A DNA stretch of 64,000 nt, from contig ONFO01000002.1 of assembly GCA_900317155.1 (NCBI GenBank), forward strand, positions 62,001-126,000, written 5' to 3'. Each line of letters begins with the position of its first letter. Within the stretch, counting starts at the first letter, position 1. The stretch comes from an uncultured Bacteroidales bacterium (GTDB taxonomy: Bacteria; Bacteroidota; Bacteroidia; Bacteroidales; F082). The notes under the pieces are model-generated. The model was not told the DNA's origin. It was given only the letters and a program-made list of their open reading frames with translations, and made no database searches. Both the position numbers and the translations under genes were made by a program. Below, piece by piece: positions 1 through 64,000 of the stretch.

Positions 1-282
1 TGCAAACCTACCCATTACTATTCCAAAATGTGATTTGGATTTTTCCTTGTCCGTTGCATCGTTCTTTATAGTTGGCAATATCTTCAAACACTCGCCTCCT
101 TCATAATAAGATGTAACAAACCTAAGCACTACATCATTGTATTGGTTATTGTCCCCAATATGCATAAGTCTGGTTCGATTATCTTCCACTACAAATTGCC
201 ATGTCGGCAACTTTCCGTCGTCAATCAATTTCCTAATCTGAGACTTGATGTCTTCATATTCATTTTTTATCAATATATACAT
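1..282 (-). CDS. Hypothetical protein, cut by window edge
   Basis: An open frame runs from an ATG at 282 to the left edge, giving 94 codons and no stop. It begins 22 bp after the SEFIR gene stop on the same strand, so it is probably the next gene of that operon. The visible part is hydrophilic, starts MYILIKNEYEDIKSQI and has no motif or membrane segment I recognise. A nearby upstream ATG in another frame hits a stop after 13 codons, which supports 282 as the start. Its function is unknown; being paired with a SEFIR protein makes a defence role possible but unproven. Confidence 0.55.
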   Translation of the reverse strand, partial: MYILIKNEYEDIKSQIRKLIDDGKLPTWQFVVEDNRTRLMHIGDNNQYNDVVLRFVTSYYEGGECLKILPTIKNDATDKEKSKSHFGIVMGRFA

Positions 283-304
283 AATCAAATCGTTTATTCA
301 TAAT

Positions 305-1741
305 CTATATGGTAGCCACAATTTCCAACGACAATCCGCTTTTGATGTTTGGAATCATGTGGCGTCCGTCGTAATAATCATTGGCCTCCTTCAACGAGGT
401 TATCAGCTTCTTGTATTCTTCAACATCGTTAACACCAAAAAGCACTTTCGCTTTCTCGAAATAGCGCTTCGAGACAAGTTTAGGCAGCACCTCCACCCCA
501 TGGTTGTATATGCTGCAATCGGGATACCAATGGGTCTTGTAGCCGAATTTGCCCGGATAGATGACTGAGAGGTAATACAACAGGATGTCGGTTCTTACAA
601 TGTCGTCGGCACGCAACTTATGGGCGTTTTTATGGATGTAGTTGGCATTGATGCTCACCTGGTTGAGGTTTTCTCTTTTATTCTTGAACTCGTTGAGTGT
701 ATAGTTGTAGGTTTGGAAACAGAGGAAGGTTGTGCCTTCAAAGTTGTTTCTCCACTGGTTCTTCACCACACAGTAGCGGCTTGTCACAATTTCGCGCAAC
801 ACATCGAAACGCTCAGCATTGACAAGCACACAGCACAACGACAGGAACCAACTGTAGTTGAAATGCCTGAAATGGTCGAATATCATGCTGTCGAGATAGC
901 GGTCTTCGGGCAGCTCGATGCCATTGTCTTCAAGCACCTGGAGGTATCTCTCAAGAAAATCGACAAACAGTGCGCCTGTGCAATAGGGCGTTTTGGCTAT
1001 CGCTTGAAGGAAAACTATGAAGTCGTCCCCCAACGGCATCAATTGGTTAATGCCTTCATCTATCTTCGAAATGAAATTAGAGTTGGTAAACTCCTCTTTC
1101 TGTATCTTGTATTCGGGAACTATGGAGAGAAACAAGTCCAGATAGTCCTGAATCAAAGTCGCAGTGTTGGGCGAACCAGCCAAAATGGCTTTCTTGATGG
1201 CATCTACCTTGTGCGACGTGGGCAGGAAGATGGGGTTGTCGTCTTTCAGATACGACGGCATGTTGCCCAGTGTCGGCCTTTTGTGGAGCGGCTTGTCGTA
1301 GATGTCGCGCAGCAGCTGGTCGTAGCCCTCTTCAAACTTGTCGTCAGTACTGAGGTCGATAAATATTCTTGACTTGACAAACGTGGGGATGCAGGGTTTG
1401 CCCGCGCTATCATATTCAAACACTATTGGTATGAACTTGGTTTGCTCGGCATTGGAATATATCTCTTCCGACACTATGGTGCTTTCTATGCCCACACCGC
1501 CCTTGCGGGCGTTGGCTTTTTCGGCATATTCCTTGTTGCAGACAAGAAGAACCTTGTTCACAGTCGGGTCGTTGACCATCTGCTCCATGAACTTGTTCTT
1601 GTCCTGCCCGTCTTTGAGGTCGTAGATGTCCATGACACAATGGACCCCATCGGAGAACAACCTTTCGGCCAGTTGTTCCACCCTGATCTGGTTTTCCTTA
1701 GGGTGCCAGCTGTAAGATATAAACACTTTAGGGTTTTCCAT
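305..1741 (-). CDS. SEFIR (TIR-like) domain protein
   Basis: Predicted 478-residue cytoplasmic protein. Residues 1-150 match the SEFIR branch of the TIR fold: KVFISYSWHP at 5-14, a VLLVCNKEYAEKA strand near 64-76, then GGVGIESTIVSEEIYS (81-96) and FIPIVFE. E86 or E92/E93 are candidates for the catalytic glutamate of TIR-type NAD hydrolases. The remaining 330 residues are helical-looking, have no motif I recognise and may be the sensing part. Bacterial SEFIR proteins are known in anti-phage abortive infection through NAD depletion. The gene lies at the left end of an accessory region on the same strand as a PARIS-like operon and is followed after 22 bp by a partial gene. The SEFIR assignment is firm; the defence role is inferred. 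Confidence 0.8.
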   Translation of the reverse strand: MENPKVFISYSWHPKENQIRVEQLAERLFSDGVHCVMDIYDLKDGQDKNKFMEQMVNDPTVNKVLLVCNKEYAEKANARKGGVGIESTIVSEEIYSNAEQTKFIPIVFEYDSAGKPCIPTFVKSRIFIDLSTDDKFEEGYDQLLRDIYDKPLHKRPTLGNMPSYLKDDNPIFLPTSHKVDAIKKAILAGSPNTATLIQDYLDLFLSIVPEYKIQKEEFTNSNFISKIDEGINQLMPLGDDFIVFLQAIAKTPYCTGALFVDFLERYLQVLEDNGIELPEDRYLDSMIFDHFRHFNYSWFLSLCCVLVNAERFDVLREIVTSRYCVVKNQWRNNFEGTTFLCFQTYNYTLNEFKNKRENLNQVSINANYIHKNAHKLRADDIVRTDILLYYLSVIYPGKFGYKTHWYPDCSIYNHGVEVLPKLVSKRYFEKAKVLFGVNDVEEYKKLITSLKEANDYYDGRHMIPNIKSGLSLEIVATI

Positions 1742-2002
1742 TGTTAGTTGACAGCTTTATCCAATTGATAATTGGTAGTTGAAAATTGATAATTCAGAGT
1801 TTAGTACAGAACCGGCGATTACTGGAAAAAATAGAAAATAACAAGAATACCGTTAAGAATTGGTTTTGTAAAATATTGAAAATTAATCAGTTGAAAATCT
1901 GTTATATAGAAGAGGCAGTGGTGGGTGTAAAGTTGACAGTTCCAAGGGTGGTAGAATAAGTACAACTCTAACATTTTCACAGAGGCAGGTTTTTGATGTA
2001 AA

Positions 2003-2833
2003 TCAAGCTACCGCTAAAATGTGCTGGTCATTCGAAACTTCCCATATCTTAATAGATTGGAATAGTACTGTGGTGACAAACTTATCTTTTGGAAATGCTC
2101 TTCTCAGTCTACGGAAGAAAGGTTTCTTCGCGTAGTTTGCCACATTTGCGGCTTTAGCTCGTACATATATCCTTTCGAAAATGTCATGGCCGTTGCATAA
2201 TTCTTTTTTAGACACTCCAAAACGAGTCCTCTTGAACGCATACATATCAGACAATGTTGCGTTCACAACATTATTTGTTTTCGCCACGCAAGCATTGAAA
2301 TATGCATTGATGTCTAAATCGAGAGTTGTCTCACTGAAATTAATGCCATAATGATTCGCGTGATTGAACCATTTCAGATAGGAGACATCTTCCAGTTCTG
2401 CGTACACCTCGCTAAGTTTGATATCCTGACAACGAAGAGCATCCTCACCTTTCAACTCTGGCAGACACTCCGCAACTATCATTCCTTCTATATCGTGAGT
2501 GTCAGTGAGAAACAAATTGGGATAAGGATTTGCTACTCCTTCTAAGCGGTCAAAATCAGCATCCTTAATGGCTAAAAGGCGTTTCCCATATCGTCCATTA
2601 AGCGCATCCAGAATAACGCAATGCTTATCGCAGTTGCAGTCTACATACCAACACACCGTATCTACATCCATTACTTTCTCGTACACCTCTTTGTCATCTT
2701 GTCCTTCTACGACCACTATCACTTTGCCGTCATTGACATGAGTGTCGAAAAGAGACTTTACATCCGCCACCTTAGCATCCGTCACTTCTTCAGCCGCCTC
2801 TCGCATAGATGTTATCACCACTCCGTCAGCCAT
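2003..2833 (-). CDS. DUF4435 TOPRIM-like nuclease, AriB-like
   Basis: 276 residues. TOPRIM-like features are visible: VIVVVEGQDDKEVYE at 38-52 with E43 as the expected metal-binding glutamate, LLAIKDADFDRLEG at 86-99 with the D91/D93/D95 cluster, and LTDTHDIEGMI near 109-119. This is the layout of DUF4435 proteins, the effector half (AriB) of the PARIS anti-phage system, where AriB is released from the ATPase AriA and acts as a tRNA nuclease. The start overlaps the end of the AAA ATPase gene by 8 bp, so the two are translationally coupled. The partner ATPase supports the PARIS-like reading. It could instead be a related AAA/TOPRIM pair of the OLD class. Confidence 0.75.
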   Translation of the reverse strand: MADGVVITSMREAAEEVTDAKVADVKSLFDTHVNDGKVIVVVEGQDDKEVYEKVMDVDTVCWYVDCNCDKHCVILDALNGRYGKRLLAIKDADFDRLEGVANPYPNLFLTDTHDIEGMIVAECLPELKGEDALRCQDIKLSEVYAELEDVSYLKWFNHANHYGINFSETTLDLDINAYFNACVAKTNNVVNATLSDMYAFKRTRFGVSKKELCNGHDIFERIYVRAKAANVANYAKKPFFRRLRRAFPKDKFVTTVLFQSIKIWEVSNDQHILAVA

Positions 2834-3779
2834 TGCTCCTCAGTGTATAAAGATCCAACGTGTCGTCCCATCGTCCACCAACCAACATGGATGAGTGAGT
2901 AGCCAGGATTATCTGCATCTCTCTTCCCTCTTCCAACTTGAAATCCTGTATCTTTTCCAATACAGTAACATACACATTAAGCCAAGCAGGGTGGAAAGAC
3001 AGCTCTGGCTCATCTATCATAACAAGGTCACCGGACTTTCCATCAAACACCAGCTCAAATAACTGTAGCAGCACATGCTTTTCGCCTGAAGAAAGTGCTG
3101 TGACAGGTATTATGGTCTTCGAGGCATTATTCATTTTGAATCTTATGCCAAACCTGTCATCCAACATCATCTCTTTGTCTGCAAATTTGAAGAAAGAAAC
3201 GAGTTCCTGGAAAAAGTATATACCACGTTCATTGGCGCCAGAAGCTTTGATTTCGGCTATCCTTGCTGCCACATTGTTCATGGATGCATCTGTATCCGCA
3301 TCTTGAACGCGTTTTCTTTGCTCCTTGTTACGGAGAAGAACACGTTTATCTGTCAGGTAGAAACACTTCATGGTGTTAAGCACCAACTCAAAAGGGCCTT
3401 CAATCTTTGTATCCTTGTTTCCATCGTCTGCTGTGCTCACCGGCTTTTCTTCTTGATGCCTTATATCAAACATCTCAAAATAGATACTAATCTCCTCATC
3501 GCCAGGAAGGTCTGATTCCATGTCGGGCTGAACAGCCGTTCTGGTCTGTACCACACTAAAAATGTAGTCATCAACAAAGAAAGCCACACGTGAGAAAGGA
3601 ATCTGGTAAAACAAATCTGTATCTTTACAGAAAAGGGCATATATCAGTTGCAATACTGTAGTTTTACCATATCCGTTAGGACCAGTGATTATCTTAAGTC
3701 TCTTGTCTACACCTTGTGTGAAATCCAGCGAATAGTTATATAAGCCATAAAGGCCTTCTATCTCAAGTTTATTCAGCAT
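2826..3779 (-). CDS. AAA/ABC-type ATPase, AriA-like
   Basis: 317 residues with a complete ABC/SMC-type ATPase set: Walker A GPNGYGKT at 33-40, signature-like LSSGEKH near 229-235, Walker B MIDEPE near 254-259, and the H-loop ATHSS at 293-297. The insert between the Walker motifs is short, so the protein is compact compared with E. coli AriA. It overlaps the downstream DUF4435 gene by 8 bp and follows the HNH gene after 8 bp, giving a three-gene operon. In PARIS, AriA forms the ATPase cage that holds AriB until a phage anti-restriction protein is sensed. Here that role is inferred from domain pairing and gene order. Confidence 0.75.
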   Translation of the reverse strand: MLNKLEIEGLYGLYNYSLDFTQGVDKRLKIITGPNGYGKTTVLQLIYALFCKDTDLFYQIPFSRVAFFVDDYIFSVVQTRTAVQPDMESDLPGDEEISIYFEMFDIRHQEEKPVSTADDGNKDTKIEGPFELVLNTMKCFYLTDKRVLLRNKEQRKRVQDADTDASMNNVAARIAEIKASGANERGIYFFQELVSFFKFADKEMMLDDRFGIRFKMNNASKTIIPVTALSSGEKHVLLQLFELVFDGKSGDLVMIDEPELSFHPAWLNVYVTVLEKIQDFKLEEGREMQIILATHSSMLVGGRWDDTLDLYTLRSNG

Positions 3780-3787
3780 AGTTATTG

Positions 3788-4174
3788 TTAAAGATTGTAT
3801 AGTTTCTTTAAAATCGCCTGCTTTTTCTGATTCACTTCCAAAAACTTCGTCACATTCACATTTTCAGTGCCTTCCGATGTCACAACTGCTGTATAGCTGG
3901 GATAGTCATCACCCTTGCTCGCATTGTTTTCATGTTGCAAAGCTCGAAGATTATCGTAATTGTCAATATCCGTTTGACTGAATCCCTTTTTTTCAAGGAG
4001 TGTCTGGGGAACAATATGGTCTATTTCCCAACCGTAAAGGCTGTCGTTGTCGCCATATTTCTCCCGTATGATCCAGGCGCCACATGCATCCTTGCGAAAA
4101 CGGCTTTGGTCAAAGCCCTCTACGACAATTGCACGATTCCACACATATTGTATTTGATCTTCACTCCAAGCCAT
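3788..4174 (-). CDS. HNH endonuclease, first gene of PARIS-like operon
   Basis: 128 residues with a clear HNH signature: GWEIDHIVPQ at 48-57 (D52, H53), then NLRALQHENNASKGD at 75-89 with N75, H81, N84 and K87 in expected places. The two CxxC zinc knuckles of some HNH proteins are absent. It lies 8 bp upstream of the AriA-like ATPase. A standalone HNH gene is not part of the classical two-gene PARIS system, so it may be an accessory effector or a fused antirestriction module. About 100 bp upstream begins copy 1 of the dispersed leader repeat, whose -7 element may supply the promoter. Confidence 0.8.
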   Translation of the reverse strand: MAWSEDQIQYVWNRAIVVEGFDQSRFRKDACGAWIIREKYGDNDSLYGWEIDHIVPQTLLEKKGFSQTDIDNYDNLRALQHENNASKGDDYPSYTAVVTSEGTENVNVTKFLEVNQKKQAILKKLYNL

Positions 4175-4275
4175 ATAACTCGTTCGTGTTTCTTTGGTAC
4201 TTTTTCTATAAAAAATAGGACTTTTTATTCACTCGCAAGATTATTCCCGTTCCAAATCTGTCATCTGACATCGTT

Positions 4276-4410
4276 TTCTCACGGCTCCGCCCCGTCACCC
4301 ACAAACCATCGATGACAAGGGCTTGACAGCAAACGAGTTATCGGAATTGTACTGAAAGGATAACAACTCCAAAACCCTATAGTTGGTTGCAAAGATAGTG
4401 TTTTTTTTAG
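4276..4410 (-). repeat. Dispersed leader repeat, copy 1 (diverged, partial)
   Basis: Shares its core with copies at 5191-5424 and 6912-7147: the GGCTCCGCCCCGTCA block, GAGTTATCGGAATTGT, GGATAACAACTCC and CCTATAGTTGGTTGC. Both outer flanks have diverged. Read on the minus strand it carries the -7 element TATCTTTG (about 4390-4397), then a stem formed by GAGTTGTTATC and GATAACTC. It lies upstream of the HNH-ATPase-DUF4435 operon, so it may be its promoter plus 5' leader, about 215 nt long. The rest of the 325-bp gap between the HNH gene and the toxin gene is AT-rich with repeats of AGTTTAGAGTT and no gene. Confidence 0.7.
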
Positions 4411-4499
4411 TTTAGAGTTTAGAGTTAGTGGATAGTTTAGAGTTGAAAGGCGGTGAGAAGTGTAGAAATGATAAGAATCGATGTAATACAGCGATTTAA

Positions 4500-4811
4500 T
4501 CAAACATCTAGCCGATAACGAAGTCCGATAGGGTTATGTCGGTTATTCCAAAGCGATACTATAACCACACGGTCAGGCAGCGGAGCATAGACAATCTTAT
4601 ATTGCCGACAAGACAAACTTCGATATTCGATGTTTCTTTTAGAACTATAAAACTCACTCTTTCCAGCAAACGGGAATTCACTCAAAACGGCAATATTCTG
4701 GTCAAGTCTTTCTTGAAAATCAACAGCCTTATTCACACCAAACTCCCTAATGAGATACGCAAGTATTTCATCAAAGTCTTGGTAAGCTCCTTTTGTCCAT
4801 TCTACTGTCAT
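4500..4811 (-). CDS. RelE/ParE-type toxin
   Basis: 103 residues of the RelE/ParE toxin fold: MTVEWTKGAYQDFDEILAYL at the start, a middle FPFAGKSEFY segment, and the basic core IEYRSLSCRQYKIVYAPLPD followed by VVIVSLWNNRHNP at 81-93. Length and motif order fit ParE-like toxins (gyrase poisons) at least as well as RelE mRNA interferases; the sequence does not decide between them. The start overlaps the antitoxin stop in an ATGA, the usual toxin-antitoxin coupling. Located in the accessory region next to defence genes. Confidence 0.8.
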   Translation of the reverse strand: MTVEWTKGAYQDFDEILAYLIREFGVNKAVDFQERLDQNIAVLSEFPFAGKSEFYSSKRNIEYRSLSCRQYKIVYAPLPDRVVIVSLWNNRHNPIGLRYRLDV

Positions 4812-5089
4812 ACGGCAAATCCGTATTTCTCGCTAATTCGGCGCATCACCTCCTCGTGAGGGATGGTTGTGGCTTGACCTGAAATGAGTTCCTCCATACG
4901 CCGGTCACAAATCACCATCATTTCTTCTTTGGTATATGAGCATGGAGACAACGGATAATCGCTCAAATAATCCTCCATCAACTCATCAACCCTTTGCTGT
5001 AGCCATTGGCCAATACGCTCCTTAGAGGTCAATTCCGGATCGATACGGCGCATCTTGGCTTCATCAATGTTTATCGTTACAGTGCACAT
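4808..5089 (-). CDS. Antitoxin of ParE/RelE pair
   Basis: 93 residues starting MCTVTINIDEAKMRRIDPEL, with a short beta strand and helices as in ribbon-helix-helix or related antitoxins, then an acidic C-terminal half expected to wrap the toxin. The ATG at 5089 is chosen over an upstream start at 5191 because a TAnnTTTG promoter (5113-5120) lies between them, leaving a leader of about 15 nt. The stop overlaps the toxin start by 4 bp. Such antitoxins usually repress their own promoter. The family assignment rests mainly on context. Confidence 0.7.
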   Translation of the reverse strand: MCTVTINIDEAKMRRIDPELTSKERIGQWLQQRVDELMEDYLSDYPLSPCSYTKEEMMVICDRRMEELISGQATTIPHEEVMRRISEKYGFAV

Positions 5090-5112
5090 CTGTTTTCTCT
5101 GTTTTTCACCCG

Positions 5113-5120
5113 CAAAGATA
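5113..5120 (-). promoter_or_regulatory. -7 promoter element of toxin-antitoxin operon
   Basis: TATCTTTG on the minus strand matches the Bacteroidetes TAnnTTTG -7 consensus and lies 24 bp upstream of the antitoxin ATG. It fixes the antitoxin start at 5089. Confidence 0.6.
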
Positions 5121-5190
5121 CATATTTTTCGGAAACAGCGTTTTTTTAGTTTAGAGTTGAGAGGGTCAATATCCAAATAAGGGCGAAACA

Positions 5191-5424
5191 AAAAGATTTA
5201 TATAAGATTCACGTAAGATTTGTTTCCTTACCCCTCTTCACAGCTTCGCCCCGTCAGTCACATTCCGTGTTGACAAAGACCTGATTACAAACGAGTTATC
5301 GGAATTGTCCTGATAGGATAACAACTCCAAAAAACCTATAGTTGGTTGCAAAGATAGAATAAAAAACATTTAGAAACGAAATTTGGAAGAATTTTTCGGA
5401 AAAAATCATGAGGCGTATGGAAAC
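5191..5424 (-). repeat. Dispersed leader repeat, copy 2 (full length)
   Basis: About 234 bp, roughly 90 percent identical by eye to 6912-7147, starting AAAAGATTTATATAAGATTC in both. On the minus strand it has TATCTTTG (about 5349-5356), a CCAACT/AGTTG hairpin, and the stem GAGTTGTTATC...GATAACTC. It lies upstream of the toxin-antitoxin operon, which also has its own closer promoter, so this copy would give a second, longer transcript or a separate small RNA. No open frame is conserved between copies. The remainder of the 5090-5632 gap holds only the hairpin at 5428-5463. Confidence 0.75.
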
Positions 5425-5427
5425 ACT

Positions 5428-5463
5428 AAAAGCGGACTTGGCGTTTTGGCTATGTCCGCTTTT
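5428..5463. terminator. Bidirectional hairpin terminator
   Basis: AAAAGCGGAC and GTCCGCTTTT form a perfect 10-bp stem around a 16-nt loop, with A-tract and T-tract ends so it can work in both directions. It sits upstream of leader copy 2 and downstream of the ATPase gene, where it would end ATPase transcripts. It resembles the terminator at 11341-11376. Confidence 0.6.
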
Positions 5464-5632
5464 GGTGGTATTAATTGTTAAAGTTGGGTTAGGGTCTATT
5501 GATAGTGGCTGGTTTGGTGCCAATATAAACTGATGGGAAGGAGAGGATGAGGAGAATGGTGTTTGGGGAATTGGTTGTACTTGGCGGGAATTATCTAACG
5601 TACACTTGACATCAAGTCGGACAGTGCCTTGT

Positions 5633-6757
5633 TTAGGCCTTCCTCAGCCAAATCTCCAAAAACTTGTCGTAAACTTGGTAAACATCTTTTTCTTGAGTAA
5701 TTAAATCCTTGTCCAATAAAGCATTTACCGCCGATTTCACGGCGCTTGGCGAAACCAGCCCGTTTTGCTTGGCAAACTTTCCTGAAGTAATCTGACTCAC
5801 CTTGCCTTCATCAGCAATGGCTCTCAACACAAGGCTTTGCTTCTCGGGCAATTGATACATCAAATCTTCGTAAGTGGGACGAGTGAAGTCGACAATATAA
5901 TCAATGGCGGGTTGCAATTCTTCGACCCCACAATGCTCGCCCTCACCTGTGCGCATGAATAATACATTCATCACTTTCTGAAGATAAAACGTCACACCTT
6001 CAAATTGCGTATACAATTTTTCGACCACATCCTTGTCAATCGTTTTCCCGGCTTTCTCAAAATGCGTCCTGCAAAACGCCCAATACTTTTCCATGTCAAT
6101 CAGATTCAGGTTCATTACGGTGACACTTTGGTAGAAGGGGCGGTTGGGCGAGACAAACATGCTGCCCATCAAATGGCGCTGAGAGCCCATGAAAACGAAA
6201 TTGGCGTTGCTGCAATACTGAACGTATGTGCGCAATGCCGCCTCAACGTTGGTGTCGCGGTATTTCAGTATCTGCTGGAACTCATCGATGGCCACTAAAC
6301 AAGGCTTGTCAGCTTGTTGCAGATAGCGGAAAATCTCGTCCAAAGCGTTGTTGGGGTTGGCGATGTCACCTACCGATACATTCCAAGAGGGCTGTCCCAT
6401 GGAATCGTATGTGATTCCTGTCTTAAGTGAACGGACAATGTTGAGAAACAGTTCCCAATGTCTTCTCCCTTTGGGCTTTAAGGCTTCAAGTATGGTGCGC
6501 CCCATCTTGTTGACCATCTCTGACAATGATTTGGTGGAATAAATGTCAATGATGAAGGTGTAATAACGTTCCTTCATTTCTTCTTGGGCGAAACAATGTC
6601 GGACCAAGTCGGTTTTTCCATAGCGGCGTGGTGAAATCAACGCGAGATTGTTGCCATTGCGGAGCCAATCGGTGATGTCTTTCGTTTCTTGAACACGGTC
6701 GCAGAAATATTCCGCACCCGCATAACCGCTTGTAACGAATGGATTAATCAAAGTCAT
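5633..6757 (-). CDS. Archaeal-ATPase-like STAND NTPase
   Basis: 374 residues. An N-terminal FCDRVQE segment (18-24) precedes a P-loop SPRRYGKTD (42-50); Walker B is CLVAIDEFQ at 153-161; a VFMGSQRHLM strand follows. The C-terminal third (about 290-374) looks like a winged helix, as in the common Bacteroidetes AAA/STAND family (archaeal ATPase type). Full length. Members are abundant in accessory DNA and their roles are mostly unknown; regulatory or defence switches are suspected. It is monocistronic, with a TAnnTTTG promoter about 18 bp upstream of the ATG and a 9-bp inverted repeat overlapping the upstream promoter half. Confidence 0.75.
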   Translation of the reverse strand: MTLINPFVTSGYAGAEYFCDRVQETKDITDWLRNGNNLALISPRRYGKTDLVRHCFAQEEMKERYYTFIIDIYSTKSLSEMVNKMGRTILEALKPKGRRHWELFLNIVRSLKTGITYDSMGQPSWNVSVGDIANPNNALDEIFRYLQQADKPCLVAIDEFQQILKYRDTNVEAALRTYVQYCSNANFVFMGSQRHLMGSMFVSPNRPFYQSVTVMNLNLIDMEKYWAFCRTHFEKAGKTIDKDVVEKLYTQFEGVTFYLQKVMNVLFMRTGEGEHCGVEELQPAIDYIVDFTRPTYEDLMYQLPEKQSLVLRAIADEGKVSQITSGKFAKQNGLVSPSAVKSAVNALLDKDLITQEKDVYQVYDKFLEIWLRKA

Positions 6758-6774
6758 TTCCGATTATTTTGCCG

Positions 6775-6821
6775 CAAAGATACATATTTTGTCATAAAAC
6801 GATAATCATAAAATGACAAAA
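6775..6821 (-). promoter_or_regulatory. Promoter and inverted-repeat operator of ATPase gene
   Basis: TATCTTTG (6775-6782, minus) is a -7 element giving a short leader to the ATG at 6757. Just upstream, TTTTGTCAT (6787-6795) and ATGACAAAA (6813-6821) form a perfect 9-bp inverted repeat with a 17-bp spacer covering the -33 region, a good position for a repressor. Confidence 0.5.
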
Positions 6822-6860
6822 ATCTAAATTGTTCATCAAGCACATCTAATAGGTATTGTG

Positions 6861-6911
6861 ACGCGGATGAGGTCTTCCGGCACGTCCTCGTAACTAGCCA
6901 ACAGCTGTTTT
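6861..6911 (-). pseudogene. Relic of a UDP-glucose dehydrogenase gene
   Basis: On the minus strand these 51 bp translate to [17 protein letters not shown]. This matches residues 285-300 of the Ugd encoded at 11405-12703 ([16 protein letters not shown]) with one change; the DNA is about 80 percent identical with mainly third-base differences, so it derives from a separate ugd copy. Homology stops at 6861 and, on the other side, exactly where leader repeat copy 3 begins (6912). It is a recombination scar, not a working gene. Confidence 0.7.
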
Positions 6912-7147
6912 AAAAGATTTATATAAGATTCACGTAAGATTTGTTTCCTTACCCCTCTTCACGGCTTCGCCCCGTCAGTCACATTCCGTGTTGACAAATG
7001 CTTGATTACAAACGGGTTATCGGAATTGTCCTAATAGGATAACAACTCCAAAAAACCTATAGTTGGTTGCAGAGATAGAATAAAAAACATTTAAAAACAA
7101 AATTTGGAAGAATTTTTCGGAAATAACTATGAAGCTTATATGGATAC
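6912..7147 (-). repeat. Dispersed leader repeat, copy 3 (full length)
   Basis: About 236 bp, near-identical to 5191-5424. The -7 element is changed to TATCTCTG (about 7070-7077), so this copy may be inactive as a promoter. The stem arms GATAACAACTC and GGTTATC remain. It lies upstream of the STAND ATPase gene, which has its own promoter at 6775. The gap between the ATPase and the next gene (6758-7382) holds the operator, the ugd relic, this repeat, a GAACCC/GGGTTC hairpin at 7172-7194 and direct AGATATGGGT repeats near 7195 and 7217. Confidence 0.75.
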
Positions 7148-7336
7148 TATCTCCCCATCCTTCGCTTTTCTGAACCCCATAGCTTTTTGGGTTCAGATAT
7201 GGGTATGAAAAAGTTGAGATATGGGTCTTAACCTTTCGTACATATATCGACCCCCGTTTTAGACGCTGTTTTTCCGCTTCAGTCGAGAATATGGGATATC
7301 TTCATTTTACAATTTTCATAACTCGGAAAAATTGAG

Positions 7337-7344
7337 TAAATTTG
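7337..7344 (+). promoter_or_regulatory. -7 promoter element of gene at 7383
   Basis: TAAATTTG matches TAnnTTTG and lies 38 bp upstream of the ATG at 7383. Two AGATATGGGT direct repeats about 22 bp apart (near 7195 and 7217) and a related ATATGGGA near 7288 lie upstream and could be activator sites. Confidence 0.5.
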
Positions 7345-7382
7345 CACGGCTTTCCTAAATAATTTTAAAAAAAACTAGTACT

Positions 7383-8525
7383 ATGAAAACAAATCGTCCA
7401 TTTCATTTAGAAGATCGACTCAAAATCCTGAAAGAAAATCTCGAACAAGGAGCTAAACTGTTCACCACCGATGAAGGCCGCAAGGCCTACTACAGAAGCC
7501 TCTTGGTCGAGATCAATCAAATCACCCTCATTATTGAGGAATGCCTTAACCTCATTCACGACAACCTTCAACTTTTTCCTACCTACTCTTTCTACCAAAC
7601 CAACTTCGAACTCGAAAACAAGTCCTTGCTGGATTGGGAAACCAGTCACCGTGAAGATTTTTATGGTCCCCCCGAAATCTTCATGGCACTCGACAACCTG
7701 CGCCATTTGCTCCAACAAGCCAACATCGCCATCGACAGCCCATCATTCGAACAAATGTTGCTGATTTACCAGCTTCGCTGGACCAATTTCTGCAACCGCA
7801 AGTGGCCTGGCATGAAAGGTAAAGTGGAGACCCAAATCATCGCATGCCTGCCGTCGGAACCCGTTGCGCGACAACAGGCCCTCCAACACCGCATCGAAGA
7901 GGAGTTCGACGCTCTCACCAATCACCCTCTCGGTCAACAACTCGCAACCCAAGGCATCACTTTCGACGAATACAGCCACAATGGACATCTTGTCGAAACC
8001 ATCGTCGCCCCCAACCTCTTTAACTGCCGTAAGGAGTTGGGTTGCAACAACAAGGTCTATGAATTCTTCGCCCACTACATGACCTACAACATGCTTCTCG
8101 AAGAAAGCGACAAAATTCACCTTGACCATGCCAATGAGATTCAGCAGGAACTGGACAATTGGTTTCTTGACTTGGCCGACAAACTCCATGAGGACGTCAA
8201 GCCCGACTACGCCCCTCACTTCGACAACCTAATCATGGAACTCTGCCATCATCCCGAACTATACGAGTGCCTTAAAAAGAGTACCCTTCGCGCTTATTTC
8301 AACCTCAAACTGGCCTATAACCTTTTCGGTATCATGATTGGCGAGAAGGTGTTCAAGACCAATGCCGTCGACCCACTTCGCTGCAAACTCACCGCAAACA
8401 AGACCAATCCTTATTTTACGTACAACAAGTATTCCGACTTTGATAGTTCTTATTCCGAGCTAAATTCCCATCTGCTGCAAATCGCCACTAGCATCATCGT
8501 CAACTGGAAGGAGGTGACGACCTGA
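7383..8525 (+). CDS. Hypothetical protein, 380 aa
   Basis: I do not recognise this protein. It has no signal peptide or membrane segment and is rich in predicted helix (for example 10-60, 155-180, 240-275). It has a notable QLRWTNFCNRKWPGM segment near 131-145 and an aromatic C-terminal region FTYNKYSDFDSSYSE. It is overall acidic and rich in leucine, glutamine and glutamate. A TAnnTTTG promoter lies 38 bp upstream and a strong terminator follows 34 bp after the stop, so it is monocistronic. It sits between the accessory region and the HU/amidase operon. A regulator resembling mobile-element RteC proteins was considered but no convincing motif was seen. Confidence 0.6.
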   Translation: MKTNRPFHLEDRLKILKENLEQGAKLFTTDEGRKAYYRSLLVEINQITLIIEECLNLIHDNLQLFPTYSFYQTNFELENKSLLDWETSHREDFYGPPEIFMALDNLRHLLQQANIAIDSPSFEQMLLIYQLRWTNFCNRKWPGMKGKVETQIIACLPSEPVARQQALQHRIEEEFDALTNHPLGQQLATQGITFDEYSHNGHLVETIVAPNLFNCRKELGCNNKVYEFFAHYMTYNMLLEESDKIHLDHANEIQQELDNWFLDLADKLHEDVKPDYAPHFDNLIMELCHHPELYECLKKSTLRAYFNLKLAYNLFGIMIGEKVFKTNAVDPLRCKLTANKTNPYFTYNKYSDFDSSYSELNSHLLQIATSIIVNWKEVTT

Positions 8526-8558
8526 TGCTGCTGATTCTATTGCCTGATAATCTTTGAT

Positions 8559-8601
8559 AATGGATGATAAAGACTGATAAAGTATTATCATCCATTTTTT
8601 A
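8559..8601 (+). terminator. Rho-independent terminator
   Basis: AATGGATGATAA (8559-8570) and TTATCATCCATT (8585-8596) form a perfect 12-bp stem with a 14-nt loop followed by a run of T, ending the transcript of the 380-residue protein gene. Confidence 0.8.
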
Positions 8602-8742
8602 TTTCTCTATAAAACAATATGTTGCACATTTCTGAATCATTATTTCTAAAAACACTTGCGCCCTATTTTTCTATTTGTAATTTCGCCGCATCGAGTCTCG
8701 AGAATCGACGTCCTGGATACCATAATTTAAATTTCAGTAAAA

Positions 8743-9036
8743 ATGAAACAATTAATTAAAGGCGTCATCAAGGACGCCACGCAAGTGCAACAATTTGAGA
8801 AAAAGAACGGCCAAATCAACGTGAAGTGTGTGCTCCATGTCGTGGCCATCGACGATGATCCCCATCCCGAGGAGGTGGCCGTGACCGTCAGTGGTGACCT
8901 CACCCTTTATGCCGCCGCTGTGGGCAGCCCCGTGGCTGTCGAGTACATCGTGCGCGTGTTCTCTTTTGAGAAGAACGGCAAGAAAATGTATGGCAATGAC
9001 ATTTATGCCACCGGCATCCAACCTTGGCAACCATGA
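8743..9036 (+). CDS. Small OB-fold-like protein (DUF3127-like)
   Basis: 97 residues, starting MKQLIKGVIKDATQVQQFEKKNG. The alternating strand pattern, the repeated valine-rich beta strands and the ending GNDIYATGIQPW resemble DUF3127-type OB-fold proteins, possibly single-strand DNA binding; this match is by eye and weak. It is the first gene of a tight plus-strand operon: its stop overlaps the next ATG in an ATGA. The upstream TAATTTCG near 8680 is a one-mismatch -7 element. The role is unknown. Confidence 0.6.
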   Translation: MKQLIKGVIKDATQVQQFEKKNGQINVKCVLHVVAIDDDPHPEEVAVTVSGDLTLYAAAVGSPVAVEYIVRVFSFEKNGKKMYGNDIYATGIQPWQP

Positions 9037-9587
9037 GGCAACAGGTGCCTTCGCTCTTCCTGACCCATGTGCAGTTCTACGAGGACTGCACGGTGGGTCG
9101 GCTGAACGATAAAGAAGGACAGCTGCTCTGCATGACCCTGGAGCCGCGCTGGCACCGACAAGAGATCGGGAAGAGGAAAAAAACGTCATGCATTGAAGCG
9201 GGTGTCTACTCCGTGTCCTATGGCTATAACAGAGACCTGAAATACCAATGCTGGCTTTTGTCGGGGAAACCACTGAAGACCAAAGTCCGCGTCTGCTTCT
9301 TCACCAAAAATGGATCAGTGGCTGCCCAAACGAGGCGCGACATCCTATTGGGTTACCTCAGTCCCGAAGGTGATGAGGAACGGCCTTTCGAGGGTCGTCT
9401 CTACCGTCCTGCTGAGGCCTTCGAGCGGCTGCTGGCTTATTATGCTGCCCTGCGCGCCAACCATGGTGACTTCCGCCTACAGGTGAAGCCTGTCGTGGAG
9501 CCCGTGCGTCTCCTCCCCGCCGTGGAGGCCCCCGACCTGCCTTCCCCTCTGGTTCAACTTAAGGATTATCTCCTGCAGACGCTGTAA
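9033..9587 (+). CDS. DUF5675 family protein
   Basis: 184 residues from the ATG at 9033, which overlaps the previous stop; a TTG at 9024 is also open but less likely. The N-terminal part matches DUF5675: a strand with CTVGRLNDKEGQLLCMTLEP, then IEAGVYSVSYGYN and CWLLSGKP. DUF5675 proteins are small and frequently phage- or prophage-encoded, near peptidoglycan hydrolases; their biochemical role is not settled. Residues 120-184 look like a variable, proline-rich tail. The neighbours (HU-like protein, amidase, lipoprotein-like protein) fit a phage-derived lysis-type operon. Confidence 0.65.
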   Translation: MRQQVPSLFLTHVQFYEDCTVGRLNDKEGQLLCMTLEPRWHRQEIGKRKKTSCIEAGVYSVSYGYNRDLKYQCWLLSGKPLKTKVRVCFFTKNGSVAAQTRRDILLGYLSPEGDEERPFEGRLYRPAEAFERLLAYYAALRANHGDFRLQVKPVVEPVRLLPAVEAPDLPSPLVQLKDYLLQTL

Positions 9588-9609
9588 GTACTGGACAGTC
9601 CCCTTGATT

Positions 9610-9696
9610 CGTCATGGCGGACAGGGATCCGCCATCTCCTGAGCGGAAGAGTAGTCCATCAGCACAGGAGATTGCGGGTCAAGCCCGCAATGACGG
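9610..9696. repeat. Paired palindromes, BIME-like
   Basis: Two REP-like palindromes face each other: CGTCATGGCGGACAGGGATC followed by CGCCATCTCCTG (9610-9641), and CAGGAGATTGCGGGTCAAGC followed by CCGCAATGACGG (9665-9696). They share the outer CGTCAT/ATGACG and inner CTCCTG/CAGGAG ends, so the pair forms a larger inverted repeat. The core GCGGGTCAAGCCCGC is the same palindrome found around the GIY-YIG gene at 13.4-14.2 kb. Confidence 0.7.
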
Positions 9697-9744
9697 CAAA
9701 AGGGCGCTTTGTACTGGGTTTTAATCACTCTAAACAATTAAACT

Positions 9745-10302
9745 ATGTCAAAAATTCTTGTTAAAGCACAACAACAAAACGTGTACAACCTGAACGGTAG
9801 CGGCACCACGGGCATGGCCTACGTGCTTCGCCCTGTGCGCTACACCACCATGAATGCTGAAGACATCATCAACTACTGCTCGGCCAACTCCATCGTGCCG
9901 AAGGCCTATCTGAGCGCCTCGATGATTGCCATCGCGCAGTGTATCGAGAACTTCCTGCTCAATGGCCACTCGGTGGAATTTCCCAACCTGGGCATCTTCT
10001 CCCTCACTTCGAGCGGCATCTCAGAGGCCGACATCAACAAGGTGGGTATGGAGCAGTTCCACAAGCTCAATGTGCGCTTCTTGCCCAGTTCTCAGCTGAA
10101 GGCCGAGGTGGAGGCCGTCACCCTCGAGTTCGACGGCATCTACGACATCGCGGGCGAAGAGGTGGTGGGCAACCGTGCCGACGGCAGCACCAAGTCGTAT
10201 AAGTACTATAAGAAGGTGCGTCGCGGGCAGGCGAGTCTTTCGATGGGCTCAGGAACCCTCAACAGTCAGTTGGAGGAAAACCCTTCGGAGGATGACGAAT
10301 GA
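9745..10302 (+). CDS. HU-like DNA-binding protein (HU-HIG type)
   Basis: 185 residues. Residues 1-125 follow the Bacteroidetes HU-like layout: the opening strand, AEDIINYCSANSIVPKAYLSASMIAIAQCIENFLLNGHSVEFPNLGIF is split into helix and beta-arm as in IHF/HU proteins, with the VEFPNLGIFSL strand near 76-86. The last 60 residues are a low-complexity, charged tail ending in glutamate and aspartate. Such proteins often sit beside N-acetylmuramoyl-L-alanine amidase genes in Bacteroides and Prevotella, commonly near capsule loci, as here. The stop overlaps the amidase start (ATGA). Confidence 0.75.
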   Translation: MSKILVKAQQQNVYNLNGSGTTGMAYVLRPVRYTTMNAEDIINYCSANSIVPKAYLSASMIAIAQCIENFLLNGHSVEFPNLGIFSLTSSGISEADINKVGMEQFHKLNVRFLPSSQLKAEVEAVTLEFDGIYDIAGEEVVGNRADGSTKSYKYYKKVRRGQASLSMGSGTLNSQLEENPSEDDE

Positions 10303-10811
10303 TGAGACTGGCGAAGAAAGAGGCCATCCGGTATGCCCTCGTAGGGGGCATGCTGGTGGCCGGCCTGGCCCTGATGGCACTCAAGGCGATACTGCCTCCT
10401 GACGAGCGACGCATCGACGCCATCATCGTCCACTGCACTGCCACACCTCTCGGCATGAAGGTGACGATTGACGACATCGACCGCTGGCACAAGGCGCGGG
10501 GATGGAAGGGCATAGGCTATCATTATGTGGTTGACCTGGACGGGACGGTCTATCGTGGGCGAACCGACGACTGCGTGGGCGCACATTGCCGAGGGCACAA
10601 CGCCCATAGCATCGGCGTCTGCTACGTTGGTGGCCTCGACGCCCATGGCCGTCCTGCCGACACGCGCACGCCTGAGCAGAAGGAAGCCCTCCTACAGCTG
10701 ATGACCGTGCTCAAAAAACGCTATCCCAATGCAAAAGTCTATAGTCACAGGCGCTTCACCAACAAAGCCTGCCCCTGCTTCGATGCGGAGAAGGAATATA
10801 GTGGGCTTTGA
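10299..10811 (+). CDS. N-acetylmuramoyl-L-alanine amidase, membrane anchored
   Basis: 170 residues. An N-terminal hydrophobic segment (about 11-31) makes it a signal-anchor protein. The amidase_2 / T7-lysozyme-like domain follows: RIDAIIVHCTAT with zinc-ligand histidine near 47, WKGIGYHYVVDLDGTVYRGR, HNAHSIGVCYVGG, and SHRRFTNKACPCFD near 148-161 carrying the second histidine and the C-terminal cysteine ligand. It cleaves the bond between muramic acid and the first peptide residue. The overlap with the HU-like gene and the adjacent lipobox/TM protein suggest a lysis cassette in which this is the endolysin; a cell-wall remodelling role is an alternative. Confidence 0.85.
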   Translation: MMRLAKKEAIRYALVGGMLVAGLALMALKAILPPDERRIDAIIVHCTATPLGMKVTIDDIDRWHKARGWKGIGYHYVVDLDGTVYRGRTDDCVGAHCRGHNAHSIGVCYVGGLDAHGRPADTRTPEQKEALLQLMTVLKKRYPNAKVYSHRRFTNKACPCFDAEKEYSGL

Positions 10812-10869
10812 TGGCATTGACGCTAAAGGCAGGTCTTCCCTGCGGGGACATGCGGGGAGCTTGGGATCT

Positions 10870-11316
10870 ATGCCTTTAGTGGTATTGCTACTGATTCTAC
10901 TCTTCACGCTTACCGCCTGTCACAGTCACCGTCAAAGCACCGAGAGCCTCACCCTGTTGCAGCGGCGGCAGCAACAACTCCACTATCGCGACACGCTTTG
11001 GCAGCAGCTCAGCCTCCAGCTCGACGGACTCACCCTAGAGTGGCCACCAGAGGCCGACAACATGCCGCGCAACAAAGGGGTGCGCCTGACAGCGGAACAT
11101 GGCGTCGTGCACCTGCAAAGCCAAAAGAAAACCGAGATGCAGACCCTTGTCGCTTGCACTGACACGGTGAGCATGGCCAACCATTCGGAACAATCGGCAT
11201 CATTTGTTTCGACACGTGACGGGGAAGGACGAAAAGGGAAGTATCTGGTCGCGACGTTGGTCTTAGGGCTACTTGGTATGGTCTTGTTTGTGTATTGGAA
11301 GAAAAAAACCAAATAA
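10870..11316 (+). CDS. Lipobox plus C-terminal TM protein, unimolecular-spanin-like
   Basis: 148 residues from the ATG at 10870. The N-terminus is hydrophobic and ends in a canonical lipobox LTAC (cysteine 17). A polar, glutamine-rich region of about 105 residues follows. A hydrophobic helix LVATLVLGLLGMVLFVYW near 124-141 ends in lysines. A lipid anchor at one end and an inner-membrane helix at the other is the architecture of u-spanins, which fuse inner and outer membranes at the end of phage lysis. Upstream in-frame starts (GTG 10801, ATG 10783) would add a positively charged n-region. Located 58 bp after the amidase and before a strong terminator. Confidence 0.6.
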   Translation: MPLVVLLLILLFTLTACHSHRQSTESLTLLQRRQQQLHYRDTLWQQLSLQLDGLTLEWPPEADNMPRNKGVRLTAEHGVVHLQSQKKTEMQTLVACTDTVSMANHSEQSASFVSTRDGEGRKGKYLVATLVLGLLGMVLFVYWKKKTK

Positions 11317-11340
11317 GGTGTTTGAAGGGTCTGCCAACAA

Positions 11341-11376
11341 AAAAGCGGATTTGGCGTTTTTGCCAAATCCGCTTTT
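11341..11376. terminator. Bidirectional terminator
   Basis: AAAAGCGGATTTGGC and GCCAAATCCGCTTTT form a perfect 15-bp stem with a 6-nt loop. It lies between convergent genes (u-spanin-like protein on plus, ugd on minus) and ends both transcripts, marking the 3' end of the polysaccharide locus. Confidence 0.85.
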
Positions 11377-11404
11377 GGTTATTTTATTGGTTTTCAACAA
11401 AACA

Positions 11405-12703
11405 CTAGTCTCGTTTAAAGATGTCACGAGTATACACCTTCTCTTTTACGTCATCCAAGCAACTGTCGTATCGGTTCGCGATGATGGCCTGGCTCTGTGT
11501 CTTGAACTTGGCGAGGTCGTTCACGACAAGGCTACCGAAGAATGTCGAACCGTCAGGCAAGGTGGGCTCATAAATGATGACTACCGCACCCTTGGCCTTG
11601 ATGCGTTTCATAACACCTTGGATGCTGCTCTGACGGAAGTTGTCGCTGTTCGATTTCATCGTCAAACGGTACACGCCAATGACACAGCGGCGTTCGTTAG
11701 CGGCATTGTACTGTCCTTGGTCGTAGTAGTCATAATACCCTGCTTTTTTCAACACCTGGTCAGCAATGAAGTCCTTGCGGGTGCGGTTGCTGTCGACAAT
11801 GGCACGGATGAGGTCCTCGGGCACATCCTCATAATTGGCCAAAAGTTGTTTTGTGTCCTTGGGCAGACAATAACCACCATAACCGAAACTCGGATTGTTG
11901 TAATGGTTGCCAATACGTGGGTCGAGACAGATGCCGTCGATGATGGCTTGTGTGTCGAGACCTTTCACCTCAGCGTAGGTGTCCAACTCGTTGAAATAGC
12001 TTACTCGCAAGGCCAGATAGGTGTTGGCGAAGAGCTTCACGGCTTCGGCTTCTTTCATGCCCATGAAGAGCACGGGGACATCCTTCTTGATGGCTCCTTG
12101 CTGAAGCAACATTGCAAATTGTTTTGCTTTTTCTTCGATATCGGGTCGCACCAAGTGCCGAATAGCCTCGTTTTCAATGTCATACCCTTCGATAGACTTC
12201 GGATAACCCACGATGATACGACTGGGGTAGAGGTTGTCGTACAAAGCCTTGCTCTCACGCAGGAACTCGGGCGAGAAGAGTAGGTTGAACTTCTTTACGC
12301 CTTTGGCGGCATATTTTACATACAAGCTGCGGGTGTATCCCACGGGAATGGTGGATTTGATGACCATCACTGCATCGGGATTGACACGCAGCACGAGGTC
12401 GATGACCTCTTCCACATGGCTGGTGTCGAAGAAGTTCTTCTGAGGGTCGTAGTTGGTGGGAGCGGCAATGACGACGAAGTCAGCATCCCTATAGGCCGCT
12501 GCACCGTCAAGCGTAGCTGTTAAATCTAAATCCTTTTCAACCAAGTATTTCTCGATGTATTCATCCTGGATAGGTGACTTGTGGTTGTTGATAAGGTCCA
12601 CCTTCTCGGGCACCACGTCCACGGCGGTGACTTTATTGTGCTGTGCAAGCAAAGTGGCGATACTCATGCCCACATAGCCTGTTCCTGCAACTGAAATTTT
12701 CAT
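11405..12703 (-). CDS. ugd: UDP-glucose 6-dehydrogenase
   Basis: 432 residues. Oxidises UDP-glucose to UDP-glucuronate with two NAD. The N-terminal Rossmann motif is GTGYVG at 7-12; APTNYD near 81-86 and KSTIPVGYT near 116-124 are family motifs; the catalytic cysteine is C279 in [11 protein letters not shown]. Length and the [11 protein letters not shown] type place it with bacterial Ugd of the Bacteroides/streptococcal kind. It is the last gene of the minus-strand polysaccharide locus, ending 29 bp from a bidirectional terminator. It supplies glucuronic acid, or precursors such as galacturonate or xylose, to the polymer. A relic of another ugd copy lies at 6861-6911. Confidence 0.9.
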
Positions 12704-12858
12704 AGATCTAGTATTATTAATTTATGGGGACTTCTAAAAACTGCCCGCAATTTTTATCTCAAATTAACTACGTTGAACCTTCGATTTCCTTAAAATTCAA
12801 ACAATCAGAAAAATACACATTCTCAAATTCGCTAAATTCTTGATAATTAGAATTTCTC

Positions 12859-13440
12859 TTATAATTTTGCCGTCTCCATCATCTTCTTCCACTTGAAATA
12901 ACCAAACACAGCTATCACAACATACAGGGCATAGAGACTAGCTTTGAAGGGGATGTCTTTATAAAAATACAGCCCGCAAGTGACCACATCGACCACAATC
13001 CACACGAACCACTGTTCCAGGTATTTGCGAGCCAAGGCCCAGATGCCTACTATGCTCAGGGCGGTGGTGAAGGCATCGAGGACGGGAACGTTACTGTTGG
13101 TGAAACGCGACAGCAGGAAATAAATGGCGACCCAAATCAAGGCGGCGAGGCCGAGCCAGACGAAGGCCTTCTGTTTGGGCATGTGGCGTATGGGAAGGTC
13201 AGCAGTCTTCTGCTTGTGGCGCATCCAGGCGACGAAGCCGTAGACGGTCATGGCGAGGTAATAAAACTCCATGCCGCAGTCGGCGTAGAGACCTTTCTGA
13301 TAGTACAATACAATGCCAAGGCTTTGCATCACGAAACCCACAATCCACATCCAGACGCTGGCCTTATATTCCAAGAGGATGTAGGCCAATCCGAGGGCAG
13401 TGGTAGTGATGTCAAGCCAATGGTTTGATAGGAAGTCCAT
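12859..13440 (-). CDS. pnuC: Nicotinamide riboside transporter PnuC
   Basis: 193 residues with about seven membrane segments. Typical PnuC features are WMWIVGFVMQSLGIVLYYQKGLYADCGMEF split across 31-58 and, near the end, EQWFVWIVVDVVTCGLYFYKD, which contains the conserved tryptophan and aspartate of the substrate channel. Imports nicotinamide riboside for NAD salvage. It is unrelated to polysaccharide synthesis and is flanked on its upstream side by palindromic repeat arrays, so it may be a leftover of the older gene order at this place. Its usual thiamine-related neighbours are absent. Confidence 0.85.
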   Translation of the reverse strand: MDFLSNHWLDITTTALGLAYILLEYKASVWMWIVGFVMQSLGIVLYYQKGLYADCGMEFYYLAMTVYGFVAWMRHKQKTADLPIRHMPKQKAFVWLGLAALIWVAIYFLLSRFTNSNVPVLDAFTTALSIVGIWALARKYLEQWFVWIVVDVVTCGLYFYKDIPFKASLYALYVVIAVFGYFKWKKMMETAKL

Positions 13441-13451
13441 AGAATAGGAGT

Positions 13452-13730
13452 GTGTCGTTTAGGGGTAGGAGATAGCGGGTCAAGCCCGCTATGAGGGTTT
13501 GGGGTGGGAGTGTGTCGTTCAGGGTGAGGTTTAGGGAAAAGGAAAACCGAAAACAGCGCTTTAGTCGTTTAGGGGTAGGAGATAGCGGGGCAAGCCCGCT
13601 ATGAGGGTTTGGGGGGGAGAGTGTGTCGTTCAGGGTGGGGGTTAGGGAAAAGGATACCCGAAAACAACGCTTTTTTTGAGTGACCCAAAGCGGGAGACCC
13701 TCATGGCGGGCATAGACCCGCCATCCCTCG
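13452..13730. repeat. Palindromic/direct repeat array left of GIY-YIG gene
   Basis: Two direct repeats of about 110 bp (from about 13452 and 13564), each beginning GTCGTTTAGGGGTAGGAGAT and containing the palindrome ATAGCGGGTCAAGCCCGCTAT (13472-13492; 13582-13602 with one change). A third palindrome, ATGGCGGG...CCCGCCAT, is at 13703-13724, ten bases from the GIY-YIG stop. The segment GGATACCCGAAAAC...GAGTGACCCAAAGCGGGAGACC near 13653-13700 recurs right of the gene. Confidence 0.75.
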
Positions 13731-13733
13731 CGC

Positions 13734-14093
13734 TTAGGGGTCCTCTACATCATAATACCCATTTTCATACGCGTCTTTTACAGCCTGAATATACTCTTCA
13801 TCCAACCCTATCGAATCAGCTAAGTCTTCCCATGTAGGATTGAAGTCACTTATTAATTTCTCTTTCCATTCCCTATGCCATTTCTTTAATTGCTTTTCTC
13901 TGTGGATACCGTCAACAAGAAGGTCGTAGACTTCATAATACACCAGTTTCTCTGTATTGTATCGGTCAGAGAAACCTTTGTTGATATGGAGTTTATGTTC
14001 AGCTAACCTCCTTCTGAGGTTTCTGGTCACACCTGTGTATAGGGTGGTATTGTTTTTATTCGTGAGAATGTAGACGATTCCTTGGAGAGGCAT
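13734..14093 (-). CDS. GIY-YIG nuclease domain protein
   Basis: 119 residues, essentially a single GIY-YIG domain of the small UPF0213/UvrC-like type: GIVYILTNKNNTTLYTGVT at 5-23 (the GIY...YTG signature), RRRLAEHK with the catalytic arginine near 28-34, and EKQLKKWHREWKEKLI with the catalytic glutamate near 66-81, ending NPTWEDL. It is standalone with no DNA-recognition domain, so target choice may come from partner DNA such as repeats. The gene is bracketed on both sides by the same palindromic and direct repeats, an arrangement typical of an element that spreads or maintains them. Cellular function is unknown. Confidence 0.85.
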   Translation of the reverse strand: MPLQGIVYILTNKNNTTLYTGVTRNLRRRLAEHKLHINKGFSDRYNTEKLVYYEVYDLLVDGIHREKQLKKWHREWKEKLISDFNPTWEDLADSIGLDEEYIQAVKDAYENGYYDVEDP

Positions 14094-14107
14094 TATGGTG
14101 TGTCGTT

Positions 14108-14294
14108 ATGTTTAGGAGATAGCGGGTCTGGCGCCCGCTATGATGGGTTTGGGGTGTGTCGTTTAGGGGTAGGAGATAGCGGGTCAAGCCCGCTATGAGG
14201 GGTTGGGAGTGGGAGTGTGTCGTTTAGGGTGAGGTTTAGGGAAAAGGATACCCGAAAACAGCGCTTTATTTGAGTGACCCAAAGCGGGAGACCC
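14108..14294. repeat. Palindromic/direct repeat array right of GIY-YIG gene
   Basis: Contains palindromes at 14119-14141 (ATAGCGGG, seven-base spacer, CCCGCTAT) and 14176-14196 (ATAGCGGGTCAAGCCCGCTAT), and one more copy of the roughly 110-bp direct repeat from about 14153. The last 60 bp repeat the segment left of the gene (GGATACCCGAAAAC to AGCGGGAGACC) and run into the stop codon of the PIG-L-like gene at 14295. Confidence 0.75.
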
Positions 14295-15644
14295 TTAAGC
14301 CATGCCATCCCTCATGCTTAGGGCCATCTCCTCCGCCAATGCAACAAACCCATTAGCCGTCATCTCCTTCAAGAAAATCAGCCCATGCGTGGCGCGAATC
14401 AGCGGGTGACTGCTCTCGTAGAAGAAGTTCTTACCAAGGATGAGTTGTATGTCCTTATACTGTTTCACCCAAATACTCTCCGCCAACTCGCTGAAGGGAC
14501 CGTCAAAGTCGGGATTGGGAAACTCAGCCTTTACCTGAGTCAAATAACTGTCTTTAAATGCTTTCTCGAACACGGCGATGGCGTTCAGTGACACAGGCAC
14601 ATAGACGTTGGCTTCAGCCGGATGAAACGTCGACCATACGTTGCGGTAACCAAACACCCTCAGATGGCTAAGGTCGGTCTCCTCACTCCATACCCTGACG
14701 GCCTCAGCGATGCTCTGCATCACCTTGTAATGCGTATTAGGACCTTGGCCTTCCGAGTCGATAGCCACAGTAATGACGGTGGGTTTGATAGTACGGAACT
14801 GGTTGAGGATGGTGTTGATGTCGTTGTCATGAACCGAGCCCTTCGACGAAATCAGAGACCCTTGGTCATACAACCCCAACCTCAGATGATGTATATGGCT
14901 CAGCGAGGTACCACCGTAAGCCCAGACAAGCTCCTCCTCAAACTCACGGATCTCACCTTTGAGTTTCTGTATCTCGGAACTGTTGGGTAAGCCATTTCGA
15001 AGGTTTTCGATTTCGGTTTGGAATCGGGTTTCGATATCGTCAACGCTCTTCAACTGCCACAGTTCCACGGCGTCACGTAGGATACGGTGGCAAAAGCCGC
15101 GTCGCATCTCATCGGGATTTTTACGGGCCACATTGTCGAGATAATGGTGGACGTCTTTCTCCTGCTTGTAACGGTAGCCCTGCTCAAAAAAGTCGGGGTA
15201 TCGCACCATTTGTATGCGACCCTGATGCAGGTAATCCAAAGTGTCTTCCAAGGCTTTTTGGAGGAAAGCATCGGTCACGGAATGGTAGCCCGAAGTCATG
15301 ATGGCAAAGTGCACCTGATTGGAGGGGGACCGTAGTTGCCTATTGATGAAGGGCATGAGGCCCAGCATGATGTCATCATGATGCGGGCCTGTGTGATAGA
15401 TGACCTCGTTTTCAAAGAACCTGGCGCCGCGCCAGAGTTTGCCTTCAACTGCGGCGATGACCTCTTGCACCCTTTCGAGACTGAGGTCAGGGATGCGAGC
15501 ACAACGCGGGTCGTTCTGCAAATCGTCCATCGTCAGCTTATGGGCATAACGGTCGAGGATTTTACATAAACCTAAAATGGCGTGCTCGGTCTTTTCGAAA
15601 GTCCAAGGACCATCGAAAAAGGAAGGGTCGGTTTTGTTAAACAT
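14295..15644 (-). CDS. PIG-L (LmbE)-like deacetylase domain protein
   Basis: 449 residues. The metal-binding motif is YHTGPHHDDIMLG at 83-95, the PIG-L/LmbE motif (usually PHPDDE) with histidine and two aspartates. Later regions HNDINTIL-like and HPAEANVYVPVS fit the same family. It resembles the C-terminal domain that many Bacteroidetes carry fused behind a NagB domain in a long glucosamine-6-phosphate deaminase; here it stands alone, while a separate short NagB is at 36147-36938. It probably deacetylates an N-acetyl sugar or sugar nucleotide. Only 6 bp separate it from the sugar dehydrogenase gene, so they are one operon. The stop codon lies at the edge of a repeat array. Confidence 0.7.
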   Translation of the reverse strand: MFNKTDPSFFDGPWTFEKTEHAILGLCKILDRYAHKLTMDDLQNDPRCARIPDLSLERVQEVIAAVEGKLWRGARFFENEVIYHTGPHHDDIMLGLMPFINRQLRSPSNQVHFAIMTSGYHSVTDAFLQKALEDTLDYLHQGRIQMVRYPDFFEQGYRYKQEKDVHHYLDNVARKNPDEMRRGFCHRILRDAVELWQLKSVDDIETRFQTEIENLRNGLPNSSEIQKLKGEIREFEEELVWAYGGTSLSHIHHLRLGLYDQGSLISSKGSVHDNDINTILNQFRTIKPTVITVAIDSEGQGPNTHYKVMQSIAEAVRVWSEETDLSHLRVFGYRNVWSTFHPAEANVYVPVSLNAIAVFEKAFKDSYLTQVKAEFPNPDFDGPFSELAESIWVKQYKDIQLILGKNFFYESSHPLIRATHGLIFLKEMTANGFVALAEEMALSMRDGMA

Positions 15645-15650
15645 GATTGG

Positions 15651-16928
15651 TTATAATCTTCCGTCAATGATGTCACGAGGCAAAATGCCTTTCACATCAT
15701 AAATGACACCATTGTCCTTCACGAAAGCCTTTATGTCCAAGTCGAGGAACTCCTTATGTGCCACGGCGAGGATGACTGCATCAAACTGGTCTTTCGGGAC
15801 TTCGTTGGTCACCGACACGCCATATTCCTGGAACACATGCTCAGCGTTGGCCCAAGGGTCGTAGACGGTGATGTTGGGCGTGTACTCGCGCAACGTATGG
15901 TAGATGTCGACAATCTTGGTGTTGCGGATGTCGGGGCAGTTCTCCTTGAAAGTGATGCCGAGGATAAGGATTTTGGCGTTCTTCACCAGCACGCCTTTCT
16001 TGTTCATATACTTGATGGTCTGGTTGGCCACGTAAGCGCCCATGCCATCGTTGAGGCGGCGCGAAGCACGCATGATGCGAGGCAGCACGCCATAGACCTG
16101 AGCCTTTTGGATGAGGTAGTATGGGTCAACGCTGATGCAGTGACCGCCCACCAAGCCCGGGCTCAGCTTGATGAAGTTCCACTTCGATGAAGCGGCTTCG
16201 ATGACATCATGTGTGTCGATGCCCATGGCGTTGAAGATCTTGGCCAGCTCGTTCATGAAGGCGATGTTGACATCGCGTTGCGAGTTCTCGATAATCTTGG
16301 AAGCCTCGGCCACCTTGATGCTTGGGGCTTTATGTGTGCCGTTGACGAGGACGCTGTTGTAGATGGCATCCACATAATCGGCAATCTCGGGCGTAGAGCC
16401 AGAGGTCACCTTCTTGATTTTCTCCACCGTGTGCAGCTTGTCGCCGGGATTGATGCGCTCGGGGCTATAGCCGGCATAGAAGTCGACGTTGAACTTCAGT
16501 CCGCTGACGCGTTCCACCACGGGCAGGCACTCTTCCTCGGTGACGCCAGGGTAGACGGTGCTTTCGTAAACCACCACATCGCCCTTGCTGATGACCTTAC
16601 CGACGGTCTCGGAAGCACCCCACAGGGGGCGCAGGTCGGGGCGGTTGTCGGCATCCACCGGGGTGGGCACGGCCACCACATAGAAGTTGCACTTCTTGAT
16701 TTCCTCCAGGTCGGTGGTGCAGCGGAAGCCATGGTTCTTGATGGCATCTTGCAGCAGTTCGTCGCTGACTTCGAGGGTAGCATCATGGCCTGTCATGAGG
16801 GCATCCACACGGCGTTGGTTCATGTCGAAGCCGATGGTCTCGAACTTCGTTGAAAACAGGCGAGCCAGTGGCAGACCCACATAACCCAGGCCTATGACAC
16901 AGATTTTAGTTTGTTGTAAGTCTTTCAT
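15651..16928 (-). CDS. UDP-N-acetylhexosamine 6-dehydrogenase (WbpO/TviB-like)
   Basis: 425 residues from the ATG at 16928 (a TTG two codons earlier is also open). N-terminal NAD motif GLGYVG at 13-18; VAVPTPVD near 86-93; YESTVYPGVTEE; catalytic C264 in LVGGHCISVDPYYL. This motif set marks the WbpO/TviB branch, which oxidises C6 of UDP-GlcNAc or UDP-GalNAc to the uronic acid, rather than the Ugd branch. Its product would be the substrate of the WlbA-like oxidoreductase at 35113-36081. Followed after 6 bp by the PIG-L gene. Confidence 0.85.
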   Translation of the reverse strand: MKDLQQTKICVIGLGYVGLPLARLFSTKFETIGFDMNQRRVDALMTGHDATLEVSDELLQDAIKNHGFRCTTDLEEIKKCNFYVVAVPTPVDADNRPDLRPLWGASETVGKVISKGDVVVYESTVYPGVTEEECLPVVERVSGLKFNVDFYAGYSPERINPGDKLHTVEKIKKVTSGSTPEIADYVDAIYNSVLVNGTHKAPSIKVAEASKIIENSQRDVNIAFMNELAKIFNAMGIDTHDVIEAASSKWNFIKLSPGLVGGHCISVDPYYLIQKAQVYGVLPRIMRASRRLNDGMGAYVANQTIKYMNKKGVLVKNAKILILGITFKENCPDIRNTKIVDIYHTLREYTPNITVYDPWANAEHVFQEYGVSVTNEVPKDQFDAVILAVAHKEFLDLDIKAFVKDNGVIYDVKGILPRDIIDGRL

Positions 16929-16966
16929 TTTCAATATCTGGTTTTAATCATTATTCATTATATACA

Positions 16967-18070
16967 TTATAAAGGTGATCCCTCAAATCTGGTATTCACC
17001 CTATTTTTCACTATCGAAAGTATCTCCTCTGTATACTCACCAAATGCCGGACCGTGCGCCACTTGACTCAGTTCAGCAGCTCGATTCCATTCAATCATGG
17101 CGGGATTTCCATTGGCGTCTACCGACATGTCCCAGCCGATGAGATTGAAATAAGGCATCCGCAACTGCATATCCTTAACGAGATCCAACACTTTGTGAAA
17201 ACAAGGTATCTGATAACCATCCAACACGGTACCGACATCTGTTGTTGGCATAAGCTTCTCCTTGGCATTGCCAAAAGCAACGCCTTTGATTTTTCCTGTT
17301 GCCAAATCGACATCAGCCTTGATGCCACCCGCGGTTTCATTGTCGATAACCTGATTCATTCTACCAATTCGGATAACCGCATACAAAATAACCACTTCGT
17401 TTCCTCTCCTATAGGACATTACTCTTAAGGTGTTAAGCGAAGTAGGATTCAGTTTTGACATGCCCTCATGTTGCTGAAAGCGTTCTTGTATGATGAAACT
17501 GCGTTTGTATTCCTTGAACATATCTTGAATTGAGCAGTTCAATGAAGGGACCATCCCGTTTTCAGTTCTGATAAGTTTCACGCCTTGCCCCCAGGTTCCT
17601 TCAAGTGTAGGCTTGATAATAGCCTCATTGAGGTTGCTGCATCTTTCTATAGCTTCTTCCAAAGTCAAAGCATTATGGTCGTCATAATAATAGCCATTAA
17701 CGTTCTTTATAATGGTTTTCGGCCTATTAATATCAGGGAAAAGCGTGTCATAGAAGCCTTTATCCACGTATGCATGACGGAACTGGAACTTGTTTAGCCT
17801 GTATATGATTTCTGAGTTGTAGATACTTGCAGGAATGTATTTTTCAGAATACACGCCGTTTCTTGAATACAGATACTGATGCCAATAGGTAGGCACTTCC
17901 CTTCCGAAATGCTTCTTGAAATAAGCCTTAATGTCAGCTTCCTGGCCTTTCGAAAGCGGTTTCATCGGGCATAGTTGCATAGAATGCAGTATGGTCTTTT
18001 CGTAATTGCTTTCGATTTGCTTGATTTCTCTTTCGTTAAGTAAGCTTTTGATTTTTTCTTTTGCACTCAT
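16967..18070 (-). CDS. ATP-grasp protein, sugar-transfer associated (1)
   Basis: 367 residues of the ATPgrasp_ST type. The nucleotide-binding strands are IIKPTLEGTWGQGVKLI near 150-166 and SFIIQERFQQH near 189-199; NTLRVMSYRR and the C-terminal metal site LIGWDMSVDANGNPAMIEWN near 310-329 follow. The usual EGN is EWN here. ATP-grasp enzymes join a carboxylate to an amine or thiol using ATP; this subfamily is found in surface polysaccharide loci and its acceptors are unknown. It is the most divergent of four paralogues in the locus, with 38 bp to the dehydrogenase gene and 67 bp from the next ATP-grasp gene. Confidence 0.75.
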   Translation of the reverse strand: MSAKEKIKSLLNEREIKQIESNYEKTILHSMQLCPMKPLSKGQEADIKAYFKKHFGREVPTYWHQYLYSRNGVYSEKYIPASIYNSEIIYRLNKFQFRHAYVDKGFYDTLFPDINRPKTIIKNVNGYYYDDHNALTLEEAIERCSNLNEAIIKPTLEGTWGQGVKLIRTENGMVPSLNCSIQDMFKEYKRSFIIQERFQQHEGMSKLNPTSLNTLRVMSYRRGNEVVILYAVIRIGRMNQVIDNETAGGIKADVDLATGKIKGVAFGNAKEKLMPTTDVGTVLDGYQIPCFHKVLDLVKDMQLRMPYFNLIGWDMSVDANGNPAMIEWNRAAELSQVAHGPAFGEYTEEILSIVKNRVNTRFEGSPL

Positions 18071-18137
18071 ATCAATACTATTTCAATATTATGTTAAGTT
18101 CCCCCCAAACAGCGTCTTTCAACAGGTTATTGTATGT

Positions 18138-19256
18138 TCACGACACAAAATACTTTTCGATTTGTTTTTTTAATCCCCCATGAACGGCCTGTAAAAGAGA
18201 AATCTCCCACAAACCATTCCCTTCAATAAACATAGGTCCTTCTTCTGTTATGGCTATGTCCCATCCAATGGAATGGCAACGATAAAGACGTTTATGTAAC
18301 TCGACGGCTTGTTTTTCTGCTTCTTTATAATAGGGAATTTCAAAATCCTTAAACACAACACGTGTATCTGGATGTTCCTTTACAGAGGTTCCATACTGGG
18401 GTTTCAAGAAACCTGTTTCCATCAATTTCCCTTTTTCCATATCAATTCCAACAAAAACACCGCCTTTGGCCCAGTTGTCAACAGAACTACCTTGTCTACC
18501 CATCCTTAAACCGGCTCCAAAAGGAACAACCTCCCCGTCTTTTGTCATGACCGTTTGCATACGGATTGAATTGATTGTAGAATCACACAATGTGTTCATT
18601 TTTGGGTGTTGATAAATCCTTTTTTGCACCAAATAATTGGCAGACAACAAAACATTTATCAACTTATCAATACTAGACGGTTTCCCATCAACATACACCT
18701 TTGAATCTTGTATTTTCAAAGCAAAAATACCATTGCCTAATTGACCGCTTGAGGGCTTGCAAAACGCATCCATATCACGAGAAAACAATTGCTTCAATTG
18801 TTGGATTGCATCTTGTTGTGTGTCTATCTCAAACTGAGCATCGACATATAACACCTTCTTGTCCTTAATAAAACAATACACGGGGGGGGTAGGAATACCG
18901 AACTTCTCCAAAAACACATTAAAATAAAACTTGTCGGCTGTAATTACCCGACTGGTATACATAAAATTCGGGTTGTGATTGTTTAAATAGTTTATTTTGG
19001 CTTGAAAACTATCGTATGGAATCAAGTATTCACTTGTCATACGTTCCCTTGTCATTTCAGACCTATCGAATCCGTATGTGAAATAAAAAGGCTCGTAATC
19101 TCCAAATTTTCGAATAAAAAACAATTGATCCTTCAGAATTTGTTTTCTTGACTTGTGATTACAATCTGGGTAATAGGTTACGCCATCAACAATTGATGAT
19201 TTATTTTTGAAAAGTGAATAAATTCTGCGGCACTTTTTTACAAATTGAAATTTCAT
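18138..19256 (-). CDS. ATP-grasp protein, sugar-transfer associated (2)
   Basis: 372 residues, ATPgrasp_ST type. Key segments: DAFCKPSSGQLGNGIFALKI near 176-195 (lysine plus glycine-rich loop), YLVQKRIYQHP, NSIRMQTVMTKDGEVVPFGA, and SIGWDIAITEEGPMFIEGN near 329-347 for metal binding. It is closely similar to the neighbour at 19325-20452 (shared IQDSKVYV, KGG(V/I)FVGIDM, GWDIAIT), so they are tandem duplicates. Proposed role: ATP-dependent ligation of an amino acid or similar group to a sugar. That role is inferred from fold and context only. Confidence 0.75.
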   Translation of the reverse strand: MKFQFVKKCRRIYSLFKNKSSIVDGVTYYPDCNHKSRKQILKDQLFFIRKFGDYEPFYFTYGFDRSEMTRERMTSEYLIPYDSFQAKINYLNNHNPNFMYTSRVITADKFYFNVFLEKFGIPTPPVYCFIKDKKVLYVDAQFEIDTQQDAIQQLKQLFSRDMDAFCKPSSGQLGNGIFALKIQDSKVYVDGKPSSIDKLINVLLSANYLVQKRIYQHPKMNTLCDSTINSIRMQTVMTKDGEVVPFGAGLRMGRQGSSVDNWAKGGVFVGIDMEKGKLMETGFLKPQYGTSVKEHPDTRVVFKDFEIPYYKEAEKQAVELHKRLYRCHSIGWDIAITEEGPMFIEGNGLWEISLLQAVHGGLKKQIEKYFVS

Positions 19257-19324
19257 ATTTATATGATGTTTTATTTATAAGAGAATTATGTGGATTTGAT
19301 ATTTCTAATTCTATTGATAGTCAA

Positions 19325-20452
19325 TTAATTAAATGGGCTATCATTAATCCTGCCAAGTTCAGGGAAATACTTTTCAACATGCTTTAATCCTCCCACGGCT
19401 GCCTGAGTTCCAGACACTTCCCATAAGCTGTTGCCTTCAATGAATATTGGTCCGTCTAGTGTTATTGCTATATCCCAACCAACAGAATGAATCCTATAAA
19501 GCTTTGAATGCAATTCTTTTGCCATCTCAACTGCTTCCTTGAAAAAAGGTATTTCAAATCCTTCAAAAACAACACCATTGTCTGGCTGCTGATAAACCAG
19601 TTTTCCATGAGGCGGCTTGATGATACCCTTTTTCATCAATTTTCCCGTATTCATATCTATGCCGACAAATATACCACCTTTTGCACAGTTATCAACACGG
19701 CTTCCCTCTCTTCCGATACGCAGTCCTGCTCTAACGGCGATGATTTCCTCGTTTGGAGTAATCAAGGTTACCAATCGTATAGTGTTTACCGCTGTCGAAC
19801 ACAACCTGTTCAATTCAGGATGCTGTACGATTCTATCTTGGATGATATAATTTGATTTCGCAAATGTCTTTAACAAATCGTCTTTTGAAGAAACCAATTC
19901 GTTGTTGACATAAACCTTAGAGTCTTGTATCTTAAGAGCAAAAGCCCCATCTCCCAGTTGCCCGTCAAATTCTTTTGCAAAAGCATCCATATCATGATTG
20001 AGAATCGTTGAAATCTCATCACCATGATGATATTCATCATAAAACAATTTCCCATTTCGAGTATAATAGAGAATTTTTGGTGTTGGGATATTCAAACTTT
20101 TAAGAAAAAGGTAAAAATAGAACTTGTCTGAAACTATACAATTGGCAGAGCATATCCTTTTTTTACGATCAAAATAATTATTGTTTTTGAACATCTTGTT
20201 TAAAAACGTATGTTCATAAACAATATATTCATCACAAATTTTCTTACGATCCATACTCTTTCTATCAAACCCGTACACAAAATAATACTTTTCCCTCCCC
20301 CCAAATTTCCAAATAAAGTATAATTGATCGCAGAAAATCTGCCATGTTGACTTATGGGGTTCATCTGGATAATAAGATTCCTGGCAACAAATTGATTTTG
20401 CCCTACGGATTAATACTTTCGTTGCTTTAGCTTTTTTTGTGAAGCTTCCCAT
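19325..20452 (-). CDS. ATP-grasp protein, sugar-transfer associated (3)
   Basis: 375 residues, paralogue of the protein at 18138-19256. Segments: DAFAKEFDGQLGDGAFALKI near 165-184, YIIQDRIVQHP, NTIRLVTLITPNEEIIAVRA, RIGREGSRVDNCAKGGIFVG, and SVGWDIAITLDGPIFIEGN near 323-341. All expected ATP and metal residues are present. The N-terminal 130 residues, with YYFVYGFDRKSMDRK, are conserved in the neighbour too and may bind the sugar or lipid acceptor. The 59-bp gap to capA and the same strand indicate co-transcription. Confidence 0.75.
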   Translation of the reverse strand: MGSFTKKAKATKVLIRRAKSICCQESYYPDEPHKSTWQIFCDQLYFIWKFGGREKYYFVYGFDRKSMDRKKICDEYIVYEHTFLNKMFKNNNYFDRKKRICSANCIVSDKFYFYLFLKSLNIPTPKILYYTRNGKLFYDEYHHGDEISTILNHDMDAFAKEFDGQLGDGAFALKIQDSKVYVNNELVSSKDDLLKTFAKSNYIIQDRIVQHPELNRLCSTAVNTIRLVTLITPNEEIIAVRAGLRIGREGSRVDNCAKGGIFVGIDMNTGKLMKKGIIKPPHGKLVYQQPDNGVVFEGFEIPFFKEAVEMAKELHSKLYRIHSVGWDIAITLDGPIFIEGNSLWEVSGTQAAVGGLKHVEKYFPELGRINDSPFN

Positions 20453-20511
20453 AATACTATGTTTTTAAACCAATTACTCAAACAAACACATTTTAATCAA
20501 AGTGATTGACT

Positions 20512-21597
20512 TTATTTTTTTCTTATTCCGACTTTGCGCAAAAAGACCTTACTATAATTTTCCATCTTAACCATAATAGGATAAGGGCAATACCTAAGCA
20601 ATAGCGTTCTATGACTCAAAACAGAATCTATCTTCTTATCATTATAAAATGAAATGGTTCCATCTTCACTTTCTCTCGTTAGTCTATTAGAAGAGCTAGG
20701 GCTTTTGCCACCTAATTCCGATATGACAACCAAACCCACTCTTCCCAAAGGTTTCCATTTTTTATATGTCACACAGTCCACATACGGGTATCCATCAGTA
20801 ACAGGTAAGGAAGAAAAGTCAATAGGATCTTTGGGATAATACGTTGATCGAGGCTTTGTTAATAACCTGTCAGGGAACAAAAAATTACCCATACTATAGG
20901 CAACAGAAGCATCCTTATAATTTACCACTGGTTGAACACGATGAGGGTGGCTACCAAGGATTAAATCCGAACCGGCCTTCATCATTTTCTTTGCTTTCTT
21001 ATATACACGTGGAGTCGTAACCCAAGTATGTTCCTTTCCCCAATGACACAAAACAACTACATAGTTGCATTGTTGTTTATACTTTTTGATTTCTGATACC
21101 ACATAGTCATCATACATTGGATTGATTCCAGGCTCCGTTTCCGTTGCCCATGGACACCAACCTATGTTTTCATTATCACAAAAAGCCAAAAACGCCACTT
21201 TTTTATCATGAATCACTTTAACCACGGGGGCACTAGCTTCTTGAATATTGTTACCAGCCCCTATATGTTGAATGCCTAATTCATCAAGTATTTGTATGGT
21301 ATGTTTTGCTCCGTTCAAACCTAAATCAAAAAAATGATTATTGGCCAAACTTACAATGTTAATGTCCAGTTGCTTTAACTTTATTAAATCTTCATCTTTG
21401 GCATAAATTACATCTCCCTTGCGTTTCATTTTTTCCTCATTGAAGTTTGGCTCATTTCCAATTGCGGTCTCCAAAGTGCCCACTCTGATGTCAGCACTTC
21501 GTAAAACCTCCAGAACTTCTTGGGAAATATAACCATCATTTACGCCTGCAAGAATGCCACCAGGCATAATATCACCAACAGCAGCTATTTTAATCAT
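20512..21597 (-). CDS. CapA-like (PgsA-type) metallophosphatase-fold protein
   Basis: 361 residues. CapA family motifs are all present: AAVGDIMPGG at the start, VGTLETAIGN, LANNHFFDLGLNG, CHWGKEHTWV and ILGSHPHRVQPV with the metal-binding histidines, then YSMGNFLF. No signal peptide is visible, so it is probably cytoplasmic or loosely bound. CapA/PgsA proteins are needed for poly-gamma-glutamate capsule synthesis or transport, though their exact reaction is unclear. Next to several ATP-grasp ligases it suggests amino-acid-containing surface material. A truncated second copy lies just upstream. Confidence 0.8.
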   Translation of the reverse strand: MIKIAAVGDIMPGGILAGVNDGYISQEVLEVLRSADIRVGTLETAIGNEPNFNEEKMKRKGDVIYAKDEDLIKLKQLDINIVSLANNHFFDLGLNGAKHTIQILDELGIQHIGAGNNIQEASAPVVKVIHDKKVAFLAFCDNENIGWCPWATETEPGINPMYDDYVVSEIKKYKQQCNYVVVLCHWGKEHTWVTTPRVYKKAKKMMKAGSDLILGSHPHRVQPVVNYKDASVAYSMGNFLFPDRLLTKPRSTYYPKDPIDFSSLPVTDGYPYVDCVTYKKWKPLGRVGLVVISELGGKSPSSSNRLTRESEDGTISFYNDKKIDSVLSHRTLLLRYCPYPIMVKMENYSKVFLRKVGIRKK

Positions 21598-21649
21598 TAT
21601 TTTTTACTTAATTTTTATCCCAAAATTTAAGTTTCCACAGGAATGATTG

Positions 21650-21785
21650 TTAAAAAACAGTTATATACTTCTTATTTTTAAAAATCAATGACCAACCCAT
21701 ATAGATCAACACATATACGGCAAATTTGACAATTCCGTCAGGATACATCGACAAATTCAACAAACGCCCCAAAATAAGATTTATT
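21650..21785 (-). pseudogene. Relic of a flippase 3' end
   Basis: On the minus strand this reads RLLNLSMYPDGIVKFAVYVL then IYMGWSLIFKNKKYITVF and stop. It matches the tail of the flippase at 23763-25247 (HLLHLSMYPDGLVKAGVYAV, IYLGWSFIFK). Nothing of the preceding 430 residues is left. It lies directly downstream of the capA relic, so both look like pieces of an older gene pair cut down by recombination. Confidence 0.65.
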
Positions 21786-21788
21786 TGC

Positions 21789-22157
21789 TCATTCCAACCC
21801 TATGCAAAAGTGATCTACTATATTTTTTAAAAAAATCACAAAAGGATATAAATAAGATTTAAACAATTGCTTTCTTTGACTCAAAATAGAATCTAATTTT
21901 TTATCGTTATAAAATGAAATGATTCCATCTTCATTTTCTCTTGTTAGTTTATAAGTGGAGCGAGGGTTTTTACCATCTAATTCTGACAATACTATCATTC
22001 CCACTCTTCCTAAAGGTTTCCACTTTTTATATGTCACACACTCTACATAGGGGTATCCATCAGTATTCGGTAATGAATAGAGGTCGATAGGCTCTTCAGG
22101 ATAATAAGTCGAACGAGGCTTCACTAACAATCTATCAGGAAACATAAAATCACCCAG
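21789..22157 (-). pseudogene. Truncated second capA (C-terminal third)
   Basis: Open from an ATG at 22145, 118 residues, about three quarters identical by eye to the last 120 residues of the intact CapA at 20512-21597 (FPDRLL, KPRSTYYP, TDGYPYV, CVTYKKWKPLGRVG). Homology extends four codons before the ATG and ends at a TAA (about 22158-22160). The metal-binding N-terminal two thirds are missing, so it cannot have CapA activity. It is a remnant of a duplicated or replaced capA. Confidence 0.8.
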
Positions 22158-22171
22158 TTAAGCATTCATTC

Positions 22172-22756
22172 TTAAATATTATAACGGGGTATGTTTATAA
22201 ATGTATAACGCCCATCTTTTTTTCTTCTTATGTGGAACAATATTACCCTATGGGATTTTTTAAACCCAATGAGTTCATGCAACTTTATGGATTTGGTATT
22301 AGATGGCTTGATGCATGTACCCAACCTTTTATTCTTTACATCATCATATTTTAAGTTTTTAACCGTGTGATATAAAAGGTGAAGTGCAATTCCCTTTCTT
22401 TGATACCTTTTATCTACCTCGAGTGAAACATGTTCGAAATCACAATTCTTCACATTATTGAAAATGGAACGATTACCTCGATAGGTGCCATAATGAAAGG
22501 CGACAATAATGTTGTCATCATCAACAACAACCCACAATTCCCCATTGACCGAGCACTGCAACAATTTATCCATATCACCAATTCTACACTTATAAAGATG
22601 CTTGTTTTCGTATGTCAATTTCACCATTCTCAATCCTTCAGGCAAAGGACGTAATTTTTCTTGTGCTTTTTCCAACAAATCCGTTGAATCAGCATAAAAC
22701 ACATAATAATTATGTATTGAATGCCTTAATTTATTTAGAACGCTAGCTATTTTCAT
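22172..22756 (-). CDS. GNAT-family N-acetyltransferase
   Basis: 194 residues. Acetyl-CoA binding motif A is HVSLEVDKRYQRKGIALHLL near 109-128, with the R-x-x-G-x-A pyrophosphate loop; motif B is NTKSIKLHELIGFKK near 153-167. The N-terminal half contains no second domain. It probably acylates the amino group of a sugar or amino acid used in the polymer. The start overlaps the end of the ATP-grasp gene at 22753-23742 by 4 bp, so the two act from one transcript and perhaps in one pathway. The downstream side abuts the capA relic. Confidence 0.75.
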   Translation of the reverse strand: MKIASVLNKLRHSIHNYYVFYADSTDLLEKAQEKLRPLPEGLRMVKLTYENKHLYKCRIGDMDKLLQCSVNGELWVVVDDDNIIVAFHYGTYRGNRSIFNNVKNCDFEHVSLEVDKRYQRKGIALHLLYHTVKNLKYDDVKNKRLGTCIKPSNTKSIKLHELIGFKKSHRVILFHIRRKKDGRYTFINIPRYNI

Positions 22757-23742
22757 ATTAATGCCTTTATTTTAGGCCACCATAATCTTTCAATTCCCAT
22801 TATTTCGAATGTACCGGTCCATGGGGCATTATTACCTTCTATGATTTCGACACCGTCATTAGTAATAGCTAAATCCCAACCGATATATCTTACTTGGGGT
22901 ATTTTTTTTGCAGCTTCAGTAACAACTTCCAATACACGGTCCCACATTGGAATCTTCATTCCAACCACCAACTTATCAGAACCCGGATGATAAAAATAGT
23001 TCTTACTATTCAACACCTCATTAATTCCTGGTCCTTCAATAACACCATGCTCAATTGAAATAGGATAAGCGATACATCCATCGGCTGTGTCTGTTATAGC
23101 ATCACCAGTACCCGCACGATACTTGGCTTTCAAAACATGAACATCACCTTTTCCATCAATCATCGTGTATATCCTGAATGTGTTGAGAGATTTTGTTCCA
23201 AGATAGATATCATCATGTGCTTTCAAACATTCTTCCAATAACATATCGTCTGACACAAAATGATTATAAAGTGTTTTCAACTCCTCTTCAGAAACACCGC
23301 TCGTGGAATGTTTCTCAATTCCACGACCTTCATGCCCCTGCAATGGCTTTGCTATAAACACCGGCGTCTTGTTCACAAAATCCATAAATTCGCTAAATGA
23401 AGATTTCGGAGCATAAAGCCATCTTCTTGAGACAAAATCACTAAAATACTTCAATGCGTTTACTTTATTTTTCAATAAATGAACGTATTTTGGATCATTC
23501 ACATTATTCCATAACCAACAGCCTCTTGTCCTTGTAAAAAATCTTTTTTTCTCATATCTCGACAATGTATACCCATTACCGATTACAAAGTAGTCATTCA
23601 CTGTGAACTTATAGCATATCTTACTTATTATAAAATCAATAAGCACTTTTACCCATTCGCCTTTTCCAAGACCGATATCTTGGGCATAGCGTTTGCTTTT
23701 TCTCACTACTAATATACTGTTATTAATAATACGTCTAATCAT
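22753..23742 (-). CDS. ATP-grasp protein, sugar-transfer associated (4)
   Basis: 329 residues. It has PVFIAKPLQGHEGRGIEKHS near 131-150 (lysine and glycine-rich loop), MLLEECLKAHDDIY, NTFRIYTMIDGKGDVHVLKA, and YIGWDLAITNDGVEIIEGN near 286-304. It belongs to the same ATPgrasp_ST family as 18138 and 19325 but is clearly divergent, which suggests a different acceptor or amino acid. Translationally coupled (4-bp overlap) with the GNAT gene downstream and 20 bp from the flippase gene upstream. The product is probably cytoplasmic or membrane-associated. Confidence 0.75.
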   Translation of the reverse strand: MIRRIINNSILVVRKSKRYAQDIGLGKGEWVKVLIDFIISKICYKFTVNDYFVIGNGYTLSRYEKKRFFTRTRGCWLWNNVNDPKYVHLLKNKVNALKYFSDFVSRRWLYAPKSSFSEFMDFVNKTPVFIAKPLQGHEGRGIEKHSTSGVSEEELKTLYNHFVSDDMLLEECLKAHDDIYLGTKSLNTFRIYTMIDGKGDVHVLKAKYRAGTGDAITDTADGCIAYPISIEHGVIEGPGINEVLNSKNYFYHPGSDKLVVGMKIPMWDRVLEVVTEAAKKIPQVRYIGWDLAITNDGVEIIEGNNAPWTGTFEIMGIERLWWPKIKALI

Positions 23743-23762
23743 GGTAAAACTTTTAACTATAC

Positions 23763-25247
23763 TTAATTATCTTGTTTTTTATTTTTCTTCAATTTCTTGA
23801 ACAATTTAAATCTATCTGGAATAATGGTCAAAAAGTAAGTATATGCTTCTGGTTTGAAAATGAAAGACCACCCCAAATATATAACAGCATACACACCTGC
23901 TTTTACCAATCCGTCTGGATACATGCTCAGATGAAGCAAATGTCCAACTCCAAAACTGACCGCTGCCGCTATCAATGCAACAATACCCACAGGAAGCAAA
24001 TCAAGAATCTGCCTCCAAAACTTATAACCCACATGCTTGGAAACCAAACCAATATTCACAAAATAGGAAAACCAAGCATTGAGAACCATACCCCCCAATA
24101 ACCCCTTCATTCCAAAAAACACCATTCCCAACACGATCGCGCCAATGCCCACTCCTCGCTTTAGTAAAGTCCAAACAAACATAGTTTTACTTTTGCCTAT
24201 GGCAGCTATTGCTTGGAGGTTTGCCGATTGCAAACACCCAGCCAAACCAGCAAAACAAAGTACTTGAAAGTAAGGGATACTTTGTAACCAACGGTCGGAA
24301 TACAATAAAACAAATAATGGCTTTGCGCATAGCAACAATATAAACATCATAGGAAAAGTGATGTAAGACAAAGTCATGGACAACCTTTTAATCATATTCG
24401 ACAAAACAACCTTATCATCTTGAACCTCAGCAAAAAGAGGATACGTAACTTGTGTCATAATGCTAGAAATACTATGGGAAGCTAAACTTTCCGTTCCACT
24501 TGCTTTTGAATAATACCCCATAGTAGATGGATTATACTTCTTTCCAATTAACAATCCCTGTATTTGACCACTGAAGCTATTGATCAGATGCGTCAAGAAC
24601 ATATAGAATCCGAAATCGAACAACTCTTTAAAAGACTTCCAAGAAAAAATCCAAGAAGGCCGCCATTTCACATAGAACCAAAATACCAAAGAATATAAAG
24701 CAGAACCTATCAGATTTTGTGCCACCAGTGCCCATACCCCAAATCCTTTGTATGCCAAAATAATAGTAATCACCAAATTAATTACTGTAATAACAATCGA
24801 AACAATAGATAATAATTTGAAATTTAGTTTCTTTTTTAGTTTATTTTGTTGGATAAGATTTAATGCATGCGTAAAAAGGACTATCCCCTGCACCCGTAAC
24901 ACTACGCAAAGGATTGGCGTGTTATAAAAACGGGCAATAACCGGCGCACTAATGAAAAGTATAGCATACATTAGTGCAGCCATACCCAAATTCCACCAAA
25001 ATATGGTACTATAGTCTTCTTGTGTAGGTCGTTTTTTTTGTATCAACGCAGAGCCAAAACCGCCATCAATGAAAGTATCCGCTAACACCATGAAAATGGA
25101 TAGCATACCGATGCAGCCATAATCATATGGTGTAAGCAGACGCGCCAAAATAATACCCGAGAAGAATCTAATGAACATCGTAGAATACTTCTGCAAGGCC
25201 GTCCACACCATACCGGAGGCGGCCTTTTGTTTTAAGCTTTCCGCCAT
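23763..25247 (-). CDS. Polysaccharide flippase, Wzx/WzxC-like (MOP superfamily)
   Basis: 494 residues with about 12-14 hydrophobic helices. The opening is diagnostic: KAASGMVWTALQKYSTMFIR, then GIILARLLTPYDYGCIGM and FIDGGFGSALIQKK, as in polysaccharide export proteins of the WzxC/Polysacc_synt_3 type. It flips lipid-linked repeat units across the inner membrane. It ends in a lysine-rich tail. Only 1 bp separates it from the oxidoreductase gene upstream. A relic of another flippase tail is at 21650-21785. Confidence 0.9.
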   Translation of the reverse strand: MAESLKQKAASGMVWTALQKYSTMFIRFFSGIILARLLTPYDYGCIGMLSIFMVLADTFIDGGFGSALIQKKRPTQEDYSTIFWWNLGMAALMYAILFISAPVIARFYNTPILCVVLRVQGIVLFTHALNLIQQNKLKKKLNFKLLSIVSIVITVINLVITIILAYKGFGVWALVAQNLIGSALYSLVFWFYVKWRPSWIFSWKSFKELFDFGFYMFLTHLINSFSGQIQGLLIGKKYNPSTMGYYSKASGTESLASHSISSIMTQVTYPLFAEVQDDKVVLSNMIKRLSMTLSYITFPMMFILLLCAKPLFVLLYSDRWLQSIPYFQVLCFAGLAGCLQSANLQAIAAIGKSKTMFVWTLLKRGVGIGAIVLGMVFFGMKGLLGGMVLNAWFSYFVNIGLVSKHVGYKFWRQILDLLPVGIVALIAAAVSFGVGHLLHLSMYPDGLVKAGVYAVIYLGWSFIFKPEAYTYFLTIIPDRFKLFKKLKKNKKQDN

Positions 25248-25248
25248 A

Positions 25249-26457
25249 TTATTTACCTTCCGCGAAGTCTTTCAAATACGCAAACCTTGGAGTCAACTGG
25301 CCTTCTTTCAAAATCATGGAACGGTCAATCACATCGGAATGCTCTCCATTCAGCAAAGGCTCAAACACGTGCTTCATCAACATGGTACCGAAATACTCGC
25401 TGGTATCTATGGCCAAGGCATTCGGACAGGTGTCAACAGCCATCACTGAAATATTATGGTCAGACGAAAATGCCGGTTCATCTTTCTCAGTCATGGGATT
25501 GTAATCGAAATAAGGATCATCATGAGTGGAAGAGCGTACAGTTGATTTTATGCTTCCCTTAATATCGCATGTCACGTCACCAATCATGCGGATGCGCATA
25601 TCTTTGTTGCGCAAATCCTCCTCGCTCAAATAGACAGGAGCCTCTGGTCCCCAAAAATGAGCGCAAATCAGCATATCGGTTTTCTTCGCCCACTTCATAA
25701 AGTCACTTTCATAATCCTTGGGATTGTGTGTGAAATCACTCCATGAGAAAGTAGCTCCATCCTTGCGCTTTACCAAACGGTCGGCATCAACTACACAATA
25801 AGACAAAGTGTCGATGCTTGCATCAGAAAGATACGCTTCTTCGCTCATTCTATGAGCACCGATGCTTTCCAACACATGCTGTGCACCATGTGACACTCGA
25901 CCAGCGCCCGTGACCAACAATTTCACCTTGGGCAATTCTATGTTTTTCAACGAGTCCAATAAACGATTAAGGGTAAACTGCCTATCCGGCTTAGGCAATT
26001 CGAACAATTTATGTTTCAAACCATAACCCCGCAAGGTATAGTACACACCAACTACACCGGCCCACCAACCAAATGCACATACACGAATATTGTTGTCATC
26101 CACAAGATATTCGTAATCGCAGAAAGTGATACGCTTCTGTATAAAAGCCTGCAACAAAGGACGGTTATATTCCTGCATCTTGGCGATATGACCAAAGAAA
26201 AAATAGTGCTTATTTGGAATAAGACTCTCAATTTTGGCTTCTTTAATTCCGAACAAGATGTCACAGTCCTTTACGTCTTGAACAACCTCGACACCTTCTT
26301 CCCGATACTGCTCATCAGAAAAAGCACGAATGTCACTTGTTTGTACCACAATTTGATGCTGGGGATATAATTTGTTTAACTCTGCCACCTGTTTGGGTGC
26401 AAGAGCCACACGATTGTCTACTGGATTTTTAGTTTCCTTTATTAAAGCAATTTTCAT
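25249..26457 (-). CDS. Alanine dehydrogenase / saccharopine-type NAD(P) oxidoreductase
   Basis: 402 residues. The N-terminus KIALIKETKNPVDNRVALAP is the AlaDH/PNT N-terminal signature, followed by a FFGHIAKMQ segment resembling the pyruvate/lysine site and a nucleotide motif VTGAGRVSHGAQ near 181-192. C-terminal: ICAHFWGPEAPVYL, DVTCDIKGSIKST and ISVMAVDTCPNALAIDTS. The family includes alanine dehydrogenase, saccharopine-forming lysine 2-oxoglutarate reductase and N5-(carboxyethyl)ornithine synthase; the sequence alone does not decide. Its position inside the polysaccharide operon, 1 bp from the flippase, suggests it makes an unusual amino acid for the polymer. Confidence 0.7.
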   Translation of the reverse strand: MKIALIKETKNPVDNRVALAPKQVAELNKLYPQHQIVVQTSDIRAFSDEQYREEGVEVVQDVKDCDILFGIKEAKIESLIPNKHYFFFGHIAKMQEYNRPLLQAFIQKRITFCDYEYLVDDNNIRVCAFGWWAGVVGVYYTLRGYGLKHKLFELPKPDRQFTLNRLLDSLKNIELPKVKLLVTGAGRVSHGAQHVLESIGAHRMSEEAYLSDASIDTLSYCVVDADRLVKRKDGATFSWSDFTHNPKDYESDFMKWAKKTDMLICAHFWGPEAPVYLSEEDLRNKDMRIRMIGDVTCDIKGSIKSTVRSSTHDDPYFDYNPMTEKDEPAFSSDHNISVMAVDTCPNALAIDTSEYFGTMLMKHVFEPLLNGEHSDVIDRSMILKEGQLTPRFAYLKDFAEGK

Positions 26458-26489
26458 GATAATAATGGTTATTATTGTTATTCTTTCTT

Positions 26490-27647
26490 TTAATTCTTCT
26501 TCAATTTCTTTCGTTCCTCATCCGTCAAGGCTTCGTATTCATCCATACTGATGCCATACATATCTTTCACCTTTTGGGCAATACGTTTACGACGACCTAA
26601 CATCCAATATAAGCCATAACATACACCTATACTAGCCACAATGACACCATAAAGCTGCCATTGCTCCGAGAAATGCGACTTATAGAACACCCACCAAACC
26701 CCAATGATCATCATGTTGAGTATAATCTCCATCAAGGAGGTCTCCAAATGATGGAAACCATAGTCGATGAAAGCATGGTGAAGATGGGTCTTGTCGGGAT
26801 AGAAAGGCGACTCGCCGCGACTGATACGGCCAAACATCACTCGAACCGTATCGAAAACGGGAATGGCCAACACCGCCAAGGCATAAGCAATCAAGCAAAA
26901 GTTGGTTGGATCCGTTTGTTGGCCGCAAAGCGAGTCTTTGGTCAGCATGGCCATCACCATATCACATAAAGCGATGCCCAGCATCATGGTGCCTGCATCG
27001 CCAATAAACATCTTCGATCGGTTGCCAAACACATTCATGATGAAAAACGGAATAAGTCCACCTATGATGGAGGCAGCCAAGGCCGCCCGGACAAAGTCGT
27101 GGGAATAGAAAAACAGTATGCCATAAAAACCGAATGCCATGATGCAAATGCCAGAAGAAAGTCCGTCGATGCCGTCAATCATATTGATGGCATTGATGAT
27201 GCCTATACAACCGAAAACAGTCAAAGGCCAGGCAATCAATGGTGAAATTTCATGCACGCCCCAAAGACCATGAAGATCGTTGACCGGATAATTGTTTCCA
27301 ACAGCTAAAGCGATCACGATGAGGATTTCGAAAACAAATCTCAAAAGTGGAGAAAGTTTCTTTATATCGTCCCAAGCCCCAATAATGAGCATCAGAAGCA
27401 TGGCAATCTGTACAGGGACAATGGAATGGCAATCATGTTTGAACCAATAACACAAGGAGCCTGCCATAGCACCCATGAACACCACAAACCCACCCATTAC
27501 GGGAATAGGCACGCGTTGAAGTTTTCTTTCTTCAGGATTGTCATAAAAATGTTTCTTTTTCGCAAAAGTCAGTACTGGCTGGTGCACCAATGCCGCAACT
27601 AACAGCGAAATGGAAAAAACCAAAATAATAAAATAAACGTCAGGCAT
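26490..27647 (-). CDS. Undecaprenyl-phosphate sugar-1-phosphate transferase (WecA-like)
   Basis: 385 residues from the ATG at 27647 (a TTG at 27668 is also open). About 10-11 membrane helices. MraY/WecA family motifs: GAWDDIKKLSPL near 90-101 (two aspartates), NAINMIDGIDGLSSGI near 152-167, FIGDAGTMMLG near 216-226, and the cytoplasmic HLHHAF loop near 283-288. Transfers GlcNAc-1-phosphate or a related sugar-1-phosphate to undecaprenyl phosphate, the first step of the repeat unit. It lies 21 bp after wecG. Confidence 0.9.
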   Translation of the reverse strand: MPDVYFIILVFSISLLVAALVHQPVLTFAKKKHFYDNPEERKLQRVPIPVMGGFVVFMGAMAGSLCYWFKHDCHSIVPVQIAMLLMLIIGAWDDIKKLSPLLRFVFEILIVIALAVGNNYPVNDLHGLWGVHEISPLIAWPLTVFGCIGIINAINMIDGIDGLSSGICIMAFGFYGILFFYSHDFVRAALAASIIGGLIPFFIMNVFGNRSKMFIGDAGTMMLGIALCDMVMAMLTKDSLCGQQTDPTNFCLIAYALAVLAIPVFDTVRVMFGRISRGESPFYPDKTHLHHAFIDYGFHHLETSLMEIILNMMIIGVWWVFYKSHFSEQWQLYGVIVASIGVCYGLYWMLGRRKRIAQKVKDMYGISMDEYEALTDEERKKLKKN

Positions 27648-27668
27648 ATTGAGAAAAATAAAATACAA

Positions 27669-28409
27669 CTAATATGATTTCTTCCTTTTTTCTTCCCGAT
27701 AAATCTTGGGAAGGGTAGCAACAATTTGATGACAGCGTTGCAACTGTTTCTTGGGCTCGGAAAACACCCTATACACAAACTCCATATGGTGGTCAACCAT
27801 CCATTTTGGGGCACGTTTCGGTGCATTTTCAAGTCCGCAATAGAAATTGAAAACAGCGCCCACGCCAATCATAACGCCTCGTTGCAAAAAGGGTTGAAGT
27901 CGAAACATGAAGTTCTCTTGTTTGGGAGCACCCAAGGCCACCCAAACAATGTCAGGGTTGTCCTCATTAATCATTTTGGCAATAGCTGGATAATCAAAAT
28001 CCTCAACCTTGCAAAACGGAGGGGCAAAAAACGTCATATTACTGACTGAAGGGTCTGTTTTTGACAATTCATTTCTCAAACCATCAAGTATCTGTTGTGA
28101 AGTACCAATAAAGAACTGCCTATAATGCTTTCTATCCGTCAAGTCCTCAAAAATCTGGCTGCCACAATATTGCTGATATTCGACACCATAAAGTCGTTTC
28201 AAAAACACGGGCACCCAACTGCTGTCGCAGATGGAAAAAAGGCTCTCATTCACAATCCTACGATACTCCAGGTCTTTATGCACCATCTGAAGGATATTGC
28301 CATCGGCAACACAGATGTATCGGGCACCTTCTTTTTGAAGTTGCTCGTCTATTTGGTTCCAGATGGTCTGCCTGTCGAACTCGTAGTTAATGTTAAAATA
28401 GGTGTTCAT
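27669..28409 (-). CDS. WecG/TagA/CpsF family glycosyltransferase
   Basis: 246 residues. Family markers are CVADGNILQMVHKD near 33-46, the DSSWVPVFLKRLYG segment, and the signature DIVWVALGAPKQENFM near 152-167, then GVGAVFNFYCG and RAPKW. These GT26 enzymes add the second sugar, typically ManNAc or ManNAcA, onto the lipid-linked first sugar, matching the WecA-like gene just downstream and the UDP-ManNAcA genes wecC-wecB elsewhere in the window. Located with no gap after the beta-helix gene. Confidence 0.9.
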   Translation of the reverse strand: MNTYFNINYEFDRQTIWNQIDEQLQKEGARYICVADGNILQMVHKDLEYRRIVNESLFSICDSSWVPVFLKRLYGVEYQQYCGSQIFEDLTDRKHYRQFFIGTSQQILDGLRNELSKTDPSVSNMTFFAPPFCKVEDFDYPAIAKMINEDNPDIVWVALGAPKQENFMFRLQPFLQRGVMIGVGAVFNFYCGLENAPKRAPKWMVDHHMEFVYRVFSEPKKQLQRCHQIVATLPKIYREEKRKKSY

Positions 28410-30122
28410 TTACTTGAGGTACCTATGCTTGTGTTTGTATTTGGTTTCTGTATACTTTAAAACGATGTCTTCTTCTGGGTGAGCCACATTGCTTATTACC
28501 ATCTTTGGCAACTTGCCGTCTTCGGAAGGAAGGATGTAGTTGGTGCCTTTGACACAGCCATTGTCCGAGTCTTCATTCGCTTCAAAGCGTATGCTTCCAT
28601 CAACGGTATTGTCCCGAATCACGATGTTTAAATTCGCCCTGTCGATACCTGATTCAGGGGTGTTGGAACGCTCAACGAAGGTAACGCGGCGGGAGTCAAT
28701 GCACATGCTGTTGGCAATATTTGTGATGACATTGCCATATATTTCAATGTTGCTGGCACCATCGTCACAAAAAATGCCTCGGTTATGCTTTATTCCAGAG
28801 AAGCCGTGGATGTAGTTGTTTCTGACAATCGAACCAGCGTTTTTTGTTGCAATATAAATAGCCCCACCATCCATGACACTGTAATTGTCAATTTGATCCA
28901 TATAGTCTTGGCTGTAGCTTAAATCATTGTTTTCAATGATACCCGAACAAGATTGCGTCATTTTGTTTTTATACCACACGCCTGTCCGGATGCCTCCATA
29001 ACCGAAGTTCAAGAAAACGTTATCAGAAACACGATAATTCGTCCCTAAGCATCCAACGCATGTGGTGTTGTTCATACGCTTGCCCATCGACATGAAACTG
29101 TTTTTCTCCACTACCGTATTGGCACTTCCGTTATTCGACCAGATGCCATAATAATACGTATCTGCAAATTGGTTGTTGTCAATTTTGACATTTGGAGATG
29201 CCGAAACATTGATGATGCTCCCGCGCATACCATAAAAACCGCACTTGTGAATCCTGATTTTATTTGACACCGTGTTTCTTATATAAATTGCGGGATTCGA
29301 GTCTTCAAAAGCATTGCCCCAAAACTGTATGCCTTTTATTTCCACCGACGAAAACTTGCAATTTCGGAAGGTCAGGAAATTATGGATTCTGCCTTCCCAC
29401 GCTGAAGTGACACCATTTGGAAGATGCACTTTCCCGTCTGTAATGCGAAGATAGTCCTCACCAGTCTCTATATTGCAGAGTTTGTAACGAATAGCTTTTT
29501 TGCCGTAGTTGTAGTCGTCGTTTACGTTGTATCCGCCGTATGAGGATTCTTTCAGGTCATCAGCAGTAAAATAGATGTACTGCCCCTCTATCTTCTCAAT
29601 CTTATAAGTGCTTGATTGGAACCAATGGGGGATAAGAATATAAGCATTGTTGAAATCTATTTCGGACGGAAAAGCGTTGTTGCATTTTAACCGACAAAGC
29701 TTTTCCTCAGCATTCAAAACCTCGACGAGGCTATCGGCATATTTGACGTATGACCAAGTCTCTACATCCTTGTTGCCACTCATCCAACTGTTGCCTACTG
29801 AGAAAGTACCTTGATAATTATCTCCATCATGATACTCATGTCCCTCCGGAATCAATGTTGCACCGTGACCGACAAAGCGAATCTTTGTGTCGGCGGCATC
29901 AATATCTTTTAATGTGAAGTGCTTTTCTTTTGCAATGTAAGTTCCTGGCAACAAGGATACTCGAATGTTCTTTTCTCCCGCTTTGATTGTGCTTGTTAGT
30001 TTTTCCTGTAATCCATCGAACTCCGCTTGGTTACCGACAACTAGGGTAGTACATCCGACAGATGTCAATGATGCAACAAAACAACAAATGTAAAAAACAA
30101 CGATCTTGAATGGATGAAGCAT
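28410..30122 (-). CDS. Right-handed parallel beta-helix protein, secreted
   Basis: 570 residues from the ATG at 30122; a longer open frame to 30260 would overlap the neighbouring gene. The N-terminal hydrophobic stretch ends in TSVGC (cysteine 24), a plausible but imperfect lipobox. The rest has the beta-solenoid pattern of pectate-lyase-like proteins: repeated N-N-x-F/I turns such as NVKIDNNQFADTYYYGI and NTVVEKNSFMSMG, IENNDLSYS, IVRNNYIHGF, IEIYGNVITNI. Probably a polysaccharide lyase, epimerase or binding protein acting on the polymer outside the inner membrane. Catalytic residues cannot be assigned by eye. Confidence 0.75.
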   Translation of the reverse strand: MLHPFKIVVFYICCFVASLTSVGCTTLVVGNQAEFDGLQEKLTSTIKAGEKNIRVSLLPGTYIAKEKHFTLKDIDAADTKIRFVGHGATLIPEGHEYHDGDNYQGTFSVGNSWMSGNKDVETWSYVKYADSLVEVLNAEEKLCRLKCNNAFPSEIDFNNAYILIPHWFQSSTYKIEKIEGQYIYFTADDLKESSYGGYNVNDDYNYGKKAIRYKLCNIETGEDYLRITDGKVHLPNGVTSAWEGRIHNFLTFRNCKFSSVEIKGIQFWGNAFEDSNPAIYIRNTVSNKIRIHKCGFYGMRGSIINVSASPNVKIDNNQFADTYYYGIWSNNGSANTVVEKNSFMSMGKRMNNTTCVGCLGTNYRVSDNVFLNFGYGGIRTGVWYKNKMTQSCSGIIENNDLSYSQDYMDQIDNYSVMDGGAIYIATKNAGSIVRNNYIHGFSGIKHNRGIFCDDGASNIEIYGNVITNIANSMCIDSRRVTFVERSNTPESGIDRANLNIVIRDNTVDGSIRFEANEDSDNGCVKGTNYILPSEDGKLPKMVISNVAHPEEDIVLKYTETKYKHKHRYLK

Positions 30123-30144
30123 TGTAAAATCCACAAAAGGGAAT

Positions 30145-30714
30145 TCAAATGTTACTATTCTGCAAAAACAACAGATGACGTTTTTTTTCTTCTTCGGTAG
30201 AAAAACGATTTTTGATGAACTTCGCCGGATTGCCGCCAACAATGGTGCAAGGCTCCACATTCTTGGTTACAACACTACCTGCTGCCACAATGGCACCATC
30301 GCCAATTGTAACTCCCCCCATTATGATGGCTCCATGCCCTATCCAAACGTCGTTGCCTACCTTTGTCTTGAAAGAGTCGCCTCGACCTGAGTTCCAAATG
30401 GTCCTTTCAGGAATGTTGATAATATGGTCATCTTTCCCCACAAATGCCACTCCGGTGGCGATTAAAATAGAATTTCCAAACTCTATATCACATTGTATCT
30501 TGCAATGAGGGCCAAACTGAACTTTATCGCCAATAGTAATATCCTTATGTGGTGACCATATTTCCGTGCTTATCGGAATCCTTGCAAACCCATTATGCTT
30601 AATCCATGGATACTTGATTTTCAGCATCCAAAACGAACGCATGGAATTAGCTACCCATCGAATTGCTGCGACCAACTTGCTGCGACCTGGGATAATGTTA
30701 TTGTCGAGATCCAT
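30145..30714 (-). CDS. Hexapeptide-repeat acyl/acetyltransferase
   Basis: 189 residues with a left-handed beta-helix: [15 protein letters not shown], then [20 protein letters not shown] near 120-139 and [20 protein letters not shown], ending [14 protein letters not shown], the common CatB/maltose-acetyltransferase type. The histidine in IGHGAII is the expected catalytic residue. It probably O- or N-acetylates a sugar; with FdtA- and FdtB-like genes upstream, N-acetylation of a 3-amino-dideoxyhexose is one option. Overlaps the glycosyltransferase gene by 17 bp. Confidence 0.85.
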
Positions 30715-31864
30715 AAATGTCCTTTACTACTTTTTCAGCTATCGTATTATAGCTTAGCCTGTTTTTCATTTTCTCACAGCCTTGTTGCATAGCTGATTTC
30801 CGCATTTCGTCCTGATTCAATAAAAGTGACATAGCCCTTTCAATAGCCTCAGCACTACCGTTCTCGATCCAAATGCCATTGTCTTCGATAAGATGTTCGG
30901 TTGTATCCGTTTTTCTGATAATCAAAGGTGTGCAAACAGCAACGGCATCTTCTATCAAAGTTGTGTGGTGTATCGGCCAACAAGCCACATCTGCCATCTT
31001 CAACAATTCCAAGGTCTTTATCCTATCACACCAATCAAATAAAGTAACAACCTGACTTTGCTTTGCCTGCAATAATGTGTCTTCGTCTTCAATTTTGCCG
31101 AATAAAACAAGCTTAATTCTAGAATTAGGATTGTTTTTCCTTATTCTTTCAGTAGCGAGAATCAATTGGTCAGTACCTTTTTCGACACCCATTTTCCCAC
31201 CCGAAACCACAATGAAGTCAGTTCCTTGATACCCATATTTTTGTCGTAGTATTTCTTTTGACGGTATGGTATCTGCAATATCAACATCAGCACCTATGGG
31301 AAGCAAATCTATTTTTTTCTGATCAATTCCATAGTATTCCTTGATAAAATCACACCTGGAATGTGAAACTCCGTAAGCCTTGACAATCGTTTTTTGAATA
31401 GCTTTGCAAGTTAAGCCAATTAATAGTTTATAATACACAAATGCCCAAATCCTGTTATGGCTCATGTTTAAAACATCAGCATGATTGTCAACTACTAACG
31501 GTATATTATTTCTCTTTGCATATCGAGCTGCTATCGGTAATGAGGTGCAATTGAAATTATGATGAAAAATCACATCGGGCTGAATGGCTTCAATAGCATC
31601 CATGAGATGGAAAGGAACCAAAAAAGAGGTGGAAAAACGCTTTGTTTTAATTCTCTTTATATAAACCTCTCCTATAGTGTAATTCTCTCCTTTAGCTTTA
31701 ATGTCAGAAATCTCTTGAGTCGATAAATAGAATGGAAAATCGTTTCCCGATGCAATGACAGCATTTTGGATTCCTGCTTGTTGTAAATACTTTGGTAACA
31801 GGTTTTCTTGGTATCCCCACCCGTCAATATAAGGAGCCGATATACAAATATGAACGATTTTCAT
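30698..31864 (-). CDS. Glycosyltransferase family 4
   Basis: 388 residues, GT-B fold. N-terminal domain begins [21 protein letters not shown]; the acceptor side has [20 protein letters not shown]. The C-terminal donor domain shows [19 protein letters not shown] near 219-237 and, in place of the usual EX7[16 protein letters not shown] near 320-334. Uses a nucleotide sugar to extend the lipid-linked repeat unit at the cytoplasmic face. It overlaps the hexapeptide transferase gene, so the two may act in succession. Confidence 0.85.
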
Positions 31865-31889
31865 GTGCAGAATTTCGACAAACGATACA

Positions 31890-32762
31890 CTATTTTGTAA
31901 ATCTACGCGTGATTCCTAACCAAATATTCACTTGGTTTTCTTTAGCTAATTTCAAGTACCTTTTAAATTCTTTCACACCGAAATCTTTCAAGGAGTGAAA
32001 AACGGCTGAAGTCACCCACGGATACATATCCTCCAAATGATGTTCCCTGAAAAACACATATTCCCTTACCGTTTCGGCATAACGGCAATAGGCATTTTCC
32101 TTGTTTTTTGTCTGGGTCAATGAGCCTCTGCGAATTGTACCACAATATGTTTTGCGGACATCTGCAAAAATGGAATGTGCATAATATCCAGACAACAACG
32201 AAAACATAGAATCATTGGAAGCCCTAATTTCTTCGAATCTAATGTTCTTTTCCTTCAAAAAAGAATTTCGCAACATTTTTGAAGTAGGGATGGGATTATG
32301 ATAGCGCAATTGTTTTTCCGCTGATTCTGAATGTGACTTTTCAAACTCCTCTACAAATAGATTCCGTTCTCCGTACCTGTTTGTTGGTTCAAGCGTATCT
32401 GAAAAACAAGCTGTATGACCGAAGAATATTATATCGTAATCAGAATCCACATAGTCGTCCATGATTTCAAAGGCGTTTGGAGTGAAAAAGTCATCTGAAT
32501 CAGAAAAGACAACCCATTTGCCTTCGGCCAAGGAAAGGCCAACGTTGCGGGCACCTCCTGCAAATTTTGATCGGGTAAGAAAAATAACTTGGATTCGCTC
32601 GTTGGCAAACGACTCCATCAACGTTCTTTCGCTTGCCGACAAATCACTGACATCATCGACCACGATAATCTGAATGTCATTCCTTTTAGGAATGCTATTC
32701 AAACATCGCTGCAGCAAAGGTACGCAATTCTTATGCGGAATCACAACCGAATAAGTAAACAT
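31890..32762 (-). CDS. Glycosyltransferase family 2
   Basis: 290 residues from the ATG at 32762; an upstream extension is open but overlaps the next gene. GT-A fold: YSVVIPHKNCVPLLQRCLNS at 4-23, IIVVDDVSDLSA near 32-43, FAGGARNVGLSLAEGKWVVF with SDSDDF near 89-94 as the metal-binding DxD. The C-terminal part is soluble with no membrane helix. Adds one sugar of the repeat unit; donor specificity cannot be read. It lies 25 bp before the GT4 gene. Confidence 0.85.
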   Translation of the reverse strand: MFTYSVVIPHKNCVPLLQRCLNSIPKRNDIQIIVVDDVSDLSASERTLMESFANERIQVIFLTRSKFAGGARNVGLSLAEGKWVVFSDSDDFFTPNAFEIMDDYVDSDYDIIFFGHTACFSDTLEPTNRYGERNLFVEEFEKSHSESAEKQLRYHNPIPTSKMLRNSFLKEKNIRFEEIRASNDSMFSLLSGYYAHSIFADVRKTYCGTIRRGSLTQTKNKENAYCRYAETVREYVFFREHHLEDMYPWVTSAVFHSLKDFGVKEFKRYLKLAKENQVNIWLGITRRFTK

Positions 32763-32790
32763 AATAGAGAGTTTGTGGATAGAACCAAAA

Positions 32791-33693
32791 CTAGATCCTT
32801 TTTTTTGTATTCTTTGGCGGCAGATTGACCATCTGACCAAATTTCAGTTGCGTTTCGGGCAATCGGTTCATGTCATAGCCACCGCCTGGTGTAAAGGTCA
32901 GTTCTCCGAAATATGCTTTTCCATTCTCCAAATAAAAGTCTGCCCTGACAAAAGGAAACGGCTTGGACAGTATTTCAGCATAATGGAACAAATCATCCAT
33001 TCCCACAGGTTTGGGCATGGTGAAGCCTTCGGGGGCTTCCTTGCCCATTTTATTAAAACGTTGCAGTTGCCAGTCCTTGTCAAAGAAATAAAAAGCTGGT
33101 CGGTGGTCTATGCTTCTCCCGTAACAACACAACACATACTTGGCTTCTCCATTGAAACAATAAAACTTGTAATCGACAGGGGCTTCTCCGTTTTGGGTTT
33201 CAATAAACTTCTCACAAAGCAGCACCTTTTCAACATCATACTGAGGCTCTGCATATTTCAAATGTGGCTTTATCTTTTGGAAACGATTAAGCTCCTTTAT
33301 TGCCTGTTTACGATCAAGTTTCGATTTATCACTACAAATGATATTTCCACCATTGCTGAAATTCCATTTCAAAACGAATTTCTGAGGCAAGACATCCCAA
33401 TTGATTTCATTCGCCGAATGATAGGTAGCTATCAAGTCGTTCAAAATATGCTCCAAGCCACAATTCTTAACATAATCCCTGACCCTGAACTTATCAGCAC
33501 ATTGATACACCAAAGGATTGTCTTTGTAATAATACAGTTTCATCCATTGTATCTTTTCATCCAAAGTCTTTGGATGTTCCAAATCCAATGGTTCCTTAAG
33601 GTAAATGCGATACCAAAACTTCACACTAAGTTTTGGTGAAATACCACATAACAAATAATGGAACCAAAGATGTTTAACGGTATGGATATACAT
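32791..33693 (-). CDS. TupA-like ATP-grasp protein
   Basis: 300 residues. It carries the TupA-like ATP-grasp pattern: TLDEKIQWMKLYYY near 43-56, ADKFRVRDYVK, FVLKWNFSNGGNIIC near 106-120 (lysine and glycine-rich loop), EKFIE, DYKFYCFNGEAKYVL, and FPFVRADFYLENGKAYFGEL with E268-type metal residues near the C-terminus. TupA made tyrosine-containing teichuronopeptide in a Bacillus; the family is common in glycosyltransferase loci. This is the fifth ATP-grasp protein in the locus and of a separate subfamily from the other four. Confidence 0.85.
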   Translation of the reverse strand: MYIHTVKHLWFHYLLCGISPKLSVKFWYRIYLKEPLDLEHPKTLDEKIQWMKLYYYKDNPLVYQCADKFRVRDYVKNCGLEHILNDLIATYHSANEINWDVLPQKFVLKWNFSNGGNIICSDKSKLDRKQAIKELNRFQKIKPHLKYAEPQYDVEKVLLCEKFIETQNGEAPVDYKFYCFNGEAKYVLCCYGRSIDHRPAFYFFDKDWQLQRFNKMGKEAPEGFTMPKPVGMDDLFHYAEILSKPFPFVRADFYLENGKAYFGELTFTPGGGYDMNRLPETQLKFGQMVNLPPKNTKKRI

Positions 33694-33719
33694 TTAAAAG
33701 CCTATTAAGAATTTGAGAA

Positions 33720-35087
33720 TCACAAATTATTCATTGGGGGACATGTAGTTTCTTCAGGAAAAAGAAAACCAGACTCTGGTTGTTGTTCTTCCTCAATATT
33801 GTTTTCAGAATGCTTCAATTCATTTATTGCCATCACGGATAGTATTCCCCAAAACCAAAACACAGGCGTGTCGTATACAGTTTCTCCTATACCTTCAAAC
33901 AAATAAGCCAAGAAAATGGCAATCAAGAAATCCCAATCTCGTTTCTTTTTTCTAAATCGGAACAAATGTATAACTGTCGAAGCATAGTACATGAAAAAGA
34001 GTATCAATCCCACAATTCCTGTTGCAGTCAGCAAATCGATATACAAATTGTCGGCATCAAGTGCAAAAATAGGCAAATTCTCATAATTCTCTTTACCGAC
34101 ACCAACACCTTTCACCAAATGGTACGGAATAACTTCTGTGAGAAGCACTTCCCAACTATAAAATCTTCCTGAACCCTCATCAGCTTCGATGGAGGATAAC
34201 GAAAGTCGCTCTGATCGTCCAGCTCCGATACCAATGGAGTAAACACCTATAAATAAAACGACAAAAACTAATGATATGAGTATTTTTTTGAAAAACGAGG
34301 TCTTTAGAACAATCATCAAATAGACAGCAGCAACAATCACCATAGTAAAGAAAGCTGTGCGGCTTCCCAAAAACATAATAGTACCCACATCCAACAAGGC
34401 AAATAGCATCAACCAATATTTTTTGGTGCGGAATGCCTCACAATACAGAATGGTGAAAAGCAAGAGGACAATCTGTGCCACCGTATTGGGATTCATGTCG
34501 CTTCTTAACGAGTTTCGTCCATAAGTCTCCAAATCTGAATAGTATTGGACTGGTGCAAACAAAAGGACATATAAGCAATAAACAGAAAAGAATGCCGCAA
34601 TGATATCTATAGAAGTTCGGCAAAAAGACATATCCCGCAAGCGGAGGCGAGAAATTATGTAAATCGGGATAATATATAAAGCCAATTTCACGGCACCATA
34701 CCATACACCGGAAACAGAAGAAAAAGCTGTGGCAAAAATCCAAATGGCAAATAATAGAGAAAAACGAGCCGCTGGAAACGATGAAACGAAGGATACAGCT
34801 TTTTCTTTGTTAATAAGCAAAGAGATAAAAACAGATATAAAAAACAAAACCAGGTAATAGAAGAATGCAGCTAATCCCGGAAGTGCTGTAAATGAAATAC
34901 TCCATGAAGAAACAAACAACATCGGGATATATGCAAGCGGATTGGGTATCATTAAAATGGAACACAACACCAGTAAAAAAGGCTTTACTATCGATGTTGT
35001 TTCGCTCATCAACAATACAGCACTCACCAAGTTTATTAAATAATAGAACAGCGTTCGTTTTTTTATCTTTTTAAATCTTATAATCAT
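33720..35087 (-). CDS. O-antigen/capsule polymerase, Wzy-like
   Basis: 455 residues from the ATG at 35087. About 11-12 hydrophobic helices with a large periplasmic loop between about 290 and 350 (SIGIGAGRSERLSLSSIEAD), the layout of Wzy/WaaL proteins of the O-antigen ligase family. A conserved RSDMNPNTVAQIVLLL segment is near 201-216. Polymerises lipid-linked repeat units in the periplasm. The family is poorly conserved, so a ligase role is not excluded, but the location between glycosyltransferases favours polymerase. The charged tail ends in a proline-rich stretch. Confidence 0.8.
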   Translation of the reverse strand: MIIRFKKIKKRTLFYYLINLVSAVLLMSETTSIVKPFLLVLCSILMIPNPLAYIPMLFVSSWSISFTALPGLAAFFYYLVLFFISVFISLLINKEKAVSFVSSFPAARFSLLFAIWIFATAFSSVSGVWYGAVKLALYIIPIYIISRLRLRDMSFCRTSIDIIAAFFSVYCLYVLLFAPVQYYSDLETYGRNSLRSDMNPNTVAQIVLLLFTILYCEAFRTKKYWLMLFALLDVGTIMFLGSRTAFFTMVIVAAVYLMIVLKTSFFKKILISLVFVVLFIGVYSIGIGAGRSERLSLSSIEADEGSGRFYSWEVLLTEVIPYHLVKGVGVGKENYENLPIFALDADNLYIDLLTATGIVGLILFFMYYASTVIHLFRFRKKKRDWDFLIAIFLAYLFEGIGETVYDTPVFWFWGILSVMAINELKHSENNIEEEQQPESGFLFPEETTCPPMNNL

Positions 35088-35112
35088 AACGGTGTATTTG
35101 GTTGATGCAAAC

Positions 35113-36084
<972 letters not shown>

Positions 36085-36101
36085 TTATTATTGGCTAACA
36101 C

Positions 36102-36132
36102 TGTAGGGCTGTCATAGTATGGCAGCCCTACA
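36102..36132. terminator. Hairpin between nagB and wlbA
   Basis: TGTAGGGCTG and CAGCCCTACA form a perfect 10-bp stem with an 11-nt loop. No clear T-run follows on either side, so it may be an attenuator or RNA-processing site rather than a full terminator. Confidence 0.4.
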
Positions 36133-36146
36133 TAGCCTCTATTGAT

Positions 36147-36938
36147 TTATAAATTGTTCTTCTCAATATCCTTGAAGTACTTGACCGTGCCATAGGTCAT
36201 CTCATCGCAAGCGGCATCGTCGCAAACAATGATGCCTTTCGGGTGCATCTGCAGCACACTGACGGTCCACATCTGGCTGACCGCACCTTCGATGGCATGG
36301 GCCAAGGCACGAGCCTTGCCGTGGCCATTGGCCAAGATCATCACCTCACGGCTGTCCATGACGGTACCAACGCCTACGGTGAGGGCGGTCTTTGGCACCT
36401 TATTAATATCGTTGTCGAAGAAACGTGAGTTGGCGATAATCGTGTCGGAAGTCAAGGTCTTCACACGGGTGCGTGAGGTCAGGGAGCTGCCTGGCTCGTT
36501 GAAGGCGATGTGACCATCAGGACCAATGCCGCCCATGAAGAGGTCGATGCCGCCATAGCTCTTGATCTTTTCTTCATAGCGGGCACATTCGGCCTCAAGG
36601 TCTTCGGCGTTGCCATTCAAAATATTGACGTTTTCTTTCTTGATATCGATATGGCTGAAGAAATTGTTCCACATGAAACTATGGTAGCTCTCGGGGTGGT
36701 CTTCAGGGATGCGGACATATTCGTCCATGTTGAAGGTGACCACATTCTTGAAAGAGACTTGACCCTTTTTATAAAGTTTCACCAATTCCTTATAGGTTCC
36801 TATCGGAGTTGAACCAGTGGGAAGACCAAGGATAAATGGTTTTTTAGCAGTTGGCTTGAAAGCGTTGATGCGTTCGACAATGTGGTTGGCAGCCCAACGC
36901 GACATGGCATCATAGTTTTTTTCGATTATGACTCTCAT
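36147..36938 (-). CDS. nagB: Glucosamine-6-phosphate deaminase
   Basis: 263 residues, the normal length for NagB. Motifs: [17 protein letters not shown] near 39-55 (phosphate loop), FNMDEYV near 69-75, [16 protein letters not shown] near 136-151 with the catalytic aspartate and histidine, and SRTRVKTL. Converts glucosamine-6-phosphate to fructose-6-phosphate and ammonia; it links amino-sugar catabolism to the polysaccharide precursors. It follows the DUF4954 gene by 71 bp. The common long NagB-PIG-L fusion of Bacteroidetes is replaced here by separate genes. Confidence 0.95.
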
Positions 36939-37009
36939 TGTTGTGTATTGTTTAATTGTTGATTGTTTAACTGTTTAAATCTTTGATTCGACGTAGTCAA
37001 TTGTTGTAT

Positions 37010-39223
37010 TTATGATAGATGATTTTTGATGTATTCTTGGATGGATTTCACGAATTCCTCTGTTTCTTCGCGAATCTGTTGAACGAAGCCCACCTCATCG
37101 ATCTTGCCGATGACAGCGATTTTTTCGTCTTCATTGCGGAAGGTGGCGTTGCGGAATTCGTTCTCGTAGTCTTTCTTGCGGCTTTCATAGACTTGTTCGC
37201 AGATGAAGTGCTGGATGCGTATGGCTTTATCCAAATTCTCACGCCACATCTCAGCAGTAAGCACATCGGCATCGTCCTTGTAAAGGAACATCAGCGAGAA
37301 GTAGGCATGACGCAGCTTCTCCTTCTGATAGTTCTCCCAAAGCTCGTCATAGCGGTGGTGGATTTCATCCCAGGTATTGAGCACACCATCACGGATGTCG
37401 GCTCGAAGCTGGTCGACATATTCCTCAGGCATGGTCTGACCGCCGAGGTTGATCCACTTGCGAAGACGCTTGCCTTTCATGTGGTTCACGATGGCTTCCA
37501 TATCAACATCGGGATGCTTTTTCAGGTAATCCAACAGGGTCTTGACAGCATAATAGGTAATCATGTCGCCGTATGCATGATAGGCATCCAATGGCTTGAG
37601 GATGCGTACCTTGCGCTTGCCTTTTTCCATGTGCTCGCCGAAGATTTCCAACGATTTCACCGTTTCAGGCTCGTTGTCAAGCAGGTTTTTGCCGCATTCG
37701 CGCAGGTCGTAATACTCGTACTTTTCCGGGTCTTCACCTTTATTGCGAAGGTATGCCTTGGCCACCCAAACCTCAAGTAGCTTACGTGCCTCGATGGTCT
37801 CCTCGATAGTGTCAGGAGCGAGGGTTTCAAACTCGATGTTCTGGATCTTGCGTTTGCGCTTGTCGCGTTTCACATATTTCGAGGTGTTGCGCGCGATGGC
37901 GTACATGTTGTACATCCACCAATAGGCAGGCATGACCTCCAGCTCGTTCTTTGCCGCGTTGTTGTTCACGAGGCAGAACGGCAGCATGATGTTGAGCTCG
38001 CTGGGGTAATCGGCCTTGCTGAGCAGGGTGAACGAGGCAAACTTCGATGAGTGCTTCACGCTGGAGCAGAGTCCAGGCCAGAAACCACGCGAAGCCACAA
38101 TCTCGCCATCGGTGGCACGGCTGTTGTGGTTGGAGCCGATGGTGGCACCAGCAGCCATGTTGCTCTGTCCCATCACGCATGCGGAAATCAGGAACGAATT
38201 GTTGTGATGTTGCTCATGCGAGGGAAAAATCAAGTTGTTGAGTACTTCGCAGCAAGAAATGGTGGAGTTGTCGCCCAGCACAGAGTGAATCAAACGGGCT
38301 CCATACTTCAGGTTACAGTTGTCGCCCAACACAAATCGGGTTGCCACCACGGAATAGAAGATACGGCAGCCGTAACCAGTCACACCGTTCACAAGGATAA
38401 CACCTTCACCGATTTGCGAAGGCTCCTCTTCCGATGAATTAATGGTGACGTTCTTCAGCTTGCTTGCACCTTTGATATAGCAGTGCGGACCCACCTTGGC
38501 ATCTTTCAGAATCCAACAGTTTTTGATGACGCACGATTCACCAATGGTACCATAATAACCACGGTGGAAATCGACGCTGGCCTGAGTAATTTCCCCTAGG
38601 CGTTGCTGCAACTTGGTATCGTCGGTATATTTGGCCCAAAGGTAGGCATCGGCTGTAATCATGCCATCGAAAGGCATGATTTTACGGGTTCCGACTTCGT
38701 TCATCACCTCAAGCCACACACGCACATCCTCAGGCTCGCCTTCCTTGATGGTACCGTTACCGAACTTGGAGTGGTCAGTGGTGGAGATTTCCTGAATATT
38801 GAACAGGATGCTCTTGTCGCCGATGATATAGTTGGCCATATAATGCACATCGTGAATGGCCACATCGTCACCAATGTCACAAGAGGTAATGCTACTGTTG
38901 GAAATGCCCACCGGCACACGAAGGTCGTGGTATTGCAACACCTTGCGGCTGATGCGACCGATACGTACCTTACCGAAGAAATGGTTGTTATGCACCATAT
39001 TGGTGTCGAACTCGTCCGTCACCCAAATGTCTTCCCAATTCGTAGCGGAGTTGCTGTTTTTCACCAAACGTTCAATTTCATCGGTATGCAAACGTCTCCA
39101 ACCACCAGCGGGCTTTTTCACCTGCTGGTCGCGGTAGTAATATTCGTCATGCCCGTGCAAGTACTTCTCATCAATGAAGTTCTTGTAAATCCGGTCATAA
39201 TCTATGATTGTTACTTTATCCAT
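37010..39223 (-). CDS. DUF4954 protein, left-handed beta-helix
   Basis: 737 residues. The first 470 residues hold hexapeptide-like beta-helix turns (SITSCDIGDDVAIHDVHYMA, YYGTIGESCVIKNCWILKDA, IGEGVILVNGVTGYGCRIF), and the rest is helical and charged. This is the Bacteroidetes DUF4954 family, which resembles the C-terminal fold of nucleotide-sugar pyrophosphorylases and commonly sits next to nagB, as here. The biochemical role is unknown; involvement in amino-sugar metabolism is inferred from the neighbour. Full length. A 183-bp gap upstream may hold its promoter, but no clear -7 element was found. Confidence 0.85.
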   Translation of the reverse strand: MDKVTIIDYDRIYKNFIDEKYLHGHDEYYYRDQQVKKPAGGWRRLHTDEIERLVKNSNSATNWEDIWVTDEFDTNMVHNNHFFGKVRIGRISRKVLQYHDLRVPVGISNSSITSCDIGDDVAIHDVHYMANYIIGDKSILFNIQEISTTDHSKFGNGTIKEGEPEDVRVWLEVMNEVGTRKIMPFDGMITADAYLWAKYTDDTKLQQRLGEITQASVDFHRGYYGTIGESCVIKNCWILKDAKVGPHCYIKGASKLKNVTINSSEEEPSQIGEGVILVNGVTGYGCRIFYSVVATRFVLGDNCNLKYGARLIHSVLGDNSTISCCEVLNNLIFPSHEQHHNNSFLISACVMGQSNMAAGATIGSNHNSRATDGEIVASRGFWPGLCSSVKHSSKFASFTLLSKADYPSELNIMLPFCLVNNNAAKNELEVMPAYWWMYNMYAIARNTSKYVKRDKRKRKIQNIEFETLAPDTIEETIEARKLLEVWVAKAYLRNKGEDPEKYEYYDLRECGKNLLDNEPETVKSLEIFGEHMEKGKRKVRILKPLDAYHAYGDMITYYAVKTLLDYLKKHPDVDMEAIVNHMKGKRLRKWINLGGQTMPEEYVDQLRADIRDGVLNTWDEIHHRYDELWENYQKEKLRHAYFSLMFLYKDDADVLTAEMWRENLDKAIRIQHFICEQVYESRKKDYENEFRNATFRNEDEKIAVIGKIDEVGFVQQIREETEEFVKSIQEYIKNHLS

Positions 39224-39406
39224 TTATTTTTTTGTGAGTATTTATTTAGTTTTCAATTAGTTAATTTATCATTTATCGTTTCGACTAGGTTCGGGTTACG
39301 CCCGTCGTCCCAGTCTGAGATTACGGAAAAGGACTCACAACGACACCATAGCGTATGCCTTTGTTTCTAAAAAACGATATGTAATTCGTTGCACTCACTG
39401 ATGTAG

Positions 39407-40516
39407 TTATTCAAAACGATTGATCAAATCAACAACGTAGTCCACCTCATCCAAAGTGATGGTCGGACCTATGGGCAAGCTCAGCTCATGGTCGGCAATG
39501 TATTCCGTGATCGGCAGCGTCATCCCATTCCATTCCTTATAACATTCCTGCTTATGGGGTGCGATAGGATAATGAATGATGGTTCCCACGCCGTTCTTTT
39601 CAAGATAATAATGCAATGTATCGCGCTTCTCGCAAAGGATGGGGAAGAGATGGTAAACATTCTGGCTGTCGAGCAAACGGTCGGGAAGGGAAATCAGGGG
39701 ATGCTTGATGTGGTCGTAATAATAATTGGCTACCGCCTTGCGGTGTGCGTTGTCTTCCACCAAGTACTTCAACTTCACATCCAACACTGCTGCTTGGATT
39801 TCATCCAAACGGCTGTTGCGGCCAGTATATTTGAAGACATACTTTTTAGAAGAACCGTAGTTGGCCAAAGTGCGAACAGTTATTGCCAACTCATCGTCGT
39901 TGGTAGTTACGGCTCCACCGTCACCTAAGGCCCCAAGATTCTTGCCAGGATAAAACGAATGACCTGCTGCATCGCCAATACTACCTGTTATACGACCATC
40001 AGTGTGTTTGCAACCGTGAGCTTGAGCGTTATCCTCAACCAGTTTCAAGTTATATTTCTTGCATAACGCTCCAATTCTATCGGTATATGCGTTGCGACCA
40101 TAGAGATGGACAATGCAGATGGCTTTGGTCCTGGATGTAATCCGTTCTTCTATCTTGTCGTCGTCGATTTCCAAAGTGTTCAGCTTAGGTTCAACCAAAA
40201 TGGGCTTGAGGTTGTTTTCGGTGATGGCTAAAATAGTAGCAATGTAGGTGTTGGCAGGAACAATTACTTCATCGCCATCTTGCATTACACCAAGTTCTTT
40301 ATAAGCGCGGAAAATCCAAATCAACGCATCCAAACCGTTGGCACAGCCAATGGCATATTTGGAGCCGATAAACTTTGCATAGTCCGCCTCAAAGCGTTCG
40401 TTTTCCTTGCCCTGCAAATACCAACCGCTGTTCACCACACGTTTGACAGCCGCATTGATCTCGTCACCGTGAAGGGCTGTCACGTCTTTTAATGAAAGAA
40501 AGGGAATGTTCATCAT
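39407..40516 (-). CDS. DegT/DnrJ/EryC1/StrS sugar aminotransferase (FdtB/QdtB-like)
   Basis: 369 residues. PLP enzyme motifs: [15 protein letters not shown] near 57-71, [20 protein letters not shown] near 160-168 (aspartate to the pyridine nitrogen), and the Schiff-base lysine K192 in [16 protein letters not shown]. Transfers an amino group from glutamate to a keto-sugar nucleotide. It lies 13 bp after the FdtA-like cupin gene and in an operon with rmlA and rmlB, so the best reading is transamination of dTDP-3-keto-6-deoxyhexose; acting after WlbA on a UDP-3-keto uronic acid is possible too. Confidence 0.85.
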
Positions 40517-40529
40517 CTAAGAATTAGCT

Positions 40530-41411
40530 TTACAAATGACTTCTAAACTCCAAAAACGCATCATAATCTCTGATATAGTCTTCGGCTTGGTAAACTTCCG
40601 AGGCCAACACCATGCACACCGCGCCCGACGAGAAATCCTCAAGATCCCTCCACAAGCCTGGCCTGACGTAAAGCCCTTGATAAGGACGATTCAGGAAAAA
40701 CGTTTTTTTGTTCGTTCCATCATCCAACGACACCTTGAAGGAACCGGATACTGCAACTATCAGTTGTTCCAAAGTTTTATGCGCATGGGCACCACGCGAA
40801 GCTCCTCCCGGGACATCATAAAGATAATACACCCTTTTGGTGCTAAAAGGAAACATCGTTCCGTTCTCAACCACAGTAAGATTACCCTTTCGGTCGCTGT
40901 GATGCTTGTCCAATTCCATTATCGAACAATCCTCGACATGAAAACATTTTTTCTCAAGATGTGATGGGACGGGCAAAGGTCGAACCACATGGGGCTCTAT
41001 CGGATGCTTTGCAAATTCGCAAAACGCATCATAGTCTCTGATGTAGTCGTCTTCGCTATAAGGGATGCTCCCAAACTCCAGTGCCACTGCATTGGTAGAG
41101 AACTCCCGAATCTCACGCCATACCCCCTTTGGGATATAAAGACCGTAATAGGAACGATTTAAGGTAAAAGTGCGGGTGTGCTCACCGTCATTGATCAAAA
41201 TTTCAAAAGAGCCTGATAAGGCAATCACCAGTTCCTCATTGTTGATCTCTGCATGTCCGCCTCGGTTGATACCTCCTGGAACATCATACAGCCAATAAAC
41301 GCGACGGATTTCAAAAGGCATCTGTGCAAACTGTTCGGCAAAAGAGAGGTTTCCTCTGGCATCCAACAATTTGGGCAGGTTTATTATTTTCGCCTCATCA
41401 ACGCTCATCAT
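40530..41411 (-). CDS. Tandem FdtA/QdtA-like sugar 3,4-ketoisomerase (double cupin)
   Basis: 293 residues made of two FdtA-like cupin domains, about 5-132 and 160-290. Both have the motif row: VPGG...RG.HA, LxGSF, DG, FxLNR, GLY, W, and DYIRDYDAF. The second carries the catalytic RGAHAHK (H209, H211, K212). The first has RGGHAEI (H53, E55), so the second histidine is lost. Single-domain FdtA/QdtA isomerises dTDP-4-keto-6-deoxyglucose to the 3-keto sugar. Here the second domain is probably the enzyme; the first may be structural, regulatory or altered in specificity. The start overlaps the rmlB stop by 4 bp. Confidence 0.85.
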   Translation of the reverse strand: MMSVDEAKIINLPKLLDARGNLSFAEQFAQMPFEIRRVYWLYDVPGGINRGGHAEINNEELVIALSGSFEILINDGEHTRTFTLNRSYYGLYIPKGVWREIREFSTNAVALEFGSIPYSEDDYIRDYDAFCEFAKHPIEPHVVRPLPVPSHLEKKCFHVEDCSIMELDKHHSDRKGNLTVVENGTMFPFSTKRVYYLYDVPGGASRGAHAHKTLEQLIVAVSGSFKVSLDDGTNKKTFFLNRPYQGLYVRPGLWRDLEDFSSGAVCMVLASEVYQAEDYIRDYDAFLEFRSHL

Positions 41412-42550
41412 CTGTTCTTATACATATCCTCATAATACTTCTGGTAGTCACCTGAAGTCACATTGTCCATCCATTCCTGGTTGTCTAAATACCAGCGGAC
41501 GGTTTTTTCAATGCCTTCCTCGAACTGCAAGGACGGCTCCCAACCGAGTTCTTTCTGGAGTTTGGTTGAGTCGATGGCATAGCGCATGTCGTGTCCGGCA
41601 CGGTCGGTGACGTAGGTAATCAAATCCATATCTGCACCTTCGGGGCGACCCAGCAGGCGGTCAACGGTATTGATTAAGACTTTGATGAGGTCGATGTTTT
41701 TCCATTCGTTGAAGCCACCGATGTTGTAAGTCTCTGCCACCTTGCCCTCGTGGAAGATAAGGTCAATGGCACGGGCATGGTCCACCACGTAGAGCCAGTC
41801 GCGCACATTCTCGCCCTTGCCATAGACAGGCAACGGTTTGCGGTGGCGGATGTTATTGATGAACAACGGAATCAGCTTCTCGGGGAACTGGTATGGACCG
41901 TAGTTGTTGGAACAATTGGTTACCACGGTAGGCATGCCGTAGGTGTCGTGGAAAGCACGCACGAAATGGTCGCTACTGGCCTTGGCTGCGCTGTAGGGAC
42001 TATGAGGTTGGTATTTCAGGTCCTCGGTGAAGAACTTGTCACCATAAGCCAGATGATGTTCGCCTGAGGAAGCTTTGGTGCTGAATGGAGGTTCAATGCC
42101 TTGAGGGTGGGTCAGCTCGAGGGCACCGTAAACTTCGTCGGTACTGATATGGTAGAAGCGTTTGCCTTCCCATTTCTCAGGCAAGGTTTCCCAATACAAC
42201 TTGGCTGCCTGCAACAGGGACAACGTTCCCATCACATTGGTCTGGGCAAAGGTGAACGGGTCCTTGATGCTGCGGTCTACATGACTTTCGGCAGCGAGGT
42301 GGATGATGCCGTCAACGTGTTCGTCCTGCATCAGCTTATACACGCCTTCAAAGTCGCAGATGTCCTTCTTGACGAAGCGATAGTTCGGCTTATCCTCAAT
42401 GTCCTTAAGGTTGGCGAGATTGCCGGCATAGGTCAACTTGTCGAGGTTGATGATTTTGTATTCGGGGTATTTGTTGACGAACAGACGGACGACATGGTTG
42501 CCGATGAAACCTGCTCCGCCAGTGATGATGATGGAACGTTTGTATGTCAT
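41408..42550 (-). CDS. rmlB: dTDP-glucose 4,6-dehydratase
   Basis: 380 residues, extended SDR. NAD motif [11 protein letters not shown] near 10-20; HLAAESHVDRSI near 84-95; HISTDEVYGAL near 132-142 with the catalytic DE pair; PYSAAKASSDHFV near 183-195 with the YxxxK. Converts dTDP-glucose to dTDP-4-keto-6-deoxyglucose, the branch point for the cupin and aminotransferase products. 11 bp from rmlA. No rmlC or rmlD is seen here, so rhamnose is not the evident end product. Confidence 0.95.
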   Translation of the reverse strand: MTYKRSIIITGGAGFIGNHVVRLFVNKYPEYKIINLDKLTYAGNLANLKDIEDKPNYRFVKKDICDFEGVYKLMQDEHVDGIIHLAAESHVDRSIKDPFTFAQTNVMGTLSLLQAAKLYWETLPEKWEGKRFYHISTDEVYGALELTHPQGIEPPFSTKASSGEHHLAYGDKFFTEDLKYQPHSPYSAAKASSDHFVRAFHDTYGMPTVVTNCSNNYGPYQFPEKLIPLFINNIRHRKPLPVYGKGENVRDWLYVVDHARAIDLIFHEGKVAETYNIGGFNEWKNIDLIKVLINTVDRLLGRPEGADMDLITYVTDRAGHDMRYAIDSTKLQKELGWEPSLQFEEGIEKTVRWYLDNQEWMDNVTSGDYQKYYEDMYKNR

Positions 42551-42561
42551 GGTTTTTGTTT

Positions 42562-43479
42562 TTAGCGTAGTTTTCTAAGTGTCTCAGAATTGACCTCTTC
42601 CTTCATCTCATCGATGACACGCAACAGATACTGACCGTATTCGTTCTTGATCATGGGTTGGGCCAATTGGAGCATCTTCTCCTCGGTAATCCAGCCACGG
42701 CGATAGGCGATGCCTTCCAAGCAGGCAACCTTCAGTCCAGTGCGTTTCTCGATGACTTCCACGAAAGTGGAGGCTTCGCTCAGCGAGTCGTGTGTACCCG
42801 TGTCCAACCAGGCAAAGCCGCGACCGAGGGTCTGCACCTTCAGTTCACCGTCTTTCAAGAACTCTTGGTTCACCGTAGTGATTTCCAACTCGCCACGAGC
42901 AGAAGGCTTGATGCTCTTGGCCACACGGACCACCTTGTTGGGGTAGAAATACAAGCCCACCACGGCATAGTTGCTCTTGGGTTGTTTGGGTTTCTCCTCT
43001 ATGCTGATGCAGTTGCCCAGTTTGTCGAACTCAGCCACGCCGTAGCGCTCGGGGTCGGCGACCCAATAGCCAAACACAGTGGCTTTGTTTTCTTTTTCGG
43101 CAGTACGTACTGCATCCTCAAGCATCTTGGTGAAGCCATTGCCGTAGAAGATGTTGTCGCCCAAAACGAGACAAGCGCAGTCGTCGCCGATGAACTTCTC
43201 ACCGATGATGAAGGCTTGGGCCAGACCATCGGGGGAGGGTTGTTCGGCGTATTCGAAATGGACACCATAATCGGAGCCGTCACCCAAGAGACGCTTGAAG
43301 CCTGGCAGGTCGTATGGCGTGCTGATGATCAGGATGTCGCGGATGCCCGCAAGCATCAAAGCGCTGATGGGATAATACACCATCGGCTTGTCGTAGATGG
43401 GGAGCAACTGTTTGCTCACACCCTTGGTGATGGGGTACAATCTGGTGCCGGAGCCTCCGGCGAGTACTATGCCTTTCAT
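42562..43479 (-). CDS. rmlA: Glucose-1-phosphate thymidylyltransferase
   Basis: 305 residues. N-terminal nucleotidyltransferase signature [16 protein letters not shown] near 3-18; later [28 protein letters not shown] near 105-114 with the catalytic aspartate, and [19 protein letters not shown]. Makes dTDP-glucose from dTTP and glucose-1-phosphate. Full length. Part of the rmlA-rmlB-cupin-aminotransferase operon, 13 bp from galE upstream. Confidence 0.95.
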
Positions 43480-43492
43480 ATTTTTTTGTGTT

Positions 43493-44503
43493 TTAATATC
43501 CGTTAGGGTTGTTTCTTTGCCAGTTCCACGAGTCGCGGCACATCTCTTCGAGGCCGAATTGTGCTTTCCAGCCTAATTCTCGTTCGGCCTTGGCGGGATT
43601 GGAATAACAGGTGGCGATGTCGCCCGCACGTCTGGGCTTGATGCTGTACGGAATCTTGATGCCGTTGACCTTCTCAAAGGTCTTCACCACATCCAACACC
43701 GAATAACCGTGCCCTGTGCCGAGGTTATAAATGGCACAGCCGCAGTTGCGTTCGATGGCTTGGAGGGCAGCCACGTGACCACGTGCCAGATCGACAACAT
43801 GGATGTAGTCGCGGACACCTGTGCCGTCAGGGGTTGGATAGTCATTGCCGAATACGCCCAACTCAGCACGTTTGCCCACAGCAACTTGTGTAACATAAGG
43901 CATCAAGTTGTTCGGGATGCCGTTGGGGTTCTCCCCTATCCTACCACTGGGATGGGCACCGATGGGATTGAAATAGCGCAACAACACGATGTTCCATTCC
44001 TTGTCGGCTTTCTGCATGTCCATCATGATTTCCTCAAGCATGCTCTTGGTCTGGCCATAAGGATTGGTGCAATGTCCCTTGGGGCACTCCTCCGTGATGG
44101 GGATGATGGCAGGGTCGCCATAGACGGTGGCCGACGAAGAGAAGATGATGTTTTTGCATCTATGCTGACGCATCACATCAAGCAAAGTCAGTGTGCCGCT
44201 GATGTTGTTTTCGTAATATTCCCAAGGTTTTTCCACGCTCTCTCCCACGGCCTTCAGCCCAGCGAAGTGGATGCAGGCATCGAAACGATGGGCTTCCATC
44301 ACACGGTTGAGGCTTTCGCGGTCGCGGATGTCGACTTCATAAAAAGGGATTTTCTTGCCCGTCAGTTCCGCCACGCGCTCCAACGACTTGCGGTTGGAGT
44401 TACTGAGGTTGTCGATGACGACGGTCTCGTGGCCTGAGGCAGTGAGTTCCACTAAAGTGTGCGAGCCAATGAAGCCAGCGCCGCCTGTGACTAAGATATT
44501 CAT
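43493..44503 (-). CDS. galE: UDP-glucose 4-epimerase
   Basis: 336 residues from the ATG at 44503 (a TTG at 44518 is also open, but the ATG gives the standard start [15 protein letters not shown]). The YxxxK is [14 protein letters not shown] near 146-159, and FSSSATVYG near 118-126 holds the catalytic serine. Interconverts UDP-glucose and UDP-galactose or their N-acetyl forms, supplying both to the polymer. It is the first sugar gene of the locus, only 11 bp after a DNA methyltransferase gene. Confidence 0.92.
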
Positions 44504-44514
44504 GGATTTAATAT

Positions 44515-46233
44515 TCAAAATTTAAAATTTAAAATTAAGTCAATCTCTTCTGATTCAAGTTGATATAAAGAAAAGATGAGATTGTCGATTATATTTTGAG
44601 ATTCAACATTACCCTGCAAAGCTGCATCTACCAAAGCACTGAGTTTCTTATCGGTTTCATCACTGATCTTGGGGAAAGGCAAAGCCGAAAGGTTGCCTTT
44701 CAATATCTTGAGGTCGTTGAAGCGTTTGACATACAAAAAGTTAAATAACTCCGAATTAAGGAATGCCAACACCGTCTTGATACTCATGCCATCCACTTGA
44801 GGAATGAGGATATTGGCACTGTTGAGGAATAGGCGTTGCTGATTATCGTAAGTAAAGCAGAGACGGCTTGAGACGAATTTATACACCAATTTCTCCTTTG
44901 CGCGGTAGAATTCATCTTTTGCACACTGCTGAAAATCAGGGCGGTTGTATTTGATGTAACGACTTGCTTTCTTCAAGCCGTATTTCGTAATGTCCTTACC
45001 CATAAAAATGGGTTCCAAGTCCTTCTGCGGTCTGTCTTTCAGAACTTTAGCATTGTTTCCCGTGATGATTCCCAAAGCCCATTGACTATGGGAGAGGTCA
45101 TCATGACGTAGGCGCTCTGCTTTAGAAAGGATTTTTTCGGTGCGGTCGTCAAGCAAAGGAAGCGCACAAAAGTCATCATTACCAGGTTGCCACGTCTTCT
45201 TGAACACCTCATTTCGGGCCGTCTTGACCCAATAGGTTTGACAGCCACTCACGGGGGACTTCCTGACTTTCAGACTGATGAAATCCGTAAACACACCCTT
45301 GAAACGCTCATGGTATAGCTTCAACGTATCAATGCAGGTTTCTTGTGCCACAAAACGGCGGAAATCGGCGTGAACCTTGATTTTCAGCACCGACGACGGC
45401 ATAAGGAAGTGCAATATCCCCTTGTCATTCAAAAACTTATAAGATTCCGTAAAGAACAAAGTCGCCTGCTCGTTCGACTGGATGATATCAGAACTGTGCT
45501 TTTTGCGTTTTTCACTGCCCCATGGCGGATTTGTGATGATATAATCAAACTTCAATCCAGCCAAGGCCGATTGGGCGTGCTGCAGGAAATCTATCTGGTA
45601 AATCTGAGGATAAGTATTTGATTCATTGAACCTCACAATGAGATTCGCTTTGGCAATCATTACTGCGAGTGGATCGTTGTCGATGCCAAAAAGCTGTTCA
45701 AGACTCGCACCTTTGACTTTCAGTAAAAAAATGCCACTTCCGCAACAAGGATCCAAAAACCGTTGTCCTTCATAAACTTGCACCTCGGAAAGCATCTCTT
45801 CGACAATAACGGGCTTTGTATAGTACAAGCCTGTCAAAATGCGGCTCCCCTCTGTTGTAAGCGATTGATACACGTAGCCAATCCAGTCGTCCTGCCTGTT
45901 TTTCAGAATCTGTCTTGGTATCGACAGCGGCAGTCTTTCATAATGCGTGTATTCCTCAAAAAAACGATTCTTGTTGTCCTGATTGACTCTATTGTGTTCC
46001 AAATAGGCAGCGCAAAGACTGAAAATCAAGTCCTTGATTTGAAACTGCTGGGCTTTCAAATCCTCAACAAACCGAGGTAGACTTCCCGCGCTTACATAGC
46101 CTTCGGGAACAATGATTTTTTGCGAGCGGACTTTATTGGCTCTTCTCGTCAAACGGTCTTTTTCACTCAACCGCAATTTGTCCCAATTCCGTCTTGTAGC
46201 TTTTGAAATCATTTTTGTTGTTTCCGACTTCAT
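44515..46233 (-). CDS. Solitary N6-adenine DNA methyltransferase
   Basis: 572 residues from the ATG at 46233, chosen because AGGAGG lies about 9 nt upstream; TTG 46296 and ATG 46257 are open too. SAM motif FLDPCCGSGIFLLKVKG near 163-179; catalytic NPPW in YIITNPPWGSEK near 230-241, defining an adenine-N6 enzyme. The C-terminal half, with a KYGLKKASRYIKYNRPDF region, resembles TaqI/Eco57I target-recognition domains. No nuclease motif or partner restriction gene is adjacent, so it is solitary or a modification subunit. It lies 11 bp before galE and may share its promoter. Confidence 0.8.
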   Translation of the reverse strand: MKSETTKMISKATRRNWDKLRLSEKDRLTRRANKVRSQKIIVPEGYVSAGSLPRFVEDLKAQQFQIKDLIFSLCAAYLEHNRVNQDNKNRFFEEYTHYERLPLSIPRQILKNRQDDWIGYVYQSLTTEGSRILTGLYYTKPVIVEEMLSEVQVYEGQRFLDPCCGSGIFLLKVKGASLEQLFGIDNDPLAVMIAKANLIVRFNESNTYPQIYQIDFLQHAQSALAGLKFDYIITNPPWGSEKRKKHSSDIIQSNEQATLFFTESYKFLNDKGILHFLMPSSVLKIKVHADFRRFVAQETCIDTLKLYHERFKGVFTDFISLKVRKSPVSGCQTYWVKTARNEVFKKTWQPGNDDFCALPLLDDRTEKILSKAERLRHDDLSHSQWALGIITGNNAKVLKDRPQKDLEPIFMGKDITKYGLKKASRYIKYNRPDFQQCAKDEFYRAKEKLVYKFVSSRLCFTYDNQQRLFLNSANILIPQVDGMSIKTVLAFLNSELFNFLYVKRFNDLKILKGNLSALPFPKISDETDKKLSALVDAALQGNVESQNIIDNLIFSLYQLESEEIDLILNFKF

Positions 46234-46323
46234 ACAGCTTCGCCTCCTAAGTCCCATTAAAAAACTCTTAACGAACTCTTTTTCAACACCATACAAAACC
46301 GCATAATACGGTATTTAAAACTT

Positions 46324-46332
46324 GCAAATATA
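46324..46332 (-). promoter_or_regulatory. -7 promoter element of methyltransferase/polysaccharide transcript
   Basis: TATATTTGC on the minus strand matches TAnnTTTG and lies 91 bp upstream of the methyltransferase ATG. No other clear -7 element was noticed between it and galE, so it may drive the first genes of the polysaccharide locus. Confidence 0.5.
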
Positions 46333-46413
46333 TGTTTTTTTTCAATACATTGCCCTTTTTATTATATAATAATTAATAAACACAGGAATAGCGAGTTAGA
46401 TTTTAAAATTGTT

Positions 46414-46421
46414 TATTTTTG
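46414..46421 (+). promoter_or_regulatory. -7 promoter element of tsaB
   Basis: TATTTTTG matches TAnnTTTG and lies 22 bp before the tsaB ATG. It is divergent from the methyltransferase promoter about 85 bp away. Confidence 0.6.
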
Positions 46422-46443
46422 CACCACTAAAAAATATGCAACA

Positions 46444-47142
46444 ATGATACTATGTTTAGAAACGGCAACTCCGGTTTGTTCGGTCGCTCTTAATTCGGCT
46501 TGTTGTACGTTGGCAATGCGTGAGACTGAAGGTCAAAATGCACATTCTGAGAAGATTACCAATTTTATCAATGAAGTAATGAATGAAGCGGGCATTGGAT
46601 ATTCCCAATTGGACGCAGTGGCCGTAAGTCAAGGTCCTGGATCGTATACTGGGCTACGCATCGGAGTAAGTACAGCAAAAGGCATCTGCTATGCCGCCGA
46701 CCTCCCTTTGATGGCTATCGACACGTTGGAAGCCATGGCGCATGGCATGAAAGAAAAGTTAGGTAGCCAGATTGGACCCGACGACATCCTCATTCCCATG
46801 ATTGATGCCCGAAGAATGGAAGTATATGCTTCCGTTTTCGATGCCAACTTACAAAAAATCAATGATACTGAAGCTCTTGTCATCGATGAAAACGCTTTCG
46901 AAGACTTGCGCAAGTCACATCGGCTGTGGCTCTTCGGTGATGGTGCACCAAAGTTAAAAAAATTATTTGAAAGCCAACCTAATATCAGCATTGTTGATGG
47001 TTTCAGACCCTCAGCGGCATATATGCGTCTTTTGGCGGAACAGGCTTTGCAGAAACAGCAGTTTGTCGACGTGGCATATTTCGAACCGTTTTATTTGAAG
47101 GACTTTATTGCCGGTAAACCACACGTGAAGGGTTTGGGGTAG
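46444..47142 (+). CDS. tsaB: tRNA t6A biosynthesis protein TsaB
   Basis: 232 residues. The N-terminal ASKHA-type motif ILCLETATPVCSVAL and the family signature VSQGPGSYTGLRIGVSTAKG near 61-80 identify TsaB, which partners with TsaD and TsaE to make N6-threonylcarbamoyladenosine at tRNA position 37. Full length; the C-terminal domain lacks the metal site of TsaD, as expected. A canonical promoter lies 22 bp upstream. Housekeeping gene, marking the end of the accessory DNA. Confidence 0.92.
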   Translation: MILCLETATPVCSVALNSACCTLAMRETEGQNAHSEKITNFINEVMNEAGIGYSQLDAVAVSQGPGSYTGLRIGVSTAKGICYAADLPLMAIDTLEAMAHGMKEKLGSQIGPDDILIPMIDARRMEVYASVFDANLQKINDTEALVIDENAFEDLRKSHRLWLFGDGAPKLKKLFESQPNISIVDGFRPSAAYMRLLAEQALQKQQFVDVAYFEPFYLKDFIAGKPHVKGLG

Positions 47143-47172
47143 AATTGAGAGTTAAAAATTGAGAGTATTATA

Positions 47173-48390
47173 ATGAAGAAAATAGTATTTATCGCACTGT
47201 TTTTGGCGGTAAGCTTTGCGAGCAGCGCGCAGGCACCACATATCTATGAGCACACTTATCCAGTGATTGTAACCGAGAACCCGGAAATCCGTTCGCTCAT
47301 GGATTCCGTCTCTGTCGATAGTATCGAAGCAAGCATTGCCCACCTAAGTTCGTACCACAACCGCCGATACGACAGTCGTTATATTTGGGAAGTACAAGAC
47401 TGGCTTGTAAGCCGTTACAAGCAAATGGGATTCGACACGGTAGCGCTACACGATTTCCCTATCCCCGACACTGACATCGAGACTGCCGACAACATTCTCG
47501 CCATAAAATGGGGCACAAAGGCCCCTGAAGAGTACGTGATATGTGGGGCTCACTATGACTCATGGAACTCCGACGGTGCCGACCCCGACACCATCCGCTC
47601 TCCTGGTGCCGACGACAATGCATCGGGTGTGGCAGGTATCCTTGAAACTGCAAGATTGTTAAGCAATTACACCTTTGACCGCACCCTCATCTTTGCCAAC
47701 TGGTGTGCCGAAGAAATCGGTCTGATAGGCAGCGCAGCCTATGCGGCAGATTGTGCTGAAGCACGCATGGACATTGTAGGCTATTTCAACCTCGACATGA
47801 TAGGCTACCTCAAAGAAGGCACAGACATTCATGTCCATCTGATGTACACCACACAAGATTCGCTCATTGCAAATTATGTCTACAACCTTAGCCATATTTA
47901 TTTCCCTGATATGCCTATCCGCCAAAACTGGCTGGCTTGGGGCGACAGCGATTATTCCTCCTTCAACCGCAACGGGTATGCCGCCATTCATCCTTTTGAA
48001 GACGTTCATGCCAGTTCGCCGTTTATCCACACAAGAAACGATGTTTTAGGCCTAAGTGTCAACAACATGAACCAAGCAAAACGCTTCACTGAACTTAACC
48101 TTGGGTTGGTGGCAACCCTAGCTGGATTAAATCATGATGGTGTCTCAGAAAACGAAGAAAACCAGGTGGCAATATATCCCAATCCAGCTCAAGACGCCGT
48201 CAATATCTTGACTGAAGACGGTTTGCAACGGATTGAAATCTACAACCTTTTGGGACAAGCCATCGAGACCTTCGAAATGAATGGTGAATACCAAATCACC
48301 ATCCATACAAGCCAATATAACTCTGGAATTTACATGGTAAGGATAACCACCGAAAGAAGTGTTGTGTCAAAACAACTAATCGTCAAATAA
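47173..48390 (+). CDS. Secreted M28 zinc peptidase with T9SS sorting domain
   Basis: 405 residues. Signal peptide 1-20 (ends SSAQA). M28 aminopeptidase catalytic domain: CGAHYDSW near 124-131 (H127), PGADDNASGVAG near 144-155 (bridging aspartate), CAEEIGLIGS near 178-187 (glutamates), NLDMIGY, and a final FIHTRND histidine. Residues about 328-405 form a type A C-terminal domain (VAIYPNPAQDAVNI ... GIYMVRI ... KQLIVK) that directs export by the type IX system. It is a cell-surface or secreted aminopeptidase. Gap of 30 bp to tsaB; probably separately regulated. Confidence 0.88.
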   Translation: MKKIVFIALFLAVSFASSAQAPHIYEHTYPVIVTENPEIRSLMDSVSVDSIEASIAHLSSYHNRRYDSRYIWEVQDWLVSRYKQMGFDTVALHDFPIPDTDIETADNILAIKWGTKAPEEYVICGAHYDSWNSDGADPDTIRSPGADDNASGVAGILETARLLSNYTFDRTLIFANWCAEEIGLIGSAAYAADCAEARMDIVGYFNLDMIGYLKEGTDIHVHLMYTTQDSLIANYVYNLSHIYFPDMPIRQNWLAWGDSDYSSFNRNGYAAIHPFEDVHASSPFIHTRNDVLGLSVNNMNQAKRFTELNLGLVATLAGLNHDGVSENEENQVAIYPNPAQDAVNILTEDGLQRIEIYNLLGQAIETFEMNGEYQITIHTSQYNSGIYMVRITTERSVVSKQLIVK

Positions 48391-48392
48391 GG

Positions 48393-50621
48393 TTATTCCA
48401 TTTCCTCGTAGGTGAAGACATGCATCTCATAACGGGAAGGCTTCACAATAGTTTTCATCAGGCTCGTGTCAATGGTGGTCACGGTTATTTGCTCGGGTGA
48501 CAGGCCTTTGACATTTTGCAAGTAATCGGTGAGCAAATCGTTCCATCTATTCATCACACCCGAGAGAATCTTTTCCGATTTGTCGTGATACACCTCATAG
48601 GCCACTGAAGCCACATCCTTTTTGGAATGCAACTTCTTTTTCTTGGAATATTGGACTGCATATTCGCACAATCCCTTGTCGTTCAGCTTGATGTTTCGTA
48701 TTACCTCGTGTGTCAAAAAGTCAACATCAGCAGATTGCAGTTCGGGGTGGATGGAGAGGTAATAATCGCGCTGCAGCTGCATGATACACAGCTGTTTGAT
48801 AGTCTCTTCATACTGTATCTGCTCCTCTAAAACGATACTCAAGTCAGAACGGCTTTGGAGGGTGGTGGCCACATTGTCGATCATCACGTATTGGGCGGGT
48901 GAGAAATCGAATTGCAAAGGATCGAAAGGAATGTATTTCAGGTTGTTTTCTTCGTCGGTCATCAGCCGAAATGGTGAAGCAGCCACTTTTGTCAGAAGAT
49001 TGGAAAACACTTTGTTCAAAGCCTTTCGGTAGGAAAAAGCGGGGTCGTTCAAATTGCCTGAAACAGGCAAGTCGAGGCTGACATTATTGCTCTTGTCAGT
49101 AAGTAGATAAAAACCCAGTTTTAGCGGCACTTTTTCATACTGAGGATGAAAATGCTTCACTTTATCGCCAAGTTTTGGAGCTGCTATCTGTAACTTATTG
49201 ATTCCATTTAAGTTGCCATTAGAAATGATATTTTGGCTTCGGAAGGAAAGCGTCCCGTTTTCTATCGGGAAGCCAAACAGTTGTATAGCATAAGGAGAAA
49301 AGTCGGCAACCTTCACATTGCTGAGCATCAGAGTGAGGTTATGATTGTCACGTCCACTGAAACGGCCTTGCCAATTTAAGCGGAGTTTGCCTACTTTATT
49401 GAGTGCGGCCTGCAATTGGATGGCATTGTCTCCATCATTAGAGAATTGCTTGGATGTCAGGTTGATATCCGAAATCATATAACGGAAAGTATCGGCAAGG
49501 GTGCAATCCTCATACATCACTTTCGATTGATTGATATTCAAATCGGTAATGTTGACTTTCCAAGGTTTTTCCTCTTCATTTTCTTCCACCATCATTGTAT
49601 CAACAACAGGCTGCATTTCAGTTGAATCGCGATAAAAATAACTGCCCAACACCAAATCGAAATTTGAAGTACTGTCGGACTTGATGATGTAAGTCGTATT
49701 CAGTCCAGAAAGATAGAGTTGGTTAAGGTCAATAATCTTATCTTCGAGACGCAAACTGCGAATCTCTGCATAAACCGAATCGATGGCACCTAATGGATTG
49801 CCTGTCGTATCTTGCAAGGTTAACGCATTGAGTGCAAGGTTGCCCGTAATGTCAAAATCAAAGATGTGGTCCGTTGAGCCTTGGGCCACCAAATCCAAAT
49901 TGGCCAAACCTTCCAGCAACTCAACAGGATAATACTGTTGCACATAAGGCTCGATGAATTCAACGTCTATATTATTCAGTTTCAGATTAATGGTATATTC
50001 CTTCGCATTTTCGGAAAGGCGAATATCGGTATGTAAAGTGGCATTGTCAGAGAGCGATAAGTCGAGACCAACATCAGTATTCAAATCTGAAAAATCGATG
50101 CTGGGAATCCGTAACGAAATGTCACGTAACAAAACCTCGTTGCCCAAGGCCAAATCGGCATAACGGATGTCGCTTTTGTCGAGAAGGATGTCATTGAGAA
50201 TCAATCCAAAAGTATAGGATTTATTATCTGTGGTATCGGAGGCGAACCGTTCCAACAGACTGTTGAAATTGAACCAATCGTGATCTTGTTCCACGTTAAC
50301 CTTCAATCCAGAAAGCGTGGCTTCTTTGATCTGCAGACGGCGGCTTAGCAAGTCGCGCCACCTTATTTTCGTTTCGAAGCGTTCAAAACTTACAAATGGT
50401 GCGGTATCATTATCTTCAAAAAGCGTCAAGTCCTTGATTTTCACTTTGCCTGTGAAAACATTTACATCAATTTTTCCAATGTCCAATTCACGGCCTATCA
50501 ATTCCTTGTCGTGTTTTTCTGCATACTTTTTTGTTATTGGTGCAGCCAAAAAATTAGCCACAAGGAGCAGAACAACAACGACTCCCAGAATAATAAGTGG
50601 GATTTTGAACGCTTTTTTCAT
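48393..50621 (-). CDS. DUF748 (AsmA-like) envelope protein
   Basis: 742 residues. One N-terminal membrane helix (about 7-27) anchors a large periplasmic region. FTGKVKIKDLTLFED near 55-69 and repeated L-x-L-x-N-I-D beta patterns fit the DUF748 family, related to AsmA/TamB-like lipid-transport proteins. Residues from about 480 contain the typical SLDLPVSGNLNDPAFSYRKA and FDPLQFDFSPAQ segments. Probably contributes to outer-membrane integrity or lipid transport; this is family-level knowledge. It is followed after 2 bp by gltX upstream, so the two may be co-transcribed. Confidence 0.75.
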   Translation of the reverse strand: MKKAFKIPLIILGVVVVLLLVANFLAAPITKKYAEKHDKELIGRELDIGKIDVNVFTGKVKIKDLTLFEDNDTAPFVSFERFETKIRWRDLLSRRLQIKEATLSGLKVNVEQDHDWFNFNSLLERFASDTTDNKSYTFGLILNDILLDKSDIRYADLALGNEVLLRDISLRIPSIDFSDLNTDVGLDLSLSDNATLHTDIRLSENAKEYTINLKLNNIDVEFIEPYVQQYYPVELLEGLANLDLVAQGSTDHIFDFDITGNLALNALTLQDTTGNPLGAIDSVYAEIRSLRLEDKIIDLNQLYLSGLNTTYIIKSDSTSNFDLVLGSYFYRDSTEMQPVVDTMMVEENEEEKPWKVNITDLNINQSKVMYEDCTLADTFRYMISDINLTSKQFSNDGDNAIQLQAALNKVGKLRLNWQGRFSGRDNHNLTLMLSNVKVADFSPYAIQLFGFPIENGTLSFRSQNIISNGNLNGINKLQIAAPKLGDKVKHFHPQYEKVPLKLGFYLLTDKSNNVSLDLPVSGNLNDPAFSYRKALNKVFSNLLTKVAASPFRLMTDEENNLKYIPFDPLQFDFSPAQYVMIDNVATTLQSRSDLSIVLEEQIQYEETIKQLCIMQLQRDYYLSIHPELQSADVDFLTHEVIRNIKLNDKGLCEYAVQYSKKKKLHSKKDVASVAYEVYHDKSEKILSGVMNRWNDLLTDYLQNVKGLSPEQITVTTIDTSLMKTIVKPSRYEMHVFTYEEME

Positions 50622-50623
50622 TC

Positions 50624-52141
50624 TTATCCTAAGGCTTTCACGCCAGCATCGATGCGTTTCAAAGTCTCTTCCTTACCTAAAAGTTCAAGAATTTCACCGA
50701 TGTGTGGACCTTTTCCGGCACCCACCACCATCAGACGAAGGCCGTTCATCACCAGGCCCATGTTCAGCTCGTTGCTGGTAATCCAGTTGTTGAGTGTCTC
50801 ATCAATGTTGGCCAAGCTGAAGTCCTCAATACCCTTGATGACTTCCTTTACCTTGAGCATAGTTTCGGCAGAGTTTTCCTTCCAACGCTTCTTCACGGTG
50901 ACAGGATCGTATTCCGTAGGAGCCTCAAAGAAGAAGAAGCTTTGGTCCCAAATCTCTTTCACGAAGTTGACCCTATCTTTCACCAAACCAGCCACTTTCA
51001 CGGCAAAGTCAAGCGGCGTATCAATACCTTTTTCGGCTTTCAGCCAAGTTTGGTAATCCTTGCCGACTTCCTCGTTTGTTTTGCGCATAAGCCATTCGTG
51101 GTTGAACCATTTGGTCTTCTCCACGTTGAACTTGGCGCCACTCTTGCTGCAGCGCTCCAACGAAAAGGCCTGGATAAGCTCATCCATGGTAAAGATTTCC
51201 TGTTCAGTACCAGGATTCCAACCCAAAAGCGCAAGCATGTTGATGAAAGCCTCGGGGTAGTAACCTGATTGCTTGTAACCCATTGCCGTATCGCCAGTCT
51301 TCGGGTCGACCCAATACATCGGGAAAACGGGGAAACCAAGGCGGTCGCCGTCGCGTTTGCTGAGTTTGCCGTTACCATCGGGTTTGAGCAAGAGCGGCAA
51401 ATGGGCAAACTGAGGAGCCTCCCAACCGAAAGCCTCATACAGCATAATGTGCAAAGGCATGGAAGGCAGCCACTCCTCGCCACGAATCACATGACTGATT
51501 TTCATCAGGTGATCGTCGACGATGTTGGCCAAATGATAGGTGGGCATGCCATCAGACTTGAACAAAACTTTGTCGTCCAATGTATTGGTCTGCACATGCA
51601 CCTCGCCACGAATCAGGTCATGCATGACGATTTCACGGTCCTCAGGAATCATGAAACGTACTGTGTAAGGCGTGCCGTCAGCGATAAGCTTGTCGACTTC
51701 TTCCTTGCTCATGGTCAAGCTGTTGCGTAAGTGTTTACGGCTTTGGCAGTTGTAGATAAAGGTCTGCTTGTTGGCTTCGGCTTCTTTACGGTATTTGTCA
51801 AGTTCCTCAGCGGTATCGAAGGCGATATAGGCGCAGCCTTTGGCCAACAATTCATCGCTATATTGTTTGTAAAGATGTTTGCGGTTGCTCTGTTTGTAAG
51901 GACCATATTCGCCCCCCACATAGTCGCTCTCGTCAAACTTGATGCCGCACCAGTCCAAAGACTCCACGATGTATTGCTCGGCTCCTGGTACAAAGCGGGT
52001 TTGGTCGGTATCTTCAATGCGAAGAATCATCTTTCCTCCGTTCTTCTTGGCAAACAGATAGTTATATAATGCAGTACGCACACCCCCGATGTGCAAGGGA
52101 CCCGTCGGGCTAGGGGCAAATCTTACTCTGACTTCTTTCAT
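50624..52141 (-). CDS. gltX: Glutamyl-tRNA synthetase
   Basis: 505 residues. Class I signature [20 protein letters not shown] near 8-27 (HIGG), [14 protein letters not shown], and the KMSKS-type loop [13 protein letters not shown] near 261-273. Charges tRNA-Glu. A canonical TATTTTTG promoter lies upstream at 52168-52175. Full length and well conserved; the anticodon-binding domain at the end is shorter in some Bacteroidetes but looks complete here. Confidence 0.95.
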
Positions 52142-52167
52142 TTTTGTATGGATTACGTTTGAGGCTG

Positions 52168-52175
52168 CAAAAATA
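52168..52175 (-). promoter_or_regulatory. -7 promoter element of gltX
   Basis: TATTTTTG on the minus strand, 27 bp upstream of the gltX ATG, matches TAnnTTTG. Confidence 0.6.
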
Positions 52176-52223
52176 CAGATTCTGTGTTATTAAAGGTATT
52201 TCATTCTTGATAATTGCAAACAA

Positions 52224-52249
52224 AAAAAGCAGGCCGAGACCTGCTTTTT
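52224..52249 (-). terminator. Terminator of lipoprotein-like gene
   Basis: AAAAAGCAGG and CCTGCTTTTT form a 10-bp stem with a 6-nt loop just downstream of the minus-strand stop at 52270. Confidence 0.75.
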
Positions 52250-52269
52250 CTGGTTTTCGTTACAAAAAA

Positions 52270-53214
52270 TCAATTATTTGCGCTCATTTCTAACTTTTCC
52301 ATGGCACTTGGTGTCAAGGGTTTTGGTGCAAATTTCTTGGTCTTTGCTTGACCATGATCCGGAATGAGGAACGTCATTACTGGTTCAAGATTGTCAAGGT
52401 TGTTATAGTTGCTTGGTGCATCTATCGGGAAAGTGCCAGCAACAGGGTTGGAACCTGATTCGGCAGAAATCAAAGCACCACCATAATAAACAGAGACAAC
52501 ATAATTGGTTTTAACGGAAGGATCGCAGTTTTCCCAAAGGTCAACATACACCGTATAGAGACCAGGTTCAACATAAGCCTCTTCACCATAGGTGATGTTT
52601 TCGTTGTTTACGTAATCAAGGCTACAACCGGCATTGGAGTCAAGGTCAAGCTCACCGCCGTTTTCACTTGTGCTATGTCCATAATAGATATGCTCGCCGT
52701 TAGGTTCAATCACATGAAGGTCAACGTCTTTTGCCGTGTCGAATGAAAGGCTAATTTGCAACAAACCAGTACCTACTTCTATCAATTCGACAGTTTTTTC
52801 AACGACTTCGCTCACTTTACCGTTGTTGTCCAAAATGGACACCAAAATGACGAAATCATCGTCTTCCTCACCTAAAGTAATATCCTGATTGACAAGGATA
52901 ACGAACTCATAGTTGGTGCTGCTGGGAACCCATTCATAATAACCAAATTCATTATCAACACCCACATAGACTTTCTTAACCGTAACAGGTGAATCCACAT
53001 TGACGATAGATGTACCGCCAGGAATCACCTTCTTGTTCATCGTTACATCAATGTTCACATCAGAACTGGCTGCTGGAATTTCTTTGGCAACCAAAGTACC
53101 GTCTTTAACAGTGATGTATTTGTTAACTGTTGTCTCTTTCGTTTTGGTACATTCAACCAAAAGAAATGCTGCCATAACAAAAAGGCAACCTAATGCAAAA
53201 ATCCTTTTTTTCAT
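52270..53214 (-). CDS. Exported DUF2135-like (YfaP-type) protein
   Basis: 314 residues. Hydrophobic leader 1-22 ends LLVEC; the cysteine would fit a lipoprotein but glutamate before it is not canonical, so lipidation is uncertain. The C-terminal half has the DUF2135-type segment DVDLHVIEPNGEHIYYGH near 164-181, then GGELDLDSNAGCSLDYVNNE and EPGLYTVYVDLW, a beta sandwich fold. The N-terminal part (40-150) is also beta-rich. Function unknown; an outer-membrane surface role is likely. It has its own promoter and terminator, so it is monocistronic. Confidence 0.7.
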   Translation of the reverse strand: MKKRIFALGCLFVMAAFLLVECTKTKETTVNKYITVKDGTLVAKEIPAASSDVNIDVTMNKKVIPGGTSIVNVDSPVTVKKVYVGVDNEFGYYEWVPSSTNYEFVILVNQDITLGEEDDDFVILVSILDNNGKVSEVVEKTVELIEVGTGLLQISLSFDTAKDVDLHVIEPNGEHIYYGHSTSENGGELDLDSNAGCSLDYVNNENITYGEEAYVEPGLYTVYVDLWENCDPSVKTNYVVSVYYGGALISAESGSNPVAGTFPIDAPSNYNNLDNLEPVMTFLIPDHGQAKTKKFAPKPLTPSAMEKLEMSANN

Positions 53215-53260
53215 AACAATTTAAATTTTAGTTAGACAATAATTTTCGAAATTTTCGATG

Positions 53261-53268
53261 CAAAAATA
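53261..53268 (-). promoter_or_regulatory. -7 promoter element of exported protein gene
   Basis: TATTTTTG (minus), 47 bp before the ATG at 53214, matches TAnnTTTG. A TTTTCGAAATTTTCGA direct repeat lies just downstream in the leader. Confidence 0.5.
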
Positions 53269-53447
53269 CAAAGAATTCAATACACCCGTAAAGAAAACAC
53301 CTTTTTTTAAACAATTCTATGGATTGGAGATTCTTTTTTGACAAAAAACACAAATAAAATGTCCAATTATTTTTTCTCAAGTTTTAATGACAGAACACAT
53401 TATATCCAAAAAATTTGTCTGCATTCCAAATCAATATATTTATTTGT

Positions 53448-53455
53448 TACTTTTG
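53448..53455 (+). promoter_or_regulatory. -7 promoter element of wecC-wecB
   Basis: TACTTTTG matches TAnnTTTG and lies 21 bp before the wecC ATG. Confidence 0.6.
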
Positions 53456-53476
53456 CAGCGTTTTAAATAAAGGCGA

Positions 53477-54700
53477 ATGATTAACGTAATTGGACTCGGA
53501 TATATTGGTTTACCCACCGCTCTGATGATGGCTTCACACGGTGTGGAAGTAATTGGAACGGATTACAACAAAGAACTAGTTGCCACGCTCAACGCGGGCA
53601 AGACCACATTCAAGGAAGATGGATTGGACGAACTCTTTGCTGCCGCACTGAAAGCGGGCATCAAGTTCACCACGGAATACCAAAAGACGGACATGTACAT
53701 CGTCAGCGTACCCACGCCTTACGACAAGTTCAGCAAGAAAGTCGATGCGTGTTATGTGGTGGCGGCGGTGAAGGAAGTGATGAAAGTCTGCCCTAAAGGT
53801 GCCACTGTGGTCGTTGAGTCGACCGTCAGCCCTGGCACGATGGACAAGTTCGTGCGTCCCGTGGTGGAGGCCAACGGCTTCAAGATCGGCGAAGACATCC
53901 ATCTGGTGCATGCTCCCGAGCGTATCATCCCAGGCAACATGGTCTATGAGCTGCTCCACAACAACCGCACCATCGGTGCCGACAGCCGCGAGATTGGCGA
54001 GAAGGTGAAGCAGTACTACGCTTCTTTCTGCCAAGGCGAGATCGTGGTGACCGACATCCGCACCGCCGAGATGACCAAGGTGGTGGAGAACACCTACCGA
54101 GCCGTCAACATCGCCTTTGCCAATGAATTGAGCCGCATCTGCCGTCACGACAACATGGATGTCTATGAAATCATCCGCATCTGCAACATGCACCCGCGTG
54201 TCAACATCCTGCAGCCCGGTCCTGGCGTGGGCGGCCATTGCATCAGCGTCGACCCATGGTTCCTCGTGGGCGACTATCCGCAGTTGGCCAAGGTCATCGA
54301 CGAAAGTATGAAGACCAACGACAGCCAGCCCGTGTTCGTCTTGGAGCGCATCTACGAAATCATGAAGGAGAAGGGCATCACCGACAACCGCCGCGTGGGT
54401 CTTTATGGAATCACGTATAAAGAAAACGTGGACGATATCCGTGAGAGCCCGACCTTGCAGATGCTCGATATCCAAGAGCGTCATCTGGCCCGTCCGCTGA
54501 AGAGCTTCGACCCGTTCTTTACTGAAAAGGAAATTGTCCCGAACCAAATCCTTGACTTCGACCAATTCCTCAACGAAGTCGACATGGTGGTCATCATGGT
54601 GAAACATGACCATATCAAGCAGAACTGGGACAAGCTGAAAAATAAGGTGATTTTGGATTGCCATAATATTTGTCCGTTGGAGGGTGTTTACCATATTTAA
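53477..54700 (+). CDS. wecC: UDP-N-acetyl-D-mannosamine dehydrogenase
   Basis: 407 residues. NAD motif GLGYIGLPTALM near 5-16; VSVPTPYDK near 77-85; VESTVSPGTMDKFVRP near 115-130; catalytic cysteine in GPGVGGHCISVDPWFLVG near 246-263. This motif set fits WecC, which oxidises UDP-ManNAc to UDP-ManNAcA. Paired with wecB 11 bp downstream. It feeds uronic acid to a surface polymer, probably through the WecG-type transferase in the large locus. A canonical promoter precedes it. Confidence 0.92.
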   Translation: MINVIGLGYIGLPTALMMASHGVEVIGTDYNKELVATLNAGKTTFKEDGLDELFAAALKAGIKFTTEYQKTDMYIVSVPTPYDKFSKKVDACYVVAAVKEVMKVCPKGATVVVESTVSPGTMDKFVRPVVEANGFKIGEDIHLVHAPERIIPGNMVYELLHNNRTIGADSREIGEKVKQYYASFCQGEIVVTDIRTAEMTKVVENTYRAVNIAFANELSRICRHDNMDVYEIIRICNMHPRVNILQPGPGVGGHCISVDPWFLVGDYPQLAKVIDESMKTNDSQPVFVLERIYEIMKEKGITDNRRVGLYGITYKENVDDIRESPTLQMLDIQERHLARPLKSFDPFFTEKEIVPNQILDFDQFLNEVDMVVIMVKHDHIKQNWDKLKNKVILDCHNICPLEGVYHI

Positions 54701-54711
54701 TCCGAAAGCCG

Positions 54712-55863
54712 ATGAAAAAAATCATGCTTGTCTTCGGTACAAGACCAGAGGCAATCAAAATGTGTCCTTTGGTCAAGGAGTTCCAAAAAAAACCTGAAGA
54801 GTTCGAAACTATAGTTTGTGTCACTGGTCAGCACCGCGAGATGCTCGACCAAGTGCTGCGTATCTTTGAAGTTCAGCCCGACTATGACCTCAACATCATG
54901 AAACAAGGGCAAGATTTGTACGATGTGACCGCTCGGGTGTTGGTGGGTATGCGTGACGTGCTAAGAAAATGTCAGCCTGATGTGGTATTGGTTCACGGCG
55001 ACACCACCACTTCCACCGCTGCCGCACTTGCAGCTTTCTATCAACAGATTCCGGTCGGACATGTGGAGGCTGGTTTGCGTACCTACAACATTTACAGTCC
55101 TTGGCCTGAGGAGATGAACCGGCAAATCACGAGTCGTATCGCCACTTATGACTTCGCCCCTACCCCATTGAGCAAAACTAATCTTCTGAACGAAAATGTT
55201 AGCGAGGACAAGATTTTCGTAACAGGCAATACTGTGATAGATGCCCTACACATGGTAGTAGAGAAACTAAACACAGACCTGGATCTTGCCAAGGAACAAG
55301 AGCAAGTTTTACTCACCGCTGGTTACGATGTCAAACGTTTGGGTAATGGCAAGAGACTTGTTCTCATCACTGGTCATCGCCGCGAAAACTTTGGCGAGGG
55401 TTTCATCAGTATGGTCACCGCCATGAAAGACCTTTCCGAGCAATATCCCGATGTGGACTTCGTCTATCCCATGCACCTCAACCCCAATGTGCGCAAGCCA
55501 ATCCACGAGGTGTTTGGCGAAGACTTGACGGTTTACAAGAACTTTTTCTTCATTGAGCCGCTTCAATACTTGGAGTTCGTTTACTTAATGGAAAAGAGCT
55601 ATCTGGTGCTGACCGACAGCGGTGGGATTCAAGAAGAAGCCCCTGGGCTTGGCAAGCCCGTGCTCGTGATGCGCAACACCACGGAACGACCTGAAGCCCT
55701 TGATGCTGGAACGGTGAAGCTGGTAGGAACAGACCACGATTTGATTGTTAGCGAAGTAAGCCGACTTCTTGAGGATTCATCCTATTACGACAAGATGAGC
55801 AAGGCCGTGAATCCATACGGTGATGGATTGGCTTGCGGAAGAATCGTGCAAGCTTTCATTTGA
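54712..55863 (+). CDS. wecB: UDP-N-acetylglucosamine 2-epimerase
   Basis: 383 residues from the ATG at 54712; an earlier start at 54670 would overlap wecC by 31 bp and lacks support. VFGTRPEAIKMCPLV near 6-20, VHGDTTTSTAAALAAF near 94-109, VGHVEAGLRT and, near the C-terminus, LTDSGGIQEEAPGLGKPVLVMR. The non-hydrolysing epimerase makes UDP-ManNAc from UDP-GlcNAc, the substrate of WecC. No clear terminator was found between it and the DUF4175 gene. Confidence 0.93.
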   Translation: MKKIMLVFGTRPEAIKMCPLVKEFQKKPEEFETIVCVTGQHREMLDQVLRIFEVQPDYDLNIMKQGQDLYDVTARVLVGMRDVLRKCQPDVVLVHGDTTTSTAAALAAFYQQIPVGHVEAGLRTYNIYSPWPEEMNRQITSRIATYDFAPTPLSKTNLLNENVSEDKIFVTGNTVIDALHMVVEKLNTDLDLAKEQEQVLLTAGYDVKRLGNGKRLVLITGHRRENFGEGFISMVTAMKDLSEQYPDVDFVYPMHLNPNVRKPIHEVFGEDLTVYKNFFFIEPLQYLEFVYLMEKSYLVLTDSGGIQEEAPGLGKPVLVMRNTTERPEALDAGTVKLVGTDHDLIVSEVSRLLEDSSYYDKMSKAVNPYGDGLACGRIVQAFI

Positions 55864-55935
55864 CAAAATCACATATTGTTGTCAAGATAATGCTTGATAA
55901 TGCAATAAGTCCATCTCCCTTTCACGAAAAATCTC

Positions 55936-55943
55936 TATCTTTG
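55936..55943 (+). promoter_or_regulatory. -7 promoter element of DUF4175 gene
   Basis: TATCTTTG matches TAnnTTTG, 20 bp before the ATG at 55964, which favours that start over the TTG at 55958. Confidence 0.6.
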
Positions 55944-55963
55944 CAGATTATTCTATTTTGGAT

Positions 55964-58900
55964 ATGTCTGCACCTAATAAATTGATAGAGAAAATTGAAG
56001 GTTTCACACGAAAGTATTACCTTAACCGCTTGATACAAGGTGTATTGGTGGGTGCTGTATTGTGGATTGTCTTCTATCTACTCATCAACGGGTTGGAGTA
56101 TTTCTCCTGGTTTCCGCCTAAAGGGCGTTTTGTTCTGCTATTGTTTTTGCTGGCAGGCAGTTCCTTCGTTTTGGTGTATCATTTCCTCATCCCTCTTGCC
56201 AACCTCATCCGCTTCCGAAAGAAGATGTCGGTTGAACAAGCCTCAGTATTGATTGGAAAGTTCTTCCCTGAAATCAAGGACAAACTGCTGAATACAATAC
56301 AGTTGACCCATCAGATGGAAAACTCCAACAATGGAGTCGGCCCTTCGACGGGCACAGGAACCTCCGATGACAACGCTCTTTTGGCTGCCACCATCGAACA
56401 ACGCAGTGCCCGCCTCTCCCCTATCCGCTTCTCCGACGCCGTTGATTTGCGTGGCAATCTGAAATATCTCGGCATCTTTTTCGGTTCGCTCCTATTCTTA
56501 ATTGCACTTATGGTGTTTCTGCCATCGTTTGCCTTACAACCTACGCAACGTATCGTCAACTATGAGCAGCATTTCGAGAAGCCCCTCCCCTATCAAGTTG
56601 AAATCGGACAGGAAGAAATTGAGACCACGCAAGGCAAGGAGGTAAAGTTCAGCATCCACGTTACGGGCGACCGCATTCCTGACGCTTTTTATGTGAAAAG
56701 TGAGTTGGGACAGCAGCTCATGACCAAAGGCTCGGCCAACGACTTTAGTTATACCTTCAAGAACTTGTTCAATGACCTAACCTTTAATGTGATTGGCGGT
56801 GAATACACAAGCCGTCCCCTACACATCACGGTGCACCCCAACCCTACCCTACTCTCCTACCGCTGCGAATTGCAATATCCTACTTATATTCATCGCACCA
56901 ACGAGACCTTAGAAGCCAAGACCCGACTTATCGTACCTCAAGGCACCCGTCTTACTTTCAGCTTCACCACCCGCGACACTGAGCAGATGTCTGTTACGTG
57001 CGACTCGCTGACCACCGAACTGAATGCACAAGACAACATCTTTGAATACCAATTCGTAGCTGCACAATCTACCAAATTTGAGGTACAAGTGCAAAATGCA
57101 TGGAACCAAAGCTTAGAACCTCTCCCTTTCTCTGTCGACGTGTTGCCTGACGCCTATCCAGACATTCGTGTGGAATCGTTCGACGAGCAGCTTTCCACTG
57201 ACGTGTATTTTTCTGGTCTCGTCACCGACGACTACGGTTTCAGCCGCCTGACCTTCAACTGCATCGTGAAGGAACCCATAGAAAAAAACATCGTCAAGAC
57301 CGTGCCCTTTGATCTCAAACAGACCCGCACCTCATTCTTCTATCAATTCAATATGGACAGTCTCGGCATCATGCCTGGACAGAACATGGAGGTTTACTTC
57401 GTGGTTTGGGACAACGATGGTTTCCACGGACCCAAGTCGAAGCGCTCAGAAACATTCACTTATTATAAGCCTTCGGAGTCGGCTTTGGACAGCATTGCCA
57501 ACCAACAATCGGAAGACATCATGGAGCGTCTTCAGGAAAAATCGCAAGAGGCCGACAAACTGCAAGACGAAATTGAGAAGATGTTGCAAGACCTCATCCA
57601 AAAGAAAGATTTGGATTGGTCCGACAAAGAAAAAATGAAAGACCTGCTTGAAAAACAGCAGCAGATTCAAGACGAATGGAACAAGTTGCAAGAAGAGCAG
57701 GATAAGTTGTCCGATTTCATGAAAGAGCATGATTTGGCCAACGAAGACCTCATCAAGAAGCAAGAGCAAATCAACAAACTCTTCAACGAGGTGATACCCG
57801 AAGAGTTGAAAAAAATGATGGAACAGATTGACAAATTGCTTGAGGAGATGCCGCGCGAGCAGATGCAACAAATGATGCAGGACATCAAGAAAAACAACCA
57901 ATCGATGCAAGAACTGCTCGACCGCAACTTGTCGCTTTTGGAGCAACTCAAGATGGAGAAAGACCTCAACGACTTGGCCAACAAATTGGATAAACTTGGC
58001 GAGGAATTGCAGAAAGAAGAGTCGGAAAATCAGAAAAAAGAAGGGGAGGAGACAGACCCAAAAACGGCTGAAGAAGCCAAAGAGGAATTCGACAAGATGA
58101 TGGACGAACTCGACCAACTCTTGGAGAAAAACCAAGACTTGCAGCAGCCTTTCGACATGCAAAAAGACGAAGAGATGCAAGAGAGCATCGACCAAGATCT
58201 TCAAGACGCCATGCAGAACGAGCAAAATAGCCAACAGCAACAGTCGCAGCAGAATAAGCAAAATGCCGGTCAGAAGATGCAACAGATGGCTAACCAAATG
58301 AAAATGCAAATGCAGATGCAAGGCATGGAACAGATGGCCGAGGATGCCCATTTGATGCGTATCTTGCTCGAGAATGTCGTCCACGCCTCGCACGAGCAAG
58401 AAGCTTTGATGAGCGAAATCGGCACACTGCGTGTTGATGACCCATCGTTGGTTGAAAAGATTATCCATCAAAAAGAAATTGCCGACAACTTCAATATGGT
58501 CCGCGACTCGTTGCGCAGCATGGCTATGCGTCAGCCTATGATCCAGAATTTTGTCTTCGATGAACTGCACACCATAGAGAATCAGACAGAAAATGCGATG
58601 AAATTCCTCAACGACTTGAAACTTTCTCAGGCTGTGCGTCACCAGCAGACCGCCATGATGTCAATGAACAACCTGGCTCTGATGTTGGCCGAGTCGTTGG
58701 AGAATATGGAAAACAGTATGGAATCTATGGGCATGCCGATGTCATGTTCCATGCCCAAACCAGGTCAAGGCCAATCGAGCATGCAAAAGATGCAGCAGCT
58801 ACAGCAACAGCTCAGCGAACAACTCAAACAAATGCAACAGCAAATGGAGAAATCCGGACAGCAAACACCCAACTCAATGAGCGAAGAGTTTGCCCGCATG

Positions 58901-59305
58901 GCCGCTGAACAAGAGATGCTACGACAGGGAATGCAACAGATGCTGAACGACATGAAGGAAAACGGACAAATCGGAGACGACGGCCTGAATGAAATCATCA
59001 AGGACATGGAGAAACTTGAAGAAGAGTTGGTAAACAAGAAAATCAACCGCCAGATGATTGAGCGCAGCCAACGTATTGAATCCAGAATGTTAGAATCGCA
59101 GAAAGCGCAAGAGAAACGCGAACAAGAAGAAAAGCGCAAGTCGAACGAATACAAAGGCTCGCATTTCGACCGACAAATCGACGAGTTCCTCTATAAGGAA
59201 ACGCTGAAGAAAAACCAAGAGTTCCTTAAGACCAACCCGATTGAATATTTCCCTTATTACCAGAATAAGATTAATGAGTATTATTTGAAGAAAAACACAC
59301 ATTGA
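55964..59305 (+). CDS. DUF4175 membrane protein with long coiled coil
   Basis: 1113 residues. Three hydrophobic segments lie in the first 190 residues (about 25-45, 55-75, 165-190), followed by Ig-like beta domains to about 500. The rest is a long glutamate-, lysine-, glutamine- and methionine-rich helical region, with MQQMMQDIKK, KMQMQMQGMEQMAEDA and MPMSCSMPKPGQGQ segments, typical of DUF4175 proteins. The family is widespread in Bacteroidetes; its function is unknown but an envelope mechanosensing or scaffold role has been suggested only by its architecture. It ends just before ybeY, so they are co-transcribed. Confidence 0.8.
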   Translation: MSAPNKLIEKIEGFTRKYYLNRLIQGVLVGAVLWIVFYLLINGLEYFSWFPPKGRFVLLLFLLAGSSFVLVYHFLIPLANLIRFRKKMSVEQASVLIGKFFPEIKDKLLNTIQLTHQMENSNNGVGPSTGTGTSDDNALLAATIEQRSARLSPIRFSDAVDLRGNLKYLGIFFGSLLFLIALMVFLPSFALQPTQRIVNYEQHFEKPLPYQVEIGQEEIETTQGKEVKFSIHVTGDRIPDAFYVKSELGQQLMTKGSANDFSYTFKNLFNDLTFNVIGGEYTSRPLHITVHPNPTLLSYRCELQYPTYIHRTNETLEAKTRLIVPQGTRLTFSFTTRDTEQMSVTCDSLTTELNAQDNIFEYQFVAAQSTKFEVQVQNAWNQSLEPLPFSVDVLPDAYPDIRVESFDEQLSTDVYFSGLVTDDYGFSRLTFNCIVKEPIEKNIVKTVPFDLKQTRTSFFYQFNMDSLGIMPGQNMEVYFVVWDNDGFHGPKSKRSETFTYYKPSESALDSIANQQSEDIMERLQEKSQEADKLQDEIEKMLQDLIQKKDLDWSDKEKMKDLLEKQQQIQDEWNKLQEEQDKLSDFMKEHDLANEDLIKKQEQINKLFNEVIPEELKKMMEQIDKLLEEMPREQMQQMMQDIKKNNQSMQELLDRNLSLLEQLKMEKDLNDLANKLDKLGEELQKEESENQKKEGEETDPKTAEEAKEEFDKMMDELDQLLEKNQDLQQPFDMQKDEEMQESIDQDLQDAMQNEQNSQQQQSQQNKQNAGQKMQQMANQMKMQMQMQGMEQMAEDAHLMRILLENVVHASHEQEALMSEIGTLRVDDPSLVEKIIHQKEIADNFNMVRDSLRSMAMRQPMIQNFVFDELHTIENQTENAMKFLNDLKLSQAVRHQQTAMMSMNNLALMLAESLENMENSMESMGMPMSCSMPKPGQGQSSMQKMQQLQQQLSEQLKQMQQQMEKSGQQTPNSMSEEFARMAAEQEMLRQGMQQMLNDMKENGQIGDDGLNEIIKDMEKLEEELVNKKINRQMIERSQRIESRMLESQKAQEKREQEEKRKSNEYKGSHFDRQIDEFLYKETLKKNQEFLKTNPIEYFPYYQNKINEYYLKKNTH

Positions 59306-59306
59306 C

Positions 59307-59726
59307 ATGATCAGATTCAGTACACTGGATGTAGAGATGCCGCCAATCAAACCGCAATCCGTGAAGCTATGGATTGAAGAAGTGGTGGAAAAACATGGCA
59401 AGACGGTAGGGGAGTTGTACTACTATTTTTGCAGCGACGAGAAGCTGTTAGAGATCAACAGTGAGCGTCTCGGTCATGATTTCTATACAGACATTGTGAC
59501 CTTCCCGTTGACCGATTGTGAGACGGTCTTGTCGAGTGAGTTCTGTATCAGTGTTGACCGCATCAAAGAAAATGCCGTAACCTTTGGCCGCACTTACGAA
59601 AGCGAATTGCATCGCGTCATCATTCATGGTGTGTTGCATCTCATCGGTTTTGATGACCTTACTGACGAAGAAGAAATAGAGATGCGTGAAAAAGAGGAAG
59701 AAGCGTTGAAATCATTATTTAGTTAA
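59307..59726 (+). CDS. ybeY: Endoribonuclease YbeY
   Basis: 139 residues. The zinc motif is HGVLHLIGFDD near 110-120. The third usual ligand, histidine (HGxLHLxGxDH), is aspartate here, a variation seen in Bacteroidetes. FYTDIVTFPL near 58-67 is the family's DVLSFP strand. Acts in 16S rRNA maturation and ribosome quality control. It starts 1 bp after the DUF4175 stop and is followed by the parS-like site and mnmG. Confidence 0.9.
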   Translation: MIRFSTLDVEMPPIKPQSVKLWIEEVVEKHGKTVGELYYYFCSDEKLLEINSERLGHDFYTDIVTFPLTDCETVLSSEFCISVDRIKENAVTFGRTYESELHRVIIHGVLHLIGFDDLTDEEEIEMREKEEEALKSLFS

Positions 59727-59751
59727 TTAAATATCAGTTTGTTAATATAAT

Positions 59752-59767
59752 TGTTTCCCGTGAAACA
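59752..59767. other. parS-like site 1
   Basis: TGTTTCCCGTGAAACA differs from the widely conserved ParB-binding parS palindrome TGTTTCACGTGAAACA at one central base. It sits in the gap between ybeY and mnmG, 13 bp before the mnmG ATG. Confidence 0.75.
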
Positions 59768-59779
59768 CTAATCAAAGAA

Positions 59780-61651
59780 ATGTATTTTGAACCGTATGAC
59801 ATCATCGTAGTAGGAGCTGGTCACGCCGGATGTGAGGCGGCAGCGGCAGCAGCCAACATGGGCAGCAAGGTGTTGTTGGTCACCATGGATTTGCGTTTGA
59901 TGGCCTCCATGTCGTGCAACCCAGCCATGGGTGGCATCGCTAAAGGACAAATCGTCCGGGAGATTGACGCTATGGGAGGCTATTCAGGCATCGTCAGCGA
60001 CCGGACCATGATACAATTTAGGATGCTTAACAAGTCGAAAGGACCGGCTATGTGGAGCCCAAGATGCCAAAGCGACAAAATGATGTTCTCAGCAGAATGG
60101 CGAAGCATGCTTGAAAAAACCAAAAATCTCGACTTTTGGCAAGACACCGTTACAGGACTCTTGGTCAGCGGCGACAAGGTGAAGGGGGTGAAGACCATGA
60201 TGGGAGGGGAGATTGAAAGCAAAGCCGTAATCCTCACTAATGGGACTTTTTTGAACGGCTTAATCCATATCGGTGAACAACATTTCGCAGGAGGAAGGAT
60301 GGGTGAAGTAGCCAGTCATGGCATCACTGAACAGCTCAAGGAATACGGTTTTGAAGCAAAACGGCTCAAGACAGGCACACCAGTCAGAATTGATGGTCGT
60401 ACTATAGATTTCAGCAAACTCATCGAGCAAAAGGGCGATGACGAGGTGGTTGGTTTTTCCTATATCGAGCCCTTCAAAATCACAAAACAAAGGAGCTGCT
60501 GGATTGCCCATACCTCGATAAAAGTACATGAGACTCTTCGAAAAGGATTCAAATACTCGCCCATGTTCAATGGCCGAATCAAAGGTGTGGGACCAAGATA
60601 TTGTCCAAGCATAGAAGACAAAATTGAACGGTTCTCGGGGAAAGACAGCCACCAACTCTTTGTTGAGCCAGAAGGCTGGACAACGCAAGAATACTATCTA
60701 AATGGCTTCAGTTCTTCGCTACCCGATTACATCCAATATGAAGCCTTGCGACAAATAGAAGGCTTCGAAAACGCCAAGATTTATCGTCCCGGCTACGCCA
60801 TCGAATACGACTATTTCCCGCCAGAACAGCTACACCATTCCTTAGAAACACGGCTGATGCACGGACTGTATTTCGCAGGACAGATTAACGGTACCACAGG
60901 CTATGAAGAAGCAGCTTGCCAAGGTCTGATGGCCGGCATCAACGCCAGCCTTGCGTTGCGGGATGATACGCCCCTAGTGCTATCAAGATACGAAGCTTAT
61001 ATTGGCGTGCTAATTGATGACCTCATCACGAAAGGTGTTGACGAACCCTATAGAATGTTCACCAGTAGGGCGGAGTACAGAATTCTATTGAGGCAGGATA
61101 ACGCCGATGCAAGACTGACAGAATTGTCGCATAAAATAGGCTTAGCCCAAGAAGATCGCTTTCAAAAATATTTGGAGAAACGCGAAAAAGTTGAAGAAAT
61201 CAAACGCTTCTTAAACGAAAATCATGTCTATCCTGACGAAATAAACGGCTTCTTAGAGCAAAAAGAAAGTACAAAGATAGACCAAAAGATGAAAATGTCC
61301 TATCTATTATTGCGACCTCAAATCAGCCTTTCAGAAATGATTGAGATTTTGCCTTCATTAGAGCATTTCAGAAATCAAGACAGATTCGTCAGAGAATGTC
61401 TCGAAGAAGCAGAGATACAAATCAAATACGCAAGCTACATTGAAAAAGAGGATGAACTTGCCGACAAACTCAGACGCTTGGAGAACGTGAAACTACCAAA
61501 AGATTTTGATTTCCACAATCTGCAATCACTATCATACGAGTCTAGAGAGAAACTCAACAAATACCAACCTGCAACTTTGGGAGAAGCCTCAAGGATAAGC
61601 GGGATTTCGCCAGCTGACATCAATGTGCTGGCCATATTTTTAGGAAGGTAA
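59780..61651 (+). CDS. mnmG: tRNA uridine-5-carboxymethylaminomethyl modification enzyme MnmG
   Basis: 623 residues. FAD-binding motif IVVGAGHAGCEAAAAA near 9-24; MASMSCNPAMGGIAKGQIVREIDAMGG split across 41-67 with the conserved cysteine; later LKTGTPVRIDG, FAGQINGTTGYEEAACQG near 372-389 and a C-terminal helical domain. With MnmE it modifies the wobble uridine of several tRNAs. Often next to the replication origin (as gidA) in bacteria, consistent with the flanking parS-like sites. Confidence 0.95.
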   Translation: MYFEPYDIIVVGAGHAGCEAAAAAANMGSKVLLVTMDLRLMASMSCNPAMGGIAKGQIVREIDAMGGYSGIVSDRTMIQFRMLNKSKGPAMWSPRCQSDKMMFSAEWRSMLEKTKNLDFWQDTVTGLLVSGDKVKGVKTMMGGEIESKAVILTNGTFLNGLIHIGEQHFAGGRMGEVASHGITEQLKEYGFEAKRLKTGTPVRIDGRTIDFSKLIEQKGDDEVVGFSYIEPFKITKQRSCWIAHTSIKVHETLRKGFKYSPMFNGRIKGVGPRYCPSIEDKIERFSGKDSHQLFVEPEGWTTQEYYLNGFSSSLPDYIQYEALRQIEGFENAKIYRPGYAIEYDYFPPEQLHHSLETRLMHGLYFAGQINGTTGYEEAACQGLMAGINASLALRDDTPLVLSRYEAYIGVLIDDLITKGVDEPYRMFTSRAEYRILLRQDNADARLTELSHKIGLAQEDRFQKYLEKREKVEEIKRFLNENHVYPDEINGFLEQKESTKIDQKMKMSYLLLRPQISLSEMIEILPSLEHFRNQDRFVRECLEEAEIQIKYASYIEKEDELADKLRRLENVKLPKDFDFHNLQSLSYESREKLNKYQPATLGEASRISGISPADINVLAIFLGR

Positions 61652-61657
61652 AATATT

Positions 61658-61673
61658 TGTTTCACATGAAACA
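61658..61673. other. parS-like site 2
   Basis: TGTTTCACATGAAACA differs from consensus parS TGTTTCACGTGAAACA at one base, different from that in site 1. It lies 6 bp after the mnmG stop and 10 bp before the next gene. Confidence 0.75.
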
Positions 61674-61682
61674 CGAAAAAAG

Positions 61683-62558
61683 ATGAACAACAAATGCCCG
61701 TGGTGCGGATCCGAAAAAGCACAAATCAACCTTTGGCTAAAGGATGAATTCCTAAGCAAAGAAGACTTCCACATCTGCGAATGCCTAAACTGTGGCTTAT
61801 CATACACCATGCCACGACCCAACAAAGAAAAAATAGGCGAGTATTACAAATCAGAAGAATATTACAGTCACCAGGAAAACAAGAAAGGCTTCATTCCACG
61901 ACTGTACGAATCCGTGAAAAAAGTCAATCTAAAGCATAAATACAAATTAGCTACCCAAGGTTTAAATATTGGAAAAATGTTGGACATAGGCTGTGGAGTA
62001 GGGGACTTTCTACACACAGCGGAAGAACACGGCTGGACATGTACAGGTGTAGAACCCTCAGAGGACGCCAAAGCCATTGCCAAGGCCAAAACCAAAGCCA
62101 ACATCATCAATAGTGAAGACATGGAAAAGATTCCTGACGCTACATTTGATTTGATAACCATGTGGCACGTGTTAGAACATGTTGATGATTTGAAATGGCA
62201 AATCGAGCAATTACATCGACTCACCAAAACCAAAGGCAGAATTGTCATCGCCGTTCCAAACTATAAATCTTACGATGCTCAATACTATAAAGAACTATGG
62301 GCTGCCTACGATGTACCCCGACACTTAAGCCACTTCAACAAGAATGTATTGACAAAGATTTTTAAAAGCAAAAACCTAGAATTGGTTCGAACAGATAAAC
62401 TGATTTGGGACGCCTATTACATTTCCTATATGAGCGAACAATACAAACAACATAAATTTCCCTTACTGAAAGGCACCTTCAGAGGATGCATTTCCAACTG
62501 TAAGGCAAGACACACGAAAGAATGGTCAAGTATGGTATACATTTTTGAGAAGAAATAA
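61683..62558 (+). CDS. Class I SAM methyltransferase with zinc ribbon
   Basis: 291 residues. N-terminal zinc ribbon: CPWCGS at 5-10 and CECLNCGLSY near 33-42. A methyltransferase domain follows: LDIGCGVGDFLHTAEEHGW near 99-117 (motif I), GVEPSEDA near 121-128, and DLITMWHVLEHVDDL near 157-171 (post-motif II). This arrangement matches SAM-dependent methyltransferases with an N-terminal zinc ribbon, often acting on sugars or lipid-linked saccharides. It ends in EKK, 157 bp before a membrane sensor gene. Substrate unknown. Confidence 0.8.
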   Translation: MNNKCPWCGSEKAQINLWLKDEFLSKEDFHICECLNCGLSYTMPRPNKEKIGEYYKSEEYYSHQENKKGFIPRLYESVKKVNLKHKYKLATQGLNIGKMLDIGCGVGDFLHTAEEHGWTCTGVEPSEDAKAIAKAKTKANIINSEDMEKIPDATFDLITMWHVLEHVDDLKWQIEQLHRLTKTKGRIVIAVPNYKSYDAQYYKELWAAYDVPRHLSHFNKNVLTKIFKSKNLELVRTDKLIWDAYYISYMSEQYKQHKFPLLKGTFRGCISNCKARHTKEWSSMVYIFEKK

Positions 62559-62715
62559 GCGAATTTAAAAATTTAGACGTTTTTAGGCGTTTTAAGGCGT
62601 TTTTGGATAAAAATAAAGATTGGTATCAAACAGAGGAGAAAAAGCGAACAGAAAGAAAGTTTATAATACACTCAAAACCAACGGAAAAGCAGCATTTGCG
62701 ATAATTCGAAGAAAA

Positions 62716-64000
62716 ATGAAGAACAAAAGAGTAAAAAGAACAGGACTAACATTGATTGGGACAAGCATAGGCTTATTCTTGTTGCTCGGCATAGTTTACC
62801 TGCTTTCAACGAGGGAAGATGTACTTAACAAACGCATACAGCAATCCGTGCTGCGCATCGACAACGAAATGCAGCAACTGATTGGCAAAGGACTCAACAA
62901 TACCGAACTTGAAAAAGAAAAAATTGGATTGGTGGTTTTCATGAACGACACCTTGGTATATTGGAACAATAACGACGTCCATCCAAAACTGATGAAACGA
63001 AAGGTGAAAGTGGGCAACGACACCATTTGCCATCTGCTTAATGGCAATTATTTCATCAAATCATACCAAACTGGATCGATGACCTATTATTTATTCAAAC
63101 TACTTAACACCACCTATCCCATTGAGAATCGCTACTTCCAAAACTACAGCACGCTTTACCCTCAGTTTATCGATGTTGACATCAGCTTTGAACAGGAAAG
63201 AGAAGGACGTAACATACACAACCATGAAGGAAAAACACTTACCCGATGCCAAATCAACACACAACCCAAAATCAAAAAACCATACGCCTATTTGCCATAT
63301 TTGTTCCTGATCTTACTACTTGCTGGAATAATTATGGCCTTCGGAAGTAAAAATAAAAACACAAGAAAGAGAAAAGGTTTCAATATTGAATTAGGCATTG
63401 GTATCAGCATAATAGTCGCAATTCTAGCCACTTATCTTTACGATAAGATAACGATAAACAAAGAAAACGAAAGACTGGCCAACATAGCTGAAAGCCTACT
63501 CAAGAAACGAGATGCTGACTTCGAACAATCCTATGTCCAATTCGTTCAAAAGATAGAAGCCGATACCACGCTCCATGAAATGCTTTTTGCGGAAAGCAAT
63601 ATCTTGGCCGACGTCATATTAGGCTACTCCAAAGAATTACTTTTCGACGAAACAATGCAAGCCTACATTGCATCCCTTACCGTATGTTCTCCCAACGATG
63701 AAATCAGCATACAACCTGAAGGCTATATTGAGAACTGTGATGATTACTTCCTTGAAAAGATAGCCAATAACAAACAGCAAAGGGTGGGCAACGGATTGTA
63801 TTTCATGGATTATTACACACTCGACCCAAATTACCTGGGAAAGATAAGAATACATTCGGCAGACTCATTGCAGCAAAAGACACTCTATTTTGAGTTCTAT
63901 AAACCTATCGCCCCAGAAGGTTTTGGATTTCCGCAGCTCCTGCAAGAGTCAAAAAATCAAAAGCCTTACGATTATTCAGTAGCCAATTATCGCGACAACC
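62716..64000 (+). CDS. Large membrane sensor protein, cut by window edge
   Basis: 428 codons are visible from the ATG at 62716 and no stop occurs before the window ends. Three hydrophobic helices are near residues 9-31, 190-212 and 223-243, with an extracytoplasmic domain of about 155 residues between the first two and a second extracytoplasmic region after the third. KMSK-like kinase motifs would lie further downstream and are not in the window. The layout and the position next to mnmG fit large Bacteroidales sensor histidine kinases, but the kinase domain cannot be seen, so this is a guess from architecture. Confidence 0.6.
   Translation, partial: MKNKRVKRTGLTLIGTSIGLFLLLGIVYLLSTREDVLNKRIQQSVLRIDNEMQQLIGKGLNNTELEKEKIGLVVFMNDTLVYWNNNDVHPKLMKRKVKVGNDTICHLLNGNYFIKSYQTGSMTYYLFKLLNTTYPIENRYFQNYSTLYPQFIDVDISFEQEREGRNIHNHEGKTLTRCQINTQPKIKKPYAYLPYLFLILLLAGIIMAFGSKNKNTRKRKGFNIELGIGISIIVAILATYLYDKITINKENERLANIAESLLKKRDADFEQSYVQFVQKIEADTTLHEMLFAESNILADVILGYSKELLFDETMQAYIASLTVCSPNDEISIQPEGYIENCDDYFLEKIANNKQQRVGNGLYFMDYYTLDPNYLGKIRIHSADSLQQKTLYFEFYKPIAPEGFGFPQLLQESKNQKPYDYSVANYRDN

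Follow-up and report, generated by a model that had tools for sequence, protein, structure and literature searches.

Several ATP-grasp ligases lie beside a relative of a peptide epimerase in a capsule-like gene cluster of the window, the whole 64,000-nucleotide stretch of uncultured-type Bacteroidales DNA that was analysed, and this arrangement suggests a polymer with unusual, possibly D-, amino acids. We give about even chances to the reading that the cluster directs the synthesis of a surface polysaccharide of the Wzx/Wzy type, with uronic acids that would be amidated by amino acids through ligase-plus-epimerase modules, some residues being D or opine-like. The features considered here are the following:

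11405-12703, − strand: UDP-glucose 6-dehydrogenase-like protein, putative UDP-GlcA supply (PRK15057, 538 bits, cut-off 757; TIGR03026 above cut-off)
14295-15644, − strand: PIG-L/LmbE-like protein, possible de-N-acetylase (C-terminal part of PRK02122, 1.6e-21, and Pfam PIG-L, both below cut-off)
15651-16934, − strand: TviB-type UDP-GlcNAc 6-dehydrogenase-like protein, putative UDP-GlcNAcA supply (PRK15182, 1.4e-159, 531 bits, cut-off 592)
16967-18070, − strand: ATPgrasp_ST ligase ST1, with an EWN metal motif (PF14397, 137 bits)
18138-19256, − strand: ATPgrasp_ST ligase ST2 (PF14397, 177 bits)
19325-20452, − strand: ATPgrasp_ST ligase ST3, immediately 3' of capA (PF14397, 170 bits)
20512-21597, − strand: CapA-family protein, proposed aminoacyl/peptidyl epimerase (PF09587 PGA_cap/CapA, 187 bits, cut-off 27)
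21660-22172, − strand: relics, the 3' end of a second capA (by similarity to capA) and then the 3' end of a second wzx (by eye)
22172-22756, − strand: GNAT N-acetyltransferase (PF00583, 29.6 bits, cut-off 20.7)
22753-23742, − strand: ATPgrasp_ST ligase ST4, overlapping the GNAT gene by 4 nt (PF14397, 137 bits)
23763-25247, − strand: Wzx-type flippase (PF13440 Polysacc_synt_3, 312 bits)
25249-26457, − strand: lysine-ketoglutarate-reductase-like (LKR) oxidoreductase, proposed to supply an amino acid of opine type (AASS, 7.5e-33)
26490-27668, − strand: WecA-like undecaprenyl-phosphate GlcNAc-1-phosphate transferase (TIGR02380, 4.7e-45, below cut-off)
27669-28409, − strand: WecG/TagA-type glycosyltransferase (PF03808, 121 bits)
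31890-32840, − strand: GT2 glycosyltransferase, overlapping the TupA-like gene (PF00535)
32791-33693, − strand: TupA-like ATP-grasp protein, proposed GlcA C6 amide ligase (PF14305, 116 bits, cut-off 25)
33720-35126, − strand: Wzy_C polymerase/ligase-like protein (PF04932)
39407-43479, − strand: genes for a predicted dTDP-3-amino-3,6-dideoxyhexose (DegT, FdtA-type, RmlB-like and RmlA-like, by Pfam)
53477-54700, other strand: third nucleotide-sugar dehydrogenase (best model PRK11064, UDP-ManNAc dehydrogenase, below cut-off)

A preliminary description had placed four ATPgrasp_ST proteins with CapA and GNAT in one polysaccharide operon, and had proposed an HMM search as a check. In the Pfam scan of the window genes, four open reading frames, all on the − strand, passed the curated PF14397 cut-off of 31.4 bits with 137-177 bits, which confirmed the assignment; the proposed coupling of one ligase to the GNAT gene was also found, in the overlap of ST4. 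The two middle ligases, ST2 and ST3, are, judged by their 50% identity, diverged paralogues; the earlier label was near-tandem duplicates. The replacement of EGN by EWN is indeed present in ST1 but is an ordinary variant, as the middle residue was G in 16 and W in 11 of 58 aligned ATPgrasp_ST members, with other residues elsewhere. K109, K167 and D333 were invariant in all 58, whilst E345 was found in 57 and N347 in 56, and both are kept in all four window ligases. When a profile of 58 ST sequences was compared with the PDB, 47 matches up to E 1 were obtained (best E 1.9e-5); the search retrieved ATP-grasp ligases, with RimK-type glutamate ligases, tubulin polyglutamylases, cyanophycin synthase and D-Ala-D-Ala ligase at the top. 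A PDB search with one single ST protein as the query gave no match, and a literature search for the accession PF14397 retrieved no text bearing it. Among 119 genomes of the order, evenly drawn and at least 90% complete, 16 contained ATPgrasp_ST above the cut-off, this genome included; its 13 matches, 12 of them above the cut-off, are more than chance would give. Three of the 13 sit outside polysaccharide loci, two adjoining mutS and one adjoining tyrS-/glyA-type genes with lptD nearby, so the family alone is no proof of a polysaccharide role, and amide formation on a sugar by ATPgrasp_ST is a putative activity based on the family label. The original suggestion, that ligases beside uronic acid genes indicate aminoacylated uronic acids, thus has partial support: the gene context, the amides in the literature and the Cj1438C precedent favour it, as far as the excerpts cited below go, and these three matches count against it.

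The CapA-family protein was closest to the peptide epimerase MslH. In a profile search of solved structures MslH was the nearest (E 4.5e-32; next different protein, 4e-4), and in a fold search (low-confidence model) MslH accounted for the best four matches (E 4e-13 to 9e-13; next, 1.8e-7). The residues at MslH Glu44, Asn87, His88, His259 and His295 were identical in 37 of 37 aligned CapA proteins, the Asp91 equivalent was kept in 35, and the Asp11 equivalent, CapA D9, was found in all 37, matched by spacing since the alignments begin after Asp11. With residue roles as given for MslH (PMC10406935, excerpt), both dyads, His88/Asp91 and His295/Asp11, are present in CapA (H88, H219 and D9 in 37/37; D91 in 35/37), and the metal ligands Glu44, Asn87 and His259 have equivalents. 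The remaining ligand, His261, is Gly in 37/37, and for this reason filing the window CapA as MslH was rejected; its score with the MslH equivalog NF038314 of NCBIfam was 47.6 bits, below the cut-off of 700. By analogy it may still work like MslH or PgsA, by epimerisation at C-alpha. In B. subtilis, the D/L proportion of poly-glutamate was 75/25 with pgsA and 5/95 without it (PMC6029982, excerpt), and PgsA is reported to epimerise L-Glu within the chain (Ogasawara 2019, as cited by PMC7168211, excerpt). Conservation of the MslH-like residues extended to 20 class-level CapA proteins that the profiles did not place beside any ligase, and these residues therefore do not single out epimerases.

CapA and the ligases recur together in other genomes. 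In a genus set of 99 genomes, with 81 CapA and 99 ST matches, 25 of the 81 CapA had an ATPgrasp_ST match no more than 1.5 kb away, in every case on the same strand, against 0.25 such pairs expected from uniform placement; for the 32 CapA within 20 kb of ST, shifting positions at random by as much as 20 kb gave 5.2 close pairs (maximum 13 in 5000). The other 56 CapA had no ST within 1.5 kb, nor had 67 of the 99 ST matches a CapA at that distance. A single genus locus holds up to three CapA interleaved with four ligases, and 22 of 31 CapA in 20 CapA-centred loci directly adjoin an ATP-grasp gene (2000 label shuffles: 9.4, sd 2.3, maximum 17). GNAT-family genes recur around CapA and the ligases; as the immediate neighbour of CapA, GNAT was not significantly enriched in label shuffles of these 20 loci. 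In G129, CapA is 80% identical to the window CapA, its downstream ligase is 83% identical to ST3, and a ligase is 70% identical to ST1. After removal of near relatives, CapA sequences did not co-track with those of their ligase partners (7 pairs, r -0.24). Outside the genus, five loci of the 20 class-level CapA called ligase-free by profiles were scanned with Pfam, and three had a RimK-type ATP-grasp beside CapA, two above the Pfam cut-off (L150, L154) and one below it (L161).

The LKR-like protein had AASS as its best solved relative (E 7.5e-33, aligned in three stretches), and matched PF05222 AlaDh_PNT_N, a domain of saccharopine dehydrogenase (LKR/LYS1), with 78 bits. K83 and H90, which we take to be the catalytic Lys/His of saccharopine dehydrogenase, were conserved in no fewer than 29 of the 30 copies aligned, and the enzyme is a putative maker or cleaver of saccharopine. 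Its gene was present in 10 of the 99 genus genomes, nine of the ten copies having an ATPgrasp_ST match at most 8 kb away, and in a locus of another family (L106) it comes directly after ST genes. Among the matches listed, full-length copies elsewhere in the order showed 66% identity in two cases and at most 46% in the others; one 71-residue piece elsewhere in the order showed 50%. CapA, to which the preliminary description had assigned no function, together with the LKR-like gene and the recurring CapA-ligase modules, both absent from that description, are stronger clues than the ligase set alone.

What was observed comprises the protein families, the order of their genes, their recurrence, the closest structures and the key residues; from this we infer the chemistry, substrates, acceptor, amino acids and step order as follows. 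ST1-ST4 and the TupA-like protein would be cytoplasmic ATP-grasp ligases, converting a carboxylate into an acyl phosphate with ATP and then condensing it with an amine; an initial amide would form between the sugar C6 carboxylate and the amine of one amino acid, and later couplings may extend this into a short peptide. CapA would then epimerise the newly attached residue at C-alpha in the manner of MslH/PgsA, so that some residues would become D, and the free alpha-carboxylate of that residue would be the metal anchor; in the case of MslH, the residue acted upon has its alpha-carboxylate free (PMC10406935, excerpt). The LKR-like enzyme would reductively couple a 2-oxo acid with lysine or some comparable amine, giving a saccharopine- or carboxyethyl-lysine-like amino acid for the polymer, and GNAT would cap a free amine. 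More tentatively, the CapA-ligase modules, up to about three repeats, could work like an assembly line for Bacteroidales surface polysaccharides, each adding and epimerising one residue, with a dedicated LKR-like enzyme as the source of a saccharopine-type amino acid, to give short mixed L/D peptides on the uronic acid; recombination of modules would then diversify the capsule antigen. We know of no polysaccharide with a saccharopine-type amino acid.

Regarding the acceptor, the TupA-like ATP-grasp protein announced 9 kb upstream was found at 9.0 kb, with PF14305. Three UDP-uronic-acid dehydrogenases of different types had also been claimed; three are in the window and their best equivalog models differ (each below cut-off), but the third is probably outside the cluster, because it sits some 30 kb away from the ligases on the opposite strand, adjoins wecB and lies past a Glu/Gln-tRNA-synthetase gene. 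The amino-sugar genes of the locus offer a second possible acceptor, which we counted against the uronic acid reading. With these genes present, the ligases could join the carboxylate of an amino acid to the amine of a sugar of the dTDP-Fuc3N/Qui3N type, GNAT, whose gene overlaps that of ST4 and whose relatives recur near ligases, would acetylate the free amino group, and CapA would be a bystander or act elsewhere; amino sugars bearing N-linked amino acids have been described (PMC10609480, excerpt). We consider this unlikely: FdtA-type genes were detected by profile in one of 40 loci of other genomes (L062) besides the window, CapA-ligase modules recur without FdtA, and such a linkage would leave no free alpha-carboxylate, which the MslH substrate has in the excerpt cited.

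It is decidedly unlikely that CapA is a metallophosphatase, which would dephosphorylate an amino-alcohol phosphate once a ligase had attached it, as with the serinol-type amides of the C. jejuni capsule, whose pathway includes a phosphatase step. CapA has a calcineurin-like fold, with phosphatases and nucleotidases among its weaker fold matches, and the GlcA amide of the C. jejuni HS:2 capsule is made by a TupA-like ATP-grasp protein (PMC11800379, excerpt). However, MslH was much nearer to CapA than any phosphatase in the profile search of solved structures, and a phosphatase would explain neither the presence of the LKR-like gene nor the repetition of capA. Moreover, the residue two after CapA D9, His in classical DxH motifs, is Cys, Met, Phe or Leu in 32/37.

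A separate amino-acid polymer or peptide, in the style of poly-glutamate or teichuronopeptide and with no uronic acid decoration, has little probability. TupA is linked to teichuronopeptide, and the CapA/PgsA family to an acidic peptide polymer (PMC6029982 and PMC7168211, excerpts), but the Pfam matches of the scanned window genes, from a general scan rather than a PgsB/PgsC-specific search, included neither PgsB nor PgsC, and the locus has glycosyltransferase genes as well as wzx-, wzy- and wecA-like ones. It is similarly improbable that the block is a mosaic, acquired horizontally and decayed in part, with some non-functional ligases, as its G+C of 36% against 44% for the window and the relics between GNAT and capA might indicate (capA, ~21789-22172, 79% nucleotide identity to capA over 300 nt and 65% amino acid identity; wzx, ~21660-21780, matched by eye), but the four ligases, capA, GNAT and LKR all have open frames and the catalytic residues are kept in the ligases and CapA.

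Surface polysaccharides help decide bacterial encounters with phages and hosts. If CapA is an epimerase that follows ATP-grasp ligases, as in the amidated uronic acid reading preferred here, the large and vaguely annotated CapA family would gain a testable role beyond poly-glutamate, ATPgrasp_ST would gain a partner whose chemistry is known, and sequence would allow D- or opine-type amino acids to be predicted in polysaccharides.

When compared with known systems, MslH is the nearest solved structure to the window CapA by both sequence and fold; the window CapA retains the two His/Asp dyads and, of the four metal ligands, all but His261, which is replaced by Gly. PgsA partners PgsB/PgsC and MslH belongs to a RiPP system, whereas the partner of the window CapA is an ATP-grasp ligase; PgsA is, in addition, reported at the outer cell surface (PMC6029982, excerpt), in contrast to the window CapA, with zero membrane segments predicted by hydropathy. 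The LKR-like protein is homologous to saccharopine dehydrogenase and the AASS LKR domain over three stretches but, unlike them, is encoded in capsule-type cassettes. For Cj1438C of C. jejuni, ethanolamine is an alternative amine. This protein, with a TupA-like ATP-grasp domain, forms an amide on GlcA at C6 (PMC11800379, excerpt); abstracts give serinol as the amine. Its domain is fused to GT2, whereas the window has overlapping genes, both being in a polysaccharide locus, and the window adds ATPgrasp_ST ligases and CapA. Amino-acid amides of uronic acids are known in many bacterial polysaccharides, including O-antigens and capsules of Proteus, Providencia and others with L- or D-amino acids, and Nepsilon-(1-carboxyethyl)-L-lysine is among the substituents (PMC10609480, excerpt of a review); that excerpt makes no mention of a CapA-family epimerase or an LKR-like gene beside ligases. 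The Proteus and Providencia polymers are known as structures, the window polymer here from its enzyme genes alone. Finally, CA_C2189 of Clostridium acetobutylicum is an ATP-grasp amino acyl ligase in a polysaccharide-type gene neighbourhood (PMC4000134, excerpt), with one ligase and no CapA in its table rows, whereas the window has four ATPgrasp_ST ligases together with CapA.

The polysaccharide locus lies on the minus strand and extends from about 44.5 kb to 11.4 kb of the window (C32:62001-126000 of the 3.8 Mb source genome, G000), and 24 of its 30 intergenic gaps are shorter than 70 nt or are overlaps. Its upstream part contains dTDP-3-amino-sugar-type genes, a GFO/IDH gene, a wzy-like gene, a TupA-like ATP-grasp gene and glycosyltransferases; further along are WecG-type, WecA-like and lysine-ketoglutarate-reductase-like (LKR) genes, wzx, and four ATPgrasp_ST (ST) genes with GNAT and capA. 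The remaining genes encode a TviB-type dehydrogenase, a PIG-L-like protein, PnuC and UDP-glucose dehydrogenase. The features central to this analysis were:

16967-18070, minus strand, ATPgrasp_ST ligase ST1
18138-19256, minus strand, ATPgrasp_ST ligase ST2
19325-20452, minus strand, ATPgrasp_ST ligase ST3
20512-21597, minus strand, CapA
22172-22756, minus strand, GNAT
22753-23742, minus strand, ATPgrasp_ST ligase ST4
23763-25247, minus strand, wzx
25249-26457, minus strand, LKR-like gene
32791-33693, minus strand, TupA-like ATP-grasp gene

The four ATPgrasp_ST ligases of the preliminary description were borne out, as all four matched PF14397 far above the cut-off. The EWN motif seen in one of them was rejected as a special metal site, since its middle residue is freely variable, and the third dehydrogenase was removed from the cluster because it lies on the other strand, paired with wecB and behind a tRNA-synthetase gene. 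The G+C content was 36.4% in the ligase block, lower than in the window (44.2%) and in the 11.4-16.9 kb region (50.4%). Between GNAT and capA, the relic of a second capA (3' end, 79% nucleotide identity over 300 nt) is followed by the 3' remnant of an additional wzx, matched by eye, and together they resemble a scar left when recombination inserted ST4 and GNAT between wzx and capA. Other minus-strand genes were a gene with a GIY-YIG nuclease domain (13734-14093), flanked by PnuC and the PIG-L-like gene, a gene whose protein has two tandem FdtA-type stretches (40530-41411), and an Eco57I/TaqI-type Type II DNA methyltransferase-like gene abutting the upstream edge of the locus (44515-46296). 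Apparent anti-phage defence genes were found near the left end (305-3779, minus strand), with one match to bSEFIR (PADLOC E 7e-96) plus an adjacent pair matching AriB (5.5e-12) and AriA (3e-24).

The association of CapA with the ligases was analyzed in 99 genomes of the genus, with matches counted at E 1e-8 or better. ATPgrasp_ST gave 99 matches in 38 genomes and CapA 81 in 55, and 28 genomes had both. An ST match lay no more than 1.5 kb from 25 of the 81 CapA matches (16 genomes), in every case on the same strand, against 0.25 expected under uniform placement; for the 32 CapA with an ST match no more than 20 kb away, shifts of up to 20 kb predicted 5.2 (sd 2.0, maximum 13 in 5000). The genes also alternated along single loci: ST-CapA-ST-CapA-ST in L044, CapA-ST-CapA-ST-ST-YdjC-CapA-ST in L048, and CapA-GNAT-ST-CapA-ST-ST-CapA-ST in L055. 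Adjacency was assessed in an initial set of 20 CapA-centred loci from 19 genomes, selected out of 33 matches; the genes counted were those on the strand of CapA with a length of 150 aa or more. Some ATP-grasp gene was the immediate neighbour of 22 of 31 CapA, with 9.4 expected and a maximum of 17 in 2000 shuffles, a test whose profiles were built from the same loci and which included AG400, a family defined after being seen near CapA. With ATPgrasp_ST alone the count was 13/31, reached by one of 2000 shuffles, while TupA alone (3/31; 282/2000) and GNAT alone (4/31; 210/2000) were not significantly adjacent to CapA. AG400, whose ATP-grasp-like proteins are some 400 aa long, occurs in loci L051, L055-L059, L065, L068, L072, L079, L084 and L009, often beside CapA; several members are weak in Pfam, and its profile matched that of ATPgrasp_ST at 94% probability. 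CapA was correlated with the directly downstream ligase (r 0.60, 18 pairs, 0/5000 permutations) and showed no correlation with the upstream one (r -0.15, 10 pairs). Specific co-evolution was rejected, because r was -0.24 (7 pairs) once CapA more than 50% identical were removed; the signal therefore reflects no more than recent joint inheritance of the module.

Outside the genus, a CapA search of 395 genomes of the class gave matches at E 1e-40 in 82. Profile search of the 20 loci retrieved from these genomes found no ATPgrasp_ST or AG400 gene, and one TupA-like gene (L153). Ten direct CapA neighbours in five of the 20 loci were scanned with Pfam: a RimK-type ATP-grasp gene was directly beside CapA in two loci above the cut-off and in a third below it, and a fourth had an asparagine-synthase-like gene, another amide-forming enzyme type. 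In L151 and L152 (genomes G540 and G601), the neighbour of CapA is a protein of 631 aa, which proved asparagine-synthase-like in L151, where it was scanned. A sample of 119 genomes of the order gave 65 CapA and 16 ATPgrasp_ST above the cut-off, and inspection of these matches by eye placed both on a common contig only in G000 and G237 (49 kb apart). Among plasmid records (PLSDB), 84 had a CapA match and 16 an ST match; the two inspected of the former, both Bacteroides finegoldii, had CapA beside folD and beside glycan-use/transport genes, and in the three inspected of the latter CapA was not listed beside ST in gene tables that are incomplete. Among the matches listed from the open-licence literature for the terms searched, none dealt with capsule loci containing CapA-ligase modules. 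The pairing of CapA with an adjacent amide ligase recurs across different ligase families, and this fits an epimerase acting on the residue that the ligase attached.

A CapA profile of 37 proteins from such loci (37 of the 40 CapA genes found in fetched loci) was compared with solved structures; the lasso-peptide epimerase MslH (8gq9) matched at 4.5e-32 and the next other protein at 4e-4. In agreement, MslH ranked first in the fold search with a low-confidence CapA model (four entries at 4e-13 to 9e-13), the structure models being weak (alignments of 3 and 7 sequences, mean pLDDT 51.9 and 61.4). MslH is described as a metal-dependent peptide epimerase that employs two His/Asp dyads, with the substrate's terminal carboxylate bound close to Ca(II) (PMC10406935). 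At eight MslH sites, six residues were identical in 37/37 CapA, Asp91 was kept in 35/37, and the His261 position was Gly in 37/37. These residues are consistent with an epimerase and do not prove it, because they are also kept in almost every one of 20 CapA from the class that belong to other families; as general CapA features, they were rejected as proof. For the CapA-family protein PgsA, the D/L ratio of Bacillus subtilis poly-glutamate is given as 75/25 with pgsA and 5/95 without, and the authors suggest a racemase interaction or a conformational effect (PMC6029982); PMC7168211 credits Ogasawara 2019 with reporting PgsA to be an epimerase.

The LKR-like protein is related over three stretches to the lysine-ketoglutarate reductase part of AASS. 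It was present in 10 of the 99 genus genomes, with an ST match within 8 kb in nine; the LKR match of the tenth (G069) is followed by just 258 bases of contig. ST co-occurred in 9/10 LKR-bearing genomes versus 29/89 others (Fisher p 7e-4). In G280, from another family, LKR comes after a set of three ST genes, of which one is truncated at the contig start (L106). The copy in G390 stands ahead of wzx and has a TupA-like gene close by, with no ST within 20 kb (L105). Homologues occurred in 141 of 247 genomes of the order sample; apart from G280 and G390, the other full-length copies among the matches listed were at most 46% identical, and the three of their loci that were retrieved (L110-L112) had no ligase or CapA by the profiles used here. 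A capsule-dedicated opine-forming enzyme is therefore plausible. One Providencia O-antigen is known to carry a carboxyethyl-lysine amide (PMC10609480).

The proposal that the ligases decorate uronic acids with amino acids is partly supported and can be refined into a model of ligase-plus-epimerase modules served by a dedicated supplier of an amino acid, and the number of amino acids need not equal that of the ligases, four. Ligation to the uronic carboxylate would leave the amino acid's own carboxylate free, as MslH-type chemistry requires, and for this reason we prefer uronic amides over N-aminoacyl sugars for CapA-linked modules. The ST profile (58 members from the window and 30 loci, out of 76 ST genes found in fetched loci) matched ATP-grasp ligases in the PDB, none close (best E 1.9e-5, 47 matches up to E 1). 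G000 has three more ATPgrasp_ST genes outside any polysaccharide locus seen (L012 10733-12986, L013 9532-10806), with mutS and tyrS- and glyA-type genes as neighbours. A second polysaccharide-type locus of this genome (C24 213-247 kb, L009-L011) has five ATPgrasp_ST genes above the cut-off together with LicD, a TupA-like gene and a GNAT-like gene that scores under the Pfam cut-off; it lacks CapA. Uronic-acid amidation is our best guess for the TupA-like gene, because the family has a tested relative, Cj1438, but it extends weakly to the ST ligases, since the two ligase families are not closely joined in profile comparison (hhalign probability 6%). The C-terminal domain of Cj1438 is reported to make an amide at GlcA C6 (PMC11800379); that protein combines a TupA-like domain and a GT2 domain, whereas in the window the two are separate genes overlapping by 50 nt.
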